Assembly: GCF_022827545.1 (NCBI RefSeq)
Contig: NZ_CP094669.1
Span: 2,508,001-2,572,000 of the forward strand
Reading direction: 5' to 3'
DNA: 64,000 bases
DNA from: Hymenobacter tibetensis
Lineage (GTDB): Bacteria > Bacteroidota > Bacteroidia > Cytophagales > Hymenobacteraceae
Below are positions 1 through 64,000 of the stretch, piece by piece (the stretch's first letter is position 1; every line of letters begins with the position of its first letter). Made by a program: the position numbers and the translations under genes. The notes beneath the pieces were generated by a model that did no database searches, was not told the DNA's origin, and saw only the letters and a list, made by a program, of their open reading frames with translations.

Positions 1-387
1 GAGCTAGGTGGCTACGACGAAACCCTGTACTATGAAGACTTCGACTTTTGGGTGCGGGCCGCTCGAAACTGGGCGTTTTATTTTCTGGATCAAGTAACCA
101 CCCAGAAACGAGTACACCCACAGGCCATGTCTAGAGCTGCTTACCGCCCTGGCGACCCCCATCTGGCCTCCACCATTGCTACGTGCCGCAAAGCCCTGCG
201 CCTGTGTGAAGCGCCCGCTGAATGGGCTGCCTTGGCCGTGCGCCTACGCTGGGAAATGCGGCAGGCGGTGCGCTGGGGTAGCAACGCGGAAGCCGCTCTG
301 CTGTATGAGTTGCTGCAGCAAACCAAGCACCAGCAGCCGCTCGATTGGTTGCTGGGGCAGTGGAGCCGCCTGCGCTCCAGGGCGTAA
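1..387 (+). CDS. Glycosyltransferase family 2, C-terminal fragment (5' end outside window)
   Basis: The reading frame is open from base 1, so the gene begins upstream of the window; 128 residues are visible. The first residues (GGYDETLYYEDFDFWVRAA) match the acidic ED...W segment near the end of the GT-A catalytic domain of GT2 enzymes, where the Asp acts as base and the Trp region contacts the acceptor. It is followed by a helical tail of about 100 residues. Such enzymes transfer sugar from an NDP-sugar to a growing surface glycan in the cytoplasm. Its neighbours (dioxygenase, GT-C-like membrane proteins) fit a polysaccharide or glycoprotein locus. The family call is solid; sugar and acceptor cannot be inferred. 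Confidence 0.8.
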   Translation, partial: ELGGYDETLYYEDFDFWVRAARNWAFYFLDQVTTQKRVHPQAMSRAAYRPGDPHLASTIATCRKALRLCEAPAEWAALAVRLRWEMRQAVRWGSNAEAALLYELLQQTKHQQPLDWLLGQWSRLRSRA

Positions 388-438
388 CCAAGCGCCTGGA
401 TGATGCGCTGTGTAACAGTGCAAACGCCGCGCTAGTGC

Positions 439-446
439 TACTTTTG
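439..446 (+). promoter_or_regulatory. Possible -7 promoter box (TACTTTTG)
   Basis: It matches the Bacteroidota -7 consensus TAnnTTTG about 75 bp before the dioxygenase start. No clear TTG -33 box is found at 17-23 bp, so this is a weak call. Confidence 0.3.
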
Positions 447-520
447 CCGTAAGACAAAACTACTAGGCTTCTGTGTTGTCCTAGTATCTTGCCAACTACA
501 AGAGACCAATACGTATCGCA

Positions 521-1330
521 ATGAAAGCAAGTGTTAACCAGCAACCTGTTACCTATCAGATAGAAGGGGAAAGCAGCCCGGCCGAAAACCGCGTGCTACT
601 CGCCGAAAGCATTGATTTAACCGCCGGCACTACGTGGGCTGCATCCGGCTATACAGTGGCTCCCTTTTTAGCTCCCACTCAGCAGCAGCAATTGCAACAG
701 GGGTTGGCCGACCTGCTACGTGAGGCCCTACAAGCCGCAGGCGTTCCAGTGGCCTCAGATTTCCCGGTGAGCGACTATCATCGGGTGATTGGTGATGATC
801 AGGCGCGGCACCTTGCCGTGGTAAACACCACCAAAGAATACTCGCTCGACCGCCTACCGATTGCTCCGGCCGTGTTGGAAGCCCGGGTAGGAGAGTTGTG
901 CGGCCGGCCCGTGCAAGCCTACAACCCCTTCGACGACGCCCGCATTTTCCACCTGCGCATCGTGCGCCCCGGCCGTTCCGACAACAATCCCCTGCACCGC
1001 GACATCTGGTTGCCCGATTACGACAACTGCGTGAATATCTACGTGCCCGTAGCCGGCAGCACCGCCGATTCCTCGTTGAGTTTGATTCCGGGCAGTCATT
1101 GGTGGCCTGAAAGTCAAACGGAACGCACGCAGCAGGGAGCCGTCTATAATGGTGTGACGTACACGGTGCCGGGCGTGAAGGATGCCCCTCAGCCGTTGGA
1201 GCTGATTCGCCCCAACCCAGGCCCGGAGGAAGTGCTGTTGTTTTCGCCCTACCTGCTGCACGGCGGCGCTGTCAACCTGAATGCCGATGCCACCCGTATT
1301 TCACTGGAAATGCGGTTCTGGTCGGCATAA
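521..1330 (+). CDS. Phytanoyl-CoA dioxygenase (PhyH)-like Fe(II)/2-oxoglutarate oxygenase
   Basis: A 269-residue soluble protein of the PhyH/2OG-Fe(II) oxygenase type. The HxD iron ligands are H159 and D161 (PLHRDIWLPD). The distal His is H247 (YLLHGGAVN), and R259 (DATRISLEMRF) is placed to bind the 2-oxoglutarate carboxylate. The segment LSLIPGSHWW before the distal His is typical of the jelly-roll core. These enzymes hydroxylate small molecules or conjugates using O2 and 2OG. Lying between a glycosyltransferase and GT-C-like membrane proteins, it may decorate a sugar or glycolipid precursor; that is inference from location. The ATG at 521 is the only good start, 133 bp after the GT2 gene. 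Confidence 0.75.
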   Translation: MKASVNQQPVTYQIEGESSPAENRVLLAESIDLTAGTTWAASGYTVAPFLAPTQQQQLQQGLADLLREALQAAGVPVASDFPVSDYHRVIGDDQARHLAVVNTTKEYSLDRLPIAPAVLEARVGELCGRPVQAYNPFDDARIFHLRIVRPGRSDNNPLHRDIWLPDYDNCVNIYVPVAGSTADSSLSLIPGSHWWPESQTERTQQGAVYNGVTYTVPGVKDAPQPLELIRPNPGPEEVLLFSPYLLHGGAVNLNADATRISLEMRFWSA

Positions 1331-1400
1331 GTGGCTGTGTTCAGGCAGGGGCCAGGACTAGTTGGAATTACGCCGTTTTGGTGGCCTACTGCCCTGAATG

Positions 1401-3188
1401 CTACTTACCCACTTCGTACAGCTCTACCTTGCCATCTTGGGCTACTAGTTTCCGGTGGGGAAACCACGCCAGCACCGAGTCAGGAGAGTAGCGGATAAGC
1501 CGCCGGGTAAGTTCTTCGTTGGTAAGGGTACTTCGGTTGAGTAGCAGCCACACTTTCTCGCCTGGTCGCTGCCGTACTGAGTCGCGGGAGAGGTAGCTCC
1601 GAAACCGCAGGGTAGGCGGTACGTGAAAGCCGTAGTGAAAGTCGTGGTTGCGAAGCAGAAATTCGTCGACGTACACTACACCGCGAGCTGGTGCCGCTAG
1701 ATAGGTTTGCAGCACGCGGCTTTGCGCAAAGTGAGAAGAGACGGTGGGTTTGCCCATAAAATAGAGGGGGCGCAATAGCAGTGCCGCCGCAAGCCCACCG
1801 AGCAGCAAGGCGGCCAGGCCAGCTGTACGCGGCGGGTAAGAAGTGGGCCATTTCGTGCGGAACAATGCTAAAGCCAGGAAAAAAAATCCGAGCAAACCAT
1901 AGGGAACAGAAACGGAGCTGCGCAGCCAACCCGCAAACAACAGCAACATTCCCCCGATAAACCAGCCCCGGCGACCCGTCTGCCAGAAGGCCCGCAAGCC
2001 AAACCCAGCCGCTATGGCCAGCGGCGGCAGCAGCGGCGTAACCATGCGAGGCTGCAAAGAAATGGGGTTGTATTCCTGCAATGATGTGCTGCCCCACCAA
2101 TAAAATGCTAGTGTGGAAACAGCTAGTGCCAGCCAAAATGAGGCGTCGTCAGCGGGGGCTTGTACCGTAGTGCTGCGCCGCAAAGCCGCCCCACGGATTG
2201 GCAGCGTAGCCGCCGCCAATACCAGCATAACACCCATGCCCGTGCCTACAAAAAAAAGCAGCGGCTCCCACGTCACGCGACCTAGCAAGGCACCTCGGTG
2301 GCCCTGCACATAGTTTCCATCGCGCATGAAGGCATTGGTTTGCTCGATGATGTGGTAGCGGTAAAGCGGATCATGCGTGAGTACTTGGAAGTACACCAGA
2401 TATGCGGCCAACAAGGTGCTGCCTGCTGCCAAGGCCGCCACCCAGAACCGGCTATGCCGCCGCCGGTAGGCATCCAAGCTCAGTAGAGCAACATAGAAGG
2501 GCAGATAGAAAACAATGGTTTCTTTGCTCAGCAGTGCCGCAAAGTTGAGGAGCGCGAACCCGACGCCCCAGGCAACGGGTCGTGCCTGCGCCAGCCGCCG
2601 ACCAACAACTAAGGCGGCCGCGCTGGCCGTACAACAGAACATCAGCACATTATCGGGGTACAGATACGTGCTTAAGTTGAGTGTGAAGTAGTGCAGCCCC
2701 AGCAACAGCATGGCTCCGGCAGCCACCACTGGCTCGCGCCGCCGGTAGAGCGCCCACACAACCAAGGCGCAGCCCAGCGTGCAGAGCAACGGCCAAAGGG
2801 TGGTGCTGATAATGTTGATGCCAAAAAGCCGATACAGCCCTGCCACTGGGCCAAAAACCAAGAGCCGTTCCTGCAACGGGTCGTGGAGGAGGTGCTGCGG
2901 ATCGGGGAGGGGGCGGTAGGTGCCGGTTGCCAGCGCGTGTGCATAGCGGGCATAGAAATGGTCGTCTATATCGTAAAGCCCCTCGTGCGTTACCGCGAAG
3001 AAAGCAACCGTGAAAACGAACACCAAACCCAGGGCTACAGTGGGCAACCGAAAAAGCCAACGATGATTCACGCCAACAAAGGTGGCAAAATAGGATGAAC
3101 AGCAAGAAGCAGCAACAAGGAAGCGCCTGCGCTTCAGTACGTGCTTGCTGTTCGGGTCGCGTTGCAGTGCTACAGTGGCAGAAGCCAT
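1401..3188 (-). CDS. Multi-pass membrane glycosyltransferase of the PMT/ArnT (GT-C) type
   Basis: A 595-residue protein with about ten or more hydrophobic helices. After the first helix (about residues 48-66) comes the acidic loop YDIDDHFYARYAHAL (72-86), matching the first periplasmic loop of Dol-P-Man/ArnT-type GT-C enzymes, where an Asp is catalytic. The last 120 residues form a soluble periplasmic domain. GT-C enzymes take sugar from a polyprenyl-phosphate donor and glycosylate protein, lipid A or glycan outside the inner membrane. The first about 40 residues (basic, Cys-rich) look unlike the family and the true start may be further in. It is convergent with the dioxygenase and divergent from the next membrane protein. 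Acceptor unknown. Confidence 0.65.
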   Translation of the reverse strand: MASATVALQRDPNSKHVLKRRRFLVAASCCSSYFATFVGVNHRWLFRLPTVALGLVFVFTVAFFAVTHEGLYDIDDHFYARYAHALATGTYRPLPDPQHLLHDPLQERLLVFGPVAGLYRLFGINIISTTLWPLLCTLGCALVVWALYRRREPVVAAGAMLLLGLHYFTLNLSTYLYPDNVLMFCCTASAAALVVGRRLAQARPVAWGVGFALLNFAALLSKETIVFYLPFYVALLSLDAYRRRHSRFWVAALAAGSTLLAAYLVYFQVLTHDPLYRYHIIEQTNAFMRDGNYVQGHRGALLGRVTWEPLLFFVGTGMGVMLVLAAATLPIRGAALRRSTTVQAPADDASFWLALAVSTLAFYWWGSTSLQEYNPISLQPRMVTPLLPPLAIAAGFGLRAFWQTGRRGWFIGGMLLLFAGWLRSSVSVPYGLLGFFFLALALFRTKWPTSYPPRTAGLAALLLGGLAAALLLRPLYFMGKPTVSSHFAQSRVLQTYLAAPARGVVYVDEFLLRNHDFHYGFHVPPTLRFRSYLSRDSVRQRPGEKVWLLLNRSTLTNEELTRRLIRYSPDSVLAWFPHRKLVAQDGKVELYEVGK

Positions 3189-3330
3189 GGGCTGCTAGGC
3201 ATGGGTTGTTTACTTAGCTTTGGCCACGAAAAGCGGGTAGCACTACCAGTAAACGCACCGACATCACCTTTTTTATTTCTGTTGCCTGTCACCTCTTCCT
3301 CACATATTTCGGCGGGTACTGCTGCCTGCG

Positions 3331-4938
3331 TTGTTGCTGCTAGCCGCGGGCTGGGGCCTGGGCTGCTACTTTGAAACCAACGACGACCCGGCTATCATCA
3401 TGCTGCTGCGGGGAACTACAGCCGGCGCGCCCGTCACCGATTTGCACTTATACTTTCACGGAGTAAGCGCGGTGTTGGCGGCCCTCTACCAGCTGTGGCC
3501 CGCGCTGCCCTGGTTCGGCTTGTTGTTGTATGGACTACTCTATATAGCCACCGTCCTCACGTTTACAGTGCTGGACCGGCTATTGGTGGGAAGAGTACCT
3601 TCCAGCCACATAACGGTGCTGCTGGTGCTGTTTTTCTTGGTAGCGTGGCTGGAACACGGGTTTTGGTTCAACTACGTGCGCGTGCCGGTATTGCTGGCAG
3701 GGGCCGGCGTGCTCTTTGCTGCCCAAAGGCCGCGCAGCCGGGGCGCTTTTGTAGTAGGCATATTGGCCTTCGGTCTGAGTTGGCTGATTCGACCCAGTAC
3801 CGCGCTGATGGGGCTATTGCTCGCCGCGCCCGGAGCCTACTGGCTGAGTGGTCGATGGGCCATGCCTATCCTAGCGGCCGCCTTGGTGTGGGCGGGGCTC
3901 GGGGCCGGGGTGTTGCGGGTTACGCGTAGTCCGCAGGCAGCGGCCCTCGCCGCCCTCGATGTGCCGAAAGCCAACCTCAACGACTTTCAGCTTCTGCGGC
4001 CTGTGCCTCGTACATCCTCGGATAGCCTAGCGCTGCAAGACGTGGCCCATTGGATGATGACCGACTCCACCCGCATCAACCTGGCCATGTTCGAGCGTGC
4101 TACCCGCCTGGAGCCGCGGTGGTTTCTGCGCGAAATTGCTCCGACCAAGCTCCAGGTAATGCTCCGCTTATTGGTGCGCGACTATTTCCCGTTGCTATTG
4201 CTACAGGCAGTGCTGCTGGGCTGGGTAATAAGCAGAAAAGGGCTGCCGGAGCAGCGCTGGTTCTGGCTGACGCAGGCCGGCTACATAGGACTGCTAGTGC
4301 TGCTGGGAGTGGTGTTGAAGCTCCCGCCTCGTGTGGGTTTGCCTCTGTTTGATTTCTGGGTGATAAGCAACTTGCTTTATGTGTTGCGGCCAACGCGCCA
4401 CGCTCGTCAGCTGCCGCTCGACCGTCCTGTGGTGCTGGTACTGGCGGCTTTAGCAGTAATGGCGGGCCCCTATGCGTACAAAACCTGGCATCGGCGAGTG
4501 GTGCTGCAGGCCGAGCGCCACCACAACGAACTGCTACGAACCCAGTTCACCGCGGCCCTGCCCGCTACGGCGTTGCTAGTTACTGATGTGCTACCCGCAA
4601 CATATAAAGCGGCAAGCCCCTTTGAAAATCCCGATGCTGTTCCTGCTAAAATGCTGACCTTGGCCGGCTGGACCACCGCCAATCCTTCGCAAGCCGCATG
4701 GCGCCAGCAGCTCACCGGCACCCGCGACTTCGCAGAAAGCATGTACCGATTGGCGCAGCAAGGCCCCAAAGTTCGGTGGCTGCTTACGCCAGAAGGAGCT
4801 AAACTTCTCAACCAGCACTTAAAGCAGCAACAACCCGAGAAACCAACAAAGCTTGAGTTTATCTCTGATAATAAAGTCTTTACTAACGTAGCAGACGTAT
4901 ACCAGTACTACCACTCACAGCCGACACAGAATGAATAA
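3331..4938 (+). CDS. Multi-pass membrane protein, possible GT-C-type glycosyltransferase; start uncertain
   Basis: 535 residues with about ten hydrophobic helices and a soluble C-terminal domain of about 150 residues. After the first helix it carries ETNDDPAII (15-23), an acidic loop placed like the catalytic loop of GT-C enzymes and like the DIDD loop in the divergent gene upstream; overall family identity is not certain. TTG at 3331 is the first standard start codon in frame, but the frame stays open back to a TAA at 3250. The untranslated part encodes FRR just before the helix, which would suit an upstream start (CTG or ATA). A role in the same surface-glycan pathway is inferred from position. 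Confidence 0.55.
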   Translation: MLLLAAGWGLGCYFETNDDPAIIMLLRGTTAGAPVTDLHLYFHGVSAVLAALYQLWPALPWFGLLLYGLLYIATVLTFTVLDRLLVGRVPSSHITVLLVLFFLVAWLEHGFWFNYVRVPVLLAGAGVLFAAQRPRSRGAFVVGILAFGLSWLIRPSTALMGLLLAAPGAYWLSGRWAMPILAAALVWAGLGAGVLRVTRSPQAAALAALDVPKANLNDFQLLRPVPRTSSDSLALQDVAHWMMTDSTRINLAMFERATRLEPRWFLREIAPTKLQVMLRLLVRDYFPLLLLQAVLLGWVISRKGLPEQRWFWLTQAGYIGLLVLLGVVLKLPPRVGLPLFDFWVISNLLYVLRPTRHARQLPLDRPVVLVLAALAVMAGPYAYKTWHRRVVLQAERHHNELLRTQFTAALPATALLVTDVLPATYKAASPFENPDAVPAKMLTLAGWTTANPSQAAWRQQLTGTRDFAESMYRLAQQGPKVRWLLTPEGAKLLNQHLKQQQPEKPTKLEFISDNKVFTNVADVYQYYHSQPTQNE

Positions 4939-4947
4939 ATAGTAAAG

Positions 4948-4959
4948 ACAAAATTTTGT
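4948..4959. promoter_or_regulatory. 12-bp perfect palindrome upstream of desaturase promoter
   Basis: ACAAAATTTTGT lies about 50 bp before the -7 box of the desaturase gene and 9 bp after the stop of the preceding gene. It could be an operator; there is no direct evidence. Confidence 0.3.
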
Positions 4960-5006
4960 TAGGGTCTCGGTGAATTTATTCAGCGTATTTGGGACTATCG
5001 AATAGA

Positions 5007-5014
5007 TACCTTTG
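5007..5014 (+). promoter_or_regulatory. -7 promoter box (TACCTTTG) of acyl-ACP desaturase
   Basis: Exact match to the Bacteroidota consensus TAnnTTTG. A TTTG at 4988-4991 could serve as -33 but the 15-bp spacer is short. The expected mRNA start leaves a leader of about 35 nt before ATG 5055. Confidence 0.5.
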
Positions 5015-5054
5015 ACCCTCTCCTTTTTTCCCGCACTTTTTTCTGTACTACACC

Positions 5055-6032
5055 ATGATTGCCACCACCACTTCTCGCAGTGAGGTTCTGAGACATATCG
5101 AACCATTTCTACGCTCGAACCTCGGTACGTTTCTTAAAAGCGTGGAAGAAAGCTGGCAGCCTTCCGATTTCTTGCCTGACTCGCGCCTCGATACTTTCTT
5201 TGATGAGGTGAAGCTGCTGCGCGAACGGGCTGGTGAACTAAGTTACGATCTGCTGGCTGTGCTTATCGGTGATACCATTACCGAAGAAGCACTTCCCAAC
5301 TACGAGGCCTGGTTTCATGAGCTTGATGATTTGGACCGCGACCGTGACAACGGCTGGGCCCAGTGGATACGGGGCTGGACGGCCGAGGAAAACCGCCATG
5401 GCGACTTGCTTAACCGCTACCTCTACCTCAGCGGCCGCGTAAACATGCGCGAGTTTGAAGCCAGCACCCAGCACCTCATTGCCGACGGCTTCGACCTGGG
5501 CACAGCCCATGATCCGTATCGCGCATTTGTGTACACCAGCTACCAAGAAGCTGCTACCAACCTCTCGCACCGCCGCGTGGGTACGCTGGCTCGCAAAGCC
5601 GGTGATGCTTCGCTGTCCAAGCTCTGCGGCATGATTGCCGGCGACGAGGCCCGTCACGCCCGCGTGTACCAGACGTTTGTTGAGAAAATATTCGAAGTAG
5701 ATCCTTCTGAAATGATGCTGGCCTTCGAGGATATGATGCGCAAGAAAATTGTGATGCCGGCGCATTATATGCGGGAGCTAGGCGTAGAGATGGGCAAAAC
5801 ATTCGGCCATTTCACGGATGCCGCTCAGCGCCTCGGAGTCTATACCAGCCAAGACTACACCGACATTCTGGAAGGTCTTATCACAACTTGGAAAGTTGAT
5901 CAGGTTACCGGCCTCAATAGCACCGCCGAAAAAGCCCGCGACTATATCATGGCCTTGCCTAACCGCCTGCGCCGGGTTGCTGACCGCATGCCCGTGCCCA
6001 AGCTCGAATACAAATTCAAATGGATTGAATAG
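5055..6032 (+). CDS. Acyl-ACP desaturase (stearoyl-ACP delta-9 type)
   Basis: A 325-residue ferritin-like di-iron protein. The two iron motifs are EENRH (111-115) and DEARH (197-201), the duplicated ExxH pattern of soluble fatty-acyl-ACP desaturases, with the WTAEENRHG context of the plant/actinobacterial family. Length is normal and no membrane helix is present. It would introduce a cis double bond into acyl-ACP using O2 and reduced ferredoxin, adjusting membrane fluidity. It is a single-gene unit with its own -7 box at 5007 and a strong hairpin terminator 30 bp after the stop. Family assignment is firm; double-bond position is inferred from homologues. Confidence 0.9.
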   Translation: MIATTTSRSEVLRHIEPFLRSNLGTFLKSVEESWQPSDFLPDSRLDTFFDEVKLLRERAGELSYDLLAVLIGDTITEEALPNYEAWFHELDDLDRDRDNGWAQWIRGWTAEENRHGDLLNRYLYLSGRVNMREFEASTQHLIADGFDLGTAHDPYRAFVYTSYQEAATNLSHRRVGTLARKAGDASLSKLCGMIAGDEARHARVYQTFVEKIFEVDPSEMMLAFEDMMRKKIVMPAHYMRELGVEMGKTFGHFTDAAQRLGVYTSQDYTDILEGLITTWKVDQVTGLNSTAEKARDYIMALPNRLRRVADRMPVPKLEYKFKWIE

Positions 6033-6061
6033 AGGTACAAACCTCGCTTCAACAGGTAACC

Positions 6062-6107
6062 CAACAAAAAGCCCCCGTAGCATCAGTGCTACGGGGGCTT
6101 TTTGTTG
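6062..6107. terminator. Bidirectional terminator, 21-bp perfect stem
   Basis: The arms 6062-6082 and 6087-6107 pair without mismatch around the loop TCAG. A run of five A on one side and five T on the other makes it usable from both strands. It serves the desaturase (+) and the lipoprotein gene (-) that converge here. Confidence 0.9.
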
Positions 6108-6139
6108 AAGTATCAGTAAGCTAAGCTGAACTCTCTTTC

Positions 6140-6772
6140 TTATTGGCCGTCCATTACTTGGCCCATCACCCATTTGCCACTCGGATCGAGCTTGTAGGTA
6201 ATGGTACGGGAAGTAGGCGTAGCTGCAGCTGGTTCCGCAGCTGTGGCCGAGGCAGTACCGCTGGTTATGGGGAAAGTACGGCTCAGCATGTTGTTGCTCA
6301 GCGTATAGGTGTCTTTGCCAGCATAGCCAACTGCGGCAACGCCCGTTATCATACCTGGGCCGGTGATGGGCGTGTAGCCACGGTCCGTAAACTCATAGCC
6401 GTAGAAACCACCGTTAGCCGTAGCGGCATCCGTGAAGATGTAGATTTCAGGCTTGCCATTGCCGTTCAGGTCACCAGTTACAGCCTCCCGCACAGCACCA
6501 TTAATATCGAGACGCACAGGGTCAGACGTGAGGGCTGCACCGCGGTAAGAACGGATAGTGAGCTGCCGTTGCGCTGAAGCACCAGTAGTGCGGATTTCAA
6601 AGCGTGAAGTGCCCTGCGTTAGGTCTTTAGTGAAACTAACGGGCTCGGTAGCTACTGTGCTTTCCGCGGTTGAAGTTTCAATAGAGGTGTCTTCAACAAC
6701 GCCCCGGGAAGAGTCGCAGGCAGTAGCTGCCACAAGTGAGGCACCAAGTAAGACTAATGCGGATGCTTTCAT
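6140..6772 (-). CDS. PliI-like lipoprotein (divergent paralogue of the next gene)
   Basis: 210 residues from the ATG at 6772, which gives a proper signal peptide (MKASALVLLGASL) and lipobox cysteine C19 (AATAC). The core aligns with its neighbour at 7069-7686 and with PliI-type inhibitors of I-type lysozyme: an AVTGDLNGNGKPEIYIF stretch, a GYxGKD-like segment, RTFPI, and a final TYKLDPSGKW. The loop that reads SGSYG in the neighbour is NGGFYG here, so the presumed inhibitory residues are altered. A lipid-anchored periplasmic or surface protein is predicted. It may bind a different target. An upstream in-frame ATG adds 14 residues ahead of the signal peptide and was not used. Confidence 0.65.
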   Translation of the reverse strand: MKASALVLLGASLVAATACDSSRGVVEDTSIETSTAESTVATEPVSFTKDLTQGTSRFEIRTTGASAQRQLTIRSYRGAALTSDPVRLDINGAVREAVTGDLNGNGKPEIYIFTDAATANGGFYGYEFTDRGYTPITGPGMITGVAAVGYAGKDTYTLSNNMLSRTFPITSGTASATAAEPAAATPTSRTITYKLDPSGKWVMGQVMDGQ

Positions 6773-7068
6773 GATGATAGAAGGGGGAAGTGTGGATGTG
6801 GGAGGAGTATGCAATGTTTATACGCTGAACCGCTAATTATTGGCACAGCAACTAGTTGTCAGAACAGCATGGCCTGGAGCGCCATCCCTACCAGTGCCTG
6901 TATGGGCACTTCTAAATATCGGCGCAAGGTATTCTATTCTATATGAAATACAAATTTGTCCTATGTAAATAGAGGAAGAATAGGCCCGGATTGCGTGGTA
7001 GAAAAACGGCTTTACTGTATATGTAGTGGGTTTTGTTATTAATTATCTTGGTTTACTACCATTGAAGC
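6773..7068. other. 296-bp intergenic region between the two PliI-like genes
   Basis: It holds one plausible minus-strand promoter (6924-6954) and is AT-rich around 6930-7050. No ORF of note, RNA gene or repeat was seen. Confidence 0.5.
6924..6954 (-). promoter_or_regulatory. Bacteroidota promoter TTTG-N19-TACCTTGC
   Basis: Minus strand: -33 box TTTG at 6954-6951, a 19-bp spacer, then TACCTTGC at 6931-6924, one base off TAnnTTTG. It would drive the PliI-like gene starting at 6772 with a leader of about 145 nt. Confidence 0.45.
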
Positions 7069-7686
7069 CTATCGAGGTTGATTCCTAATATGCGCTTGTT
7101 GAAATGTAGTGCTGCCTTCTGGCAGCCGGTAGCTTACAGTGCGTTGGCCGCCACTAGGGCAACAGTTGGGGTCAGCATCCAGATATACTGGGAAGGACCG
7201 GACCACCTCTTGGCCTTCCACCTTGAACTTGTCGTGGCCCTGGTAGCCTTTGGCCGCCTCTCCACTAAGCTCGGGCAGCGTTAAGTTGCGGCGGCCCTGG
7301 GCGAGATATTCGTACCCAAGCATCTGCCCGTACGAGCCGCTACCGGCGTCGGTGATGAACACTAGGAGCTCTGGAAACTCGTCGTTGTTGAGGTTGGTCG
7401 TTATGGCATCTTCAACGGTGCCCTCAATGGCCTGTATGTCGGTAGCCAGTTCTTTGCCGCCCTTTTCAGCCCGTAGTTCCATCCGGCGTTGCGAGCCTTT
7501 GCCCGTGGTTTGCAATACAAACCGATGGTCGCCTTCGCTCAATTCTTTCCGGAAGCTAACCTGCATGGCCGCAGGTGTAGGAGTGGCAGTGGCACGTAAG
7601 GTAGCGGGGTCTGATGTTTCGGCCGCGCGTGGTGCGTCGCAAGCCGCCAGCAGCGTTAGTAGTACAATGGGGAGGTAAATCTTCAT
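7069..7686 (-). CDS. pliI: PliI family inhibitor of I-type (invertebrate) lysozyme, lipoprotein
   Basis: 205 residues. Signal peptide with lipobox LLAAC gives lipidated C16, followed by a Thr/Pro/Ala-rich linker and the PliI domain (about 43-205). Family landmarks are a DGxPE-like segment (NNDEFPELLVF), SGSYG (116-120), a YxGHDKF motif, a VVRSFPVY strand, PSGGQR and a C-terminal YRLPEG. In characterised PliI proteins the SGxY loop enters the lysozyme active site; that function is from family knowledge. It would protect peptidoglycan against I-type lysozymes of invertebrates or predators. The next gene downstream on the same strand (6140-6772) is a paralogue with that loop changed. Confidence 0.75.
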   Translation of the reverse strand: MKIYLPIVLLTLLAACDAPRAAETSDPATLRATATPTPAAMQVSFRKELSEGDHRFVLQTTGKGSQRRMELRAEKGGKELATDIQAIEGTVEDAITTNLNNDEFPELLVFITDAGSGSYGQMLGYEYLAQGRRNLTLPELSGEAAKGYQGHDKFKVEGQEVVRSFPVYLDADPNCCPSGGQRTVSYRLPEGSTTFQQAHIRNQPR

Positions 7687-7777
7687 AGAAATGCAGAGAA
7701 ACTCGGCGGTGGTGTAGCCGAATTCCTCTGCATTTACCGTTCTGTTCGCCGCGAGGTTGCAGTTTCGCGCTCAGGTT

Positions 7778-8059
7778 TTAGGAGGTAATCTGGACTCCTT
7801 TCCAAAAAGCAACGCGCCCCTGAATCTCCTGGGCGGCATCTTTGGGTTCAGGATAGTACCAGGCAGCATCCTTGTTCAGCTCGTTGTTGACGCGTAACGA
7901 GTAATAGCTAGCTCGGCCTTTCCACGGGCAGGTGGTATGCGCAATACTGTCTTCGAAATACTCCTTTTTGATAGAATCAGCAGGGAAATAGTGGTTGTTT
8001 TCAACTACAACCGTGTTGTCGCTTTCAGCTACGACGGTATTGTTCCAAATTGCTTTCAT
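7778..8059 (-). CDS. DUF427 domain protein
   Basis: A 93-residue single-domain protein matching DUF427: start MKAIWNNTVVAES, central YFPxDSI-like segment, CPWKGRASYYSL (44-55) and a C-terminal VAFWKGV. DUF427 proteins are small beta-barrel-like cytosolic proteins of unknown biochemical role. No signal peptide. It lies alone between the PliI gene on the same strand and the divergent VWA gene. Confidence 0.85.
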   Translation of the reverse strand: MKAIWNNTVVAESDNTVVVENNHYFPADSIKKEYFEDSIAHTTCPWKGRASYYSLRVNNELNKDAAWYYPEPKDAAQEIQGRVAFWKGVQITS

Positions 8060-8231
8060 TGAGCAGGCTTTTTAGTAGTGGACTCGTATGTGTTGGTCGG
8101 CCACAGCGGCCGTTGGTAGCTTAGGGTAAGGAGCAGCCGGGCAAGCCCGAGTGCTGCCTAAGAAAACAAACAGCTCCAAATGAAAAACTAACTTTCCTTG
8201 CCCGTTGTTCTGACGACTCAATCTCTTCCTT

Positions 8232-9338
8232 ATGTCCGCAGGCTTCCGTTTCCAAGATTTCGTGCCCGAAGAGTCACCCGAGAAAGGCTTCGACTCTTTG
8301 TTTAAGATATTCATGCAGCTTATTACCATCACTTCCGGTGATGTAGGCGAAACCTTGTCGTGGCTGAACGAGCTCGACAAGCAGTATGGCCTCACCAACG
8401 ACGAGTATGGAATGGGCAACTTCATTGAAGACCTCAAGAAAAAGGGGTACATCGATGAGGACGAGCAGAAAAAAGGCGAGTTCAACATCACTGCCAAAAG
8501 TGAGCAGCAAATTCGTAAAAGCTCCCTGGAGGAAATTTTCGGGAAGCTAAAGAAATCGGGGCAGGGCAACCACCGCACGCCGCACACCGGCCAAGGCGAC
8601 GAGCAAAGCACCGACATGCGCGAATTCCGGTTCGGCGACTCGCTGGACCAGATTTCGATGACCGAGTCTATCCGCAACGCGCAACTCAACCACGGCCTGT
8701 CCGATGAGTTCATGCTGTCGGAGGGCGACTTGGAAGTGCGCGAAAACGAACACAAAAGCCAGACAAGCACGGTGCTGATGATTGACATCTCGCACTCCAT
8801 GATTTTGTATGGCGAAGACCGCATCACGCCAGCTAAAAAGGTGGCCATGGCGCTGGCGGAGCTGGTAAAGCAGAAGTACCCCAAAGACACGCTCGATGTG
8901 CTGGTATTCGGCAACGATGCGTGGCAGATTGAGGTGAAAGATTTGCCGTATCTGCAAGTAGGGCCTTACCACACCAACACAGTAGCCGGCTTGGAACTGG
9001 CCTTAGATCTGCTTCGTAAGCGCAAAACGCCGAACAAACAGATCTTTATGATTACCGACGGCAAGCCTACTTGCTTGAAGGAGCCCGCTGGTGGTTATTA
9101 CAAAAACAGCTTCGGCCTCGACCGCAAGGTGGTCAACAAAACGCTGAACTTGGCCGCTGCTGCCCGTCGCCTCAAAGTGCCTATTACCACCTTCATGATT
9201 GCCTCTGATCCATATTTGAAGCAGTTTGTGAACGAGTTCACCGAAGTAAACCAAGGCAAAGCCTACTACTCTTCGTTGAAAGGTCTGGGTCACATGATTT
9301 TTGAGGACTACAAGCGCAACCGCCGCAAAACGCTTTAG
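8232..9338 (+). CDS. VWA-domain protein, partner of a MoxR-type AAA ATPase
   Basis: 368 residues. The N-terminal half (about 1-165) is charged and helical and is not recognised. The C-terminal half is a von Willebrand A domain with an intact MIDAS: DISHS (DxSxS), a Thr in HTNTVAG and the Asp in MITDGKP. No signal peptide or membrane helix, so it is cytosolic. The next gene on the same strand is a chelatase-like AAA+ protein; VWA/MoxR pairs act together as metal-dependent ATP-driven chaperones or metal-insertion machines. The client is not evident. An imperfect hairpin after the stop may separate the two transcripts. Confidence 0.85.
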   Translation: MSAGFRFQDFVPEESPEKGFDSLFKIFMQLITITSGDVGETLSWLNELDKQYGLTNDEYGMGNFIEDLKKKGYIDEDEQKKGEFNITAKSEQQIRKSSLEEIFGKLKKSGQGNHRTPHTGQGDEQSTDMREFRFGDSLDQISMTESIRNAQLNHGLSDEFMLSEGDLEVRENEHKSQTSTVLMIDISHSMILYGEDRITPAKKVAMALAELVKQKYPKDTLDVLVFGNDAWQIEVKDLPYLQVGPYHTNTVAGLELALDLLRKRKTPNKQIFMITDGKPTCLKEPAGGYYKNSFGLDRKVVNKTLNLAAAARRLKVPITTFMIASDPYLKQFVNEFTEVNQGKAYYSSLKGLGHMIFEDYKRNRRKTL

Positions 9339-9638
9339 TACTAGACCTATAGACAATGATGCTAGTTTTCTTCTTGGTTCAGGAGGGAAGCTAGCATTGT
9401 TGTTTACTATGCTGTGCTATAGCCACTGCCTAACTATCAGCCGTATAACTTCCTTGCCTCCGTTGCGCTTTCCAGTTAGAGTAAGCCTGCGCAGCCTGTT
9501 GCTACGTAGGTAGCACATAATGATGTAATACATCTTTTGCTGGCAGCGCCTACATCACTAGTTACATTGCGCCTGAACCTCTACCGCACTGAAGCGGTTA
9601 CACATTCCGGGGCCTATACACCCCTTCTCCAACTCCTG
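9339..9638. other. 300-bp intergenic region between VWA and AAA genes
   Basis: It contains an imperfect hairpin (9353-9400) and otherwise no convincing promoter box or ORF. A TTG at 9537 would extend the downstream protein by 34 residues of non-conserved look. Confidence 0.4.
9353..9400 (+). terminator. Weak terminator after the VWA gene
   Basis: ACAATG...GCTAG pairs with CTAGCATTGT with a 3-base bulge, followed by TGTTT. Modest stability; may only attenuate transcription into the AAA gene. Confidence 0.35.
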
Positions 9639-11168
9639 ATGAAACAAGAAGCAATTCGTACGCTAGGCCAACTGCGGGCCAGCGGGTATCAACCTCGTTC
9701 TGTCAAACAAGAGCTACGCGACAACCTGATTGCCAAGCTCCAAAGCAAAGAGGAAGTGTTTCCGGGTATCTACGGCTACGAGGAAACCGTTATTCCGGAC
9801 TTACAGCGCGCTATTCTAGCCGGTCACCACATCAACCTGCTGGGGTTGCGCGGGCAGGCCAAAACGCGTATTGCGCGGTTGCTGGTAAATTTGCTCGACG
9901 AGTATATTCCGGTAGTAGAAGGCTCGGAGCTGAACGATGATCCTTTGCAGCCTCTATCGGTGTTTGCAAAAAACCTGATAGCCGAGCACGGCGACAACAC
10001 GCCCGTGACGTGGATGCACCGCGACGAGCGCTATACCGAGAAGCTAGCTACTCCCGACGTATCGGTAGCCGACCTTATCGGAGACGCCGACCCCATCAAA
10101 GCGGCTACGCTCAAGCTGCCCTACAGCGATGAGCGAGTGATTCACTTTGGCCTGATTCCGCGGGCGCACCGTGGTATTTTCGTTATCAACGAGCTACCCG
10201 ATTTGCAGCCTCGTATTCAAGTGTCGCTCTTCAATATTTTGCAGGAAGGCGACATTCAAATCCGTGGTTTCAAGGTGCGGCTGCCGCTGGACTTGCAGTT
10301 TGTGTTCACGGCCAACCCCGAAGACTACACCAACCGTGGTTCCATTGTAACGCCACTCAAAGACCGGATTGACGCGCAGATTATCACGCACTATCCGAAG
10401 TCTATTGAAATTGGTAAGCGCATCACCAAGCAGGAAGCTCGCATCAGAGAAGAGCAGAAGGGCATGGTGACCAGCAACGAAATCATCCACGATTTGGTGG
10501 AGCAAGTAGCTGTTGAAGCCCGCGCCTCCGAATTTGTGGACGCCAAGAGCGGCGTATCCGCCCGTCTTACCATCTCGGCCTACGAGCAGGTAGTAGCGGG
10601 TGCTGAGCGTCGTGCGCTTATCAACGGTGAGAAGAATACTTACGTGCGCGTCGGCGACTTCATTTCGGCTGTGCCTGCCGTGACGGGCAAGGTGGAATTG
10701 GTGTATGAAGGCGAGCAGGAGGGAGCCGGTATTGTGGCCGAGAAGCTGATGGGCAAAGCTGTCCGGACGCTGTTCTTGAACTACTTCCCTGACCCCGACA
10801 AAGCTAAGAAGCTGAAAAACCGCACCAGCCCTTACAAAACAGTGCAGGAGTGGTTCGGCAGTGGCAATACCGTCGATATTCTGCACGAGGCTTCCGACAA
10901 CGACTACCACGCCGCCCTCGACAAGGTGCCTGGCCTCCGCGACATCGTGAAGGAACTGCACCCCAACGAAGACAAGGAGACCATGTGGTTCCTGATGGAG
11001 TTCTTGCTCCATGGTCTGGCCGAATACAGCCTGATTTCTCGCAACCGCCTCACAGCTGGTGCTCAGTTCAAAGACTTGCTGAGCAGCATGTTCACCATGC
11101 CCAGCTTCGGCGAGGATGACGACGAGGAAGACGAAGACGAGCGCCCTCAGCGTGGCCGACGTCGGTAG
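9639..11168 (+). CDS. MoxR/magnesium-chelatase-like AAA+ ATPase
   Basis: 509 residues from ATG 9639; the longer TTG start at 9537 was rejected because the extra residues look non-coding. Walker A is GLRGQAKT (69-76), the Walker B region is IFVINELPDL, and the segment FVFTANPEDYTNRG is sensor 1 of chelatase-type AAA proteins, followed by a helical lid. The C-terminus ends in an acidic stretch (EDDDEEDEDE) and basic PQRGRRR. With the VWA gene upstream it should form an AAA/VWA complex analogous to ChlI/ChlD or MoxR/VWA, acting in the cytoplasm on an unknown client. It ends 12 bp before a very strong hairpin. Confidence 0.85.
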   Translation: MKQEAIRTLGQLRASGYQPRSVKQELRDNLIAKLQSKEEVFPGIYGYEETVIPDLQRAILAGHHINLLGLRGQAKTRIARLLVNLLDEYIPVVEGSELNDDPLQPLSVFAKNLIAEHGDNTPVTWMHRDERYTEKLATPDVSVADLIGDADPIKAATLKLPYSDERVIHFGLIPRAHRGIFVINELPDLQPRIQVSLFNILQEGDIQIRGFKVRLPLDLQFVFTANPEDYTNRGSIVTPLKDRIDAQIITHYPKSIEIGKRITKQEARIREEQKGMVTSNEIIHDLVEQVAVEARASEFVDAKSGVSARLTISAYEQVVAGAERRALINGEKNTYVRVGDFISAVPAVTGKVELVYEGEQEGAGIVAEKLMGKAVRTLFLNYFPDPDKAKKLKNRTSPYKTVQEWFGSGNTVDILHEASDNDYHAALDKVPGLRDIVKELHPNEDKETMWFLMEFLLHGLAEYSLISRNRLTAGAQFKDLLSSMFTMPSFGEDDDEEDEDERPQRGRRR

Positions 11169-11180
11169 ACCGAAGTTATG

Positions 11181-11231
11181 CATCAAACAACAAGAGCCGC
11201 TTCAAGCTGAAGCGGCTCTTGTTGTTTGATG
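11181..11231. terminator. 24-bp perfect-stem terminator
   Basis: The arms 11181-11204 and 11208-11231 pair perfectly around the 3-base loop AGC. The stem is far longer than needed for intrinsic termination. It follows the AAA gene. Confidence 0.85.
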
Positions 11232-11368
11232 CGTGTTCGAGAATTGTCAACCTTGCTTTCCTACACAAGTTAGCTTCGGTCGCAACTCATTTTGCTCGCC
11301 TAGGTGGTGGGTTAAGTGATGCATGCAAGGGTTGATTGCCAGACAAAAAGAACCCAGGTAGCAGGTCT

Positions 11369-11419
11369 TAAAACAGAAACTCTCTCAGCACACAAGGTGC
11401 TGAGAGAGTTTCTGTTTTA
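11369..11419. terminator. 22-bp perfect-stem bidirectional terminator
   Basis: The arms 11369-11390 and 11398-11419 are exact complements. A/T runs at both ends suit termination from either strand. It lies 16 bp after the cyclophilin stop (minus strand). Between this and the previous hairpin (11232-11368) no gene is seen. Confidence 0.85.
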
Positions 11420-11434
11420 GTAGGCTAGAGCCGA

Positions 11435-11893
11435 TTACGCCTCCGTTACTACAATTTTTTGAATCTCGTCGTTGCCTTTGATTTGGTCAATGACATCTAG
11501 GCCTTCTACTACCTTACCGAATACCGTGTGGTTGCGGTCGAGGTGGGCCGTGTTCTGACGGTCGTGGACGATAAAGAACTGCGACCCGCCGGTGTTGCGG
11601 CCAGCGTGTGCCATGCTCAGCACGCCGCGCTCGTGGTACTGATGCTCGCCGGTTAGCTCGCAGTCGATTTTGTAGCCGGGGCCCCCGGTGCCGGGCATGC
11701 CTTTAGCGCCGTCGCGGGAGTTGGGGCAGCCACCCTGAATCATGAAATTCGGGATGACCCGGTGAAACTTCAGGCCGTCGTAGAAGCCTTTTTTTGCTAG
11801 GTCGGTGAAGTTCTTAACGGTGTTAGGAGCATCTTGCTCGTAGAACTCCACTTTCATCACACCACGGTTGGTGTGGATTTCGGCAGTTTTCAT
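11435..11893 (-). CDS. Peptidyl-prolyl cis-trans isomerase, cyclophilin type
   Basis: 152 residues from ATG 11893, giving the usual start MKTAEIHTNRG; a longer frame adds nine unlikely residues. Cyclophilin landmarks: FHRVIPNFMIQGG with the catalytic Arg, GSQFFIVH, and HTVFGKVVEG near the end. No signal peptide, so a cytosolic foldase is likely. Length is normal for the short bacterial PpiB-like class. Single-gene unit with a TACCTTTG box upstream. Confidence 0.92.
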   Translation of the reverse strand: MKTAEIHTNRGVMKVEFYEQDAPNTVKNFTDLAKKGFYDGLKFHRVIPNFMIQGGCPNSRDGAKGMPGTGGPGYKIDCELTGEHQYHERGVLSMAHAGRNTGGSQFFIVHDRQNTAHLDRNHTVFGKVVEGLDVIDQIKGNDEIQKIVVTEA

Positions 11894-11958
11894 GGTTGTG
11901 GAAACAGATAGAACGTGCACCTACTAGTAAGTGCCAACTGACACATGCCAGCTTGCAG

Positions 11959-11966
11959 CAAAGGTA
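11959..11966 (-). promoter_or_regulatory. -7 box (TACCTTTG) of the cyclophilin gene
   Basis: Perfect TAnnTTTG on the minus strand, about 65 bp before the start codon. No clear -33 box. Confidence 0.45.
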
Positions 11967-12075
11967 GCCATTTTGTAGTCCCAGAAACATCCGGCTATCT
12001 GTTGAGTTTCGTAACATAGCAGCTGCTTTATACAGCAGCTTTCATTTCTTCCAACCAACCCCTGTGTTTCGTTTT

Positions 12076-12723
12076 ATGAAAAATTCTCTGCGCCTTACCT
12101 CCTTAGGAATGTTATCGGCTGGTGTGCTTGCCTTTGGGCTTGGCAGCTGCGGCGACAACAAGACTGCTGAAACGGCCACTACAGCTACTACCGAAACTGC
12201 TACTACAGTAGACTCGGCGGCTATGATGACGGATTCGGCTCGTATGGCCAAGCCGGAGGGCGTAATGGTAGATGGGGTGGCCATGACGCCCGACAAAACC
12301 ATCGTTCAGAATGCCGTACAGGCTAGCAGTGTTACTACGCTAGTGAAAGCGGTACAAGCTGCCGGTCTTGATGGCACATTGAGCGGCGCTGGTCCGTTCA
12401 CTGTCTTTGCACCTACCAACGCGGCTTTCGATAAGCTGCCGAAAGGCGCCCTCGCTGGCTTAATGAAGCCAGAAAGCAAAGACAAGCTTAAAGGCGTACT
12501 TACCTACCACGTAATTGCCGGCCGCCTGTTGGCCCAAGACCTGAAAGACGGTCAGGAACTCACCACTGTGAATGGCCAGAAGCTAAAAGTAACCGTGAAA
12601 GACGGCAAGGTGATGGTAAGCAATGGCACCGACGCCCCCGCCGCTGTACAAATCCCGGACGTTATTTCCAGCAACGGCGTGACACACGTTATCGACGGCG
12701 TGATATTGCCTAAGGCTGAATAG
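12076..12723 (+). CDS. Fasciclin (FAS1) domain lipoprotein
   Basis: 215 residues from ATG 12076. Signal peptide with lipobox LGSC gives C25 as the lipid anchor. A Thr/Ala-rich linker (about 30-75) is followed by one FAS1 domain with the hallmark segments FTVFAPTNAAFDKLP and LTYHVIAGR, closing with THVIDGVILP. FAS1 proteins mediate adhesion or ligand binding at the envelope. A GTG 12 bp upstream is possible but gives a poorer signal peptide. It converges with rsgA across a shared terminator. Confidence 0.9.
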   Translation: MKNSLRLTSLGMLSAGVLAFGLGSCGDNKTAETATTATTETATTVDSAAMMTDSARMAKPEGVMVDGVAMTPDKTIVQNAVQASSVTTLVKAVQAAGLDGTLSGAGPFTVFAPTNAAFDKLPKGALAGLMKPESKDKLKGVLTYHVIAGRLLAQDLKDGQELTTVNGQKLKVTVKDGKVMVSNGTDAPAAVQIPDVISSNGVTHVIDGVILPKAE

Positions 12724-12746
12724 GTAATTTCTATTCTCAAGCAATG

Positions 12747-12779
12747 AAAAGAGCCGGACTAGTACAGTCCGGCTCTTTT
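12747..12779. terminator. Bidirectional terminator between fasciclin gene and rsgA
   Basis: 14-bp perfect stem (12747-12760 with 12766-12779) with an A run before and T run after. Confidence 0.85.
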
Positions 12780-12861
12780 TGTGTAGTGCATTTCTTGCTG
12801 TTCGCCGGGTTATAAGCCCGTGTTTGCTGCCACGCGTTCTGCGAAACCGGCCTAATCCCCT

Positions 12862-13788
12862 TTACCGCCGGTTGTCGTCGGCTTCGAGCATGCTCACGTA
12901 GCTGTCGTAACGGGGGAGGGCAATTTTACCTTTGTCTACGGCCTCACGCACGGCACAGCCCGGCTCGTGGGTATGCTGGCAATTGTGGTAGCGGCATTGG
13001 TTAAGTAAAGCGCGCATCTCCGGGAAAAAGTGCGCTAGTTCACCGGGCTTCACGTCAACCAGCCCTAGTTCTTTGATACCGGGTGTATCAATGATAAAGG
13101 TGCCGGGACGAACTTCCAGCATTTCGGCAAAGGTGGTGGTGTGCACGCCTTTATCGGAAAACTCACTGATTTCGGCAGTTTTGATATCGAGGTCCGGGAC
13201 CAGCGTGTTGATGAGCGTGCTTTTGCCCACGCCCGAGTGACCGGAAAGCAGCGTTGTCCGGCCTTCAAGCAAATTATCAATATCGTCTACCCCCTCGCCA
13301 GTATGGGCCGAGCAACGCAGCCCAGGGTAGCCTATCCGCGCGTACATCGCTTGAATCTGACTCTGGTAGTCGTTGAGGTCGTCGTCGTACAGGTCGGTTT
13401 TGTTGAAAATCAACGTCACCGGAATGCTGTACGCCTCGGCCGTTACCAAAAACCGGTCGATGAAGCCGAACGAGGTAGCAGGCGAAGCCAGCGTCACGAC
13501 CAGCATGGCCAAGTCGAGGTTGGCCGCTACAATATGGGCGTGCTCGGTTTTGTGGACTGAGCGTCGGATGATGTAGTTGCGGCGCGGCTCGATGTGGTGA
13601 ATAACGCCCGCGCCTTCTGTTTGCTCTTCCACCGTGAATTCCACCTGGTCGCCAACTGCCAACGGATTGCTGACCTTAAGGCCTTTCATTTTGAACTTGC
13701 CGCGCAGCCGGCACCGGTGCAATTGCCCTGTGCCTACTTCGCGCACGATGTACCACGAGCCCGTAGATTTAACGATGGTTCCGGTCAT
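12862..13788 (-). CDS. rsgA: Ribosome small subunit-dependent GTPase A
   Basis: 308 residues. An N-terminal OB-fold is followed by a circularly permuted GTPase: NKTD (129-132) comes before the P-loop GHSGVGKST (183-191) and DTPG (234-237). The C-terminal zinc site is C265, C270, H272 and C278. This order is diagnostic for RsgA/YjeQ, a late 30S maturation factor. It follows kdtA on the same strand with a 104-bp gap. Length and motifs are complete. Confidence 0.96.
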   Translation of the reverse strand: MTGTIVKSTGSWYIVREVGTGQLHRCRLRGKFKMKGLKVSNPLAVGDQVEFTVEEQTEGAGVIHHIEPRRNYIIRRSVHKTEHAHIVAANLDLAMLVVTLASPATSFGFIDRFLVTAEAYSIPVTLIFNKTDLYDDDLNDYQSQIQAMYARIGYPGLRCSAHTGEGVDDIDNLLEGRTTLLSGHSGVGKSTLINTLVPDLDIKTAEISEFSDKGVHTTTFAEMLEVRPGTFIIDTPGIKELGLVDVKPGELAHFFPEMRALLNQCRYHNCQHTHEPGCAVREAVDKGKIALPRYDSYVSMLEADDNRR

Positions 13789-13892
13789 GGGAGAGCAACT
13801 ACGTAGCGGAATGATAGCACAACGACGCGCAACAAGGTGGCGAAGTGCCTAAGTGAACTTGATATTCCTGACATAACGGATGCGTGGCTCGG

Positions 13893-15146
13893 TTACTCCG
13901 CTATACGCTGGGCAGCAAGCCACCGCATAATCTTGCTGGTGGCCCCGCTGTGGTCGTGTACGTAATCGAGACTGAGGTCTTGCACCCGCAGGCGAGTCTC
14001 TTCTAAATGGAAGAGAGGCGCAAAAGCAGCCAGCAGTTCTTTGGCCGACGTCACGGGGAAGGCACACCCAAGTTCTACTAGGTCTTGCGCCTCCTGAAAC
14101 TTATGATAAGTGGGGCCAAAAAACAGTGGCAACCCAAAGGCTGCCGCCTCCAGTGTATTGTGCAAGCCCTTACCAAACGCCCCCCCGATGTAAGCGAAAT
14201 GCCCAAACCGGTACAGTTGGCTCAGCAGCCCCACGTTGTCGATGAGCAGCACGCGGGCATGAGCTACACTGGCCGTATCGGCTTGGGAGTAGCGGGCTAC
14301 TTTGCCAGGCAGGCTTTCTTCCACCAAACGCAAATTGCTTTCATTGATTTCGTGCGGCGCTACAATGAAGCGCAACTGATCCTGGTACTTCTGCAGGAGC
14401 GGCGTGAGCACCGGCATATCTTCAGGCCAAGAACTACCAATAATGACCACTGGCGCCCAATCGTCGGTGAACGCCTCGATAAGAGGAAGATGCTTGGGAG
14501 TGGCCGCCGCCGTACGCACCACCGTGTCGAAGCGGGTGTCGCCGGCTACGCTGGCTGCGCTGATGCCCGCCGTACGCAGTAAGTCAACGGAAGCTTGATT
14601 CTGGGTGAAGATATGGGTGAGATTTTGCAGGATGCGGCGGTAGAATCCGCCCCAAGGCTTGAAGTAAATCTGCTTTGGCCAAAAGATAGCTGCCACGCAA
14701 ATAGCGGGTATCTGCTGCCGTTTCAGCTCTGCCAGGAAGTAGTGCCAAAACTCGTACTTCACGAAAACCGCCAGCCGTGGCTTCACCGTCTGTACAAAAA
14801 CGCGGGCGTTGTGCGCAGTGTCAAGCGGCAGATAGAACACGTAGGCTGCGCCCGGCCAGTTTTTGCGCACCTCATAGCCCGACGAAGAAAAGAACGTAAG
14901 CACCATCTTATGGCTAGGGTATTGCTGCGCGTAGGCTTCCATGAGTGGCCGGCCCTGTTCGAATTCGCCGAGTGAGGCGCAGTGGAACCAAGCTAGCGGA
15001 GCGGTTTCATGTTGGAGGGCTTGCTGAATGTGGGGCAGCAAGTTCTGCTGCCCCTGCACCCAGTGAGCTGCCTTCGGTACGAAGGGAGCTACCAGCCGTA
15101 GCAGCAAGGCATACAGCCGTAAGATTAAGGTATATAAGAAAAGCAA
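13893..15146 (-). CDS. waaA: 3-deoxy-D-manno-octulosonic acid (Kdo) transferase
   Basis: 417 residues. An N-terminal membrane-anchoring helix (LYTLILRLYALLLRL) is followed by a GT-B fold: WFHCASLGEFEQGRPL with the conserved Glu of the GT30 active site, a central VIIGSSWPEDMPVL, and the C-terminal nucleotide-binding segment FAYIGGAFGKGLHNTLEAAAFGLP. It adds Kdo from CMP-Kdo to lipid IVA on the cytoplasmic face, so the organism makes a Kdo-containing LPS. It precedes rsgA. A TACTTTTG box (15227-15234) lies upstream. Confidence 0.94.
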   Translation of the reverse strand: MLFLYTLILRLYALLLRLVAPFVPKAAHWVQGQQNLLPHIQQALQHETAPLAWFHCASLGEFEQGRPLMEAYAQQYPSHKMVLTFFSSSGYEVRKNWPGAAYVFYLPLDTAHNARVFVQTVKPRLAVFVKYEFWHYFLAELKRQQIPAICVAAIFWPKQIYFKPWGGFYRRILQNLTHIFTQNQASVDLLRTAGISAASVAGDTRFDTVVRTAAATPKHLPLIEAFTDDWAPVVIIGSSWPEDMPVLTPLLQKYQDQLRFIVAPHEINESNLRLVEESLPGKVARYSQADTASVAHARVLLIDNVGLLSQLYRFGHFAYIGGAFGKGLHNTLEAAAFGLPLFFGPTYHKFQEAQDLVELGCAFPVTSAKELLAAFAPLFHLEETRLRVQDLSLDYVHDHSGATSKIMRWLAAQRIAE

Positions 15147-15226
15147 AAGGAAGTGGTAGTTGCTAGTGACGAGCTTCAGGCGAAATTAAAAAGACTGCGG
15201 CCGATAGGCGACAACCAAAAGCCGCG

Positions 15227-15234
15227 CAAAAGTA
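15227..15234 (-). promoter_or_regulatory. Possible -7 box (TACTTTTG) of waaA
   Basis: Minus-strand match to TAnnTTTG about 80 bp before the start; no good -33 partner. Confidence 0.35.
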
Positions 15235-15309
15235 CGCGTTACAATCTTCAATCGGTTTTTGCCGCCGCTCTTGTGCTTCAAAGTGCCTAAAGCCCCGTCA
15301 CCAACTCCA

Positions 15310-15939
15310 CTACGAGCGTTTGAGGTACTTGGCCAGCCCTTCGCGGGTAGGGGGCAAAGAAGGCTCCCCAGTCTGCCAACCTGCTGGGCAAACCTCGCCT
15401 TTTGTCTCGAAATGTTGCAGGGCATCCACCATGCGCAACGCTTCTTCCACGCTGCGGCCCAGCGGCCCGTCGTTCACTACCTGGTGGCGAACAATACCGT
15501 CCTTGTCAATCAGAAACAGCCCGCGGTACGCCAAAGGGTACCCGACAAAAACCATTTCGCCAGCTTCGTTATAATCGTAGCGGCCGCCTAGCACATCATA
15601 GTTGGCCGAAATGGTTTTGCTGGCATCCGCTACCAGTGGGTAGGTAATGCCCATGATACCGCCCTCCTCACGCGGCGTTTGCAGCCATGCCATGTGAGAA
15701 TAGCGCGTATCCGTTGAGCAGCCAACTACGGCCACGCCTTTCGCATCGAAATCGGCTAGCCGCTCTTGGAAACCAAGAATTTCGGTGGGACAAACAAACG
15801 CGAAATCCGCAGAGTAAAAGAAAAAAATGACGTGCTTCTTACCCAAGTAACGGTCGAGCGAGAAATCCTCTTCGAATTCGCCATTGACGATTGCGGGAGC
15901 CTTGAATGAAGGAGCGCGCTTGCCTACTAAAACTGCCAT
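15310..15939 (-). CDS. Typical 2-Cys peroxiredoxin (AhpC/Prx1 class)
   Basis: 209 residues. Peroxidatic C50 sits in FAFVCPTE, with the supporting RYSHMAWLQTPR segment. Resolving C184 sits in VCPAGWQTG in the C-terminal extension, as in typical 2-Cys Prx. It reduces H2O2 and organic peroxides in the cytoplasm using thioredoxin or AhpF; no ahpF is nearby. Length normal. Single-gene unit, minus strand, downstream of aspartate kinase with a 164-bp gap that carries hairpins. Confidence 0.93.
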   Translation of the reverse strand: MAVLVGKRAPSFKAPAIVNGEFEEDFSLDRYLGKKHVIFFFYSADFAFVCPTEILGFQERLADFDAKGVAVVGCSTDTRYSHMAWLQTPREEGGIMGITYPLVADASKTISANYDVLGGRYDYNEAGEMVFVGYPLAYRGLFLIDKDGIVRHQVVNDGPLGRSVEEALRMVDALQHFETKGEVCPAGWQTGEPSLPPTREGLAKYLKRS

Positions 15940-16065
15940 GTACTATGTGTGGTTAGGGGGTGAGGGAAGGGGATAAGAGAGAAAATCAACGAAGCCGACG
16001 GATACGCCGGCTTTTTGCCGCGGTACCTATCGTTATTACTCCTTGTCCGGGCTCCTCCCTATACG

Positions 16066-16092
16066 GCATAGGCCAAAAGAGTTGGCCTATGC
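16066..16092 (-). terminator. Hairpin after aspartate kinase
   Basis: An 11-bp perfect stem (16066-16076 with 16082-16092) begins 12 bp after the aspartate kinase stop on the minus strand. No strong T run; a second, weaker hairpin with a T run on the plus strand lies near 15993-16015. Confidence 0.5.
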
Positions 16093-16103
16093 TTCCTCGC
16101 CCG

Positions 16104-17405
16104 CTACTGCAAGTGTTGGCGGCATACGAACTGAAAAGTCTGACGGGTCCTTTGCTCCAGCAGCAAATCCCGATGGTGAGTCAGGCGCTGAATGCTGGCT
16201 GCATCATAGTTCTTGATGCTGTAGAGTTCCAAGCCGGTGTTGTAGTGAATCGTAAATTGCTCACGCAGAGCGCTGAGCAGCTTGTCGAGTCGCTGGCTGG
16301 AAAAGTCGGTGCAGACTGAAAAGCTGATGGCCGAGTTCTGCATCAGGTTGATTTTAAGCCGGGCCTGCGCCAGCGCTCCAAAAATCACCTCTAAGTTCTC
16401 TTCGGAAATAAATGTCAAGTCTTTGGACTCAAAGGAAATCAGACATTGGTTGACCTTGAGGATGTAGGCCGGCGCTAGCAAGCCGTGGCGGCAGTCATGA
16501 ATTTTGGTACCCTCGGCCGCCGGCGCCAAAAACGATTTCACGTAGAGCGGAATCTGCCGTACGGCCAACGGCTTGATGGTTTTCGGGTGAATGACCGACG
16601 CTCCGTAATAAGCCATTTCGATGGTTTCCTGGTAGCTGATTTCTGGGTAGCGCACCGTATCCGCAAAGATCTTAGGGTCGGCGTTCAATAGGCCTGCTAC
16701 ATCTTTCCATATCGTCACCGACTCGGCATGTAGGCAATAAGCCAGAATAGCGGCCGTGTAGTCGGACCCTTCGCGGCCTAACGTGGTGGTGTAGCCGCTG
16801 GCCGTGCCCCCGAGGAAGCCCTGCGTCACGAGGATGTGCACTTGCTGCAACTGTGGCAATACTGCGGCGCGTAGGTTGCTTTCCGTAGTTTCCCAGTCTA
16901 TTCTTCCTTCCCGCCAGCTTTCATCGGTGCGCAACAGCGGCCGACAGTCCAGCCACCGGGCCGGGTGGGTGTCATTCAACACAAACGCAACCAGCTGCGA
17001 GGCCAACAGCTCACCAAAACTTACAATCTGGTCGTATTGCTGGTCGTAATCTTGGTGGCAGTTGACGGCAGCCAACTGGGCGCGCAATGCGTCAAAGGCG
17101 TCATCGAAGGCTGCTTTTATAGTGGCCTGTGTATCCTGCCCCAACGAAGGGGCTAGCTGTTGGGCCGCCTCGCGGTGGAAAGCTTCCAGCCGCGTCAAAG
17201 CAGAAGTGTACTCCTGACCTTGATACGCTAGGTCAAACAGTTCTTCCAGCGCGTTGGTGGTCTTGCCCATCGCCGATACCACTATTAACAGGGGTGTGTC
17301 GGCTTGGTATTCTCGTACGATGCGCACTAGGTTGATAATGGCCGCTGCATCCTTCACCGATGCGCCGCCGAACTTGTATACTTTAAGGAGTTGCGAGTTG
17401 TGCAT
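16104..17405 (-). CDS. lysC: Aspartate kinase (monofunctional)
   Basis: 433 residues from ATG 17405, giving the family start [10 protein letters not shown] (8-17); a longer frame adds 50 unrelated residues. The kinase domain has [10 protein letters not shown] and the [14 protein letters not shown] motif of amino-acid kinases; tandem ACT regulatory domains follow (about 300-430). No homoserine dehydrogenase is fused. It phosphorylates aspartate, first step to Lys/Met/Thr and diaminopimelate. It is divergent from fbp across a 163-bp region. A TACATTTG box ends five bases before the start codon, so the transcript could be nearly leaderless. Confidence 0.93.
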
Positions 17406-17410
17406 AGACT

Positions 17411-17418
17411 CAAATGTA
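17411..17418 (-). promoter_or_regulatory. -7 box (TACATTTG) directly before lysC
   Basis: Minus-strand TAnnTTTG only five bases from the lysC ATG; if used, the mRNA would start at or next to the start codon. No matching -33 box was found. Confidence 0.35.
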
Positions 17419-17493
17419 GGAAATGACGCTTTGCTTGCGTTCCGGTCGGGTCTGGCGCACAGCCTAGCGCTTTCAGAGAAAGCTGCTGAAGTA

Positions 17494-17505
17494 GCGAAAT
17501 TTCGC
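17494..17505. promoter_or_regulatory. 12-bp perfect palindrome in the lysC-fbp divergent region
   Basis: GCGAAATTTCGC lies about 24 bp upstream of the fbp -7 box (17529-17536), where an operator would overlap the -33 region. A further 6-bp stem AACCCC...GGGGTT (17512-17529) sits between. Confidence 0.4.
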
Positions 17506-17528
17506 TTTTCCAACCCCGAAAAAGGGGT

Positions 17529-17536
17529 TAATTTTG
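17529..17536 (+). promoter_or_regulatory. -7 box (TAATTTTG) of fbp
   Basis: Matches TAnnTTTG 32 bp before the fbp ATG; no clear TTG at -33. Confidence 0.4.
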
Positions 17537-17568
17537 AGCACCTCCGACTTTTCAACTCCTTTCCTAAT

Positions 17569-18579
17569 ATGAATCAACACGACAAGCTGGCGTTGCCGGT
17601 TGGCACCACCCTGGACCGTTTTATCATGCGCAAGCAGGAAGACTTCCCTTATGCCACCGGGGAACTATCTCAATTGCTCCGCGACATTGCCTTGGCCGCC
17701 AAAATCGTGAACCGCGAAATCAACCGCTCCGGCCTCATTGATATTGCAGGGGCCTATGGCAACCGCAACGTGCAAGGCGAAGACCAGCAAAAGCTTGATG
17801 TGATAGCCAACATTCGTTTCATCCGGGCCTTGCGCAACGGGGGCGAGGTGTGCACCATTATCAGCGAAGAAGACGAGGAGGTTATTCAGACCGGCAACGT
17901 GCAGGGCAAGTACATCGTGGCCATCGACCCGCTTGACGGCTCGTCTAATATTGATGTAAACGTAAGCATCGGGACTATTTTCAGCATCTACCGCCGGGTT
18001 TCGCCAACGGGTACGGAAGGCACTATGGCTGACTGCCTACAGACGGGTACCAACCAGGTGGCTGCCGGCTACGTTATCTACGGGTCTAGCACTATGATGG
18101 TGTACACGACCGGCAACGGCGTCAACGGCTTCACGTACGAGCCTTCTTTAGGCGAATTTTTCCTTTCGCACCCCGAGATTATCACGCCCAAATCCGGCGC
18201 GGTGTATTCCATCAACGAAGGCAGTTCCGAGTCTTTCTCTTCAGGTATGTCGGGTTTCGTGGCCCAATGCAAGCAAGATGGCTTCTCGGCCCGCTACATC
18301 GGCTCGTTGGTGGCTGACTTCCACCGCAACCTGCTCAAAGGAGGTATTTACATCTACCCACCTACCAGCAAGTCGCCAAACGGAAAGCTCCGTCTGATGT
18401 ATGAGTGCAACCCCTTGGCCTTCATTGTGGAGCAAGCTGGTGGCAAATCCAGCAACGGCTACACCCGCACCATGGAAATCCGTCCCGATGATATGCATGC
18501 CCGCTGCCCGCTATTTATCGGTTCAAAAGAATTGGTGGAAAAAGCCGAGCAGTTCTTGGCTCAAGAGCAAGCTAACTAG
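17569..18579 (+). CDS. fbp: Class I fructose-1,6-bisphosphatase
   Basis: 336 residues from ATG 17569; the frame is open further upstream but that part overlaps lysC and looks non-coding. Metal-binding signature [11 protein letters not shown] with the upstream EEDEE loop, and [19 protein letters not shown] of the substrate site are present. It dephosphorylates fructose-1,6-bisphosphate, the committed step of gluconeogenesis, in the cytoplasm. This fits growth on acetate/propionate suggested by genes later in the window. The stop codon lies inside the arm of the 18574-18653 palindrome. Confidence 0.95.
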
Positions 18580-18653
18580 CCCGCACTAGCCCACAAAAAA
18601 GCCCGCCTGGATACATCCAGGCGGGCTTTTTTGTGGGCTAGTGCGGGCTAGTT
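18574..18653. terminator. Giant bidirectional terminator with 39-bp perfect arms
   Basis: The arms 18574-18612 and 18615-18653 are exact complements with only AC between them. The stem contains an A6/T6 pair and a GC-rich core. The fbp stop (18577-18579, plus) and the stop of the convergent gene (18648-18650, minus) sit at mirror positions in the two arms, so both genes end in identical codons AAC TAG. Confidence 0.95.
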
Positions 18654-19205
18654 GCTTTCGTTCTTCTCGGGCTGGTCTGCCGCTTCCGCCTTTTTCTTGG
18701 CCTTTGGTTTCTTAGCAGTGGCTTCTTCGGCCTCAACTGGCTGGTCTACTGTAGTTGGTGTAGCTGCTTCTTCAGCAGCCGGCTCCGCGGTTTCCGTTTC
18801 GGTGGCAGGCGCCTGATATTCCAGGGTGCTGCTCACGCTGTGGTACCACTGCACCAGCTTTTTGATGTCCGACATATACACCCGGTCACGGTCGTAGTCA
18901 GGGATGATGTCGCCCATAAAGGCGGTCAATTCCCGGTCCTCCGACTTGTTGGTAACGGTTAGGTCGGTTCCGTATTTCGAGTGAATCCGGTCGAACACTT
19001 CCGTCAGCGGTACCGTCTGATCGTAGTCTTGGGTATAGATGGAAATTTCTTGGAGCAGCGAGACCTTGTTACGGGCCGAGGCCACTGAACGGGTAGCACG
19101 TGCATCCAAGCTTTCAATGATAACCCCGGCGCGAGTAGGCTTCACGAGGCGGTATAGACCGGGCATCCCGCTGATGGCGGCAATTTCCTTTAGGTCGTAG
19201 GGCAT
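18648..19205 (-). CDS. DUF5606 domain protein
   Basis: 185 residues from ATG 19205. The N-terminal about 135 residues match the Bacteroidota-specific DUF5606 (LKEIAAISGMPGLYRLVKPTRAG, with ESLDAR and a KKLVQWY segment). The C-terminal 50 residues are low-complexity Ala/Glu/Lys. Cytosolic; function unknown in the family. It is last in a minus-strand run engB, TonB-domain gene, DUF5606 (31-bp gap), but a TAACTTTG box at 19232 suggests its own promoter. Its stop lies in the giant palindrome. Confidence 0.85.
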   Translation of the reverse strand: MPYDLKEIAAISGMPGLYRLVKPTRAGVIIESLDARATRSVASARNKVSLLQEISIYTQDYDQTVPLTEVFDRIHSKYGTDLTVTNKSEDRELTAFMGDIIPDYDRDRVYMSDIKKLVQWYHSVSSTLEYQAPATETETAEPAAEEAATPTTVDQPVEAEEATAKKPKAKKKAEAADQPEKNESN

Positions 19206-19231
19206 AAGTACAGAACAGTTGTTGGAAAAGG

Positions 19232-19239
19232 CAAAGTTA
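19232..19239 (-). promoter_or_regulatory. Possible -7 box (TAACTTTG) of the DUF5606 gene
   Basis: Minus-strand match to TAnnTTTG 26 bp before the start, overlapping the last codon of the upstream gene. Confidence 0.4.
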
Positions 19240-19704
19240 CTCAGTTGCGGCGGCTTGGCCGGGTGCCGGCAATTTAAACACAATGGGCAAACTGGTTAGC
19301 ACGGCGTAGTCGGGCTTCTTGAATTGCAGCAAGCGCACCACGCGCAGCGCTTCTTCACCGAGGCCGCCCCCAATATTCTTGGTAACCAGCTTCACGTTTT
19401 CCAGAGTGCCGTTGGTAGTAAGCGTGAAACTGACCACGCAAGTGCCCTGAATACGGTTGCGCTTGGCCAGAATCGGATACTTCTTTTCCTTTTCAATAAA
19501 GGCGTACATAGCATCCTGGCCTCCTTCATAGTATTCAGCCACCGGAATGGACTTATTGACCCCACCAGCTTGGTGCTGCGGAGCTGCTGCCGGGGGGGCA
19601 GTTTCCGGAGCGGGGGCAGTAGTTTTGGGTTTAGAAGTTTGCGCAAAAACCGGCGCACTGCCAGCAAACAGGCCTATAGCCAGCGCTAAGGTGATTTTTT
19701 TCAT
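19237..19704 (-). CDS. Periplasmic TonB C-terminal-domain protein
   Basis: 155 residues from ATG 19704. Cleavable signal peptide (ending APVFAQ), a Pro/Ala-rich spacer, then a TonB C-terminal fold (about 60-150): KYPILAKRNRIQGTCVVSFTL, GxLENVKLV and LRVVRLLQFKKP. It lacks the N-terminal membrane anchor and Pro-rich rod of true TonB, so it is probably a soluble periplasmic variant rather than an energy transducer. Lies 72 bp downstream of engB on the same strand. Confidence 0.8.
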   Translation of the reverse strand: MKKITLALAIGLFAGSAPVFAQTSKPKTTAPAPETAPPAAAPQHQAGGVNKSIPVAEYYEGGQDAMYAFIEKEKKYPILAKRNRIQGTCVVSFTLTTNGTLENVKLVTKNIGGGLGEEALRVVRLLQFKKPDYAVLTSLPIVFKLPAPGQAAATE

Positions 19705-19776
19705 GAATTGAAACCGAGAAGGTAGAGAAAGTTGCAAAGCCACAAGCGGTGCGGCCGTAGCAATTACAAGGCCAAG

Positions 19777-20394
19777 TTAGCTGCTCTGTTGTGCTTCGGC
19801 TAGCTGCTGATTTACGTCCGTAATGAAGGCCAGAATTTCGTCGCGGCCGGTTTTTTCTTCCGCTGAGGTAATAAAATAGCGAGGCAGTTCCTCCCACTGC
19901 TCACCCATTTTTTTCATGTAGTCGGTCACCTGCTGGTGCGTACGGCTCCCCGATTGTTTGTCGGCTTTAGTGAAAGCTATTACAAAAGGAATGCCTTCAG
20001 TGCCGAGCATTTCCATAAATTCCAAATCAACAGCTTGCGCCGGATGACGCGAGTCAATCAAGACAAATACACACGCCAGGTTTTCGCGTTGGCGCAAGTA
20101 AAAATTAATCATTCTGCTCCACGCCACTCGGTTTACTTTGCTGGTTTTGGCGTACCCATAACCCGGCAAATCCACTAGGTACCAGTGCTTGTTAATCAAA
20201 AAATGATTGATGAGCTGCGTTTTGCCGGGCAACGAAGACGTCTTGGCAAGACCTTTACGTTCGGTCAGCATGTTAATGAGCGACGATTTGCCTACGTTAG
20301 AACGACCAATGAAGGCGTATTCCGGTAGAGTAGGAGCTGGACACTGATCCACTCGCGTGTTGCTCATTAAAAATTCAGCGTCACGGATTATCAT
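19777..20394 (-). CDS. engB: Ribosome biogenesis GTP-binding protein YsxC/EngB
   Basis: 205 residues. P-loop GRSNVGKSS (30-38), switch segment KTSSLPGKTQLINHF, DLPGYGYA (G3) and FTKADK (G4) are in the EngB order. It acts late in 50S assembly. Complete and normal length. A perfect TACCTTTG box lies 23 bp upstream (20417-20424). First of three minus-strand genes. Confidence 0.95.
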   Translation of the reverse strand: MIIRDAEFLMSNTRVDQCPAPTLPEYAFIGRSNVGKSSLINMLTERKGLAKTSSLPGKTQLINHFLINKHWYLVDLPGYGYAKTSKVNRVAWSRMINFYLRQRENLACVFVLIDSRHPAQAVDLEFMEMLGTEGIPFVIAFTKADKQSGSRTHQQVTDYMKKMGEQWEELPRYFITSAEEKTGRDEILAFITDVNQQLAEAQQSS

Positions 20395-20416
20395 AGAAGG
20401 GAAACTGGTTTACGTG

Positions 20417-20424
20417 CAAAGGTA
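20417..20424 (-). promoter_or_regulatory. -7 box (TACCTTTG) of engB
   Basis: Exact consensus on the minus strand, 23 bp before the engB start. Confidence 0.5.
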
Positions 20425-20473
20425 GGAGGTTGGCAAGCCAAAATAGGAGAATGTAAATTTTCAACTAAAATGG

Positions 20474-20502
20474 TTGCCATTTAGGAAGCACATCTATATT
20501 TG
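20474..20502 (+). promoter_or_regulatory. Promoter TTG-N18-TATATTTG (distal, PorE-like gene)
   Basis: TTG at 20474-20476, an 18-bp spacer, TATATTTG at 20495-20502: both Bacteroidota elements with accepted spacing. It is about 340 bp upstream of the ORF. Confidence 0.5.
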
Positions 20503-20618
20503 CGCTAGTCCTAAGTATTCACTCTTGTAATAGGATAGGCTTATATGCTTGCTTAAAATGAAATTCACATATACTAGCGAAGTAGTTGGATGGGATTAAG
20601 GCCGTATTATAAAATTTC

Positions 20619-20626
20619 TATCTTTG
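20619..20626 (+). promoter_or_regulatory. Proximal -7 box (TATCTTTG) of the PorE-like gene
   Basis: Exact TAnnTTTG followed by GCCCGC, a context common to promoters of this group; no -33 TTG at normal distance. Confidence 0.45.
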
Positions 20627-20850
20627 CCCGCAAATTGCTTTGTGCTGGGCAAATACATAAAAAGGATTAATCACTAGAAAGAGTTCTCTTTAGAGTTTTA
20701 CTCTACCAAAAAATAACTTCTTACTTAACCCTAGTACGGGTATTCAGTATAATGGGGAAACTCAGCTGAGACCACCCTGGGTGCGTTTTTGCATCCGTGT
20801 TTCAACCCCACGCTCCTCGAAACTCCTTATTCTTCAAACCCCCTCCTACA

Positions 20851-23085
20851 ATGGACAACTTAGTCAGAAGGTTACTGAAAGCCTCTTGCGCTTTCGCTCT
20901 TGCCGCGGCCGTGGCCCAGCCCGCGCTGGCTCAGAGCACGCGCAAGCAGCTAAAGACCGCAAATAAGTTCTTCGAACAAGAGAACTACCGGGCATCTATC
21001 CCTTTCTACGAGCAAGTGTTGGCCAAGGAGCCGAACAACCCATTGGCGTTGTTTCGGGCTGGTATTTCATACATGTCGTTTGATAAGGAGAAAGCCAGCG
21101 ACTATATCTATAAAGCACAAAAGCTGAAGCCGAAGGTGTCGAAGGATGTAGAGTATTGGCTTGGCCGGGTTGACCACTTGAACTACAACTTCGACGAGGC
21201 CATCACGCACTTCCAGGCGTACAACGTTACGCTGAAGCCGAAAGACACTCGGAAAGTGGAGTTGGCACAGCTGATTCAGCACTCAAAGAATGCTAAGGTG
21301 CAGTTCAACAGCCCCAAGGATATCTTCGTGAAGAACCTGGGCCCGACTGTAAACACGCCTTACGCAGAGCATAGCCCGGTTATTTCCTCGGATGACAAGA
21401 TGCTGTTGTTCACCTCGCGCGGCGAGAACGTGACCGGCGCCGGTAACACGGGTGATAAGAAAGGCGGCAACCTTGCTACCGACGGCGAGTACTTCGAGGA
21501 TATCTTCGAAACCAAGCGCATCGACGACGAAAACTGGGACAAGCCTCGTTCATTGAGCGGGGTGTTGAACGGCAAAGGCCACGATGCTTCCACTCAACTT
21601 TTCGATAATGATAGCAAGCTACTCATGTATCGCCAAGACGAGAATGGCGACATTTTCTACTCCGAGAAATCTGGTGGTGACTGGACGGCTCCCAAGAAGC
21701 TGAACAAGAACGTTAACTCCACGGCCTTCGAATCGGACGCGTACATCACGCCAGACGGTCTGACCATCTACTTCTCAACCGGTAAATACTCGGAAGATGG
21801 TTCGCTCGATATCTACTTCTCCAACCGGCAGGCCGGTGGTGATTGGGGCCCTGCTAAATCAATGGGCAGCGCCATCAACACCAAATACGACGACGACAGC
21901 CCGTACTTGAGCCGCGACGGCAAAACGTTGTACTTCTCGTCGCGTGGTCATAACACGATGGGTGGCTACGACATCTTCAAGTCGGAGTACGACTCAATTG
22001 CCAAGCGTTGGGGCCGTCCCGAGAACATGGGCTACCCAGTAAATACGCCCGACGATGACACCTACTATCGTTTGAGCCCAGATGGCAGCTACGCCTACTT
22101 GTCGTCGTACCGCATTGGTGGCTACGGTGAAAAGGATATCTACACCATCAACTACATCAAGAACGCTACTATCCGGGGTAAAGTGTTTTCGCAGCGCGAC
22201 AGCACCATCATTCCAGGTGTGGAGTTGGTGTTCAGTGGCACCCAGGCCGACAAAACGGCGCTGAGCTACCGCGACATCACCAAGCCCGGCACCGGCGACT
22301 ATCAGGTGAGCGTACTTTCGGGTCGTTCCTATCAGGTAGCAGTATCGAAGGATGGGACCAACATCATCACGGAAGAATTTGCCGTGCCAGTCTCGACCAA
22401 CGATTCCACGGTTGTAGAGAAGAACTTCTACGTCCCTTATGTTGATACTACGTCGCAGGTAGCGTTCAAGAACATCTACTTCGACACTGACAAATACAAG
22501 CTGCGTCCAGAGTCCATCACGGAGCTAAACAACATCAGCGCTATCTTGAAAGCTAGCCCTGGTGTTAATATCTCCATTGAAGGCCACTGCGACTCGCGCA
22601 ACACCGACGAGTACAATATTGTACTGGGGCAGAATCGCTCTGATGCAGCGTACAACTACCTGAAGAAGTCGGGCATTGCCGAGACCCGCATGGTGACCGT
22701 AAGCTACGGCGAGCGTCGTCCGGCTGCTGCCAACGATTCGCCAGAGAACATGCAGCTCAACCGTCGCGTGGAGTTCCGCGCCATTGTGAAAGAAGGGGAG
22801 GCTGCTCCAGTGCTGAACCCTGGTGCTGCGCCAACCACCAGCACAGCCACTCCTGCCACTACCACTACCACCACTACGCCGCTACAGCCTGGCAAAAGCA
22901 AGGCAAAGCTTGCTGATGGTACCAAGGTGAAAACCAAAGTAGATGAGGATAGCGACAAAGTGAAAGTGAAAACCAAAGGTGCTAACGACGAAAAGAGCAA
23001 GACCATCACCAAGGATGGTACCATCGATTCGAAAGCCAAAGACGCTACTGGTCAGAAAGTCAAAGTGAAGACCGACAACGACTAA
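20851..23085 (+). CDS. PorE-like OmpA-family protein with TPR and PD40 repeats
   Basis: 744 residues from ATG 20851, which gives a signal peptide ending ALAQ (about residue 28). Order: TPR-like helices (30-120), WD40-like PD40 blades (about 170-460; e.g. YLSRDGKTLYFSSRG), a carboxypeptidase-regulatory-like fold starting IRGKVFSQRDS, then an OmpA peptidoglycan-binding domain (FKNIYFDTDKYKLRPES, with IEGHCDSRN and NRRVEFRA). The last about 70 residues are repetitive Lys/Asp/Thr (KVKVKTK). The same domain order is known in PorE of the type IX secretion system, which anchors the machine to peptidoglycan; orthology is inferred. Monocistronic, with a long leader and a terminator after it. Confidence 0.8.
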   Translation: MDNLVRRLLKASCAFALAAAVAQPALAQSTRKQLKTANKFFEQENYRASIPFYEQVLAKEPNNPLALFRAGISYMSFDKEKASDYIYKAQKLKPKVSKDVEYWLGRVDHLNYNFDEAITHFQAYNVTLKPKDTRKVELAQLIQHSKNAKVQFNSPKDIFVKNLGPTVNTPYAEHSPVISSDDKMLLFTSRGENVTGAGNTGDKKGGNLATDGEYFEDIFETKRIDDENWDKPRSLSGVLNGKGHDASTQLFDNDSKLLMYRQDENGDIFYSEKSGGDWTAPKKLNKNVNSTAFESDAYITPDGLTIYFSTGKYSEDGSLDIYFSNRQAGGDWGPAKSMGSAINTKYDDDSPYLSRDGKTLYFSSRGHNTMGGYDIFKSEYDSIAKRWGRPENMGYPVNTPDDDTYYRLSPDGSYAYLSSYRIGGYGEKDIYTINYIKNATIRGKVFSQRDSTIIPGVELVFSGTQADKTALSYRDITKPGTGDYQVSVLSGRSYQVAVSKDGTNIITEEFAVPVSTNDSTVVEKNFYVPYVDTTSQVAFKNIYFDTDKYKLRPESITELNNISAILKASPGVNISIEGHCDSRNTDEYNIVLGQNRSDAAYNYLKKSGIAETRMVTVSYGERRPAAANDSPENMQLNRRVEFRAIVKEGEAAPVLNPGAAPTTSTATPATTTTTTTPLQPGKSKAKLADGTKVKTKVDEDSDKVKVKTKGANDEKSKTITKDGTIDSKAKDATGQKVKVKTDND

Positions 23086-23101
23086 GCTAAAAATTCAAGC
23101 G

Positions 23102-23137
23102 AAAAAGCGGGCTGGGCACTATGCCTGGCCCGCTTTT
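23102..23137 (+). terminator. Terminator after the PorE-like gene
   Basis: A GC-rich 13-bp stem with two G-U pairs, preceded by five A and followed by eight T. Confidence 0.85.
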
Positions 23138-23163
23138 TTTTAACATAATGACTGATTAGCCGT

Positions 23164-23171
23164 TATGTTTG
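23164..23171 (+). promoter_or_regulatory. -7 box (TATGTTTG) of menG-porT
   Basis: Consensus match 41 bp before the menG ATG; directly followed by the small stem GGGCAA...TTGCCC. Confidence 0.4.
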
Positions 23172-23211
23172 GGCAATTTTGCCCCCGAATCTTCGTTGTT
23201 CGCCCAGAGCT

Positions 23212-23940
23212 ATGGCTGTAGTACCCTACAAAGATGACACCGCTGGTAAGAAGTCCCAGGTCGCGCATATGTTCAACAGCATTGCGGGCAAATACGACTT
23301 CCTTAACCACTTCCTAAGCGCTGGTACCGACATATACTGGCGGCGCAAAGCGGTAAGCGAGCTAAAGGCATTGCGGCCCGCTCGTATTCTGGACATAGCC
23401 ACGGGTACCGCTGACTTCGCCATCGAAACCTTGCGTGCGGCTTCTGCCGACGCCCAGGTAACCGGAGTGGATATTTCGGAAGGCATGCTGGCTGTAGGGC
23501 GGCGGAAGCTGCAAGACAAAGGACTAACCCACCGCATTCAGCTAGAGCAAGGCGACTCCGAGAACCTGCCTTATCCCGACGACCACTTCGACGCCGTGAC
23601 GGCCTCGTTCGGAGTGCGTAACTTCGAGAACTTAAGCAAAGGCTTAACGGAAATGCGTCGGGTATTACGGCCAGGAGGAAAGCTGGTAATTTTAGAGTTT
23701 TCTAAGCCTACTGCATTCCCCCTTAAACAGGCGTACAACTTCTATTTCCAGCGGGTATTACCCGTCTTTGGAAAAATGATTTCCAAGGATAATTCTGCAT
23801 ACACCTACCTGCCCGAATCGGTGCAGGCCTTCCCCGATGGCCCTGATTTCTTGGCTATTCTCCGGGAAGTCGGCTTCAACAATCCCGCATGGCAACCCCT
23901 CACGTTCGGCATCAGCTCTATTTACACCGCGCACAAATAA
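23212..23940 (+). CDS. menG: Demethylmenaquinone methyltransferase
   Basis: 242 residues from ATG 23212. Class I SAM-dependent fold: ILDIATGTADFAIE (motif I), VTGVDISEGML, and the UbiE/MenG signatures FNSIAGKYDFLNHFLSAG and FGVRNFENLSKGLTEMRRVLRPGG. It performs the last methylation of menaquinone, the usual Bacteroidota respiratory quinone. The end overlaps the start of porT by 52 bp, implying translational coupling; this pair is conserved in the phylum. Confidence 0.95.
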   Translation: MAVVPYKDDTAGKKSQVAHMFNSIAGKYDFLNHFLSAGTDIYWRRKAVSELKALRPARILDIATGTADFAIETLRAASADAQVTGVDISEGMLAVGRRKLQDKGLTHRIQLEQGDSENLPYPDDHFDAVTASFGVRNFENLSKGLTEMRRVLRPGGKLVILEFSKPTAFPLKQAYNFYFQRVLPVFGKMISKDNSAYTYLPESVQAFPDGPDFLAILREVGFNNPAWQPLTFGISSIYTAHK

Positions 23941-24713
23941 GCTGCTTCGCGCTGCTAGTCTTACTTACTCTGGTTTCTTCGCTGGAAACGCATGCCCAAC
24001 GCAAGAGCAGTTCTAGCCTTAGCCGCAGCAAAAATGGACGGGTGAAGTCTATTACTGTAAACAACCTGCCAGGATACGACGATAGGTGGTTTCATCCTGG
24101 TTTTTACATTGCGCCTCATAGCACGCGCTTTCAGGTTGAGCAGTCACCGGCCTATATTCAGAACTTAAATACCAGCCGAGGGCTAACGGTTAATGCGCTC
24201 AGCAGTGCCGGCTTCTCAGTTGGTTTTGTGGGAGATGTACGGCTGGCTGACTACTTCAACCTGCGTTTTGCGCCGGGCGTGAGCTTTATTACGCGGCAAC
24301 TCGAATTCAAGCCGCTTGGTTACACGCCAGATCCTACAAATACCAACGCTCCTGCTGAAATAATCACGCAGGAGGTAGGCGCGACCCAGGCTGACTTCCC
24401 ATTGCTACTTAAGTTTCACTCGGAACGCCGCCGCAATACGCGGATGTACGTGGTAGGGGGGGTAAAGCCTAGCGTGAACGTAGGTAACCGCCGCAAAGAC
24501 GAGGTGAAAAACTTGATTACCACCGCGAATACGGATGTAGCAATAGAATATGGTGTAGGCCTAGACCTGTTTTACCCATTCTTTAAATTCGCGCCTGAAC
24601 TGCGCTTTTCGCACGGGCTAAAGAACCTGTACCAAGCCGAAAACAACATTTACAGCAACAGTTTGCAAGGCTTACGCAGCAACACCGTAACACTGTACCT
24701 AACGTTCGAGTAA
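23889..24713 (+). CDS. porT: PorT family outer-membrane protein (type IX secretion)
   Basis: 274 residues. N-terminal hydrophobic segment (FALLVLLTLVSS...THAQ) acts as the signal peptide; the first about 15 residues overlap menG in another frame. The remainder is an eight-strand type beta-barrel with the PorT features PGYDDRWFHPGFYI, GFSVGFVGDVRLADYFNLRFAPGVSF and a terminal aromatic strand (TLYLTF). PorT is required for T9SS secretion and gliding-related surface proteins. The gene pair and sequence together make the call strong. Confidence 0.88.
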   Translation: MATPHVRHQLYLHRAQISCFALLVLLTLVSSLETHAQRKSSSSLSRSKNGRVKSITVNNLPGYDDRWFHPGFYIAPHSTRFQVEQSPAYIQNLNTSRGLTVNALSSAGFSVGFVGDVRLADYFNLRFAPGVSFITRQLEFKPLGYTPDPTNTNAPAEIITQEVGATQADFPLLLKFHSERRRNTRMYVVGGVKPSVNVGNRRKDEVKNLITTANTDVAIEYGVGLDLFYPFFKFAPELRFSHGLKNLYQAENNIYSNSLQGLRSNTVTLYLTFE

Positions 24714-24731
24714 ACAGCAACTACTTTGTAC

Positions 24732-24787
24732 GGAAAGGCCGCCCGCATATTGGTTTGTAAGACAAGCCACTGCGTGGGCGGCCTTCC
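24732..24787 (+). terminator. Structured hairpin after porT
   Basis: Outer arms (GGCCGCCC with GGGCGGCC) and inner arms (TGGTTTGT with ACAAGCCA) pair almost continuously. No T run, so termination or mRNA protection is uncertain. Confidence 0.5.
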
Positions 24788-24829
24788 TATGAGTAGCCAC
24801 ACCAACAACCAGAACCAGAAGTCGACATC

Positions 24830-25576
24830 ATGCAAACTGCATTTATCACGGGTGCCTCATCAGGAATTGGCCGGGCTACGGCTGTTGCACTAAGCCGCGC
24901 TGGCTTTCAGTTGGTCGTGACGGGGCGCCGGCGGGAGCGGCTAGAAGAATTGGCCCACGAATTAGCGCCCGTACCAGTACACATCCTCACGTTTGATGTA
25001 CGCGACAAAGAAGCGGTAGAAACGGCTATAGCTGGCCTGCCTACTGAATTTGCTGACGTAGACGTGCTAATAAACAACGCCGGTAACGCACACGGGTTGG
25101 CTCCGATTCAAGATGGTGACCCTGCCGACTGGGATGCCATGCTGGATGGCAACGTGAAAGGCCTGCTATATGTAAGCCGGGCTCTGCTGCCTACCATGAC
25201 GCGCCGCAAAACGGGCTACATCGTGAATATAGGCTCCATAGCCGGACACGAAACGTATGCGAATGGCAACGTGTATTGCGCTTCAAAAGCAGCTGTTGCA
25301 GCGCTGTCCAAAGGCATGCGCCTGGACTTGTTGCCCCATCATATTCGAGTGGCCGAGGTGAACCCAGGTGCAGTGGAAACCGAGTTTTCGCAGGTTCGCT
25401 TCAAAGGCGACAACGAACGTGCCTCCACTGTGTACCAAGGATTCACGCCGCTCCGGGCAGAAGACATAGCGGACCTGATTCAGTTCATGGTGACCCGCCC
25501 GCCGCACGTCAATATTGCAGAGGTGTTGATTTTACCTGCTGCACAAGCGGCTGCCACGGTAATCCGCAAGGAATAA
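24830..25576 (+). CDS. Short-chain dehydrogenase/reductase, YdfG-like
   Basis: 248 residues of the classical SDR type. NADP-binding TGASSGIG (7-14) with TGRRRERL after strand 2 (basic residues favour NADP), NNAG (82-85), catalytic S136, Y149 and K153, and the NPGAVETEFS segment of serine/3-hydroxy acid dehydrogenases (YdfG group). Probably oxidises 3-hydroxy acids such as serine or 3-hydroxypropionate-like compounds; the substrate is inferred. Single-gene unit ended by a strong hairpin. Confidence 0.88.
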   Translation: MQTAFITGASSGIGRATAVALSRAGFQLVVTGRRRERLEELAHELAPVPVHILTFDVRDKEAVETAIAGLPTEFADVDVLINNAGNAHGLAPIQDGDPADWDAMLDGNVKGLLYVSRALLPTMTRRKTGYIVNIGSIAGHETYANGNVYCASKAAVAALSKGMRLDLLPHHIRVAEVNPGAVETEFSQVRFKGDNERASTVYQGFTPLRAEDIADLIQFMVTRPPHVNIAEVLILPAAQAAATVIRKE

Positions 25577-25603
25577 TTCTTCAGGCAACCCATAAAAGAT
25601 GAA

Positions 25604-25637
25604 AACAAAAAAGCCCTCCACGGAGGGCTTTTTTGTT
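25604..25637. terminator. Bidirectional terminator between SDR and hydrolase genes
   Basis: 16-bp perfect stem with a 2-base loop (AC) and A6/T6 flanks. Confidence 0.9.
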
Positions 25638-25681
25638 GGGCAGGATTGGCTTTATAGATAACTGGAGCACGATATCCCACC

Positions 25682-26353
25682 TCAGAACGTGCTAGCGTGT
25701 AGCTGCCGGAGCACATCCGCATGTAGCGTGTGCTTGCCAGCGAACTGTAGAACCTCGGGTTCCACACCTAAGCGCCGAACAAACTGGCGTTGCTCTTCTA
25801 GGTCGGCTGGTTTCACGAACTCGTCGTTGTCGCCGCAGACGAGCGTGACTGGTAGATTGCGCATGAGTTGTGTGGCAACCTGAAAGTCCATATCGGGTGG
25901 GAAGGCGCCGGCCCACAGAACGAGACGTGCCGGCCGGAAACGGGCGCGAGCCAGCCAGCGGCTAACAGTGGCAGCACCTTGCGAGAACCCCAGCACCGTA
26001 ACGCGCGTGTTGGCCGATACCACCGCCAAAGTGGCTTCTGCCAACTGGTTGAGGTAGCCGACATAGTCTTCTATTTCCGTGAGACGATCTTCTCGCGTCA
26101 TCCAGGTAGCTCCAACTCGGCCCTGACCGTTGGCACTCTCGCGCAGGTAGAAGCGAGAAAGACCTTCGGGCGCTACAACCACTAAGCCAGGGTCGGCGTC
26201 GGTGAGCGTAGCAAAGTGCCGAATGAAGTACGCGGCCAGTTGTCCGTAGCCATGGCATACAAACCACACCTGCCGGGTTTCAGCCGACAACGCGCCTAGC
26301 TGAAAATAGCGGGCAGAGCGTGTAACTGCAATGTGGTGCTCCTGAGCAGGCAT
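25682..26353 (-). CDS. Alpha/beta-hydrolase, phospholipase/carboxylesterase type
   Basis: 223 residues. Nucleophile elbow GFSQGAA, oxyanion-side VCHGYGQ near the N-terminus, a likely acid in VCGDNDEF and histidine in GKHTLH, in the order expected for the YpfH/acyl-protein thioesterase-like esterases. No signal peptide. It follows the cytidine deaminase on the same strand (48-bp gap), so the two may be co-transcribed. Substrate not predictable. Confidence 0.85.
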   Translation of the reverse strand: MPAQEHHIAVTRSARYFQLGALSAETRQVWFVCHGYGQLAAYFIRHFATLTDADPGLVVVAPEGLSRFYLRESANGQGRVGATWMTREDRLTEIEDYVGYLNQLAEATLAVVSANTRVTVLGFSQGAATVSRWLARARFRPARLVLWAGAFPPDMDFQVATQLMRNLPVTLVCGDNDEFVKPADLEEQRQFVRRLGVEPEVLQFAGKHTLHADVLRQLHASTF

Positions 26354-26401
26354 GGCTGATTAGGGTAGTCTAGTGAGGGCATCGTAGAACGAAGCAGAGT
26401 G

Positions 26402-26905
26402 CTACCGAACTGCTTCTATATTTCTAGGCAAGTCATCGGCGGAGAAGCCAAAGGGAAGTAAGTCGCTGACGCTACGGAAGCGGTAGATGCTGCCGTTGGG
26501 GCCCGGTAGAAGCAACGGAATGGCCTGTTTCTGGCGGTGCTCGTATTCGGCCATTACCTGCCGGCAGGCACCGCAACTGGTTACGGCTACAAAGTCGCCG
26601 GAAGCGGGACGGGCGGCTACGGCCATGCCCAAGATACGCCGCTCTGGCTGGGTCGCAGCCAAGCCAAACAACGCGGTGCGCTCGGCACACAGCCCCGATG
26701 GGTACGCTGCGTTTTCTTGGTTGGTGCCCCGGAACGTGTTGCCGTCGTCGAGGAGCAAGGCCGCGCCTACGTGGAAGTGCGAGTAAGGAGCATACGCATG
26801 ATCGGTAGCGGCCTTGGCTTCTTGCCAAATAACAGCTTCGGTAGGTGTCAGATCAGCTTCGGTAAGTACCTCAACATCGATGGTGAGGCGCAGGGGATGA
26901 GCCAT
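26402..26905 (-). CDS. cdd: Cytidine deaminase
   Basis: 167 residues from ATG 26905 (a longer frame adds 38 unlikely residues). Zinc motif C73-A-E75 and C111-x-x-C114 (SCGACRQ), with the APYSHFHVGAALL and TNQENAAYPSGLCAERTA segments of homotetrameric cytidine deaminases. It converts cytidine/deoxycytidine to uridine forms for pyrimidine salvage. Slightly longer than the usual 130-140 residues because of N- and C-terminal extensions. Upstream of the hydrolase gene. Confidence 0.93.
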   Translation of the reverse strand: MAHPLRLTIDVEVLTEADLTPTEAVIWQEAKAATDHAYAPYSHFHVGAALLLDDGNTFRGTNQENAAYPSGLCAERTALFGLAATQPERRILGMAVAARPASGDFVAVTSCGACRQVMAEYEHRQKQAIPLLLPGPNGSIYRFRSVSDLLPFGFSADDLPRNIEAVR

Positions 26906-27155
26906 TGTGTAAGCGGAAAAAGAATCCGGGTACCGGTGGCCGGCCCCGGTTGAGTAAGGGGCGGTGAATGTACTACAATTATCCATGGCCATGGCGCACA
27001 GCTGGGCAGTAAAAAGCAACCAAGGCGCCTGGATTAGAAAGTTTCAGTAGAATTGGCTTCTGATTGCTGGCTTTGCAGTATACCAGCCGACAACGGCCCC
27101 GTAGTAGTACGCTCAGGCTGGAGGCGCATCAGCTGTTCACTTCTAACTGATTTTC

Positions 27156-28511
27156 ATGACCCGTTTGCTGTTACTAGGAGCTGGCCGCTCGGCTACTTCG
27201 CTCATCCAGTACTTGTTGCGTCACGCCGCTTCGGAAAACTGGTTTCTCACCGTCGCCGACGTCAACCCAGCGCATTTGGTGCCCGTGCTGGCCGCTCACA
27301 CCGAGCACGCCCACGCCTTGTCACTGGACATCCACGACGAAGCACGGCTAGAAGAACTAGTGGAGCAAGCCGACATTGTACTTTCTATGCTTCCGGCTCT
27401 GTTTCATGGAGTGGTGGCGCGGGCTTGCGTGAAGCACCGGCGCCACTTGGCCACGGCCAGCTACGTGAGCGAGGAAATACGAGCCCTACACGAAGAGGCA
27501 CAGACGGCAGGTATCACCCTGCTGATGGAGTGTGGGCTAGACCCCGGCCTCGATCATATGTCGGCTATGGCCGTGATTGAACGCATCCGAAAGCAGGGAG
27601 GCCATCTTACATCGTTCCGGTCGTACTGCGGAGGGCTGCTGGCGCCAGATTCGGAAGGCGATAATCCGTGGCGCTACAAGTTCACCTGGAATCCGCGCAA
27701 CGTGGTGCTGGCTGGCCAAGGAACCGCCAAATACTTACAGAACGGGCGGGCGCGCTTTATTCCGTATCAGCATCTGTTTGCCCGCACTACAGCAGTGGAA
27801 GTGCCTAGCTATGGGACATTCGAGGGCTATGCCAACCGCAACTCGCTGAGTTACCGGGAGCCTTATGGCCTCCACGACATTCCTAGTATGCAGCGCGGTA
27901 CCCTCCGCCGCCCTGGCTATTGTGCTGCTTGGCATGCCTTGGTACGCCTGGGTCTAACAGATGATGTGGTGCGGCTAGGCAATGCGTCCGACCTAACGTG
28001 GCGAGAACTACTGGAGGCCTATCTGCCGGTTTCAGTGCCACGGGCAGCCACCGAAACCGAACTGGCTATGCAGTGCGCCGATTACCTGAATCTGCATTTC
28101 GCGGGGCCCGAGATGCAGCGTCTGCAATGGCTGGGCATATTTACTGACCGAGTAGTAGGAGTGGCCGATGCTACGCCAGCACAACTGCTAGAGCATCTGC
28201 TAACTGAAAAGTGGCAGCTACAACCCCACGACCACGACATGATTGTGATGCAGCATCTGTTTGGCTTCGAGCTAGACGGTCGGCAACACCACCTCACTGC
28301 TTCGTTGGTTGTGCTTGGCGATGATGCTACGAATACGGCCATGGCCAAAACCGTCGGCTTGCCACTAGGTATGGCTGTGCGCTTGTTGGCTCGCAATGAA
28401 TTCACGCACCGGGGCGTTGTCATTCCAACCCACCCTGACTTGTATGAGCCTATTCTGGCAGAACTGGCAGCCGACTACCATATTGAATTTGTAGAGGAAG
28501 CGTCTGCGTAG
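27156..28511 (+). CDS. Saccharopine dehydrogenase-like oxidoreductase
   Basis: 451 residues. An N-terminal Rossmann domain (LLLGAGRSATSLIQYLL, then VADVNP) with LSMLPALFHGVVARACVKH and the ECGLDPGLDHMSAM segment is typical of the saccharopine reductase/LYS9 group; a C-terminal saccharopine-dehydrogenase domain follows. Family members reduce or oxidise saccharopine or related amino-acid conjugates. No lysine-catabolic partner is nearby, so the substrate is open. Divergent from cdd (250-bp gap without a clear promoter). Confidence 0.85.
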   Translation: MTRLLLLGAGRSATSLIQYLLRHAASENWFLTVADVNPAHLVPVLAAHTEHAHALSLDIHDEARLEELVEQADIVLSMLPALFHGVVARACVKHRRHLATASYVSEEIRALHEEAQTAGITLLMECGLDPGLDHMSAMAVIERIRKQGGHLTSFRSYCGGLLAPDSEGDNPWRYKFTWNPRNVVLAGQGTAKYLQNGRARFIPYQHLFARTTAVEVPSYGTFEGYANRNSLSYREPYGLHDIPSMQRGTLRRPGYCAAWHALVRLGLTDDVVRLGNASDLTWRELLEAYLPVSVPRAATETELAMQCADYLNLHFAGPEMQRLQWLGIFTDRVVGVADATPAQLLEHLLTEKWQLQPHDHDMIVMQHLFGFELDGRQHHLTASLVVLGDDATNTAMAKTVGLPLGMAVRLLARNEFTHRGVVIPTHPDLYEPILAELAADYHIEFVEEASA

Positions 28512-28573
28512 CAAAAGGCGAGTTTCTGCGTTTTGGCTGCCTTCCCACCCAACCAGCCTGTGTACTCGCTTTC

Positions 28574-29527
28574 ATGTATTTGATGAAGTTTTATTTGCTG
28601 TTGCGGTGGCGTGTGTTGGTTCGACAACTGGTTGAATTGGGGTGGTGGCGAATCGTGCTGTTAGGCGCTATGGCACTGGTTGCCGTTGGCCGGGGGCTAG
28701 TGCTACTCTCTAGTAGTGCTACCGCTGCGCAGTGGGTGGTGCCGCTGCTGGTGTTGCTTATGCTCGTGAGCCAGCACCGCCGCCGCACCGACCTCGGTTT
28801 TTTGCACGTAACTGCGCCGAGCTTCCGGCCGTGGCTTGCCACTGAATACGCACTATGGAGCTTGCCCTCGGCGCTGGTATTGTTTGGTTTTGGGCGAGTG
28901 GGGGCGGGGTTTCTTACCATTGCCGTGGCTCCGCTTGCCGCCTGGGTTCCGCCCGCCCGCACCCAAACCACGACCCAGCAAAGGCGCAGTATGTTTCGCA
29001 GTGAGGCGTTTGAATGGGGGAGTGGCTTCCGGCAGCCCGGAGCCTGGCTGGGGTGGCTGACGCTGGTAGTAGTAGCGGGTTGGTGGCGACAATACGGGCT
29101 GGCTCCGGCCCTGGCGCTAGGCGTTTGGGTGCTGTATCTGTCGTCGTTTTATGCCACGCCCGAGCCGTGGACTATGCTGTTGCCCGCACTGCGGCAGCCA
29201 GGGACGTGGTTGCGGCGGCGCGTGGCATTGGGGGTGCTGTATTACTCGGCAACAGCTGCGCCATTTGTTTTGCTTATGGGCCTAAGCCAGGCCGGTTGGG
29301 GCGGAGCGGCAGTGCTGTGGCTTTGGGGAGCGGTGGTGCTGGGCATGATGGTGCTGGCGCGGTACGCATTCTACCCGCACGCCTTGCTGGTGCGCCTAAC
29401 CCAGAGCGGAGTGCTGGTTGCCAACTTGCTTTTTGGGCATCCTATTTATCCGGCGCTGCTGTTCGTTGTCTTTTTTGGCCTGATTTGGAAAAGCCGCAAG
29501 CAACTTTCTGTTTTCCGCAATGATTGA
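28574..29527 (+). CDS. Multi-pass membrane protein, probable ABC transporter permease
   Basis: 317 residues with about eight hydrophobic helices and a basic N-terminus (RWRVLVRQL); sequence itself is not from a family I recognise. Its stop overlaps the start of the ABC ATPase by 8 bp (29520-29527), which strongly implies a coupled two-gene transporter of the ABC-2 exporter kind. No solute-binding protein nearby, so export is more likely. Substrate unknown. ATG 28583 is an alternative start. Confidence 0.6.
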   Translation: MYLMKFYLLLRWRVLVRQLVELGWWRIVLLGAMALVAVGRGLVLLSSSATAAQWVVPLLVLLMLVSQHRRRTDLGFLHVTAPSFRPWLATEYALWSLPSALVLFGFGRVGAGFLTIAVAPLAAWVPPARTQTTTQQRRSMFRSEAFEWGSGFRQPGAWLGWLTLVVVAGWWRQYGLAPALALGVWVLYLSSFYATPEPWTMLLPALRQPGTWLRRRVALGVLYYSATAAPFVLLMGLSQAGWGGAAVLWLWGAVVLGMMVLARYAFYPHALLVRLTQSGVLVANLLFGHPIYPALLFVVFFGLIWKSRKQLSVFRND

Positions 29528-30221
29528 AATATCCCAGTTGCACAAACGGTTTGGCGACAAGGAAGTGCTGCGCGATGTCAGCCTCACCCTACGTCCGGGT
29601 ACATTGCACGGCCTTGTTGGAGCCAATGGCGCCGGCAAAACGACGCTCCTCCACTGCCTCTACGGCCTGCACGCCGACTACCGCGGCACCGTGCACGAAA
29701 CCACAGGACTGCCTATCCGGCCCAATACCGGCCTGTTGCCTTACGAGCCATATTTCTACCCGCGCCTCACGGGCCGCGAGTATCTGGAATTCACGCTGCA
29801 AGCCCGCGGCCGCCCCCTAGTGAATTTCGAACCGTGGAACCAGCTCCTTGAACTACCCCTCAACCAGTACGCCGAGGAATATTCGGCGGGCATGAAAAAG
29901 AAGCTGGCACTGCTGGCACTGTTAATTCAACCATTTCGCTACCTAATTCTCGACGAGCCTTTCAATGGCCTCGATTTAAACACCAACCTGCTGTTGATGG
30001 AGATTCTGCGGCGGTTGCGGGAGCAAGGCACGGGCATCTTGCTTACCTCGCATCTGCTGGGCTCACTTACCGAACTGTGCGACGAACTCACCGTGCTGGC
30101 TGACAACACCGTGCGCCGTCGCTACACCGCCGCCGAATTTGGACAGGTGCAGCACGATTTATTGGATGGTTTCTACCAAGAAAAACTAGCCCACGTGCGC
30201 ATGCTGCTGCCCGATAAGTAG
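29520..30221 (+). CDS. ABC transporter ATP-binding protein
   Basis: 233 residues. Walker A GANGAGKT (34-41), signature YSAGMKKKLALL (the LSGGQ site, degenerate as in many ABC-2 exporters), Walker B YLILDEPFNGLDL (141-153) and H-loop LLTSHLLGSL. One nucleotide-binding domain, so it should dimerise with the upstream permease at the inner membrane. Translationally coupled to it by an 8-bp overlap. Ends 75 bp from the convergent trmN6 gene. Confidence 0.93.
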   Translation: MIEISQLHKRFGDKEVLRDVSLTLRPGTLHGLVGANGAGKTTLLHCLYGLHADYRGTVHETTGLPIRPNTGLLPYEPYFYPRLTGREYLEFTLQARGRPLVNFEPWNQLLELPLNQYAEEYSAGMKKKLALLALLIQPFRYLILDEPFNGLDLNTNLLLMEILRRLREQGTGILLTSHLLGSLTELCDELTVLADNTVRRRYTAAEFGQVQHDLLDGFYQEKLAHVRMLLPDK

Positions 30222-30296
30222 GCTAGTAAATACCACGTTGATGGCCTGCCTGATAAAGCGCTGTAGATAGCAAAAGAGAATAGGTCACACACTTTC

Positions 30297-31013
30297 TTAG
30301 AGGGCCAAGTAAAATGGGCCTAGTAAGGCCTGAAATGCCTGAGAGTACTCGTCGCCTTCTCGCACCAGTAGCTCTTGCGGCGGCATAAGCACTGGCTGCC
30401 GTCCGAAGGTGGTAATGTGGCGTAGCAGCTTGCTGTTGGCGCGGTGCCGTAACACCACGCAACCAGCCGGATACAAACCACTGCGCGCAGCTTCCAACTC
30501 GAAATGCTGCATTTCGGGCGGGGGCAGCAGCACGGTCAGGTGTCCGCCAGGGGCGAGAAAGTTTGCTGCAAAACCAGCTAGCTCCGCAAACGACAATGTA
30601 TCAGGAGCCGTGTGGCGGGCGGTGGCCCGGCGAGCATCAGGCGGGCGCAACGAGGAACGAAAGAAGGGCGGATTGCAGAGGATGTGGTGGAAAAGAGCCG
30701 GCTTGGTGGCCGCGAAGGCCGCTAGGGACTGTGGATGTACGACCAGGCGTCTAGCCCAAGGACTAGCGTCGAAGTTGGCCTGCGCTTGAGTTGCAGCGTC
30801 TTCGTCCACTTCCACCGCCTCTATTTGTGCTTGCTGATTGCGTTGAGCGGCCATCAAAGCCAGCAGGCCGGTTCCCGTACCAATATCCAAGATGCGTTGC
30901 GCACCTGCTATGTTGGCTAGTGCGCCCAGCACGCAGGCGTCGGTGCTGACTTTCATGGCGCATTGCGCCTGCTCTACCCGAAACTGTTTGAACTGGAAAT
31001 AGGTGTTGGCCAT
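30297..31013 (-). CDS. trmN6: tRNA1(Val) (adenine37-N6)-methyltransferase
   Basis: 238 residues. FQFKQFRVEQ start, SAM motif DIGTGTGLL (43-51) and catalytic NPPF (114-117) followed by FRSSLRPPDARRATARH, which matches YfiC/TrmN6. It methylates A37 of valine tRNA. Related N6-adenine methyltransferases share NPPF, but the flanks favour TrmN6. It follows the TonB-type barrel gene on the same strand with a 97-bp gap. Confidence 0.88.
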   Translation of the reverse strand: MANTYFQFKQFRVEQAQCAMKVSTDACVLGALANIAGAQRILDIGTGTGLLALMAAQRNQQAQIEAVEVDEDAATQAQANFDASPWARRLVVHPQSLAAFAATKPALFHHILCNPPFFRSSLRPPDARRATARHTAPDTLSFAELAGFAANFLAPGGHLTVLLPPPEMQHFELEAARSGLYPAGCVVLRHRANSKLLRHITTFGRQPVLMPPQELLVREGDEYSQAFQALLGPFYLAL

Positions 31014-31110
31014 AGAGGTAGGTGGGCGCCAGAGCAGCTGAGGCGAAAAGCGCTACTTGCGCAGCCACTACTACCACGCCATTTGTTCACCGCCATGCCA
31101 GCGGGCAACC

Positions 31111-33555
31111 TTATTGCCCCGCAGCGCGGCGCTTCTCATCTTCTGCAGCCGTAGTGCGTTTGCGAGTGGGGGCCACTTCGCTGCTGCCAAACCGGTACGC
31201 AAACGACGCGGTAACGACGCGGGTGTCCTGCGTGGCGCGTTGGTTTTCAACAAGCGGAACGTAGCGGGAAGTGGACCGCACCGGTGCCGTGTAGAAAAGG
31301 TCGGTGGCATTCAAGCGCAAGGTACCCCGGCCATCCAGCAGAGTTTTTTGCACGCCGACACCAACTTGCCCACGGGAGCGAACAATCTGGAAGGCGTACT
31401 GCTCTCGGGAATTGTAGGTAGCGTTTAAGTCGGCCGACCACGTCTTGGTGATAGTGAACGAGTTGTTGGCGCTTAAAATGGCACCTACCCGGCCTGGCAG
31501 CGTGGTAGCCCCCTCGAATTTGCCAGTGAAATAGATGTAGAACAATTCGGCATCAGTGTACACTTGCCACCATTTGGTGAGCGTTAGGGGCGCCGCCAGC
31601 GTGAAGGCGTAATAATGTTCGGCACTCAAATTTGCGTTCGTCAGTCGTACCAAGCTGTTGGCATCAAGCTGATACACGTCTACAATCGGGTTGCTGGTAT
31701 ACGCATAGCTGAGGCCCGTAGTAAGCTTACGGAATGTATGCGTCAGTTCAGTATTGTAGCTGGTTTGTGGCCGCAAATACGGGTTGCCGGCCCGGTAGGA
31801 GGTAGGGTCAACGTAGAATCGGAACGGATTGAACTGGTTGTAGGTGGGCCGATTCAGGCGGCGGCTCAGCGAAATACCCATCTCATGAGTTTCGGAAATG
31901 GTACGCCGCACGCTTAAGTTGGGGAAGAGCTGCAAATAATTGCGGTCGAAATTCTCGTTGCCGATGGTTTGACGGCCGATAGCCAGCGTATGCTCGGCTC
32001 GCAAGCCCGCTGCTATTGTTAGGCGAGGCCGTGTCCGCGTCAGGTTAACGTATGCTGCCTTGATATCTTCCTTATATCGAAACCCATTCGACTGGTTGAC
32101 GTCCAGCGTGGTGATGTCGTCAATCGTATTAAAGAAGATAATGTCGTTGTTGGAGCGCACCCAACTGGCTTTAACGCCAGCCTCGGCCCGCACACCGTTC
32201 GGCAGGGGCCGTATATAATCCGCCTTCACCGATTGAATGGTGAGTGTTCCTTGCTGGTCACCCGTGAGCAGGCGTGGGCTCAGCTGCGGCGAAAGGAAGG
32301 CGGTAGCCAAAGACAAGTCACGGTCAGTACCGAAGCGCGCTATATCGGCGTCAGCCGTCAGTTCCGGTGTGCCGCTGGAATCGGGGCGAAACGTGTGGCG
32401 GAATGTTAGGTTGCCAGCCACATTAGGGGTCTGAAGCTCGCTTATCGTCCGGGAAGTGTATTGCAGCGTTTCCTGGCCGAGAGCATCATAGAATACAGAT
32501 GAGTTTTGGCCATCTACGGGGAGGCGGCTTGCCAAGCCACTCAGCACAGCGCCCACCGACGTCTTTTCACCGACCGTATAATCAAGGCCCGTCCGCCAAG
32601 TATGCGATTCTAAATCTAGGCGGCGTTTGTTGTATTGAGTGCTGCGTGAAGTAACTATTTCGTCTTGGTAATACGTCCGGTCGAAGGCTAGATTTTGAAA
32701 GCCATTACGCTTGGTATACGCATAGGTGCCATACACATTCAGTGCCTTCTGCTGATGATTGAACGACACACCTGAACTCAGCTTGCCGTATTTCCCGCGC
32801 CCATAGCTAAGGTTAGCGTTACCATTGTTGCCTTGGCGCTGGTCTTTCTTGAGATTGATGGCAATAACCCCAGCGGTGCCCTGGGCATCATACTTTGCCG
32901 ACGGGTTGGTAATAAGCTCGATGCTACGGACCTGCTCAGCCGGTAAAGAGCGCAGCAAATTCGCTAGCTCCCCCCCAGTTAGCGGCACTCGCTTGCCATC
33001 AAGCAATACGAGCAAGCCTTTGCGGCCCCGTAAGCTGATATTTTCGCCGGCATCCACTGCCACTCCTGGGGCACGTTCGAGTACATTAAGCACGGAGTTG
33101 CCACTCGACAAAATGCTGCTCTCTACATTCACCACAGTGCGGTCGGGCAGGCGTTCAAACAGTGGTTTCTGGGCCGTTATGGTTACCTCTTTAAGCTGCA
33201 CGGCGCTCGGGGCCAGTGTAAGCTTCAGGGGCGCTACTGGAGCAGAAACATCCACCGGGCCAGCCCAACTGCGGGTATAGCCCAACTGCGCCACCGATAT
33301 CAGGTAGACGCCTAGCGCAGTTGGTTCCAACTGAAACCGGCCTTCCACATCGCTGAATTCGGTTTTCACTGCCACCGAATCCGCGCTCCGATGTAGCGTT
33401 ACGGTGGCTCCCTCTACTGCGGTGCCAGTGCTAGTATAGACAGCACCCGTTACCGGCACGGGACGTACCTGAGCTGCTAGCGGCAAAACTGGCAGCAACA
33501 GCACTACCAGCAAACGTAAAAACTTATCTGGCAAGCCAGTGAAATCGAAAAGCAT
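31111..33555 (-). CDS. Outer-membrane beta-barrel protein with carboxypeptidase-like and TonB plug domains
   Basis: 814 residues from ATG 33555, which yields a signal peptide (LLVVLLLPVLPLAAQ); the longer frame adds 26 residues. Order: carboxypeptidase-regulatory-like domain (about 35-115), plug-like domain with LLVLLDGKRVPLTGGELANLLRS and the EQVRSIELITNPSAKYDAQG segment, then an about 600-residue barrel of the OMP_b-brl_3 kind. Such TonB-linked receptors import large ligands across the outer membrane. No SusD partner, anti-sigma factor or substrate-specific neighbour is present, so the ligand is unknown. Confidence 0.88.
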   Translation of the reverse strand: MLFDFTGLPDKFLRLLVVLLLPVLPLAAQVRPVPVTGAVYTSTGTAVEGATVTLHRSADSVAVKTEFSDVEGRFQLEPTALGVYLISVAQLGYTRSWAGPVDVSAPVAPLKLTLAPSAVQLKEVTITAQKPLFERLPDRTVVNVESSILSSGNSVLNVLERAPGVAVDAGENISLRGRKGLLVLLDGKRVPLTGGELANLLRSLPAEQVRSIELITNPSAKYDAQGTAGVIAINLKKDQRQGNNGNANLSYGRGKYGKLSSGVSFNHQQKALNVYGTYAYTKRNGFQNLAFDRTYYQDEIVTSRSTQYNKRRLDLESHTWRTGLDYTVGEKTSVGAVLSGLASRLPVDGQNSSVFYDALGQETLQYTSRTISELQTPNVAGNLTFRHTFRPDSSGTPELTADADIARFGTDRDLSLATAFLSPQLSPRLLTGDQQGTLTIQSVKADYIRPLPNGVRAEAGVKASWVRSNNDIIFFNTIDDITTLDVNQSNGFRYKEDIKAAYVNLTRTRPRLTIAAGLRAEHTLAIGRQTIGNENFDRNYLQLFPNLSVRRTISETHEMGISLSRRLNRPTYNQFNPFRFYVDPTSYRAGNPYLRPQTSYNTELTHTFRKLTTGLSYAYTSNPIVDVYQLDANSLVRLTNANLSAEHYYAFTLAAPLTLTKWWQVYTDAELFYIYFTGKFEGATTLPGRVGAILSANNSFTITKTWSADLNATYNSREQYAFQIVRSRGQVGVGVQKTLLDGRGTLRLNATDLFYTAPVRSTSRYVPLVENQRATQDTRVVTASFAYRFGSSEVAPTRKRTTAAEDEKRRAAGQ

Positions 33556-33861
33556 GGGCACTTCCGTTGAATGAAAAGCGGAGCGTGCAAAGGGCGTGTG
33601 GTAGAGCACAAAACCTAGAACTCTGTGCTTCAATAGGGAATAGATATAGTGCAGTGTACTGGTTCAGCTGTACTATTATCAATAACAACACAGCCGAAAA
33701 AGTGGAGGAAAGATAGCCATATTATCACTGAAACGGTGTAGCAACAGATAAGAAACGCAAAAAAAGCGGCTTTTAGGCCTATATTCTTCTTTTCCGCTTT
33801 CTTGAAAAACAAGCCCCACCCAGCTACTAGATGAGGCTTGTCGTGAACAAGGAGCAGAGAC
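33556..33861. other. 306-bp intergenic region upstream of the barrel gene
   Basis: It contains the terminator of the aminotransferase (33809-33841). No clear TAnnTTTG box, ORF or RNA was found in the rest. Confidence 0.4.
33809..33841 (-). terminator. Terminator after the aminotransferase gene
   Basis: On the minus strand ACAAGCCTCATC pairs with GGTGGGGCTTGT (12 bp, two G-U pairs), 20 bp after the stop and followed by TTTT. Confidence 0.7.
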
Positions 33862-35118
33862 TTAACGAAGGGCTTCCAACGCCGTCCGAAGCCGTGGTAA
33901 AGCAGCCTCAATAGACTCAAACGATGCTCCCCCAACCGACATCCGGAACCAAGGCGACGTATCGGAAGTACCAAAGGCACTGAATGGCACCAGGGCCAAC
34001 CGGGCCTCGTTGATGAGGTAAAAAGTCAGGTCCTTGGTGGTTGCCAGTACCTGCCCGGCCGGGGTAGTTTTGCCTAATACATCCAACCGAGCAGTCAGGT
34101 AGATGGCTCCCATCGGCACCATCGAATCAACGGGCAGGCCCTGGCTTTTCAACTCCTGCAAGCCTTCATGCAGGGTATCAAGGCTGCGCTGAAGCTTGGC
34201 TTTGAACTGTGTGGTGAAATCATCGACAGCCGCAGCTTGGGGCAGGTATTTGGCAGTGGCTACCTGCTCTGCTTTCGGGGCCCAGGCCCCAACATGGCCC
34301 AGAATGGACTTCATTTTGTCGATTACCACAGCTGGCCCAAATGCATACCCTACCCGTACCCCGGTGGCAGCCAAGCACTTCGAAATACCATCGATATAGA
34401 CGACGTAGTCGCGTAGCTCAGGGCGTAGGTTAACAGGGTCGAAATGCTGGGTATCACCAAAGGTCAGCATCCAGTAAATCTGGTCGTAAAGCAGGTACAG
34501 CGGCTTCTCGCCGGGCTGGCGGCGCTGATTTTCAGCTACTACCAAGTCGCAGATCTCCAGCAAGTTCTCGCGCGAAAATACCGTGCCCGTGGGGTTGAGC
34601 GGGGAGCACAACGCTAGGAGTGTGGCACCCGGCAAGTGCGGAGCTAGTTCGGCAGCCGTGGGCATGAAGTTGTTTTCGGGCCGGGTTTCTACCATCACTG
34701 GCTCGGCGCCGGAAAGATGGCAGTAGTGGTTGTTGTTCCAACTGGGTACCGGAAACACCACTCGGTCGCCGGGGTCGATGAGGGCGAGGTACGTGGCATA
34801 TATAAGCGGCCGCGAGCCACCAGCAACTAGCACATCGTTGGGCGCATATTCCAGCCCCAACCGCTGTTTGGTAAACGTGGTAGCTGCTTCGCGCAGTGCC
34901 GCCATGCCGTTGGCGGGCGGATAATTGGTGTTGCCCGCCTGGTAGGCGTCGGTGATTTCGGCCTGTAGTTCCGCCGGAATTGGGTAAAAAGCTGGGTCAA
35001 AGTCGCCGATGGTGAGGTTGCAAATCTGCTCTCCCTTGCGAATCATGTCGTTTACTTCGTTGCCTATTTTGATGATTTCGGAGCCGATCAGGCTCCCTGC
35101 CATTCGCGAGACTTGCAT
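33862..35118 (-). CDS. PLP-dependent class I aminotransferase (aspartate aminotransferase family)
   Basis: 418 residues from ATG 35118. Fold type I features: NYPPANGMAALREA, the CSPLNPTGTVFS segment with the conserved Asn, YDQIYW, and the PLP lysine in YIDGISKCLAATGVRVGY. It would exchange an amino group between an amino acid (probably Asp or an aromatic residue) and 2-oxoglutarate. The specificity is not readable. Its promoter (35141-35168) leaves only about 17 nt of leader, and it has its own terminator. Confidence 0.9.
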   Translation of the reverse strand: MQVSRMAGSLIGSEIIKIGNEVNDMIRKGEQICNLTIGDFDPAFYPIPAELQAEITDAYQAGNTNYPPANGMAALREAATTFTKQRLGLEYAPNDVLVAGGSRPLIYATYLALIDPGDRVVFPVPSWNNNHYCHLSGAEPVMVETRPENNFMPTAAELAPHLPGATLLALCSPLNPTGTVFSRENLLEICDLVVAENQRRQPGEKPLYLLYDQIYWMLTFGDTQHFDPVNLRPELRDYVVYIDGISKCLAATGVRVGYAFGPAVVIDKMKSILGHVGAWAPKAEQVATAKYLPQAAAVDDFTTQFKAKLQRSLDTLHEGLQELKSQGLPVDSMVPMGAIYLTARLDVLGKTTPAGQVLATTKDLTFYLINEARLALVPFSAFGTSDTSPWFRMSVGGASFESIEAALPRLRTALEALR

Positions 35119-35140
35119 GAGTAAAGGTGTTTTGGTCGGC

Positions 35141-35168
35141 CAAATATAGAGCCTGGTATGCACAGCAA
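35141..35168 (-). promoter_or_regulatory. Promoter TTG-N17-TATATTTG of the aminotransferase gene
   Basis: Minus strand: TTG at 35168-35166, a 17-bp spacer, TATATTTG at 35148-35141. Both elements fit the Bacteroidota consensus. Confidence 0.55.
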
Positions 35169-35298
35169 CAGGAAAGTGCGGGGCTTCGGTTCTTGTTTCA
35201 ACTACTAAGTGGGGTAGGAGTTATCAAGCAAATCAGCCTGAGTGCCCTCATAAGAAACGGGCATTGCGTAAACTTGCGCCTTCAACACCCACTGTATC

Positions 35299-35730
35299 AT
35301 GTCTGCTCCGTTGCTCGAATTTGCTGTACCTGGCCTAGGGGCATTACCCGCTGTTGCAGCGCAAGTGGCCAAAGCCATCCGGGGGTATTCTATCGTTTGC
35401 TTTGAAGGCGAGATGGGCGCGGGCAAGACAACGTTCATCAAAGCCTTGTGCGAAGAACTGGGCGTGCAAGAGGAAGTCAGCAGTCCTACTTTTGCCCTTG
35501 TCAACGAGTACCGCGACGCTCACAACAAGCCCATCTATCACTTCGACTTCTACCGCCTCAACAATCCGCGCGAAGCCGAGGACATTGGCGCGTTGGAGTA
35601 CTTTGATTCTGGCTATCTTTGCCTGATAGAGTGGCCCAGCCGTATCGAGCCGCTGTTGCCCTCAAATCGTCTCCTTATTCAACTCACCGTCACTGGCGAT
35701 GAGTCGAGAGAATTAAAGATTACGAATTAG
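35299..35730 (+). CDS. tsaE: tRNA threonylcarbamoyladenosine biosynthesis ATPase TsaE
   Basis: 143 residues. P-loop GEMGAGKT (37-44), SSPTFALVNEY (61-71) and HFDFYRL are the TsaE signatures. It works with TsaB/TsaD to form t6A37 in ANN-decoding tRNAs. A near-consensus TAAACTTG box lies 23 bp upstream. The last codons (ITN and stop) are encoded by the left arm of an AT-rich repeat element. It sits directly before ald, a pairing common in this phylum. Confidence 0.95.
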   Translation: MSAPLLEFAVPGLGALPAVAAQVAKAIRGYSIVCFEGEMGAGKTTFIKALCEELGVQEEVSSPTFALVNEYRDAHNKPIYHFDFYRLNNPREAEDIGALEYFDSGYLCLIEWPSRIEPLLPSNRLLIQLTVTGDESRELKITN

Positions 35731-35817
35731 AAATTACGAATTGTCTGTGCGGCGCTGTAGTCAGAGGTTGTGATGGATGATACCCCCAATTTTTAATTTT
35801 TAATTCTCAATTTTTAA
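35708..35817. repeat. Intergenic element with two inverted 7-bp-period AT-rich arrays
   Basis: The left array (35711-35743) repeats AATTACG/AATTAGA-like heptamers; the right array (35787-35817) repeats AATTTTT/AATTCTC-like heptamers in the opposite sense. The outer ends (GAGAATTAAAGA and TTTTTAATTCTC) are near-perfect inverted repeats. The tsaE stop lies in the left array and the ald start 9 bp after the right array. It resembles the element at 48273-48390. Confidence 0.7.
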
Positions 35818-35825
35818 CCGATAAA

Positions 35826-37052
35826 ATGCCCGAAGCAGTACCCCCCGGATTTGAGTCTCTGGCTGCGAGCCGCGCTTATTTCACCCAGGAATCAATGCTG
35901 GCCGTGGACACACGGAAGCGGAAGCTGTTTATTGGGCTGCCGCGCGAGACCTCGCTTCAGGAAAACCGCATCTGCCTCACGCCGGAGGCAGTCAAGCATC
36001 TTATTGAGGAAGGCCACGAAGTAGTGATGGAGAGCGGTGCGGGGGAACCTAGCAAATACTCCGACCACGACTATTCAGAAGCGGGGGCTACCATTGCCTA
36101 CTCCCAGAAGGAGGTCTACGAAGCCGACCTCATCCTGAAAGTGGCCCCGCCTACCCAAGACGAAATCGAATTTTTAAAAGCTAACCAGACGCTAATTTCG
36201 GCGTTGCAGTTTGGTACGCTCACGGCGGAATACGTCATGGCCCTCACCCGAAAAAAGGTGAATGCTATCAGCTTTGAGTTGATCAAAGACCCCTCCGGCG
36301 CGCGGCCGGTCGTACGGGCCATGAGCGAAATTGCGGGTTCCACCGTCATGCTGATTGCGGCGGAATATTTGGCCCGCTCCAACGAAGGAAAAGGCATCAT
36401 TTTGGGCGGTATTACTGGTGTCCCTCCGTCGCAGGTTGTGATTTTGGGCGCCGGTACGGTAGCCGAATACGCGGCTCGGGCCGCCACCGGTCTGGGCGCC
36501 GAAGTGAAGGTCTTCGACAACCACATCTACAAGCTGCGCCGCCTCAAGCAGAACCTTGGCACCCAACTCTACACCAGCACCCTCGACACCTTTGCCCTTA
36601 GCCAGCAAATTCGTCGCGCCGACGTAGTGATTGGGGCCCTTAATGCCGAAGAAGGCCGCGTGCCGTTCATGGTACCCGAGAGCATGGTGGCCAACATGGC
36701 GCCCGGTTCGGTCATTATCGATGTAAGCATTGACCAAGGCGGCTGCTTCGAAACCAGCGAGATGACCACGCACAACAAGCCGGTCTTCCGCAAATACGAC
36801 GTTATTCATTATTGCGTGCCCAACATTGCCAGCCGCGTGCCTCGCACTGCAACCAATGCGTTAAGCAACATTTTCACCCCGATCCTGCAAGAAATCAGCC
36901 AGCACGGCGGCATCAATGAGGTGTTGTTCACCAATGAGCATTTCCGCTCGGGCGTATACGTGTACAAAGGCTCCCTCACCAACGCTACTATTGCTAAGCG
37001 CTTCAACATGCGCTACAAGGAGTTGAGCTTAATGATTGCCGTACGGAATTAA
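35826..37052 (+). CDS. ald: Alanine dehydrogenase
   Basis: 408 residues; the N-terminal about 27 residues are extra compared with typical Ald and a start at the internal ATG 35895 is possible. Substrate-domain GLPRETSLQENRICLTPEAVKHL and the lysine of LKVAPPT, NAD-binding VVILGAGTVAEYAAR, and the Bacteroidota-type VPNIASRVPRTATNALSN end are present. It interconverts alanine with pyruvate and ammonia using NAD. It is downstream of tsaE across the repeat element. Confidence 0.88.
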   Translation: MPEAVPPGFESLAASRAYFTQESMLAVDTRKRKLFIGLPRETSLQENRICLTPEAVKHLIEEGHEVVMESGAGEPSKYSDHDYSEAGATIAYSQKEVYEADLILKVAPPTQDEIEFLKANQTLISALQFGTLTAEYVMALTRKKVNAISFELIKDPSGARPVVRAMSEIAGSTVMLIAAEYLARSNEGKGIILGGITGVPPSQVVILGAGTVAEYAARAATGLGAEVKVFDNHIYKLRRLKQNLGTQLYTSTLDTFALSQQIRRADVVIGALNAEEGRVPFMVPESMVANMAPGSVIIDVSIDQGGCFETSEMTTHNKPVFRKYDVIHYCVPNIASRVPRTATNALSNIFTPILQEISQHGGINEVLFTNEHFRSGVYVYKGSLTNATIAKRFNMRYKELSLMIAVRN

Positions 37053-37155
37053 TACAGCTCGATTAATACAGCGCGCTGATTTCCGGAGAGAGACGAGCTG
37101 GAATATAAAAGTGATAAAACATTCCTATTGAAATTACTTATACAAACGTTTTGTA

Positions 37156-37977
37156 ATGTTGATTTTGCTGAACTCATATGGGCAGAGGAGTAATAATCTT
37201 TTCCAACATGTTCATTTAGATTCGTTCTGTAGAAATAATGGAATCTATTTTTATAATAAATTTGTGCATGATTTAACTAGTGATTATCCGAATTTAAAGA
37301 AGTCTATTAGTGGCCATATGATAGATTTATGCATGGATATAAAATTACCACAAATAGCAAATAAATTAAAACTTACTAAATATATTGAGTTCCGAGATAT
37401 AAGACAGAATGTCCATTATCAAGATACTATCTTAAAGCATAAGCTAGTGTCTTGTGATGGCTGGTTTTTCAGAAGTATCGAAACGGTTGCTAAGTACCAA
37501 GAGTTTTACAAATGGCTTTTTATGCCTAATGTAGACCAGCAATACTTAGATAGTACTTATCTTAAAAAAGCAGACCCACGTGAAGTAGTTGTGGGTGTTC
37601 ATATTCGTAGAGGTGATTATAAGGACCACGAAAATGGGCGATTCTTTTTTTCTGATGAAGTTTATCTGCGTTTCTTATTGCAGCTTCGTGATATTTTATC
37701 TGCACATAATCGTCCTCACAGATTTCTGCTGTTTAGTAACGATCCAGAATTAGATATCGAACTTTATAAGGGCCAGTTAAGCTGTGTATCTATGTCGAAT
37801 AATTCTGCTTTAGCTGATCAATATTTGATGTCAAAATGCGATTATCTAATTGGTCCACCAAGTACATTTTCAGGCTGGGCTAATTATATTGGGGGCGTTC
37901 CTTACTATCATATACAGGATGCAACTGCTACCATAGGGCTGGATGATTTTATATCTGCACCCTATATAACGGCATAG
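37156..37977 (+). CDS. Glycosyltransferase family 11 (alpha-1,2-fucosyltransferase-like), AT-rich
   Basis: 273 residues. The central motif VGVHIRRGDY (146-155) is the GDP-fucose-binding HxRRGxY motif of GT11. The N-terminus (SYGQRSNNLFQHVHLDSFCRNNG) aligns with the GxGNQMFQYAFA start of the family, with Arg-Ser replacing the usual Gly. C-terminal DQYLMSKCDYLIGPPSTFSGWA is also conserved. It probably adds fucose or a related deoxysugar to a surface glycan. The gene is strikingly AT-rich against GC-rich neighbours, sits alone between housekeeping genes and has no glycan genes adjacent, all pointing to horizontal gain. Confidence 0.82.
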   Translation: MLILLNSYGQRSNNLFQHVHLDSFCRNNGIYFYNKFVHDLTSDYPNLKKSISGHMIDLCMDIKLPQIANKLKLTKYIEFRDIRQNVHYQDTILKHKLVSCDGWFFRSIETVAKYQEFYKWLFMPNVDQQYLDSTYLKKADPREVVVGVHIRRGDYKDHENGRFFFSDEVYLRFLLQLRDILSAHNRPHRFLLFSNDPELDIELYKGQLSCVSMSNNSALADQYLMSKCDYLIGPPSTFSGWANYIGGVPYYHIQDATATIGLDDFISAPYITA

Positions 37978-38068
37978 CTTACACAGCGGGATGCGCAGGC
38001 CCGTCAACAACGCTACATGAAATGTAGCTTGTGTTGCCTAGTGTGCGGAGTAGTGTTCATGAGGGAAT

Positions 38069-38980
38069 TTAAGTCTTTGCGAGCAGAAACACCTTCCACG
38101 CCTCCAGCAACTTTCCTTCCTCCAAAATTTTCTTGCCAAGCTGCATAAGTTGCTGCCGCTGCTCGGTGGGGTTGCCGAAGTATTGTTGTAGTAAGGCGCT
38201 AACCAGCGGGTTTTGCTTGAACTCCTGCACCTGCTCGGGCGTGGGTATGGCTTGCTGTTCGATGTTGCCTAGGCGGCCCAGGTTATTGCCCGTGAGGATA
38301 TCCGATGTGCGAATGTGCTCGGGTAGTTGGTCGATGCCGATGCCTTGGTTGCGGTTGGGTTTAGGCACCGTGAACAGGCTTTCCGGAGTTACGCGGCTGT
38401 ACCAGTCGCCGGCGAGGCGGGCCACGGCGTCGAACTTATGCGGGTCGATGCCGGGGCCGGAATCCAACAGGATACTCTCGCGGAAGTGAGCCTGTACCAC
38501 CCGGCAAATCACGAGGTTGCCACCGCCGTTGGAGTCGCCAATGGCAATAATCTGCTCGACCACGCACTCTAGCGAAACCGGTGCCTCGGCCACCCGTGGC
38601 GGCCGCACTTTGTCGGAGGCCAGTTCAGTTAAGCCAGCTTTTACAAATTCATTCACCCCCCGCTCATACTCGGTGCTGGCCAACGACATTTGCTCGACTA
38701 GTGCATAGTCGCAGATGTTGACCACGCATTCAGCCACCTCGCGCACATTGAAGAGGGTGTGCTTCCGCGTGTTGTCGCGTACGCGGTTGGCGGGGGAGAA
38801 GATCAACGTGGGCGGATTGGAACTGAACACGTTGAAAAACGAGTAGGGGCTCAAATTCACTTCACCTGCCGCTGAAACGGTGCTTACAAACGCTACGGGG
38901 CGGGGTGCCACGGCACTTAGCAGAAATTGGTGCCATTCCGGCCCCGGTAACGTACCTGGCGTAATCGTGCGAAAAGACAT
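38069..38980 (-). CDS. Flavin reductase-like FMN-binding protein
   Basis: 303 residues. The N-terminal about 200 residues match the flavin reductase/DIM6-NTAB family: APRPVAFVSTVSAAGEVNLSPYSFFNVFSSNPP, the FNVREVAECVVNI segment, and GDWYSRV. An extra C-terminal about 90 residues are helical and Gln-rich, longer than the usual about 200-residue members. It should bind FMN and reduce flavin or a small substrate with NAD(P)H. No partner monooxygenase is nearby. Confidence 0.85.
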   Translation of the reverse strand: MSFRTITPGTLPGPEWHQFLLSAVAPRPVAFVSTVSAAGEVNLSPYSFFNVFSSNPPTLIFSPANRVRDNTRKHTLFNVREVAECVVNICDYALVEQMSLASTEYERGVNEFVKAGLTELASDKVRPPRVAEAPVSLECVVEQIIAIGDSNGGGNLVICRVVQAHFRESILLDSGPGIDPHKFDAVARLAGDWYSRVTPESLFTVPKPNRNQGIGIDQLPEHIRTSDILTGNNLGRLGNIEQQAIPTPEQVQEFKQNPLVSALLQQYFGNPTEQRQQLMQLGKKILEEGKLLEAWKVFLLAKT

Positions 38981-39178
38981 AGAAGCTACTAGCTGGTACT
39001 AGTTGTGAAACGGAACAGAAACGGCAGGCAATACGCTGCTTACGAATCCGGACGGTGGCGTACCGCCGTCTGGCCAATACTTGTGCAAGCCGTGCCAGCA
39101 TGGATAGCTATAGCTCGATGGCCGAGGAGTTCTGAGTGCAAAGCAGGTACTGGTTTGGACGTAGAGTTGAGGAGGAAA

Positions 39179-41263
39179 TCAGTTAGTCCAGGCAGCGGGA
39201 ACAGGAGGCTTGCCTTGCAGGGGTAAGGTGATGATAAATTCGGTGTATTCGCCGGGCTGGCTGGTGACTTCCAGTGTGCCGCCGTGGCTGCGCGTGATGA
39301 TATCATAGCTAACCCATAACCCAAGGCCAAGCCCTTCGCCGTCGGGTTTGGTGGTGAAAAAGCGCTGAAAGATGTCGGCAATACCTTCTTCGGCTATGCC
39401 AGGGCCATTGTCGCGCACCCTGATTTCGGCGTGGTCCCCACGGTGATGGGTGCTAAGCGTAATCTGGGGTACGTATTCTTCATCAGTGGCTTGGCGCTGG
39501 CGCTGATGCACACCGTGGAAAGCAGTAGTGAACAAGCTAACCAACACCCGGCCCAACTCTTGCCGAACCACCGACACTTCAGGGAGCGTTTCGTCGGGGT
39601 GCGAAAACAGGGCGGCGTTGAAGTGGCGGTTTTTGATGCGTAAGTCGTGGTAGGTGAGGCGCATGTATTCGTTGGCCAGCACGTTGAGGTTGGTGGCCTG
39701 GCGCTGAGCCGGACCCGTGCTGGAGTAGTCGAGCATGCTGCTCACAAAGCCCTCTGCCTGCTTGCTGTGCAGCACAATCTTGGACTGGTACTGGCTTAGG
39801 TTCTGGAACATATCATCGATAATCTGCTGATCATCAATGGGCAGTGGTACTTTAGCTAACTCTTCGCGCAATTCCTGACACAGCCCCACGCTGATAGCCG
39901 CAAAGTTTTTCACGCTGCTCATCGGGTTTTTGAGCTCGTGCGCTACACCCGCCATCAATTCGCCTAACGAAGCCATTTTCTCGCGCAGTACCAACTGGCT
40001 CTGAGTGGTGCGCAGTTGCTGGACGATACTAGCCAGCGTGTCTCGTTGTTTGGTTAGTTCTTCTTTCTGCTGACCGATCTGCTGATTTAACTGCTGTAGG
40101 CGCTGGTTGGCCCGCTGTTGATGCCAGTTGTGGCGCCACAAGAATAGAGCTATCAGAAGAAGAATGCCCAGGCCTACCCATAGCACGTACGTACGGACTG
40201 TGGCCGTGAACTGAGCATTTTCGGCTTCCAGTTGCTGCAAGCGCTGCTGCTCCTGGAAACCAATGGCATCAAGCTGTTTGATGCGCTGCGGATTGTGCAA
40301 GCTATCCTGCGCGGTGAGCATGATGCTCATGTATTTCAAGGTGCTATCGTCTTGGCCGCGGGCCCGAAAGGCATCAGCCAGTAGGGTGCTGGTGCGCAGC
40401 ACCCCCACTATGAAAGGCAGCGTCTGGCCCACCGCCAATGATTTTCGGGCATAGAAAATGCTGGAATCAGCTTGGTGCCGACGGAAGTAGAGCTCGGCCA
40501 TGTACTGAAAAGCGCGGCAGCGGCATCGTAAGTCGTTTTCAGGCAGCGCCGCCCGAGCACTCAAGTGATAATGCTGCACAGCCGAGTTCATCATACCCCG
40601 CGCTGCTTGCAGCAGCCCTATTTCACGCAGAATGTAGGGCCGGGGGTTGCCCCAGCAGCTCCACCCTGCAGCAGGTGGGGTGCGAGCAAGCGCGTACGCC
40701 TGGTGCAAGTAGTAGGACGCCGAGTCGAGTAAGCCCAGCCCTTCGTAGCTGGCACCCATGTTGGTTAGAATGCTGGCTAGCTGCGAAGGATCATTGACAC
40801 GGGCCTGCTGATACATGGCGCGGGCTTGAAAATAATAGTGCAGCGAAGGTCGAAAATCGTCGAGGGCAAAGTACAGCAGCCCTGTTTGGTTGAAGGTGCG
40901 GGACTTGCCTTCAAGGTCGTTGCTTTGCTGGTTGAGCTGTAGGGCCTGCAGATTCAGGCGTAACGCTTCGGGTAGGTTACCACGCTCGGAATACAAGATG
41001 GCCAACCGTGAAAGGCACCGGCCTTCGCCCTTGTGGTAGCCGATGCGCCGAGCAAGCCGCAAGCCCTGCTGGGCGTACTTCTGCACCGAATCGAAATGGG
41101 AGTAGCGGTAGGTTGCGCTCAGGTTGGCTAACAGCAGCACCCGGCTGGTGTCGGTGGTGGTCCGGGCTAACTCCTGCTCTAAGGCTGCTGTTTGTGGGCT
41201 CTGGCCTACCGCTCGTACAACCGGCAGTACAAGCAGAAGCCAGAAAAGTAATCGTGAAATCAT
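39179..41263 (-). CDS. TPR-containing sensor histidine kinase
   Basis: 694 residues. A signal peptide (LLFWLLLVLPVVRAVGQ) is followed by periplasmic TPR repeats (about 25-330), one membrane helix (YVLWVGLGILLLIALFLW, about 352-369), a Gln-rich coiled coil, then a HisKA dimerisation domain with phospho-acceptor H442 (GVAHELKNPM) and a HATPase domain (RDNGPGI, GLGLGLWVSYDII). The architecture is common in Bacteroidota. No response regulator is adjacent, so it is an orphan here; the periplasmic TPR suggests sensing of a protein or envelope state. Confidence 0.92.
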   Translation of the reverse strand: MISRLLFWLLLVLPVVRAVGQSPQTAALEQELARTTTDTSRVLLLANLSATYRYSHFDSVQKYAQQGLRLARRIGYHKGEGRCLSRLAILYSERGNLPEALRLNLQALQLNQQSNDLEGKSRTFNQTGLLYFALDDFRPSLHYYFQARAMYQQARVNDPSQLASILTNMGASYEGLGLLDSASYYLHQAYALARTPPAAGWSCWGNPRPYILREIGLLQAARGMMNSAVQHYHLSARAALPENDLRCRCRAFQYMAELYFRRHQADSSIFYARKSLAVGQTLPFIVGVLRTSTLLADAFRARGQDDSTLKYMSIMLTAQDSLHNPQRIKQLDAIGFQEQQRLQQLEAENAQFTATVRTYVLWVGLGILLLIALFLWRHNWHQQRANQRLQQLNQQIGQQKEELTKQRDTLASIVQQLRTTQSQLVLREKMASLGELMAGVAHELKNPMSSVKNFAAISVGLCQELREELAKVPLPIDDQQIIDDMFQNLSQYQSKIVLHSKQAEGFVSSMLDYSSTGPAQRQATNLNVLANEYMRLTYHDLRIKNRHFNAALFSHPDETLPEVSVVRQELGRVLVSLFTTAFHGVHQRQRQATDEEYVPQITLSTHHRGDHAEIRVRDNGPGIAEEGIADIFQRFFTTKPDGEGLGLGLWVSYDIITRSHGGTLEVTSQPGEYTEFIITLPLQGKPPVPAAWTN

Positions 41264-41617
41264 ACCGAAAGGTAAGAATAGGAAACAAGCTATTTAGCTG
41301 TCTTTACACTGGAGCTTCTGCCTCTAAAAGAAGCAAGGCAGGAAGAGGGATGTAGGGGAGGCGGCGGGCAACAAATACCCGTAAAGTAGCTAATATCTCG
41401 GCAGTAATGCGTGAAAGAGAGCAAGGCTACAATTCTGGAGTGCCCATGCAGTGGTTAACGCCTTGGTACGTAACGTGTGGCAGATTGCAGGGGAGAGGCC
41501 TAGTGCTCTAAGTGGTTAGTTACGCATGCTACCTATAGTAGGCAGCAAGAAAGCAAAAGGCGCTAGTAGAAGCGGCGAACCGCACTATCTTGTGGCTTTC
41601 TGTATGACCGTTATTCT
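41264..41617. other. 354-bp divergent intergenic region with no recognised element
   Basis: Between the kinase and M28 genes. No convincing promoter box, hairpin, ORF or repeat was seen on either strand. Confidence 0.4.
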
Positions 41618-42550
41618 ATGTATTGGCGTTTCTATTGTTCTCTGGTTCTTGTCGTGTTGGCTGCTGTTGGGGCGTGTGCGCAACCGTCTGCCTCTAGTGC
41701 TGATACCGTGCGTTTGCGCCGTCACTTGCTCACGCTTGTTGGCACCCCGCAACCCCGTAACTACCTGCACCCAGCCAGCCTCAACCAGGCCGGCGAGTAC
41801 ATCTTGCAACAATTGCAAGCGGCTGGTGCACGTACCGCTGAGCAGCCATATGAGGTAAAAGGCCAACTGTACCGCAACCTGATTGGGAGTTTCGGCCCCG
41901 AAGCCGGCCCCCGCCTCATTATTGGGGCGCATTATGATGTATGCGGCGAGCAGCCCGGCACCGACGATAACGGGAGTGGCGTAGCTGCTTTGTTGGAGCT
42001 GGCCCGCCTGTTAGGCCAGCAGCCAAGCCTGCCTTACCGAATTGATTTGGTGGCATACACGTTGGAAGAGCCTCCTTTTTTTCGGACTCCGCACATGGGT
42101 AGCTACGTTCACGCCCAATCATTGCATGCGGCGGGAGTGCCCGTACGAGGCATGATAGCGCTGGAAATGCTGGGCTATTACGATGACCGGAAAGGCAGCC
42201 AGCGCTATCCGTTCAGCCCATTAAAGCTGATTTTTGGTAGCCGGGGAAACTACGTGACCGTCGCGCAGAAATTTGGCAACGGGCGCTTCGGCCGGCAGTT
42301 TGCTCGGCGCTACCGGGCAGCGGCCGCACTGCCCGTAAAACGGTTCAAGGCACCTGCCTGGCTGCCTGGTATCGACTTCTCCGACCACCTCAACTATTGG
42401 CAGTTCAACTACTCGGCAGTGCTCCTCACCGACACCGCCTTCTACCGTAATCAGCACTACCATGAGCCCACTGATACGCTCGACCGGCTGGATATGCGCC
42501 GGTTGGGACTGTCGGTGGATGCTGTGTTGGCGGTGTTGCTCCATCCCTGA
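41618..42550 (+). CDS. M28 family zinc metallopeptidase, exported
   Basis: 310 residues. Signal peptide with a possible lipobox cysteine C20 (AAVGAC). Zinc ligands follow the M28 order: H105-x-D107 (GAHYD), bridging D117 (TDDNGSG), E150/E151 pair (TLEEP), a later Asp, and the final His in QHYHEPTDT. M28 enzymes are aminopeptidases or glutaminyl cyclases; the TDDNGSG and HEPTDT segments fit aminopeptidases. Location would be periplasm or surface lipoprotein. Next gene downstream is DUF2490. Confidence 0.88.
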   Translation: MYWRFYCSLVLVVLAAVGACAQPSASSADTVRLRRHLLTLVGTPQPRNYLHPASLNQAGEYILQQLQAAGARTAEQPYEVKGQLYRNLIGSFGPEAGPRLIIGAHYDVCGEQPGTDDNGSGVAALLELARLLGQQPSLPYRIDLVAYTLEEPPFFRTPHMGSYVHAQSLHAAGVPVRGMIALEMLGYYDDRKGSQRYPFSPLKLIFGSRGNYVTVAQKFGNGRFGRQFARRYRAAAALPVKRFKAPAWLPGIDFSDHLNYWQFNYSAVLLTDTAFYRNQHYHEPTDTLDRLDMRRLGLSVDAVLAVLLHP

Positions 42551-42637
42551 AGTAAGACGAAAGCCCAACTACAGGTCCGGAGTGGCGTATGGGAAGCCAA
42601 GCGCGCATCATTTGCTGCCGCTTCCTTCCCCGAGTTC

Positions 42638-43420
42638 ATGATAAAATTGCCGCTCGTAATTGGGCTTTATTTGCTAACTGCCACCGGATTTGGGCAAGCC
42701 CTGCCGCGCTTGCTTGACCATAATGCCCTGGGCTGGACGGTGTACTCCGGCGACCACCAAGTCAGTAAGAGGTGGACAATCCATACTGAATATCAGCTGC
42801 GGCGGGTGAAGCTTCTAGGCACGCAGCAGCAGCACCTAGCACGGCTAGGAGTAGGGCACAAGCTCACGGACCGGGTGACGGTAAGCGGAGGGTACACCTA
42901 CTTTCAAACGCACGAATACGGCCGCTATCCTACCGTAGTGGGCAAGCCCCAGCCCGAGCAGCGGCTCTATCAGGACGTAACGCTGGCAGATGAAGTAGGG
43001 CGCCTGCAACTCTCGCAACGCCTGCGCCTAGAACAACGCTGGCTGGGCCAACGAGCCGCTGAAGGCACCGGCAACGTGCAAGACTGGGAGTATCAGCACC
43101 GAATCCGGTACCAACTGGCGGGGAGCTTCCCGCTGCAAGGCCCCACCATCGACGACGGGGAATGGTACCTCAATGCCTTCGACGAGTTGTTTATCAGCTT
43201 CGGGCGCAATGTGGGCAACAACGTGTTCAACCAAAACCGGATTTCTGGTGGCCTGGGCTACCAGTTCAGCAGCAAAGCCAAGGTCGAACTCAACTACCTC
43301 AACCAAGTAACGCAACACGCCGAGCCGGACCCCGCCAGTGGACGGCCCGTGTTTGAAATCAATAACGGCTTCCGAGTGAACATCCTCTACGACCTAGATT
43401 TTACTACGAGAGAGGAATAG
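42638..43420 (+). CDS. DUF2490 outer-membrane protein
   Basis: 260 residues with a signal peptide (IGLYLLTATGFGQ) and about ten amphipathic beta-strands, including YQLRRVKLLGTQQQHLARLG, LSQRLRLEQRW and a last strand FRVNILYDLDF. This matches DUF2490, predicted outer-membrane barrels of unknown role in Bacteroidota. 87 bp after the M28 gene. Its 3' end overlaps the convergent unknown gene by 17 bp. Confidence 0.82.
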   Translation: MIKLPLVIGLYLLTATGFGQALPRLLDHNALGWTVYSGDHQVSKRWTIHTEYQLRRVKLLGTQQQHLARLGVGHKLTDRVTVSGGYTYFQTHEYGRYPTVVGKPQPEQRLYQDVTLADEVGRLQLSQRLRLEQRWLGQRAAEGTGNVQDWEYQHRIRYQLAGSFPLQGPTIDDGEWYLNAFDELFISFGRNVGNNVFNQNRISGGLGYQFSSKAKVELNYLNQVTQHAEPDPASGRPVFEINNGFRVNILYDLDFTTREE

Positions 43421-44009
43421 CGTGGGCCGGCAGCGTCCCCACCCAAACTCGATCCGTCTGGACCACGAAGAATTCTCGGCCTGTGTCGTTGGTGTAGGTG
43501 TGGTGCGGGCGACGTAGCATCCATGCTGGCCAGCCAGCAGGATAATCTTCTGGCTCGAACCAGTCACTCCAATAGCAAGCCTGCCATTCCAGTTGATCGG
43601 CTCCCGGCAACTCCCGGTACTTAGCTGGCAATAGGAAAGCCAAGTCGCATGCTGTAACTAGATGCGGGTACCGCTTGATCCTCTTTCCTACGGCAGCCAC
43701 TACTTGTGAGGAGTGCGCGAAGTCCCTTTCAAACAGCCAAATTGCTAGGTAGAACTTTTTGGGCTGCGCTATCAGCGCCTGATGCCATTGCCTGAACGTA
43801 GCCAGTAACATATGCAGGGCCTGCTGCCGCACGGCAACAGGAACAACAACGAAAGGGGTATGCCAAGGACCAAGTCCGAGCTTACGGTATGTATACTGCG
43901 TTCGGAGTAGTGCGTTGGTATTCAACTGCTTGATATAGAGACTTTCCTTTTCAAGTCGGCGCAATAGTCTTTTCGTACCCCATGGCTTCTTCATCAGAAG
44001 TAACTTCAT
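43404..44009 (-). CDS. Hypothetical protein
   Basis: 201 residues, not recognised. Basic N-terminal half (KKPWGTKRLLRRLEKE), Trp-rich C-terminal half (ACYWSDWFEPEDYPAGWPAWM). No signal peptide or membrane helix. Codon pattern resembles the GC-rich neighbours. It overlaps the end of the DUF2490 gene by 17 bp and is divergent from the InsA-like gene (86-bp AT-rich gap). A start at the second ATG (MKKPWG) is possible. Confidence 0.55.
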   Translation of the reverse strand: MKLLLMKKPWGTKRLLRRLEKESLYIKQLNTNALLRTQYTYRKLGLGPWHTPFVVVPVAVRQQALHMLLATFRQWHQALIAQPKKFYLAIWLFERDFAHSSQVVAAVGKRIKRYPHLVTACDLAFLLPAKYRELPGADQLEWQACYWSDWFEPEDYPAGWPAWMLRRPHHTYTNDTGREFFVVQTDRVWVGTLPAHAIPLS

Positions 44010-44025
44010 TGTTGAAATAAGTCTA

Positions 44026-44033
44026 TATGTTTG
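44026..44033 (+). promoter_or_regulatory. -7 box (TATGTTTG) of the InsA-like gene
   Basis: Consensus TAnnTTTG 62 bp before the ATG in an AT-rich divergent region. Confidence 0.4.
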
Positions 44034-44073
44034 CTAACTTAGTATATATTTACTAATTACCTATAGTCTTAGT

Positions 44074-44089
44074 GTAAGTCCTCACTTAC
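44074..44089. promoter_or_regulatory. Dyad GTAAGT-N4-ACTTAC before the InsA-like gene
   Basis: 6-bp inverted repeat ending 6 bp before the ATG, over the ribosome-binding region. A candidate autoregulatory operator for the HTH protein it precedes. Confidence 0.4.
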
Positions 44090-44095
44090 CTCGCT

Positions 44096-44518
44096 ATGTC
44101 ACAACTTACATGCCCAAAGTGCGAATCCAAGGAAGCTACCAAAAGTGGAGTGGTAGGCGGCAGACAACGCTATAAGTGCAAGAATTGTGGGTATCACTTC
44201 TCGGTAGCCAAGGCAGGCAAGGAGATTAATTCCTATTACGTCATCAAAGCACTACAGCTATACGTGGAAGGCGTAAGCTACCGTGAGATTGAGCGGTTGC
44301 TGGGGGTTAGCCACGTGAGCGTGATGAACTGGGTGAAAAAGTACGGCATGAAAGCTCCCCGCCAGACAGAATATCATCCAACGTATAAAATACTCAACCA
44401 GAAAGAGTTGACGGAGTATTTCCAGAATACAAACAACCTGAAAGGAGCCGGGCTAGTGGTGACTGAGTTGGGCGACAAATACATGATGATCCGGTGGGAA
44501 CGGTTTCGGCAAGGGTAG
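44096..44518 (+). CDS. InsA-like zinc-ribbon/HTH protein, stand-alone
   Basis: 140 residues. A zinc ribbon with C6, C9, C28 and C31 (CPKC...CKNC) is followed by a helix-turn-helix (about 61-82, SYREIERLLGVSHVSVMNWV) as in InsA of IS1-type elements. The C-terminal 45 residues are not transposase-like (GAGLVVTELGDKYMMIRWERF). No InsB/DDE gene, terminal repeat or target duplication is visible, so this is probably a transposase-derived DNA-binding regulator. It is directly upstream of the porin that opens the carboxylate locus. The alternative, a decayed IS remnant, is less likely given the intact frame. Confidence 0.7.
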   Translation: MSQLTCPKCESKEATKSGVVGGRQRYKCKNCGYHFSVAKAGKEINSYYVIKALQLYVEGVSYREIERLLGVSHVSVMNWVKKYGMKAPRQTEYHPTYKILNQKELTEYFQNTNNLKGAGLVVTELGDKYMMIRWERFRQG

Positions 44519-44668
44519 CAGCTATAGAGGTTAACAGAAGTATAGCAGGGGCGTGACATGTGGCGGAAGGTTTTGCTATTTGGTTGAGCTGAAAGGGGAG
44601 GATAGGAGTTGCCGCTCTTCCCTGACAGAGCTCCTCCGATTCCCACCGTACCACTTCCACCATCCTCT

Positions 44669-46234
44669 ATGCAAAACGCCCGTTACGCGCTGGCACTTAG
44701 TGCGCTGCTGACTACTGCCGGAGCTTCGGCTCAGGTAATAACACCCCCCACCGGTGAGGCGCCCCCGCCCGCTGCGCCAGCGCCGCCCCCCGCCACACCT
44801 ACTGCGGCCAAACCAGTGCCCTACGGACCGGGGATGAAAGTCAACCTCTCACCCGACGGGTCCAAGTACTTGCGTTTCTTGCTTTGGTCACAGATTTACA
44901 CGCGCTACAACGAGAACAACACCGGTACCCTGCGCGCGCCCAACAAGCCCAAAGACAGCCAGGTGGATTTCGGGATTCGCCGCTCACGCATGGTGATTCT
45001 GGCGCAGCTTAACCCACGCTTCTTAGTGTATACCCACTTGGGTATCAACAACCAAAATAACGTGAGTGGGGGCTTGAATGCCGCTACTGACGGCAAGAAG
45101 CCGCAGATCTTCATTCATGAAGCCGTAACAGAGTACAAGGTCAACAAGTACCTCAATTTGGGAGCGGGCCTGCACTACTACAACGGTATTTCACGCCTGA
45201 GCAGCGCCAGCACCACCAGCATGCTGGCCATGGACTTTCCGCTCACCAACTTCCCTACTATCGACGCCCTCGACCAATTTGCCCGCTACCTCGGCGTGTT
45301 TGCCAAGGGTCGCATCGGCAAGTTCGACTACCGCTTGTCGGTGAGCGACCCGTTTCTGACCAACCTGCCAACCAATGCGAACTATGTGGCGGGGGGCGTC
45401 CAAACTGGCAACCCGCTGGGTTTGGGTACCACAGTAGATGGCGTGAACACGGGTACCAATATTGCACAGTACAACCCGCAGAATACCGGCCATGTGTATC
45501 AAGGGTATTTCAATTACAACTTCTTAGAGCCAGAGGCTAATTTATTGCCATATTATCAGGGTACTTACCTAGGTACCAAACGAGTACTAAGTTTGGGAAC
45601 CGGCTTCATGTACAACAATGATGGCATGTACTCGCGGCCCACTAGTGACGCCCGGACGCTATCTAGCCTGACTCCGGCGGCTGGTAGTACTACCGACCTC
45701 TTCACGGCCGTGCCCACCAGCAAGCACGATATTAAGCTCTTTGGGGCCGATGTGTTTTACGATGTGCCCTTAGATACAGCTTCGCGGACGGCATTGACTT
45801 TCTATGGCGTCTATTATAGGTACGATTTCGGGCCGAACTACGTGCGCTACGTGGGCGGGGAGAACCCTGGCTATGGTGCAGCGGCCCTACGCGGCAACGC
45901 GGTGCCACAGTCGGGCACGGGCAACGCGCAGTATATAAATGCCGGGTTTCTGCTACCACAGAACACGCTGGGCCCGAAAGTACGGCTGCAGCCCTACGTG
46001 GCGTATCTGCACAGTAGCTACGAGGGCTTGCGCAAAAGCAATGGCGAGAGAGCCGGCGTGAACGTGTACGATGCCGGTGTGAATGTGCTGCTCGATGGGC
46101 ACAATGCCAAAGTCACCCTGAACTACCGCGCCCGTCCCGACTTCAGCGACCAAGCGCCTGTGCCGAATGGGGCGCTGATCAACAACGTGAAATACCGTCC
46201 GGAAATCACGCTGCAAACGCAGGTATTCTTGTAA
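44669..46234 (+). CDS. Outer-membrane porin, OprO/OprP-like family
   Basis: 521 residues from ATG 44669. Signal peptide (ALSALLTTAGASAQ), then a Pro/Ala-rich stretch (about 30-50), then a 16-strand-type barrel. RRSRMVILAQLNPRFLVYTHLGINN and FAKGRIGKFDYRLSV are typical of Bacteroidota porins of the phosphate-selective O/P family. Despite the family name, the substrate is not fixed. Its position before an MHS-type symporter suggests passage of small organic acids. 150 bp after the InsA-like gene and 118 bp before the MFS gene. Confidence 0.8.
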   Translation: MQNARYALALSALLTTAGASAQVITPPTGEAPPPAAPAPPPATPTAAKPVPYGPGMKVNLSPDGSKYLRFLLWSQIYTRYNENNTGTLRAPNKPKDSQVDFGIRRSRMVILAQLNPRFLVYTHLGINNQNNVSGGLNAATDGKKPQIFIHEAVTEYKVNKYLNLGAGLHYYNGISRLSSASTTSMLAMDFPLTNFPTIDALDQFARYLGVFAKGRIGKFDYRLSVSDPFLTNLPTNANYVAGGVQTGNPLGLGTTVDGVNTGTNIAQYNPQNTGHVYQGYFNYNFLEPEANLLPYYQGTYLGTKRVLSLGTGFMYNNDGMYSRPTSDARTLSSLTPAAGSTTDLFTAVPTSKHDIKLFGADVFYDVPLDTASRTALTFYGVYYRYDFGPNYVRYVGGENPGYGAAALRGNAVPQSGTGNAQYINAGFLLPQNTLGPKVRLQPYVAYLHSSYEGLRKSNGERAGVNVYDAGVNVLLDGHNAKVTLNYRARPDFSDQAPVPNGALINNVKYRPEITLQTQVFL

Positions 46235-46352
46235 GAGCCTGACAGGCAGCAAGCAACAGGAGCCACTACGCAGTGGCTGGTTCTGTGGCTGCCACTGCGC
46301 TGCTCTTCGCTCGTCTCTACCATTCCACTTTCAAAAACACCCATCATCCATC

Positions 46353-47876
46353 ATGAACCAGAACCTCCCTAATCGTGACTCAGGGGCCTATTCAGGGGCT
46401 GCCCCTCTAGCGGGCACCACCGACGACGCGGTAACGCACGACAACAACGCCGTTTCCACCAGCAAAATCTGGCAGGTAATTACCGCCTCGTCGGTGGGCA
46501 CTGTTATCGAGTGGTACGACTTCTACATCTTCGGTTCGCTGGCCGCTATTATCGGGCCGGTGCTGTTCGGTACTACGGGCAAAATCGAGGATACCATCTT
46601 GGGTACGCTGGCCGTGTTTGGTGCCGGTTTCATTGTGCGGCCGTTTGGGGCGGTGTTCTTCGGCCGCATCGGCGACCTGGTGGGCCGCAAGTACACGTTC
46701 CTGCTGACCCTGCTGATTATGGGCGGCGCTACGTTTGTAACCGGCCTGATTCCGAGTTACGACAAAATTGGAGTGGCGGCGCCCATCATCGTGACACTGC
46801 TGCGCTTGTTGCAAGGCTTGGCGCTGGGCGGCGAATACGGGGGCGCTACCACGTATGTGGCCGAGCACTCACCCGACAACAAGCGGGGCTACTACACCTC
46901 GTTTATTCAGATTACGGCTACGGCCGGTCTGTTTATAAGCGTACTGGTTATCATCGTTACGCGTAAGAGCCTCGGCGAAGAAGCCTTCAAAGAGTGGGGC
47001 TGGCGGATTCCGTTTCTACTGTCGGGGGCCTTGGTAATTGCCTCGTACTATATCCGGCGCAAGCTACACGAGTCGCCGCTGTTCGCTAAGGCTAAAGCCG
47101 AAGGGAAGACCAGCACGAGCCCACTGCGGGAGTCGTTTGTGAACCCCGTAAACCGCCGGTTGGTGTTGATTTCGCTGTTCGGCGCTACTATGGGCCAGGG
47201 GGTAGTATGGTACACGGGGCAGTTCTACGCGTACTCGTTCATGCAGAACTCGCTGAAGCTTGACCTTGTGGATGCCAGTATTGTGCTTTGCGTTGCGCTG
47301 CTGCTCGCTACGCCGTTCTTCGTGTACTTCGGTAGCCTCTCCGACCGGATTGGCCGCAAGAAAATCATCATGATGGGCCTGCTGTGTGGTGCGCTCTTCA
47401 CGATTCCAATCTTCTACGGCCTCAAAGCGTTTGCTGGTCCCCTGACGGAAGTAACCGCGGCCACTGTGGATGCCACCGGCAAAGCCGTGCCTGCCGTGAT
47501 GAAAGCCCTTTCGCCAAGCCTAGTACCCATGACCGCGCTGGTGTTCTGCCTGGTGCTGTTCGTGACCATGGCGTACGGCCCCATTGCCGCTTATTTGGTG
47601 GAGCTGTTCCCAACCAAAGTGCGCTACACCTCGCTTTCGTTGCCGTACCACATCGGCAACGGCGTTTTCGGGGGCTTCGTGCCGTTCATTGCCACGGCCC
47701 TCACGCTGGCTGCTGCTGCGCAACCCGAAGGCACTCTGCTTAAAACCTACAGCAGCTTTGCTGGCCTGCTCTACCCAGTTATCATTGCCCTGATTTGCTG
47801 GTTCATTGGCACGGCCCTGATGAAGGATGTGCGCAACGTACGGTTGATGGAAGAAGGCTCCGGCGACGTTCGGTAG
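46353..47876 (+). CDS. MFS transporter, metabolite:H+ symporter (MHS) type
   Basis: 507 residues, 12 helices. The first helix carries TVIEWYDFYIFGS, the MHS hallmark; MFS motif A follows (GRIGDLVGRKY) with its repeat SDRIGRKK. GGEYGGATTYVAEHSP is the conserved helix 5 region of ProP/KgtP/ShiA-like symporters. A 45-residue hydrophilic insert between helices 8 and 9 makes it longer than the usual about 440. It probably imports an organic acid by proton symport. In the run porin, MFS, small protein, SLC5-kinase, RR, prpE, acs. Confidence 0.9.
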   Translation: MNQNLPNRDSGAYSGAAPLAGTTDDAVTHDNNAVSTSKIWQVITASSVGTVIEWYDFYIFGSLAAIIGPVLFGTTGKIEDTILGTLAVFGAGFIVRPFGAVFFGRIGDLVGRKYTFLLTLLIMGGATFVTGLIPSYDKIGVAAPIIVTLLRLLQGLALGGEYGGATTYVAEHSPDNKRGYYTSFIQITATAGLFISVLVIIVTRKSLGEEAFKEWGWRIPFLLSGALVIASYYIRRKLHESPLFAKAKAEGKTSTSPLRESFVNPVNRRLVLISLFGATMGQGVVWYTGQFYAYSFMQNSLKLDLVDASIVLCVALLLATPFFVYFGSLSDRIGRKKIIMMGLLCGALFTIPIFYGLKAFAGPLTEVTAATVDATGKAVPAVMKALSPSLVPMTALVFCLVLFVTMAYGPIAAYLVELFPTKVRYTSLSLPYHIGNGVFGGFVPFIATALTLAAAAQPEGTLLKTYSSFAGLLYPVIIALICWFIGTALMKDVRNVRLMEEGSGDVR

Positions 47877-47929
47877 AACGTCCCATCAAGCGGTACTCGT
47901 AGCCAGCTTGCGCCCGCAGCCCTTCTTGA

Positions 47930-47961
47930 AAAGTCCGTCGGGCCCTGGTTCGGCGGACTTT
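47930..47961 (+). terminator. Hairpin between MFS and small-protein genes
   Basis: 11-bp stem (AAAGTCCG...CGGACTTT) with one G-U pair, followed by TCTGTTGCTT. Weak T run, so partial termination or attenuation within the locus. Confidence 0.5.
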
Positions 47962-48060
47962 CTGTTGCTTGGTGCTGGTTGGCAACCGATTGGCTTCGGT
48001 TGGTGTCTCGCTACGAAAGCCGTCTACAATCAACCACCTCCACCTATCAACTCCTACTCT

Positions 48061-48279
48061 ATGCTACCCATGTCTTCGCAGGAGCAGACCGAGCAGCGCC
48101 GCGGACAGCGGCTGTTGTTTGTGAGTTTGCTGTTTGGGGTGCTGCTAAACTTCCCACTGCTGGCAGTTTTCAACCACAACGGTCGGGTGGGGGGCGTGCC
48201 TGTGCTCTACCTCTACGTGCTGCTGGCCTGGCTAACGTTGGTGTTGCTCACGGCCTGGCTGGTGAAGAAGGTCAATTAA
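48061..48279 (+). CDS. Small 2-TM protein preceding the SLC5-kinase, YjcH-like by position
   Basis: 72 residues from ATG 48061 (ATG 48070 also possible). Short charged N-tail, helix 1 (LLFVSLLFGVLLNFPLLAVF), a loop with GRVGGVPV, helix 2 (LYVLLAWLTLVLLTAWLV) and a basic tail KKVN. Size, topology and location resemble the small partner subunits (DUF485/DUF4212 type) that precede SLC5 acetate permeases, as yjcH precedes actP. Sequence homology is not certain. The stop codon lies in the left end of the 48273-48390 repeat. Confidence 0.65.
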   Translation: MLPMSSQEQTEQRRGQRLLFVSLLFGVLLNFPLLAVFNHNGRVGGVPVLYLYVLLAWLTLVLLTAWLVKKVN

Positions 48280-48390
48280 AAATGAAGAAATGAAGAAGTG
48301 AAAATAGGTTGTTCTGCCTGCCAGAAACCGGAGCCAGAAGGCCTTTAATTCTTCCCCAGTTCTTACTTTATAATTCCTAATTTTTAATTG
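48273..48390. repeat. 118-bp intergenic element with 11-bp terminal inverted repeats
   Basis: Ends CAATTAAAAAT (48273-48283) and ATTTTTAATTG (48380-48390) are exact inverted repeats. The left arm continues with an 8-bp period (AAATGAAG), the right arm with a 7-bp period (TAATTCC, TAATTTT, TAATTGG). It fills the gap between the small-protein stop and the kinase start. Related to the elements at 35708 and 51265. Confidence 0.7.
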
Positions 48391-48395
48391 GATCC

Positions 48396-51173
48396 ATGTC
48401 CAAGCTGCTGGTTATCGGCTTTTCGTTTGGCTACTTAGCGTTGCTCTTCGGGGTGGCGTATGCGGCGGAGCGTCGGGCGGGTTCGGCACGGAGCAGCCTG
48501 GTGAACAACCCGTATGTGTATGCCCTGAGCATGGCCGTGTACTGCACCGCCTGGACCTATTACGGGTCGGTGGGACGGGCGGCGCACTTCGGGTTGGAGT
48601 TTGTGGGTATCTACCTGGGCCCTACGCTGATGGCTCCAGCCGCGTGGTTGGTGCTGCGCAAAATCATCCGCATCTGCCGGTTGCAGCGCCTCACCTCCAT
48701 TGCCGACTTTATATCGGCCCGCTACGGCAAGAGTGCTTCTTTGGGGGCCTTGGCCACGGTGGTCTGCGTGCTGGGTATTGTGCCCTACATCTCACTGCAA
48801 ATCAAGGCCATTGCCACGTCCTTCGACATCATTACCCGCGGGCCCGATGCGTTGCAGTTGCCCTTGGAAGGTACCGCAGCCAGCTCGGCGCTCTACACCA
48901 CGGTGGCGCTGGCGTTCTTCACCATCATCTTCGGGGTGCGCTCCATCGAAGCTACCGAGCGGCACGAAGGCATGGTGCTGGCTGTGGCGTTGGAAAGCCT
49001 GGTGAAGCTAGTGGCGTTTCTGGCGGCTGGCATCTTCGTGACTTTCGGGCTGTTTGATGACTTTTCGGATGTGTTCACGCAAGCCGCCGCCGTGCCCGAC
49101 CTGAGCCGGCTGTTCACGTTGGATGGGGCCGGTACCAGTAGTGGGCAGTGGTTTACGCTGCTGTTGCTCAGTATGGCTGCTATTCTGGTATTGCCGCGGC
49201 AGTTTCAGGTATCAGTGGTCGAGAACGTCAACGAAGACCACTTGCGCAAAGCCATGTGGCTGTTTCCGCTCTACCTCATCATTATCAACTTGTTTGTGCT
49301 GCCTCTGGCCTTTGGCGGGCGGTTGCTAGCGGGGACGGGGTTCGATGCTGATACGTTTGTGTTAGCGCTACCCATGCAGGCGGGGCATCCGTGGCTGGCT
49401 TTGTTTATCTACATCGGGGGCCTGTCCGCGGCTTCGTCCATGATTATCGTGGAAACCATTGCTTTGAGCGTGATGATGAGCAACCACCTGCTGATGCCGC
49501 TGCTCGTTCGGATTCCGGCTGCGCAATCAGAAGGCACGAGCTGGTTTGCTTACCTGGGCAAGGTGGCCCTGAACAGCCGGCGGTTGGCGGTGGTGCTGGT
49601 GCTGTTGCTCGCGTACGGCTACTACATTGGCGTGGGGCACTTGCTGCCGCTAGTTAATATCGGGTTGGTGTCGTTTGCAGCGGTGGCGCAGTTTGTGCCT
49701 GTGGTGTTAGGCGGGCTCTATTGGAAGGGCGGCAACTGGCAGGGCGCTACGGCGGGCCTGTTGGCGGGGTTTGTGGTCTGGTTTTTCACGTTGGTGGTGC
49801 CTACTATGGTGGGGCCGCACATGCTGAGCGAGGCGCTGCTCTCCGAGGGCTTATTCGGCTGGAATGGGTTGCGCCCGTTTGCGTTGTTCGGGCTCGAAGG
49901 GCTCGATTACTTGTCGCACGGACTGTTTTGGAGCTGGTTTTTCAATATCGGCTTCTACGTGGGGGTTTCCCTGCTGCGGGGGCCTTCGGCGTTGGAGCAG
50001 CGCCAGGCCGATATTTTCGTGGGTGTGTTTCATTACCGCAACGTGTTTGAAGGGCCCGCTAGCTGGCAAGGTGCTGCCCAACTGCCCGACGTGCGCGCCC
50101 TGCTAAACGGCTTCTTGGGCAAGCGCCGCGCTTCGCAGGCCCTGCGCACTTTTGCCGAACGGTTTCCTGATGCCCACCCCGCCGACGATGTTGCACCGCC
50201 TCAGGCCGACCCGCGGCTACTGGCGTACTCTGAAAAGCTACTGGCTGGTAGCATTGGTCCGGCCTCGGCGCGGCTGCTGCTGGCTTCGTCCATTGGGGTA
50301 GAAGACATTAGCTTCGACAACGTGGTGGGCATCCTGCGCGAAAGCCAGCAGCTGCTGGAAGTGAACCGCCAGCTGCAAAAGCAGCAGCGACAACTCCAGC
50401 GCCTCACCGACGAGCTGCGCGCCGCCTACGACCAGCTGCAGGAGCTAGACCACCACAAAGATGAATTTCTGGCCACCGTCACGCACGAGCTGCGCACTCC
50501 GCTGACCAGTATCCGGGCGCTTTCTGAAATCCTGACCGACAATCCCGACCTGGAAGAAGAAGAGCGCCAGCGTTTCCTGCTCACCATCACGCGCGAGTCG
50601 GAACGCCTGAGCCGGCTCATCACGCTGGTACTGGACCTAGAGAAGTACGAATCCGGCAAAGCCACCCTCGACCGCACACCCCTCGACCCCGTGGAAGTGC
50701 TCAACGACGCCATCGAGTCGGTGGGGCAGCTGCTGCGCGACAAGCAGATTCAGCTGGATGTGGCGGCGCCCCCCGGCCTGCCCCAGCTCTCCGCCGACCG
50801 CGACCGGCTGATGCAAGTGCTGGTGAATCTGTTGAGCAACGCCATCAAATCGTGCCGGGCCGATGGCAGCGGCCGTATTCGGGTGGCGGCCGAGCTGCCC
50901 CCAGCCACCGCGGGTGCCCCCGCCACGCTCCGCCTGGTGGTGCAAGACAACGGCAAGGGCATCGAAGCGGCTTTTCACACCCTCATTTTCGACAAGTTTT
51001 TCCAAGCCCAAAACCAAACCATGCGCAAACCCGAAGGCTCGGGGCTGGGCCTGGCCATCACCAAGAAAATAGTGGAGCTGCACGCCGGCCGCATTTGGGT
51101 GGAAAGCCAACCCGAGCAAGGAGCCCGGTTTTCGGTGGAGCTTCCCGTTGTTGCAGTAGCACTTGATGAGTAG
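48396..51173 (+). CDS. SLC5 transporter-STAC-histidine kinase fusion (CbrA/CrbS-like)
   Basis: 925 residues. Residues 1 to about 530 are a sodium:solute symporter fold (VYALSMAVYCTAWTYYGSVG, TSIADFISARYGKS, IVPYISLQIKAIA). Then a STAC domain (about 590-640: LLAYSEKLLAGSIGPASARLL), a coiled coil, HisKA with H697 (THELRTPL) and HATPase (QDNGKGI, GSGLGLAITKK). No PAS domain. Such proteins sense or carry amino acids or acetate; CrbS controls acs in Vibrio and Pseudomonas. Here a single-domain RR, prpE and acs follow directly, supporting carboxylate sensing. The gap before it is filled by a repeat element. Confidence 0.93.
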   Translation: MSKLLVIGFSFGYLALLFGVAYAAERRAGSARSSLVNNPYVYALSMAVYCTAWTYYGSVGRAAHFGLEFVGIYLGPTLMAPAAWLVLRKIIRICRLQRLTSIADFISARYGKSASLGALATVVCVLGIVPYISLQIKAIATSFDIITRGPDALQLPLEGTAASSALYTTVALAFFTIIFGVRSIEATERHEGMVLAVALESLVKLVAFLAAGIFVTFGLFDDFSDVFTQAAAVPDLSRLFTLDGAGTSSGQWFTLLLLSMAAILVLPRQFQVSVVENVNEDHLRKAMWLFPLYLIIINLFVLPLAFGGRLLAGTGFDADTFVLALPMQAGHPWLALFIYIGGLSAASSMIIVETIALSVMMSNHLLMPLLVRIPAAQSEGTSWFAYLGKVALNSRRLAVVLVLLLAYGYYIGVGHLLPLVNIGLVSFAAVAQFVPVVLGGLYWKGGNWQGATAGLLAGFVVWFFTLVVPTMVGPHMLSEALLSEGLFGWNGLRPFALFGLEGLDYLSHGLFWSWFFNIGFYVGVSLLRGPSALEQRQADIFVGVFHYRNVFEGPASWQGAAQLPDVRALLNGFLGKRRASQALRTFAERFPDAHPADDVAPPQADPRLLAYSEKLLAGSIGPASARLLLASSIGVEDISFDNVVGILRESQQLLEVNRQLQKQQRQLQRLTDELRAAYDQLQELDHHKDEFLATVTHELRTPLTSIRALSEILTDNPDLEEEERQRFLLTITRESERLSRLITLVLDLEKYESGKATLDRTPLDPVEVLNDAIESVGQLLRDKQIQLDVAAPPGLPQLSADRDRLMQVLVNLLSNAIKSCRADGSGRIRVAAELPPATAGAPATLRLVVQDNGKGIEAAFHTLIFDKFFQAQNQTMRKPEGSGLGLAITKKIVELHAGRIWVESQPEQGARFSVELPVVAVALDE

Positions 51174-51264
51174 CAACCAAGAACTGTCCGCCGTGCATTG
51201 TATAAAGCCATTGTATTCGAGTGTCCGCATGGCTCTACTGTCATCTGTAACCCTAAAAACTGAT

Positions 51265-51297
51265 TCAATTATTAATTCCTACTTCCTAATTACTAAT
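51265..51297 (+). repeat. Solo array of 7-bp-period TAATTnn repeats
   Basis: TAATTCC, TACTTCC, TAATTAC and TAATTGA follow in register just before the response regulator start. It matches the right arm of the two larger elements; no left arm is visible. Confidence 0.6.
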
Positions 51298-51303
51298 TGA
51301 AAG

Positions 51304-51696
51304 ATGCCGCACATATTGATAGTGGACGATGAGCCTAACATTGTGATGTCGCTCGAATTTTTGATGCGCAAGAACGGCTATGCCGTAAGCATTGCCCGCA
51401 ACGGTACCGAGGCCCTCGAAGCCGTCGACCGCGCCCCCCTTGACATCGTGCTGCTCGATATCATGATGCCCGATGTGGACGGCTACCAGGTGTGCCGCTA
51501 CATCAAAGCCCGGCCAGACCGGGCGGGTACCAAAATCATCTTCCTCTCCGCCAAAACCAAAGACGTTGATGTGCAGAAAGGCTACGAAGCCGGCGCCGAC
51601 CTCTACATTCCCAAGCCCTTCAGCACCCGCCAGCTCATGAGTAAAGTGCGGGAGCTACTCGCCGCGCCGCACCCCCAGACAAACCTTGCCCCGTAG
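51304..51696 (+). CDS. Single-domain response regulator (CheY-like)
   Basis: 130 residues, a receiver domain only: acidic pair D8/D9, phospho-acceptor D52 (VLLDIMMPD), the Ser of FLSAKT and the Lys of IPKPFS. The C-terminal tail is about 10 residues with no DNA-binding or enzymatic domain. It is 130 bp after the SLC5-kinase and before prpE, so it is almost certainly the kinase partner. Known CrbR/CbrB partners have an output domain, which is missing here, so the signal must pass to another protein. Confidence 0.93.
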   Translation: MPHILIVDDEPNIVMSLEFLMRKNGYAVSIARNGTEALEAVDRAPLDIVLLDIMMPDVDGYQVCRYIKARPDRAGTKIIFLSAKTKDVDVQKGYEAGADLYIPKPFSTRQLMSKVRELLAAPHPQTNLAP

Positions 51697-51796
51697 CCTA
51701 GTTGGTGCTTGTCTGCTCGTAGTAGGCAAGTTGGCCTGCAATAGCCGCAGGAAGCAGATGCCTAACAAGAAGTACGTTCCCGTTCCCTTTTGTCTC

Positions 51797-53740
51797 ATGA
51801 AATCCACCCCCTCGTATGCAGCGGCGCACGGCGCTAGTTTAGCTGACCCCTCAGCCTTCTGGGTGGAGCAGGCGCGGCAGCTCGCGTGGTTTCAGCCACC
51901 GCCGGAGCCGGTGTTGAGCCAGGAGGAAGGCACGGGCTTCACCCGCTGGTTTCGGGGCGGGCAGCTCAACACGGCGTACCTCTGCCTCGACTACCACGTG
52001 GCCCACGGGCGCGCCGACCAGCTCGCCCTCATCTACGATTCGCCGGTGACGGCCACCGTGCGGCAGTACACTTACCGCGCGCTGCTCGACCTGACGGCTC
52101 GGTTTGCGGGCGGGCTGCGCAACCTGGGCGTACACAAAGGCGACCGGGTACTTATTTACATGCCCAACATGCCGGAAGCAGTGGTGGCCATGTTGGCCTG
52201 CGCCCGACTGGGGGCGGTGCATTCGGTGGTGTTCGGTGGCTTTGCGCCCCAAGAACTAGCTATGCGAATTGATGATGCGCAGCCCCGCGCTATTATTTGC
52301 GCCTCGGGCGGGCTTGAATTCAATAAGGTCATTCCGTACAAGCCGCTCGTGGATACCGCTATTGCGCAAGCAACGCATCAGCCTGCACACGTGGTAGTGC
52401 TGCAGCGCGAAGACGTTGTGCAGGCCGAGTTGCAACCCCACCGCGACGTGGACTTCAGGGAAGTGCTGCAGGCCGCGCCCGTGCCGGCCGTACCCGTCGA
52501 GGCCACCGATCCGCTCTACATCCTCTACACCTCCGGCACCACTGGCAAGCCGAAAGGCGTGGTGCGCGACACCGGTGGCCACGCCGTGGCGCTGAAGTAC
52601 AGCATGGGTGCCGTGTATGGCTTGCAGCCTGGCGAAACCATGTTCAGCGCCTCGGATATTGGGTGGGCCGTGGGCCACAGCTACATTGTGTACGGGCCGT
52701 TGCTGCAAGGGTGCACATCGGTGCTGTTTGAAGGCAAACCCGTGCGCACCCCCGATGCCGGGACGTTCTGGCGCCTGCTGGCTGAGTATAAAGTTCAGGT
52801 GATGTTCACGGCGCCCACTGCCATTCGGGCCATCAAGAAAGAAGACCCGGAAGGCCAGCTCGCCAGCCAGTATGATTTAAGCCACCTGCGTTACCTGTTT
52901 CTGGCCGGCGAGCGGTGCGACCCTGCCACTTACGAATGGGCCGGCCACGTGCTGGGCGTGCCCGTTGTCGACCATTGGTGGCAAACGGAATCGGGGTGGC
53001 CTATGCTGGCTACCTCGGTGGGGCTGTCTGATGTACCGCCGCCGTGCGCCGGCTCGGCGGGCCAGCCGGTGCCAGGCTACCACGTGCAGATTCTCGACGA
53101 AGGTGGCCAGCCAGTGCCCGCCAACACCACCGGACTAGTGGCCGTGAAACTACCGTTGCCGCCCGGCTGCCTGCCCACGCTCTGGCAAGACGATGCGCGT
53201 TTCCAGCGTAGCTACCTCGACACGTTCCCGGGCTACTACCTCTCCGGCGACGGAGGCTACCAAGACGCCCACGGCTACTTCTTTATTATGGGCCGCGTTG
53301 ATGACGTTATCAACGTAGCCGGCCACCGCCTAAGCACTGGCCAGATGGAAGAGCTGCTAGCAGCCCACCCAGCCGTAGCCGAATGTGTGGTGCTGGGCAT
53401 TGCGTGCCCGTTGCGCGGCCAACGCCCGGTGGGCTTGGTTGTGCTCAAAGACGGTCAGACTATATCCGAAGCGCAAGTAGAGCAGGAGTTGGTGGGCCTT
53501 ATCCGCGAAAAGATTGGGGCCGTTGCCAGCTTCCGCCAAGCCGCAGTTGTAAAGCGTTTACCTAAAACGCGTTCCGGTAAAATATTGCGCAAGACCATGC
53601 GCCAGTTAGCCGACGGGGAAGATTTTACCGTTCCTTCCACCATCGATGACCCACTGATCCTGGCAGAAATCAGGGCGGTGCTGCAACGGCGGCAGGTAGG
53701 CCACGCCTTCGAAAGCCTGGCCGGAAACCTCGCCCCCTGA
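51797..53740 (+). CDS. prpE: Propionyl-CoA synthetase-type AMP-forming ligase
   Basis: 647 residues from ATG 51797; the frame extends further upstream over the RR end but that part is not conserved. Adenylate-forming motif YTSGTTGKPKG, DHWWQTESGWPM, and the catalytic lysine in PKTRSGKILRKTMRQ. VVRDTGGHAVALKYSM, the GERCD segment and DIGWAVGHSY match PrpE/ACSS3 rather than Acs. It activates propionate (perhaps also butyrate or acetate) to acyl-CoA. Followed by acs after 87 bp. Confidence 0.9.
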   Translation: MKSTPSYAAAHGASLADPSAFWVEQARQLAWFQPPPEPVLSQEEGTGFTRWFRGGQLNTAYLCLDYHVAHGRADQLALIYDSPVTATVRQYTYRALLDLTARFAGGLRNLGVHKGDRVLIYMPNMPEAVVAMLACARLGAVHSVVFGGFAPQELAMRIDDAQPRAIICASGGLEFNKVIPYKPLVDTAIAQATHQPAHVVVLQREDVVQAELQPHRDVDFREVLQAAPVPAVPVEATDPLYILYTSGTTGKPKGVVRDTGGHAVALKYSMGAVYGLQPGETMFSASDIGWAVGHSYIVYGPLLQGCTSVLFEGKPVRTPDAGTFWRLLAEYKVQVMFTAPTAIRAIKKEDPEGQLASQYDLSHLRYLFLAGERCDPATYEWAGHVLGVPVVDHWWQTESGWPMLATSVGLSDVPPPCAGSAGQPVPGYHVQILDEGGQPVPANTTGLVAVKLPLPPGCLPTLWQDDARFQRSYLDTFPGYYLSGDGGYQDAHGYFFIMGRVDDVINVAGHRLSTGQMEELLAAHPAVAECVVLGIACPLRGQRPVGLVVLKDGQTISEAQVEQELVGLIREKIGAVASFRQAAVVKRLPKTRSGKILRKTMRQLADGEDFTVPSTIDDPLILAEIRAVLQRRQVGHAFESLAGNLAP

Positions 53741-53827
53741 TGCCTGCTCCATGCACGGGGCCGCAAGGTTCCCGGCAGAACAATAACTTGTTGACTACTT
53801 CTCCCACTTTACAATTTCACCACTTCC

Positions 53828-55753
53828 ATGCCCGACGTACCCACTAAACATGCCCGCATCCGCACGCTCGAAGAGTACCACGATGCGTACAAGCGTAGCA
53901 TCGAGAACCCCGAGCAATTCTGGTCTGAGGTAGCGGAGCCCTTCACCTGGCGCCGCAAATGGGACAAGGTCCTCGACTCTGATATGGCCGCCGGCAAGAA
54001 CGAGTGGTTCAGTGGTGCCCGCCTCAACATCACCGAGAATTGCCTGGACCGGCACTTGGCGGCGCGCGGCAACAAGCTGGCCATCATCTACGAGCCCAAC
54101 GACACCAAAACCCGTCACCTGCGCCTAACCTACCGGGAACTGCACCAGGAAGTATGCAAGTTCGCTAACGTGCTGCACAACAACGGCGTGGAGAAAGGTG
54201 ACCGGGTCTGCCTCTACATGCCCATGATTCCGCAGCTGGCCATTGCCGTATTGGCCTGCGCCCGTATCGGAGCCGTGCATTCGGTGGTTTTTGCGGGCTT
54301 CTCAGCCACCGCCATTGCCGACCGGGTGAACGATGCGCAAGCCACGGTGGTGCTGACCGCCGACGGCCTGAACCGCGGAGCCAAGCAGATACCGGTGAAG
54401 CGCGTTGTGGACGAGGCACTGGAAAACTGCCCTTCCGTGCGCCGCGTGATTGTGGTCGAGCACCTGGGCTGGCCCGTGCAAATGAAGGAAGGGCGCGACG
54501 TATGGTACCACGAGGAAGCCGAAGACGTAGCCAAAACCTGCCCAGCCGAGGAAATGGACGCCGAAGATCCGCTCTTCATCCTATACACTTCCGGCAGCAC
54601 CGGCAAACCCAAAGGCGTGGTGCACAGCACCGCTGGCTACATGGTCTGGACCGATTACACGTTCCGCAACACGTTTCAGGTCGAGGAAAACGATATTTAT
54701 TGGTGCACCGCCGACATTGGATGGGTGACGGGCCACTCATATTTGCTGTACGGCCCACTGTTGGCGGGCGCTACCACGCTCATGTTCGAGGGTATTCCTA
54801 CGTACCCCGATGCCGGCCGCTTCTGGGAGGTGATTGACAAGCACTCGGTCAGTATCTTCTACACCGCGCCCACGGCCATTCGCAGCCTGATGGCCGCCCC
54901 GCTCGACAACGTGCTCAGCTATTCGCTGGATTCGTTGCGCGTGTTGGGGTCGGTAGGAGAGCCCATCAACGAAGAAGCCTGGTACTGGTACCACCAGCAC
55001 GTGGGCAAGGAGCGTTGCCCCATCGTGGATACGTGGTGGCAAACCGAAACCGCTGGTATCATGATTTCGGCACTGGCGGGCATCACCCCAAGCGTACCGG
55101 CCCGCGCGGGCTTGCCGCTGCCTGGCGTACTGCCGGTGCTGCTTACGCAGGAAGGCAAAGAAATAGAAGGCAACGGCGAAGAAGGCTACTTGGCTATCAA
55201 AAACAGCTGGCCTGGCATTATCCGAACCACCTACGGCGACCATGAGCGCGCCCGCCAAACGTACTTCGCTCCGTATCCGGGCTACTACTTCACCGGCGAC
55301 GGGGCCCGCCGCGACGAAGAAGGCCTCTACCGCATCATCGGCCGCGTTGACGACGTGATAAACGTAAGCGGCCACCGGTTCGGCACGGCCGAAATCGAGA
55401 ATGCCATCAACCAAAACGCCAACGTGGTGGAATCGGCAGTGGTCGGCTACCCGCACGACGTGAAGGGGCAAGGCATCTACGCCTACGTTATCTGCCGCGA
55501 GGGGGCCTGCGACAAGGATGCCGACAAGGCGCACATCGAAGCCAGCATCATCGAAACCATTGTGGCGGAAATCGGCAAAATTGCCAAGCCCGATAAGATT
55601 CAGATTGTGTCGGGCTTGCCCAAAACCCGCTCCGGCAAAATCATGCGGCGCATCCTGCGTAAAGTAGCCGAGGGAGAAACCTCCAACCTCGGCGATACCA
55701 CCACCTTACTTGATCCGGGAGTGGTCGATGAGATTATCGGCGGGCGGAAGTAG
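53828..55753 (+). CDS. acs: Acetyl-CoA synthetase (AMP-forming)
   Basis: 641 residues. N-terminal FWSEVAEPFTWRRKWDKVLD, YTSGSTGKPKGVVHSTAGY, DTWWQTETAGIM and the lysine in PKTRSGKIMRRILRK, the site regulated by acetylation in other Acs enzymes. It converts acetate, CoA and ATP to acetyl-CoA. With prpE and the SLC5-kinase it forms a short-chain acid activation module. Followed by a 15-bp stem hairpin. Confidence 0.96.
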   Translation: MPDVPTKHARIRTLEEYHDAYKRSIENPEQFWSEVAEPFTWRRKWDKVLDSDMAAGKNEWFSGARLNITENCLDRHLAARGNKLAIIYEPNDTKTRHLRLTYRELHQEVCKFANVLHNNGVEKGDRVCLYMPMIPQLAIAVLACARIGAVHSVVFAGFSATAIADRVNDAQATVVLTADGLNRGAKQIPVKRVVDEALENCPSVRRVIVVEHLGWPVQMKEGRDVWYHEEAEDVAKTCPAEEMDAEDPLFILYTSGSTGKPKGVVHSTAGYMVWTDYTFRNTFQVEENDIYWCTADIGWVTGHSYLLYGPLLAGATTLMFEGIPTYPDAGRFWEVIDKHSVSIFYTAPTAIRSLMAAPLDNVLSYSLDSLRVLGSVGEPINEEAWYWYHQHVGKERCPIVDTWWQTETAGIMISALAGITPSVPARAGLPLPGVLPVLLTQEGKEIEGNGEEGYLAIKNSWPGIIRTTYGDHERARQTYFAPYPGYYFTGDGARRDEEGLYRIIGRVDDVINVSGHRFGTAEIENAINQNANVVESAVVGYPHDVKGQGIYAYVICREGACDKDADKAHIEASIIETIVAEIGKIAKPDKIQIVSGLPKTRSGKIMRRILRKVAEGETSNLGDTTTLLDPGVVDEIIGGRK

Positions 55754-55780
55754 CCGACAAAAAGACCCTACCTAGCATAA

Positions 55781-55814
55781 CAGAGGCCACTGGCAAAGCT
55801 GCCAGTGGCCTCTG
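55781..55814 (+). terminator. 15-bp perfect-stem hairpin after acs
   Basis: The arms 55781-55795 and 55800-55814 pair exactly around AAGC. No long T run follows, yet position 27 bp after the acs stop fits the operon end. Confidence 0.6.
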
Positions 55815-55911
55815 GTGCTTTAGCAGAACACAGCCCGTTGGTTTCAGGTTGAAAACCCGGCGGCTCGTGCGTAGTTGTGAGCGTTGCAGCACGGCTTCCG
55901 CTTCGCGCCGT

Positions 55912-55919
55912 TACCTTCG
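55912..55919 (+). promoter_or_regulatory. Possible -7 box (TACCTTCG) of cobTSC
   Basis: One base off TAnnTTTG, 16 bp before the cobT ATG, in the context TACCTTCGCGCC seen at other promoters here. Confidence 0.35.
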
Positions 55920-55935
55920 CGCCAAAATCCACCGT

Positions 55936-56991
55936 ATGCCCAACTTCTACATCCAACCGCTCGACCAGAAGCTAGCGGCGGCCATCCAACTGAAACTAGA
56001 CAGCAAAACCAAGCCAGTGGGGGCCCTTGGTAGTTTGGAAACCCTGGCCGGTCACGTAGCCCTCATCCAGCAAACCCTCACGCCGCAGCTCCGCAGCCCG
56101 CACGTGCTGGTATTCGCCGCCGACCATGGCATTGCGGCCGAAGGCGTGAGCAAGTATCCGCAGGAGGTGACCTACCAAATGGTGCTTAACTTTCTAAGTG
56201 GCGGAGCGGCCATCAACGTGTTTTGCCGGCAGCAAGGCATAGCGTTGAAAATAGTGGACGCCGGCGTGAAAGGCAGCTTCACAGAGTTTCCGGCCGTCAT
56301 CAACCAAAAGATAGCGGAAGGCACCCGCAACTTTCTGCACGAGCCAGCCATGAGTATAACGCAGTGCGAGCAGGCGTTGGCCGCCGGGGCCAAGCTGGCG
56401 CGCGAGGTGGCGGCTACGGGGTGCAACGTGCTGGGCTTCGGCGAAATGGGCATTGCCAACACGTCGGCCGCTACCTTGCTCATGCACCACCTAACGAGCC
56501 TGCCCCTAACCGAATGCCTCGGGCGTGGCACCGGCCTCGATGACGACCAACTCACCCACAAGGCGGCCATTCTCACCGCTGCCGCGCAACAGCACACCGC
56601 CACAAGCCCACTGGAAATATTGGCCGCGTTTGGAGGCTTTGAAATCGTGCAGATGGCCGGAGCCATGCTAGCCGCAGCGGAGCAGGGGCTCATTCTGCTG
56701 ATTGACGGGTTTATTGCTACGGCGGCCTTGCTGGCGGCTACCGCACTACACCCTGCTGTGCGCGAGTACTGCGTGTTCTGCCATCAATCGGAAGAAACGG
56801 GGCACCAGCGGATGCTAACGTACTTGCAAGCCTGGCCGCTGCTGAACTTGAATTTGCGGTTGGGCGAAGGCACGGGCTGCGCATTGGCGTACCCATTGCT
56901 GGTGGCTGCCGTCAGTTTTCTAAATGAAATGGCCTCATTTGAAAGCGCCGGGGTAAGCCAAAGCACCACACAAACTCCAGTTACGGCATGA
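55936..56991 (+). CDS. cobT: Nicotinate-nucleotide--dimethylbenzimidazole phosphoribosyltransferase
   Basis: 351 residues from ATG 55936 (upstream extension rejected). KPVGALGSLETLAGHVALIQQT, FAADHGIAAEGVSKYPQEVT, GFGEMGIANTSAA and the catalytic-Glu segment RLGEGTGCALA are CobT hallmarks. It makes alpha-ribazole phosphate, the activated lower ligand of cobalamin. First of a coupled three-gene operon (ATGA overlap with cobS). No corrin-ring genes in the window, so the operon may serve cobinamide salvage or final assembly. Confidence 0.95.
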   Translation: MPNFYIQPLDQKLAAAIQLKLDSKTKPVGALGSLETLAGHVALIQQTLTPQLRSPHVLVFAADHGIAAEGVSKYPQEVTYQMVLNFLSGGAAINVFCRQQGIALKIVDAGVKGSFTEFPAVINQKIAEGTRNFLHEPAMSITQCEQALAAGAKLAREVAATGCNVLGFGEMGIANTSAATLLMHHLTSLPLTECLGRGTGLDDDQLTHKAAILTAAAQQHTATSPLEILAAFGGFEIVQMAGAMLAAAEQGLILLIDGFIATAALLAATALHPAVREYCVFCHQSEETGHQRMLTYLQAWPLLNLNLRLGEGTGCALAYPLLVAAVSFLNEMASFESAGVSQSTTQTPVTA

Positions 56992-57767
56992 TGCGTCGGC
57001 AAATCGAGCTGTTCTTCACAGCTCTCATGTTTTACACGCGCATTCCCTGCCCCAGCTGGATAGGGCACTCCGAAGAAAAGCTCAACAAATCCACTGTGTA
57101 TTTTCCGGTGGTGGGGTGGATAGTGGGGGGCGGGGCGGCGGCTGTTTACTGGGGGCTGCAGCTGCTTTTTCCGCCGGATGTAGCTTTGCTGCTGAGCATG
57201 GTGGCCGGTATTCTGCTCACGGGGGCGTTCCACGAAGACGGCTTTGCCGACGTGTGCGACGGATTCGGGGGCGGCTGGACTAAGCTGCGCATCCTGGAAA
57301 TCATGAAGGATAGCCGTTTGGGTACGTATGGCGTAACGGGACTGGGGCTGATGCTGGCGTTGAAATTTCTGGCGCTCCGCAGCATGGCGCCTGGTGCGGT
57401 TGTGCCCGTGCTGCTAGTGGCGCACGCGCTAAGTAGAACCACGGCGCTGTCCTTTATTTACACCCACGAATACGCCCGCGAAAACGAAGACAGCAAGGCC
57501 AAGCCCATTGCCAAGAAGCTAAGCGCTTCGGATTTCGGGGTTGGCTTGCTGCTTGGCTTGTTGCCATTGCTGGTGTATGCTGCTTGGTTGCGCAACGGCT
57601 GGTTGCTACTGGTGCTATTGCCGCTGTGGCTAGTGAAAACCTATCTGGCCCGCTACTTCACGCGCTGGATTGGGGGCTACACCGGCGACTGCCTAGGGGC
57701 CACCCAACAAGTGGCAGAGGTACTTATCTATCTGTTTTTCTGCTCTCGCTTATGGACTTCTATCTGA
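56988..57767 (+). CDS. cobS: Adenosylcobinamide-GDP ribazoletransferase (cobalamin synthase)
   Basis: 259 residues, about six membrane helices. FYTRIPCP near the N-terminus, GAFHEDGFADVCDGFGGG with the acidic cluster, the KDSRLGTYGVTGL motif and GGYTGDCLGATQQVAE at the end define CobS. It joins adenosylcobinamide-GDP and alpha-ribazole phosphate at the inner membrane. Overlaps cobT by 4 bp and cobC by 16 bp. Confidence 0.95.
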   Translation: MMRRQIELFFTALMFYTRIPCPSWIGHSEEKLNKSTVYFPVVGWIVGGGAAAVYWGLQLLFPPDVALLLSMVAGILLTGAFHEDGFADVCDGFGGGWTKLRILEIMKDSRLGTYGVTGLGLMLALKFLALRSMAPGAVVPVLLVAHALSRTTALSFIYTHEYARENEDSKAKPIAKKLSASDFGVGLLLGLLPLLVYAAWLRNGWLLLVLLPLWLVKTYLARYFTRWIGGYTGDCLGATQQVAEVLIYLFFCSRLWTSI

Positions 57768-58330
57768 TTCGTCACACCCGCGTAGCCACGCCTGCTGGTA
57801 TCTGTTACGGCTGCTCCGATGTACCCGTCGCTGCAACGTATCCGGAAGATGAAGCCGCCGTGCGTACCCGGTTGGCGCCCATAGTGAACAATAATCCAGT
57901 AGTCGCCTATAGTAGTCCGCTTACGCGCTGCCGTAGTTTGGCCGAAGCCCTAGTACCCGGCTCCATCCACTTCGACGACCGCCTCCGGGAATACGACTTT
58001 GGCCGCTGGGAACTGCAGCCGTGGAGCGAATTGCCCGCCGCCGAGCTAGACCCCTGGATGGCCGACTACGTGCAAGTTCCTGCCCCTGGTGGCGAAAGTT
58101 TCCTCGACCTCCAAGCGCGTACCACCGCCTTCCTCCTGGATATGTTGGCGCAGCCCGACGCCCCCCAGACAGCATTGGTGTTCTGCCACTCGGCCGTTAT
58201 CCGGAGCCTGCTTTGCCATTGCCTAGGGTTGCCGCTAGCCAATGCCTTCCGGCTAGACATCGACTATGGCTCCATTTCCAAAGTGCGCTACAGCCAAGGA
58301 CGGTTCAACGTAGCTTATACTAACGCGTAG
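57752..58330 (+). CDS. cobC: Alpha-ribazole phosphatase (histidine phosphatase family)
   Basis: 192 residues from ATG 57752. Histidine-phosphatase motif LIRHTRV at the start, YSSPLTRC, RLREYDFGRWE with the acid, and FCHSAVIRSLL with the second His. Position directly after cobS with a 16-bp overlap supports the CobC assignment (removal of the 5'-phosphate from the lower ligand). The stop codon sits at the foot of the terminator hairpin. Confidence 0.9.
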   Translation: MDFYLIRHTRVATPAGICYGCSDVPVAATYPEDEAAVRTRLAPIVNNNPVVAYSSPLTRCRSLAEALVPGSIHFDDRLREYDFGRWELQPWSELPAAELDPWMADYVQVPAPGGESFLDLQARTTAFLLDMLAQPDAPQTALVFCHSAVIRSLLCHCLGLPLANAFRLDIDYGSISKVRYSQGRFNVAYTNA

Positions 58331-58369
58331 TGCATGCCATAGCGTAAGGTCTACGCTACAGCATGCACT
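58329..58369 (+). terminator. Hairpin at the end of cobTSC, overlapping the stop codon
   Basis: AGTGCATGC (58329-58337) pairs with GCATGCACT (58361-58369) and TAGCGTA (58340-58346) with TACGCTA (58352-58358), separated by a CA/CA internal loop. The cobC TAG spans 58328-58330. Confidence 0.65.
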
Positions 58370-58471
58370 GAGCAGGTGTTGCTAGGCTGAAACAAGTTGC
58401 CGTGCGACCTGCGACCCGCGTACTCTATTCTCGCCTTAGCAGAGGGTAGGAGTGGAGCTGACTTTTCTGTG

Positions 58472-59764
58472 CTACAAGGAAGAGGTGTTAGCCGGTAAAA
58501 CGGTGCCCGTCACTTCCCCAAATCCGATGCGGATACCGTCCTTTTCGCAGTAGCCGCGCATGGTCACGGTGTCGCCATCGAGCAGGAACTTGCGCTCCGA
58601 GCCATCGGTCAGCGGGACAGGGCGGGTACCTTTCCAGGCCAGTTCCAGCATCGAGCCAAGCGAATCGGGGGTGGCACCGCTAATAGTGCCCGAGGCGTAC
58701 ACGTCGCCCACTTCCAGGTTGCAGCCGTTGCTGCTTTGGTGAGTGAGCTGCTGAGCCATACTCCAATACATCAGCCCGAAGTTGGAGCGCGACACCACAG
58801 TTTCCTCGGCGCTTTCGGGCTGAATAGCTACTTCCAGCTTGATATCGAAGTTATGGGGGTTCGACTGGACCAGATACGGCAGCGGCTCGGGTTCCTGCAC
58901 CGGGCCGGCCACGCGGAACGGCTCCAGCGCATCCAGCGTCACCACCCACGGCGACACGCTGCTGCCGAAGCTCTTGCCCAGAAACGGCCCCAGCGGTACG
59001 TATTCCCAGCTTTGAATGTCGCGCGCGCTCCAATCGTTGAACAGCAGCAGCCCGAAAATATGGTCTTCCGCCTCGGCCAAAGCCACCGTTTCGCCGAGTT
59101 GGGTGCTGCGGCCCACCACAAATGCCATTTCTAGCTCGAAATCCAGCTGCTGCGAGGGGCCGAAGGTAGGCGCATCTGCATCCGGAGCTTTGCGTTGCCC
59201 ATTGGGCCGACGGATATCCGTGCCCGACACCACAATGCTACTGGCCCGGCCATGGTAGCCGATAGGTATGTGGCGCCAGTTAGGCAGCAGGGCGTTAGCT
59301 GGGTCGCGAAACATTGTGCCCACGTTAGTGGCATGCTCGATGCTGCTATAAAAATCGGTGTAGTTCTGGGGCTTGATGGGGCGCAGCATGCGGGCCTCGC
59401 TCTGCCGCACCAAACACTCGCGCATCACTTCCAGGCTGCTGGATAGGGCGTCGTTGTCGTGGCGCAGCAACTCTGATACGCGCTGGCGCACGGCCCGCCA
59501 CGCCGGCCGGCCCAGGGCAATGAACTGGTTGAGCGTCCGGCGCCGAAACACCTTGGGCATCTTCGGGCCCAAATCGAGGTCGGAGAAGAAGCCGAACTGC
59601 GCCACGGCGTACAAGTCCAGCACGTACTCGCCGATGGCCACGCCCAGGTGCGGGCCCCTCTCATCGGTTTCAAACACCCCAAATGGCAGGTTCTGGATGG
59701 GAAAGTCGCTGGTGGGCGGAATATCAATCCAGGAGCGGAGCGCCGGGTCGTTCAGGTTGGCCAT
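58472..59764 (-). CDS. fahA: Fumarylacetoacetase
   Basis: 430 residues, normal length. LPFGVFETDERGPHLGVAIG start, YTDFYSSIEHATNVGTMFRD with the catalytic histidine and metal-binding Asp, GYHGRASSIVVSGT, QLDFELEMAFVVG and LLFNDWSARDIQ are all conserved. It cleaves fumarylacetoacetate to fumarate and acetoacetate, last step of tyrosine/phenylalanine breakdown. The acetoacetate produced connects to the acyl-CoA metabolism nearby. Single-gene unit with a good promoter. Confidence 0.96.
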   Translation of the reverse strand: MANLNDPALRSWIDIPPTSDFPIQNLPFGVFETDERGPHLGVAIGEYVLDLYAVAQFGFFSDLDLGPKMPKVFRRRTLNQFIALGRPAWRAVRQRVSELLRHDNDALSSSLEVMRECLVRQSEARMLRPIKPQNYTDFYSSIEHATNVGTMFRDPANALLPNWRHIPIGYHGRASSIVVSGTDIRRPNGQRKAPDADAPTFGPSQQLDFELEMAFVVGRSTQLGETVALAEAEDHIFGLLLFNDWSARDIQSWEYVPLGPFLGKSFGSSVSPWVVTLDALEPFRVAGPVQEPEPLPYLVQSNPHNFDIKLEVAIQPESAEETVVSRSNFGLMYWSMAQQLTHQSSNGCNLEVGDVYASGTISGATPDSLGSMLELAWKGTRPVPLTDGSERKFLLDGDTVTMRGYCEKDGIRIGFGEVTGTVLPANTSSL

Positions 59765-59792
59765 GTTTCGGGTGGTTGCGGGAGATAAGCGG

Positions 59793-59826
59793 CAAAGGTA
59801 GAACCGCCCGCCAAATGACGTGCAAA
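59793..59826 (-). promoter_or_regulatory. Promoter TTTG-N22-TACCTTTG of fahA
   Basis: Minus strand: TTTG at 59826-59823, a 22-bp spacer, exact TACCTTTG at 59800-59793. Leader of about 25 nt. Confidence 0.5.
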
Positions 59827-59934
59827 CTCAACAGAAGGTTAGGCCAACCCAGCGCAAGACCTTATCTTGACCTGCTCCTTTGTCAATTGCTACTACCGTC
59901 TGTGGAGTGGCGGTAACATATTGCCTTATATAAT

Positions 59935-60522
59935 ATGATTTATAATGAAGAATTTTTAGGCTTATTAGCGAAAGACAGAGTTATTGGGGACTTTCCACCA
60001 TTTAATAACGGTAACATTAATGAAGTTGAAATTTATATTAAAACTATCATTGGCAGACTCAAGGATAATTATCAAATAATTGTAGAACCTGATTATACTT
60101 ATTATGGTAGTGGTTTTGCTTCGTATATAAGTGTTAAAATTTCCAAGAAAGATAAGTCTGACACTAGAACGACGCACGAAAAGAATAGGGTAACAGAGTG
60201 GACCCAGGGCCTTCTACTTTATGTGTCTAATTTGGCGCCGTATTGGTACTATGGTGCTTCTGACTGGACAGTGTCGACAGAGAATGGAAAATATGTAGGT
60301 GGTTCAGCAGAATTTCTAGGTCCCGATAGTATCAATGATATTGATTATGAGTTATGGAAAACTGAAATAGAGAAGATAAAAATTTTATTCCATCAATTTC
60401 GATATAACCTATTAACAAAAGAAGAGCTTGAAAAACAGGTGGGCTTTGACCTTTCTATTAGAACAGTGCTTGCAGATAAGCCCTATAAAGTCTTTGACTT
60501 TTTCTTTCATTGGGAAGATTAA
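59935..60522 (+). CDS. Hypothetical AT-rich orphan protein
   Basis: 195 residues, not recognised. Acidic, soluble, rich in Tyr, Ile, Asn and Lys (PDYTYYGSGFASYISVKISKK; final FDFFFHWED). No signal peptide or membrane helix. Base composition is sharply AT-rich compared with both neighbours, and it stands alone with no operon partners. The size and acidity are like those of stand-alone immunity proteins of contact-dependent toxins, but there is no toxin gene nearby and no motif to support that. Confidence 0.6.
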   Translation: MIYNEEFLGLLAKDRVIGDFPPFNNGNINEVEIYIKTIIGRLKDNYQIIVEPDYTYYGSGFASYISVKISKKDKSDTRTTHEKNRVTEWTQGLLLYVSNLAPYWYYGASDWTVSTENGKYVGGSAEFLGPDSINDIDYELWKTEIEKIKILFHQFRYNLLTKEELEKQVGFDLSIRTVLADKPYKVFDFFFHWED

Positions 60523-60692
60523 GGTAAAGATAATAATTGTACAAATCACCTCTTACATTCTAAATATTGGCAGGTGCATACCTATTACACAAGTGAATAT
60601 TCATGCATCATATGCGCGCATACCATTCAATAATAGAACGTGAGTATGCCTCTCTGCATAGTTTGGCAATCTTATGAACCTAATAACAAAAC

Positions 60693-60738
60693 CAAAGTGC
60701 CCCGCTTCCACCGAAACCGGTAGGAGCGGGGCACTTTG
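60693..60738. terminator. Bidirectional terminator before nfu
   Basis: CAAAGTGCCCCGC...GCGGGGCACTTTG, about 16 paired bases with a one-base bulge. It lies 18 bp after the minus-strand nfu stop. Confidence 0.8.
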
Positions 60739-60755
60739 TATAGGAGTGAGCTAAC

Positions 60756-61091
60756 TTAGAACTGCGGGGTGGGTACCGGGGCTGGCGAAACGGGGTGGCC
60801 GGTCTGGCCTGCGGGCTGCTCCGACATCGGGGTGATATTGATGGCCTCTACAGACCGGATTTCAGGCACGGCCTTTTTCACCGATTCTTCCACACCGGCT
60901 TTTAGCGTCATCGGCGACATAGGGCAGGTACCGCAGGCGCCGAGCAATTCCAGGCGCAACACCATGTTGTCGGTTATCTCCAATACGCGCACATTGCCAC
61001 CATCAGCAGCCAGATACGGGCGGATGCTGTCCAGTGCCAGCTCGATGCGAGAAAGGAGCGGATGGTCTTCTACGGCAGCGGAATGCGTCAT
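60756..61091 (-). CDS. NifU C-terminal-domain (Nfu) Fe-S cluster carrier
   Basis: 111 residues, a single Nfu domain: LDSIRPYLAADGGNVRVLEI and the cluster-binding C53-x-x-C56 (GACGTCPMSPMTLKAGVEE). The last 25 residues are Pro/Ser-rich. It carries a [4Fe-4S] cluster between scaffold and targets. It lies downstream of mrp on the same strand (226 bp), pairing two Fe-S maturation factors. A perfect TACCTTTG box (61152-61159) suggests a separate promoter. Confidence 0.92.
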   Translation of the reverse strand: MTHSAAVEDHPLLSRIELALDSIRPYLAADGGNVRVLEITDNMVLRLELLGACGTCPMSPMTLKAGVEESVKKAVPEIRSVEAINITPMSEQPAGQTGHPVSPAPVPTPQF

Positions 61092-61151
61092 AAATCACTG
61101 ATTTTTATTGGTTGTCTGCTTCCGTAGATGCAAGTGAACCATGAGGTAATG

Positions 61152-61159
61152 CAAAGGTA
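61152..61159 (-). promoter_or_regulatory. -7 box (TACCTTTG) of the nfu gene
   Basis: Exact consensus on the minus strand, 61 bp before the start; no -33 box at normal spacing. Confidence 0.45.
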
Positions 61160-61212
61160 AGGCTTCTGACGGGTAAAAAGTAAACCAACTTTTCCCCGGC
61201 AAAGTTGCCGAA

Positions 61213-61259
61213 CACCTAATGTTGAGCTTCTGCATATAACGGAAGCTCAACATTAGGTG
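61213..61259. repeat. 18-bp-arm inverted repeat between mrp and nfu
   Basis: The arms 61213-61230 and 61242-61259 are exact complements with an 11-base loop (TGCATATAACG). No T run, so it may be an mRNA-processing hairpin or small palindromic repeat rather than a terminator. Confidence 0.7.
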
Positions 61260-61317
61260 GGCTATGGCTTAGCACCAGCCGGTGCACACCACGTGGCACG
61301 CGGCGCTTTCGCTCTAC

Positions 61318-62418
61318 CTACGAGTTCATTTCAACGATATTCGTTTTGGGGGCCACGGCATTGCGGATAGATACCTGCCGAGCTAGCTCCTCGGCCAACT
61401 GACCGAACACTTCGGCGGCAGGAGTACCCGCTTGCAGGATGGCGGGGGTACCCTGGTCGCCGTTTTCGCGGATGCTCTGTACCAGTGGAATCTGGCCCAG
61501 CAGCGGCACCTGGTGTTTCTCGGCTAGCGCGATGCCGCCACCTTCGCCGAAGATGAAGTATTTGTTGTCGGGCAACTCAGCCGGGGTAAACCAGGCCATG
61601 TTTTCCACAATGCCCAGCACCGGCACGTTGATTTGCGGTAGCTTGAACATTTGCAACCCCTTCTCAGCATCAGCCAAGGCCACTTTCTGCGGCGTAGTGA
61701 CAATAAGCGAGCCGGTAACGGGCACGGTTTGCACCATGGTCAGGTGAATGTCGGAGGTTCCGGGGGGCATGTCGAGGAGCAGGTAGTCTAGCTCGCCCCA
61801 ATCCACTTCTGTGATGAACTGCTTGAGGGCCGAGGAGGCCATCGGGCCACGCCACACAATGGCGCTTTCGGCAGGGGCTAAGAACCCAATGCTCATGATT
61901 TTGACGCCGTGCGCTACCACTGGCTCAATTAGGTTCTTGCCTTCAGGCGTCTGGTAAACGTGCGGGCGGGCATCCATTACGCCGAACATCAGCGGCATGC
62001 TGGGGCCGGAAATATCGGCGTCTACGAGGCCCACTTTGGCGCCTGTTTTGGCCAGCGCAATGGCCAGGTTGGCCGTGACGGTGCTTTTGCCCACGCCGCC
62101 TTTGCCCGAAGCAATGGCAATGATGTTGCGCACGCCGGGCAGAATGTCGCGGTTCTGGCGCATGGTGGTCACGCGCGAGGTCATCTTGATTTGCACGTCG
62201 GCGTCTTTGTCCACCATGGTATGGATGGCGCGGACGCAGGCGTTGTGAATCAGTTCTTTAAGCGGACAGGCAGGCGTAGTGAGGATAACCGTGAACGACA
62301 CCGTGCGGCCGTCGATCTGGACGTCTTCAATCATGTTGAGCGTAACCAGGTCTTTGCCCAAATCGGGCTCCTCCACGTAGCTAAGGGCCTTTAAGACGTC
62401 TTCTTGGGTAATAGCCAT
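61318..62418 (-). CDS. Mrp/NBP35-type P-loop ATPase with N-terminal DUF59
   Basis: 366 residues from ATG 62418. DUF59/MIP18 domain (about 1-85, with TPACP at 48-52), then the deviant P-loop GKGGVGKST (105-113), DADISGPSMP and DMPPGTSD. It delivers Fe-S clusters. The usual C-terminal CxxC after ENM(S/A)xF is absent: the text reads ENMAWFTPAELPDNKYFIFG. This seems to be the form seen in Bacteroidota. A TATCTTTG box lies 31 bp upstream. Confidence 0.93.
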   Translation of the reverse strand: MAITQEDVLKALSYVEEPDLGKDLVTLNMIEDVQIDGRTVSFTVILTTPACPLKELIHNACVRAIHTMVDKDADVQIKMTSRVTTMRQNRDILPGVRNIIAIASGKGGVGKSTVTANLAIALAKTGAKVGLVDADISGPSMPLMFGVMDARPHVYQTPEGKNLIEPVVAHGVKIMSIGFLAPAESAIVWRGPMASSALKQFITEVDWGELDYLLLDMPPGTSDIHLTMVQTVPVTGSLIVTTPQKVALADAEKGLQMFKLPQINVPVLGIVENMAWFTPAELPDNKYFIFGEGGGIALAEKHQVPLLGQIPLVQSIRENGDQGTPAILQAGTPAAEVFGQLAEELARQVSIRNAVAPKTNIVEMNS

Positions 62419-62448
62419 ATCGAAAGTTGGGAAATGCGAATCGGAGTG

Positions 62449-62456
62449 CAAAGATA
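62449..62456 (-). promoter_or_regulatory. -7 box (TATCTTTG) of mrp
   Basis: Exact TAnnTTTG on the minus strand, 31 bp before the mrp start codon. Confidence 0.45.
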
Positions 62457-62623
62457 ACCCGGAAACGGGGGCGGAAGTTGCCCGCGTAACAACATGGGCT
62501 GGGGACAACGAAACTGCGCCCACCAACAAGCTGGACCGTTGTTCATTCTCGGTGTACTACAGCCTAGGTTGCTGGTGTTGGACTACGTGTGTAGCAACGG
62601 GTTGTAAGTTGGAAGTCACAAGT

Positions 62624-62738
62624 AAATAAGGCCGTCATGCAGAGCACAACGAAGCAGTTCGCGTGCTGATGGGGGCTTGTTAGCTGCAACGTTAGCACGC
62701 GAACTGCTTCATCTGCGCCTCTGCATGACGGCCTATTT
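62624..62738. repeat. 115-bp double-stem palindromic element
   Basis: The outer arms (62624-62644 and 62719-62738) pair over 20 bp with a one-base bulge, and the inner arms GAAGCAGTTCGCGTGCT (62651-62667) and AGCACGCGAACTGCTTC (62694-62710) are exact complements. A 26-base loop closes it. It stands between the 5' end of mrp and the 3' end of the LytTR gene and looks like a dispersed, mobile-type palindromic repeat. Confidence 0.75.
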
Positions 62739-62755
62739 GGGTGCAATGGATGGTG

Positions 62756-63454
62756 TTACAGGCCGAAGCGGGCTAGCAGAGCTTCCTTGTGTTGCTTGCC
62801 AATGGGCAGTTTCTCGGGGAGGTCGTAGAGTTCGGCTTCGTTGCCGCTGATGGCTTTGATGGCGTCCATCTTCACGATGTACGACTTCTGAATGCGCGTA
62901 AACCGGGCGGGGGGGAGCTGGTCCTCGATGCGGTTCATGCGCAGATACGTGACGATGACGCGGTTTTTGAGGATGATTTTGATGTAGTCCTTCATGCCTT
63001 CGATGTAGTAGATTTCATCGAACAGCACCCGCTGCAACGAGTTGCCTTCCTTCACAAACAGGAATTCCGGGGCGGGTGGGACTGGGGCGGCTGGCCGGTT
63101 GTTGAGGATGGCCAGCGCCTTGTTCACTGCCTTCAGGAAGCGCGGAAACGACACCGGCTTCACGATGTAGTCTAGAGCATCGAGCTCAAAGCCCTCCAGG
63201 GCATAGTTCGGGTAGGCCGTCACGAATATTACGTAGGGCGGATTGTGCAGAGAGCGGATAAACTCGATACCGTTGACCTGCGGCATATTGATATCCGAAA
63301 ACACCAAGTCTACTTTCTGCTGCTGCAACACCTCTAGCGCCTCAAACACATGCTCGCAGCTCGCCAGTAGCGTTAGCGACGGTATCTTGGCGAGGTAGCC
63401 TTCCAACAGTTCGCGGGCAAATGGCTCGTCGTCGATAATCAGGCAGTTGATCAT
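62756..63454 (-). CDS. LytTR-family response regulator
   Basis: 232 residues. Receiver domain with D8/D9, phospho-acceptor D54 (LVFSDINMP), VTAYPNYALEGFEL and the Lys of YIVKPVSF; then a LytTR DNA-binding domain (about 130-232: IYYIEGMKDYIKIIL, TRIQKSYIVKMDAI, LPIGKQHKEALL). It binds promoters as a dimer. Directly downstream (54 bp) of the LytS-type kinase, so they form a two-component pair. The 115-bp palindrome follows its stop. Confidence 0.95.
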   Translation of the reverse strand: MINCLIIDDEPFARELLEGYLAKIPSLTLLASCEHVFEALEVLQQQKVDLVFSDINMPQVNGIEFIRSLHNPPYVIFVTAYPNYALEGFELDALDYIVKPVSFPRFLKAVNKALAILNNRPAAPVPPAPEFLFVKEGNSLQRVLFDEIYYIEGMKDYIKIILKNRVIVTYLRMNRIEDQLPPARFTRIQKSYIVKMDAIKAISGNEAELYDLPEKLPIGKQHKEALLARFGL

Positions 63455-63508
63455 AGTAAGGAAGGCGTGATAACAGGGTATGGCTTGCTGCTGGCGGCAG
63501 CAAAAGGT

Positions 63509-64000
63509 TTAGCGAATTGGCAGGACACCACTGGGGTGGGCAACAGGGCGGTTGGCGTTTCGGGCAAGCGGCGGGGCAGTGCCGAGCGGATACAGGCGCA
63601 ATGTTAGGTGCACTTGGTACTGCTCGTCGGTTTGTTGCACGGTGAGTTGGTAGTCGGTGGTGGGGTAGTGCAGGGCCAGGCGCTTGCGCACGTTGGCAAT
63701 GCCCACGCCCCCCACATCGCGCTTGGGCGCAGTGGGGGCAAAGCTGTTATTAACTTCAAAGTGCAACTGTCCGTCCTGCACAAGCAGCGTGATACGTACC
63801 CAAGAGGCATCCAAACTGCTATCAATACCGTGCTTGAAAGCGTTTTCCACGAACGGAAAGAACAGCAGCGGCGTGATGCTGTACTGCTCGAATGGACCAG
63901 ATTTCTGGTAGGCAATGGTTACTTTCTGGCCGTAGCGCAGTCGCTCCAACTCCAGATACGCCCCCAGGAACCCAAGTTCCTGGGGGAGCGGCACCCGCGG
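63509..64000 (-). CDS. LytS/YehU-type sensor histidine kinase, C-terminal part (start outside window)
   Basis: The frame is open to the window edge; 164 residues are visible. VPLPQELGFLGAYLELERLRYG follows the phospho-accepting His region of the His_kinase family, then the N-box PFVENAFKHGID and the GVGIANVRKRLALHY G-box of its ATPase domain. The N-terminal sensor part, probably with several membrane helices, lies beyond 64000. Partner of the LytTR regulator. Confidence 0.9.
   Translation of the reverse strand, partial: PRVPLPQELGFLGAYLELERLRYGQKVTIAYQKSGPFEQYSITPLLFFPFVENAFKHGIDSSLDASWVRITLLVQDGQLHFEVNNSFAPTAPKRDVGGVGIANVRKRLALHYPTTDYQLTVQQTDEQYQVHLTLRLYPLGTAPPLARNANRPVAHPSGVLPIR

Follow-up and report, generated by a model that had tools for sequence, protein, structure and literature searches.

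How can a response regulator that consists of a receiver domain and nothing else control the genes next to it? A locus of Hymenobacter tibetensis raises this question. It lies in a window of 64,000 nucleotides, the whole stretch of DNA that was analysed (contig NZ_CP094669.1, positions 2,508,001 to 2,572,000). At 44096-55753 of the window, genes for an InsA-like protein, a porin-like protein, an MHS-type symporter, a two-transmembrane (2-TM) peptide, an SLC5-type histidine kinase, a receiver-only regulator, a PrpE-like ligase and Acs are collinear on the plus strand (Table 1). This is where the original prediction had placed them, and our domain searches agree with it, except that the porin label is weak and that the ligase can be called only PrpE-like. 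In the CrbS/CrbR system (MxtR/ErdR), the acetate switch of Vibrio and Pseudomonas, an SLC5-type histidine kinase is likewise tied to acs and to acetate transport; in Hymenobacter, the tie of the kinase locus to acs is one of adjacency only. Based on the comparisons described here, we propose, with about even confidence, that the kinase signals to the receiver and the receiver to the InsA-like protein as DNA-binder, so that the response regulator would be split over two proteins; both the contact and the DNA binding are predicted from sequence.

Table 1 Features of the carboxylate locus, with positions in the window.
Feature	Position	Strand	Basis
Proposed operator, tandem GCTAA-N5-TATA-N5-ACTAA-N5-TATA	44033..44065	+	Genome-unique motif
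InsA-like protein, proposed DNA-binding output	44096..44518	+	Zinc ribbon, HTH
Porin-like outer membrane protein	44669..46234	+	Weak NCBIfam porin match, conserved place
MHS-family metabolite/H+ symporter	46353..47876	+	TIGR00883, 345 bits, below cut-off of 443
Terminator-like hairpin, 14 pairs, behind MHS gene	47930..47961	+	
CbrX-like 2-TM peptide, 72 aa, ATG 48061	48061..48279	+	Hydropathy
SLC5-(STAC)-histidine kinase, 925 aa	48396..51173	+	SLC5, HisKA, HATPase_c matches
Receiver-only response regulator, 130 aa	51304..51696	+	PF00072, 106 bits
PrpE-like acyl-CoA ligase	51797..53740	+	PRK10524, 730 bits, below cut-off of 955
Acetyl-CoA synthetase Acs	53828..55753	+	TIGR02188, 934 bits, above equivalog cut-off

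The porin-like protein matches NF040900 with 76 bits against a cut-off of 150, and a Pfam search with it returned no match. The MHS transporter, of the MFS type, is replaced in some relatives by a pair of genes for a DUF4212 protein and an SSS symporter (seen in L192). The ligase is named only PrpE-like because its PRK10524 score is below the cut-off; its open reading frame as listed begins with TTG at 51686, and the ATG at 51797 is near the start of homology. In tblastn searches, the MHS gene of L097 and the Acs genes of L110 and L112 were located on the plus strand.

The kinase has an N-terminal SLC5 domain with 13 transmembrane segments, which matches chain 10ed_A with an E-value of 9e-75; the entry 10ED is named in the available text of a paper on CbrA (PMC13022988). 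Its HisKA and HATPase_c domains are above the Pfam cut-off. The phospho-acceptor H697 is invariant in 25 sequences, as is K204, which aligns with K196 of CbrA. In a model of the kinase, helices 563-574, 576-589, 606-620 and 622-632 are located behind the last transmembrane segment, where a STAC bundle of four helices (two hairpins) is expected, and a profile of this part found no STAC structure by sequence; a STAC part is plausible. The long helices at 640-715 of the model can be likened to the S-helix, the coiled coil that, in the available text of PMC5715377, precedes the DHp domain of CrbS, and the model of the kinase core matches HK853. The protein ends after HATPase_c, without a C-terminal receiver, which is encoded by a separate gene. 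A hydropathy scan, judged by eye, placed a 2-TM open reading frame ahead of the kinase gene in 70 of 71 loci with a kinase. L043 was not flagged in it; a tblastn search gave a match in L167, its twin. The peptide, whose sequence matched no PDB chain, resembles CbrX in place and topology, since in the CbrX-CbrA/CbrB system of Pseudomonas the gene of the SLC5 histidine kinase is likewise directly preceded by one for a 2-TM peptide. This likeness suggests that SLC5 sensor kinases may generally include a CbrX-like small subunit. According to the available text of PMC13022988 and PMC7918813, CbrA has a PAS domain and CbrB is a sigma-54 activator, whereas neither was seen at the Hymenobacter locus; a Pfam scan and a genome-wide PAS_9 search found no PAS domain in the kinase.

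The regulator encoded behind the kinase had been predicted to be only a receiver domain, and we confirmed this. It comprises one Response_reg domain, with no output domain, in a domain scan that covered the window protein and two relatives from other classes, and it is a stand-alone protein of 92-139 amino acids in all 142 loci in which its size was read. It is therefore not a truncation, and it differs from the regulator of CrbS/CrbR, which carries a DNA-binding domain. Residues D8, D9, D52, S82 and K104 are all present, and D52 is invariant in 142/142 loci. Single-domain response regulators are known, such as RR468, paired with HK853 in PDB titles; unlike these, the receiver described here belongs to one locus and is tied to a linked, proposed DNA-binding protein. 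Stand-alone receivers as such are not rare, because several of the 79 receiver-domain matches in the H. tibetensis genome are in short frames. The conserved feature is the place of the receiver behind the SLC5 kinase.

Nine proteins of the window locus and adjoining genes were scanned, and the InsA-like protein is the only one with an HTH. This protein of 140 amino acids can be described as composed of a zinc ribbon (approximately residues 1-38), an HTH (46-82) and a C-terminal β-α-β-β part (93-136). It scores 39 bits against NF050000 (zinc ribbon and HTH; cut-off 28), and HTH_23 was found in 39/39 of its relatives at an E-value of 0.01. The zinc ribbon and the HTH are common to IS1 InsA and the zinc-ribbon HTH proteins of IS1-IS1595, and NCBI calls several copies IS1 family transposase. 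These names would fit a remnant of a transposase that the locus carries along as a passenger, a reading that we consider highly improbable. Unlike IS1 transposase, the protein lacks a full catalytic domain: no full DDE part was found, as the match to NF033558 ends at position 120 of 199 with 81.5 bits (cut-off 100). It is also conserved throughout the class at a fixed position, with a dedicated motif upstream. The H. tibetensis genome has one full-length copy, the other match (36 bits) being in a 412-codon frame. In each of 135 genomes there is one match at an E-value of 1e-40 or better, and orthologues score at least 172 bits while other matches reach at most 87.5 bits.

The motif, RCTAA-N5-TATA, is found twice just upstream of the InsA-like gene, and the 6.33 Mb genome has no other such site even when 2 mismatches are allowed. 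Of 69 loci, 56 have a motif pair in the 130 nt that precede the start of the InsA-like gene, versus 1 of 13,600 Markov controls. In a set of 28 genomes, a site with 0-1 mismatch occurs in 15 of the 19 with an InsA-like gene, always just upstream of that gene, and in 1 of the 9 without it (G110, one mismatch); the four that have the gene but no such site are precisely those that lack the receiver. Only sites with 0-1 mismatch are specific, since 13 further sites, scattered over the 28 genomes, turn up when 2 mismatches are allowed, compared with 23 for the backward pattern used as control. When the InsA-like gene and the porin gene are split (by up to 9 kb, in L207), the motif stays before the porin gene. 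We propose that this tandem motif is an operator. Behind the MHS gene, a stem of at least 9 pairs is found in 22 of 28 loci. Because this terminator-like hairpin is conserved, one single transcript is doubtful, and the hairpin may separate the upstream motif from the part with kinase, receiver and acs.

Comparison of gene order across Hymenobacteraceae, which the original prediction had put forward as a check, showed that the InsA-like gene, the kinase, the receiver and Acs are collinear in 40/40 loci fetched, and the porin in 39/40. The locus is kept throughout the class Bacteroidia. The kinase was found in 73 of 80 named loci, some of which end at contig ends. An InsA-like orthologue is present in 121 of 122 family genomes with the kinase, the exception (G481) being 82% complete, and, in a sample of 296 genomes from the phylum, in 21/21 kinase genomes of the same class, including G382, where the contig ends within the kinase gene. 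In these 21 genomes, the InsA-like gene and the kinase are on the same strand, 3.9-4.9 kb apart from start to start.

Losses within the locus are nested: the kinase is lost first and the receiver next, while the InsA-like gene is kept. Among 159 loci, 132 have kinase and receiver, 10 have the receiver without the kinase and 8 have neither; the other 9, 3 of which have the kinase, end before the receiver can be judged and were left out of the counts. The 150 loci counted comprise 136 distinct ones; with L190 and L200 being the same record, the kinase-less group of 10 has 9 distinct members. Receiver residues D9, S82 or K104 are broken in 5 of the 10 kinase-less loci versus none of the 132 with a kinase. 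Residues 91-138 of the InsA-like protein have diverged in 8/8 receiver-less loci (ranks 2-9 of the 136 distinct loci), and are normal in the 9 distinct loci that have the receiver but not the kinase; neither the porin nor the transporter explains this split. In the Acs tree, receiver-less loci are found in three places, which we read by eye as three losses, while the count by the tree tool itself forces no more than one. Since, in addition, one clade has 6 of the 8 receiver-less loci and its operator is changed too, p-values overstate the case.

These losses bear on a second reading, in which the InsA-like protein works locally at the motif, as a repressor or activator that also controls its own gene, independently of the kinase. 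The receiver would then act elsewhere, for example on the transporter or as a phosphate sink, and the two systems would be no more than neighbours. This reading agrees with the persistence of the InsA-like gene beside Acs in the 8 loci without kinase and receiver, with kinase-receiver pairs that lack an InsA-like gene in other classes, and with a hairpin that may split the two parts into different transcripts. However, loss of the kinase alone leaves both the canonical motif and the InsA-like C-terminus in place, whereas loss of the receiver does not, and we regard this second reading as rather unlikely.

Several observations stand against the split regulator, among them the hairpin and the many receiver matches of the genome. 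The 11 kinase genomes outside the class have no InsA-like orthologue, and L206 (G447), a full locus in other respects, has an InsA-like gene with a broken C-terminal part. An adjacent stand-alone receiver is present in 10 of the 11 other-class loci; the receiver and its InsA-like partner are thus separable, and the receiver must have another partner in those classes, where the orthologue is absent. The original prediction held that the signal passes through protein contact or a third partner, with the InsA-like HTH protein as one candidate. This candidate is strengthened by the class-wide linkage, the motif, the nested losses and the C-terminal decay, and is weakened by the other-class receivers.

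The receiver could also correspond, in detached form, to the C-terminal receiver that the hybrid kinases CrbS and RpuS carry, and would then only tune the kinase while an unlinked DNA-binding response regulator drives transcription. CrbS is a hybrid with such a receiver and works through CrbR, whereas here the receiver and the proposed DNA-binder are separate proteins. In the available text of PMC5436829, the CrbS receiver is dispensable for acsA transcription in V. cholerae, and both SLC5/STAC kinases of S. fredii are hybrids in that of PMC9100948. The H. tibetensis genome is rich in response regulators, and given its many receiver matches an unlinked DNA-binding regulator is possible. As a whole we judge this explanation unlikely, since it gives no reason why the InsA-like C-terminus should be coupled to the receiver, and the InsA-like protein alone among the nine scanned proteins has an HTH.

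In the split-regulator model, the locus would serve uptake, sensing and activation of carboxylates of the acetate/propionate type. The SLC5-STAC kinase, with its CbrX-like small subunit, would sense the acid and phosphorylate the stand-alone receiver, which would contact the C-terminal part of the InsA-like protein, putatively a domesticated N-terminus of an IS1-type transposase. This contact would change the action of the InsA-like protein at the tandem operator in front of its own gene and the porin and transporter genes. That the receiver switches a separate, IS1-transposase-derived DNA-binder recognising a single genomic operator, and that an acetate system was rebuilt in this way across Bacteroidia, has in our view a chance just short of even. 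If true, the locus would show how a receiver without an output domain can control transcription, by a signalling switch assembled from separate pieces. It would also give a function to a conserved, unstudied family that is often annotated as transposase, and would provide a simple, testable case of a two-component system that has co-opted a DNA-binding protein from a mobile element as its output.

The InsA-like protein at the head of the locus, proposed in the original prediction as one candidate for the DNA-binding role, is closely linked to the SLC5-type histidine kinase. Among 204 genomes of the Hymenobacteraceae, an InsA-like orthologue is found in 135, the kinase in 122 and both in 121. 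In a sample of 296 Bacteroidota genomes the kinase is present in 32, the InsA-like protein (E 1e-50 or better) in 23 and both in 21; the remaining 11 kinase genomes all lie outside the class Bacteroidia. The locus as originally described was confirmed, and comparison of gene order across the family places the InsA-like gene first in 40/40 fetched loci. The protein has 140 amino acids, the full catalytic part is absent, and databases label it either an IS1 family transposase or a zinc-binding protein of IS1/IS1595; each of the 135 genomes has a single match at E 1e-40 or better. At least 578 stretches from the species genomes scanned encode an InsA-like relative, and 80 named loci were retained, from Hymenobacter, Spirosoma, Runella, Arcicella, Siphonobacter, Emticicia, Flavobacteriales and others, of which 73 have the kinase.

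Features in and around the locus (window coordinates)
Feature	Position	Strand	Remarks
TPR histidine kinase	39179-41263	-	opposite strand, near the locus
M28 peptidase and two uncharacterised ORFs	41618-44009		upstream; kept in part of the Hymenobacter loci
Tandem motif	44033-44065		unique in its own genome at up to 2 mismatches
Terminator-like hairpin	47930-47961		14 pairs; behind the MHS gene
Cobalamin genes, DBI_PRT/CobT-like and CobS	55849-57767		after Acs

The puzzle first raised, a regulator made of a receiver domain alone, is real: the receiver beside the InsA-like gene is stand-alone in 142/142 loci (92-139 aa), all with D52. Among 11 kinase loci examined from other classes, 10 have a stand-alone receiver and one (L107) has none. 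In these classes the kinase is paired with a receiver and the InsA-like gene is absent, which is a point against the InsA-like protein as the output. There, in loci L099-L102, L104, L106 and L109, the gene after the receiver encodes either a protein of 315-380 aa, adjacent to Acs, or one of 717-719 aa. One of each was scanned; the shorter (L101) has a PAS domain and a degenerate kinase-like part, the longer (L104) a kinase-like stretch and a DnaQ-type exonuclease. Both might serve the same receiver as alternative outputs, and because they come after it in other classes, other receiver partners may exist.

The InsA-like start is preceded by TTGCTAA-N5-TATA and, 19 bp on, a second RCTAA-N5-TATA. 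This pair lies within 130 nt of the start in 56 of 69 loci, versus 1 of 13,600 Markov controls; the 69 loci together contain one additional occurrence elsewhere. A backward control pattern gave zero sites in the H. tibetensis genome at up to 2 mismatches. Across 28 genomes, a site with 0-1 mismatch is found in 15 of 19 that have the InsA-like gene, always directly upstream of it, and in 1 of 9 that do not. The 13 sites with 2 mismatches are considered noise, since they are scattered and the backward control yields 23 at up to 2. The motif precedes the porin gene where an extra gene separates the latter from the InsA-like gene, or in Runella and its kin (L056, L057, L058, L063, L095). In 15 of the 80 named loci the motif is elsewhere, 14 times upstream of the porin and once as a weak reverse match (L165); in L207, where 9 kb separate the InsA-like gene from the porin, it stands before the porin. 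The separating gene in L058, L200 and L207 is MFS-like (26-28% to the MHS protein). Another 12 named loci have no site above the score limit; by eye, their upstream regions carry variant or partial copies. Behind the MHS gene, a conserved, GC-rich stem of at least 9 pairs occurs at the place of the hairpin in 22/28 loci and may be a terminator or a processing site. The motif may therefore act chiefly on the genes for the InsA-like protein, the porin and the transporter, and the kinase, receiver and acs would be on a separate or read-through transcript.

Losses in this system are nested. Among 159 InsA-like loci, kinase and receiver are both present in 132, 10 have just the receiver and 8 lack both, with 9 left unjudged at stretch ends. 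Every one of the 14 kinase-less family genomes that carry the InsA-like gene was read; the receiver is kept in 6 and absent in 8. Receiver residues D9, S82 or K104 are lost in 5/10 kinase-less loci (5/9 distinct) versus 0/132 kinase-bearing ones, in three lineages (Emticicia-like, L114 and L203). In all 8 receiver-less loci, InsA-like residues 91-138 have diverged more than expected from the DNA-binding part (z -2.1 to -4.8, ranks 2-9 among 136 distinct loci); they are normal in the 9 distinct loci that lost the kinase alone (z -0.9 to 1.3). The sole lower value is that of L206, a full locus with a broken InsA-like frame, which either counts against the model or is a sequencing error. In L117 (genome G114), G488, L206 (G447) and L198 (G417), the kinase has a stop or is in pieces, or the InsA-like C-terminal frame is changed. 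Porin and transporter fail to explain this difference between the two groups of loci, because in the gene content of 18 loci L111 (InsA-MHS-receiver-Acs) is normal and L202 (InsA-MHS-Acs) is not. The canonical motif lies upstream of the InsA-like gene in 96/119 full, 8/9 kinase-less and 1/8 receiver-less distinct loci; several of the last carry, by eye, a variant with six spacer bases. In the Acs tree, receiver-less loci appear by eye at three positions: six form one set (99/95), L098 stands next to the full locus L047 (100/95), and L201 belongs to the same 25-row set as the window. The tool's label count forces no more than one change.

The order of loss, with decay after each, reads as a chain in which the kinase acts on the receiver, the receiver on the InsA-like C-terminus, and the InsA-like protein on the operator. 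The receiver would contact the InsA-like protein, and the pattern is what such contact predicts; this evolutionary reading draws on some three losses of the receiver and several of the kinase. Alternatively, the receiver could be a tuner alone, a rival supported by Vibrio: V. cholerae acsA transcription is independent of the CrbS receiver (PMC5436829). Linkage, motif and nested losses strengthen, short of proof, the interpretation originally offered: action through protein contact or a third partner, with the InsA-like protein as a candidate DNA-binder.

A frame for a 2-TM peptide ends within a few hundred bases 5' of the kinase in 70/71 kinase loci, both within and beyond the class; the scan listed frames 45-140 codons long that contain 2-3 hydrophobic segments, and these were separated from MHS ends by eye. 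CbrX of Pseudomonas, a two-helix peptide of about 58 aa, is encoded directly 5' of CbrA, is attached to its SLC5 domain in a cryo-EM map and is dispensable for growth on histidine (PMC13022988). The peptide resembles CbrX by place; homology is unsupported by sequence, and a sequence search of PDB chains gave no match. Some loci (L192:11910-13896 and similar) have, instead of the MHS transporter, a small DUF4212 subunit and an SSS symporter, next to a CbrX-like peptide. We infer the substrate because Acs and a PrpE-like ligase are present and relatives use the DUF4212 and SSS pair. Cobalamin genes also follow Acs in L039 and L043, possibly linked to B12-dependent use of propionyl-CoA. In the leading reading, the locus is an SLC5/STAC two-component system of a new form, whose output is split and makes use of a domesticated N-terminus of a transposase.
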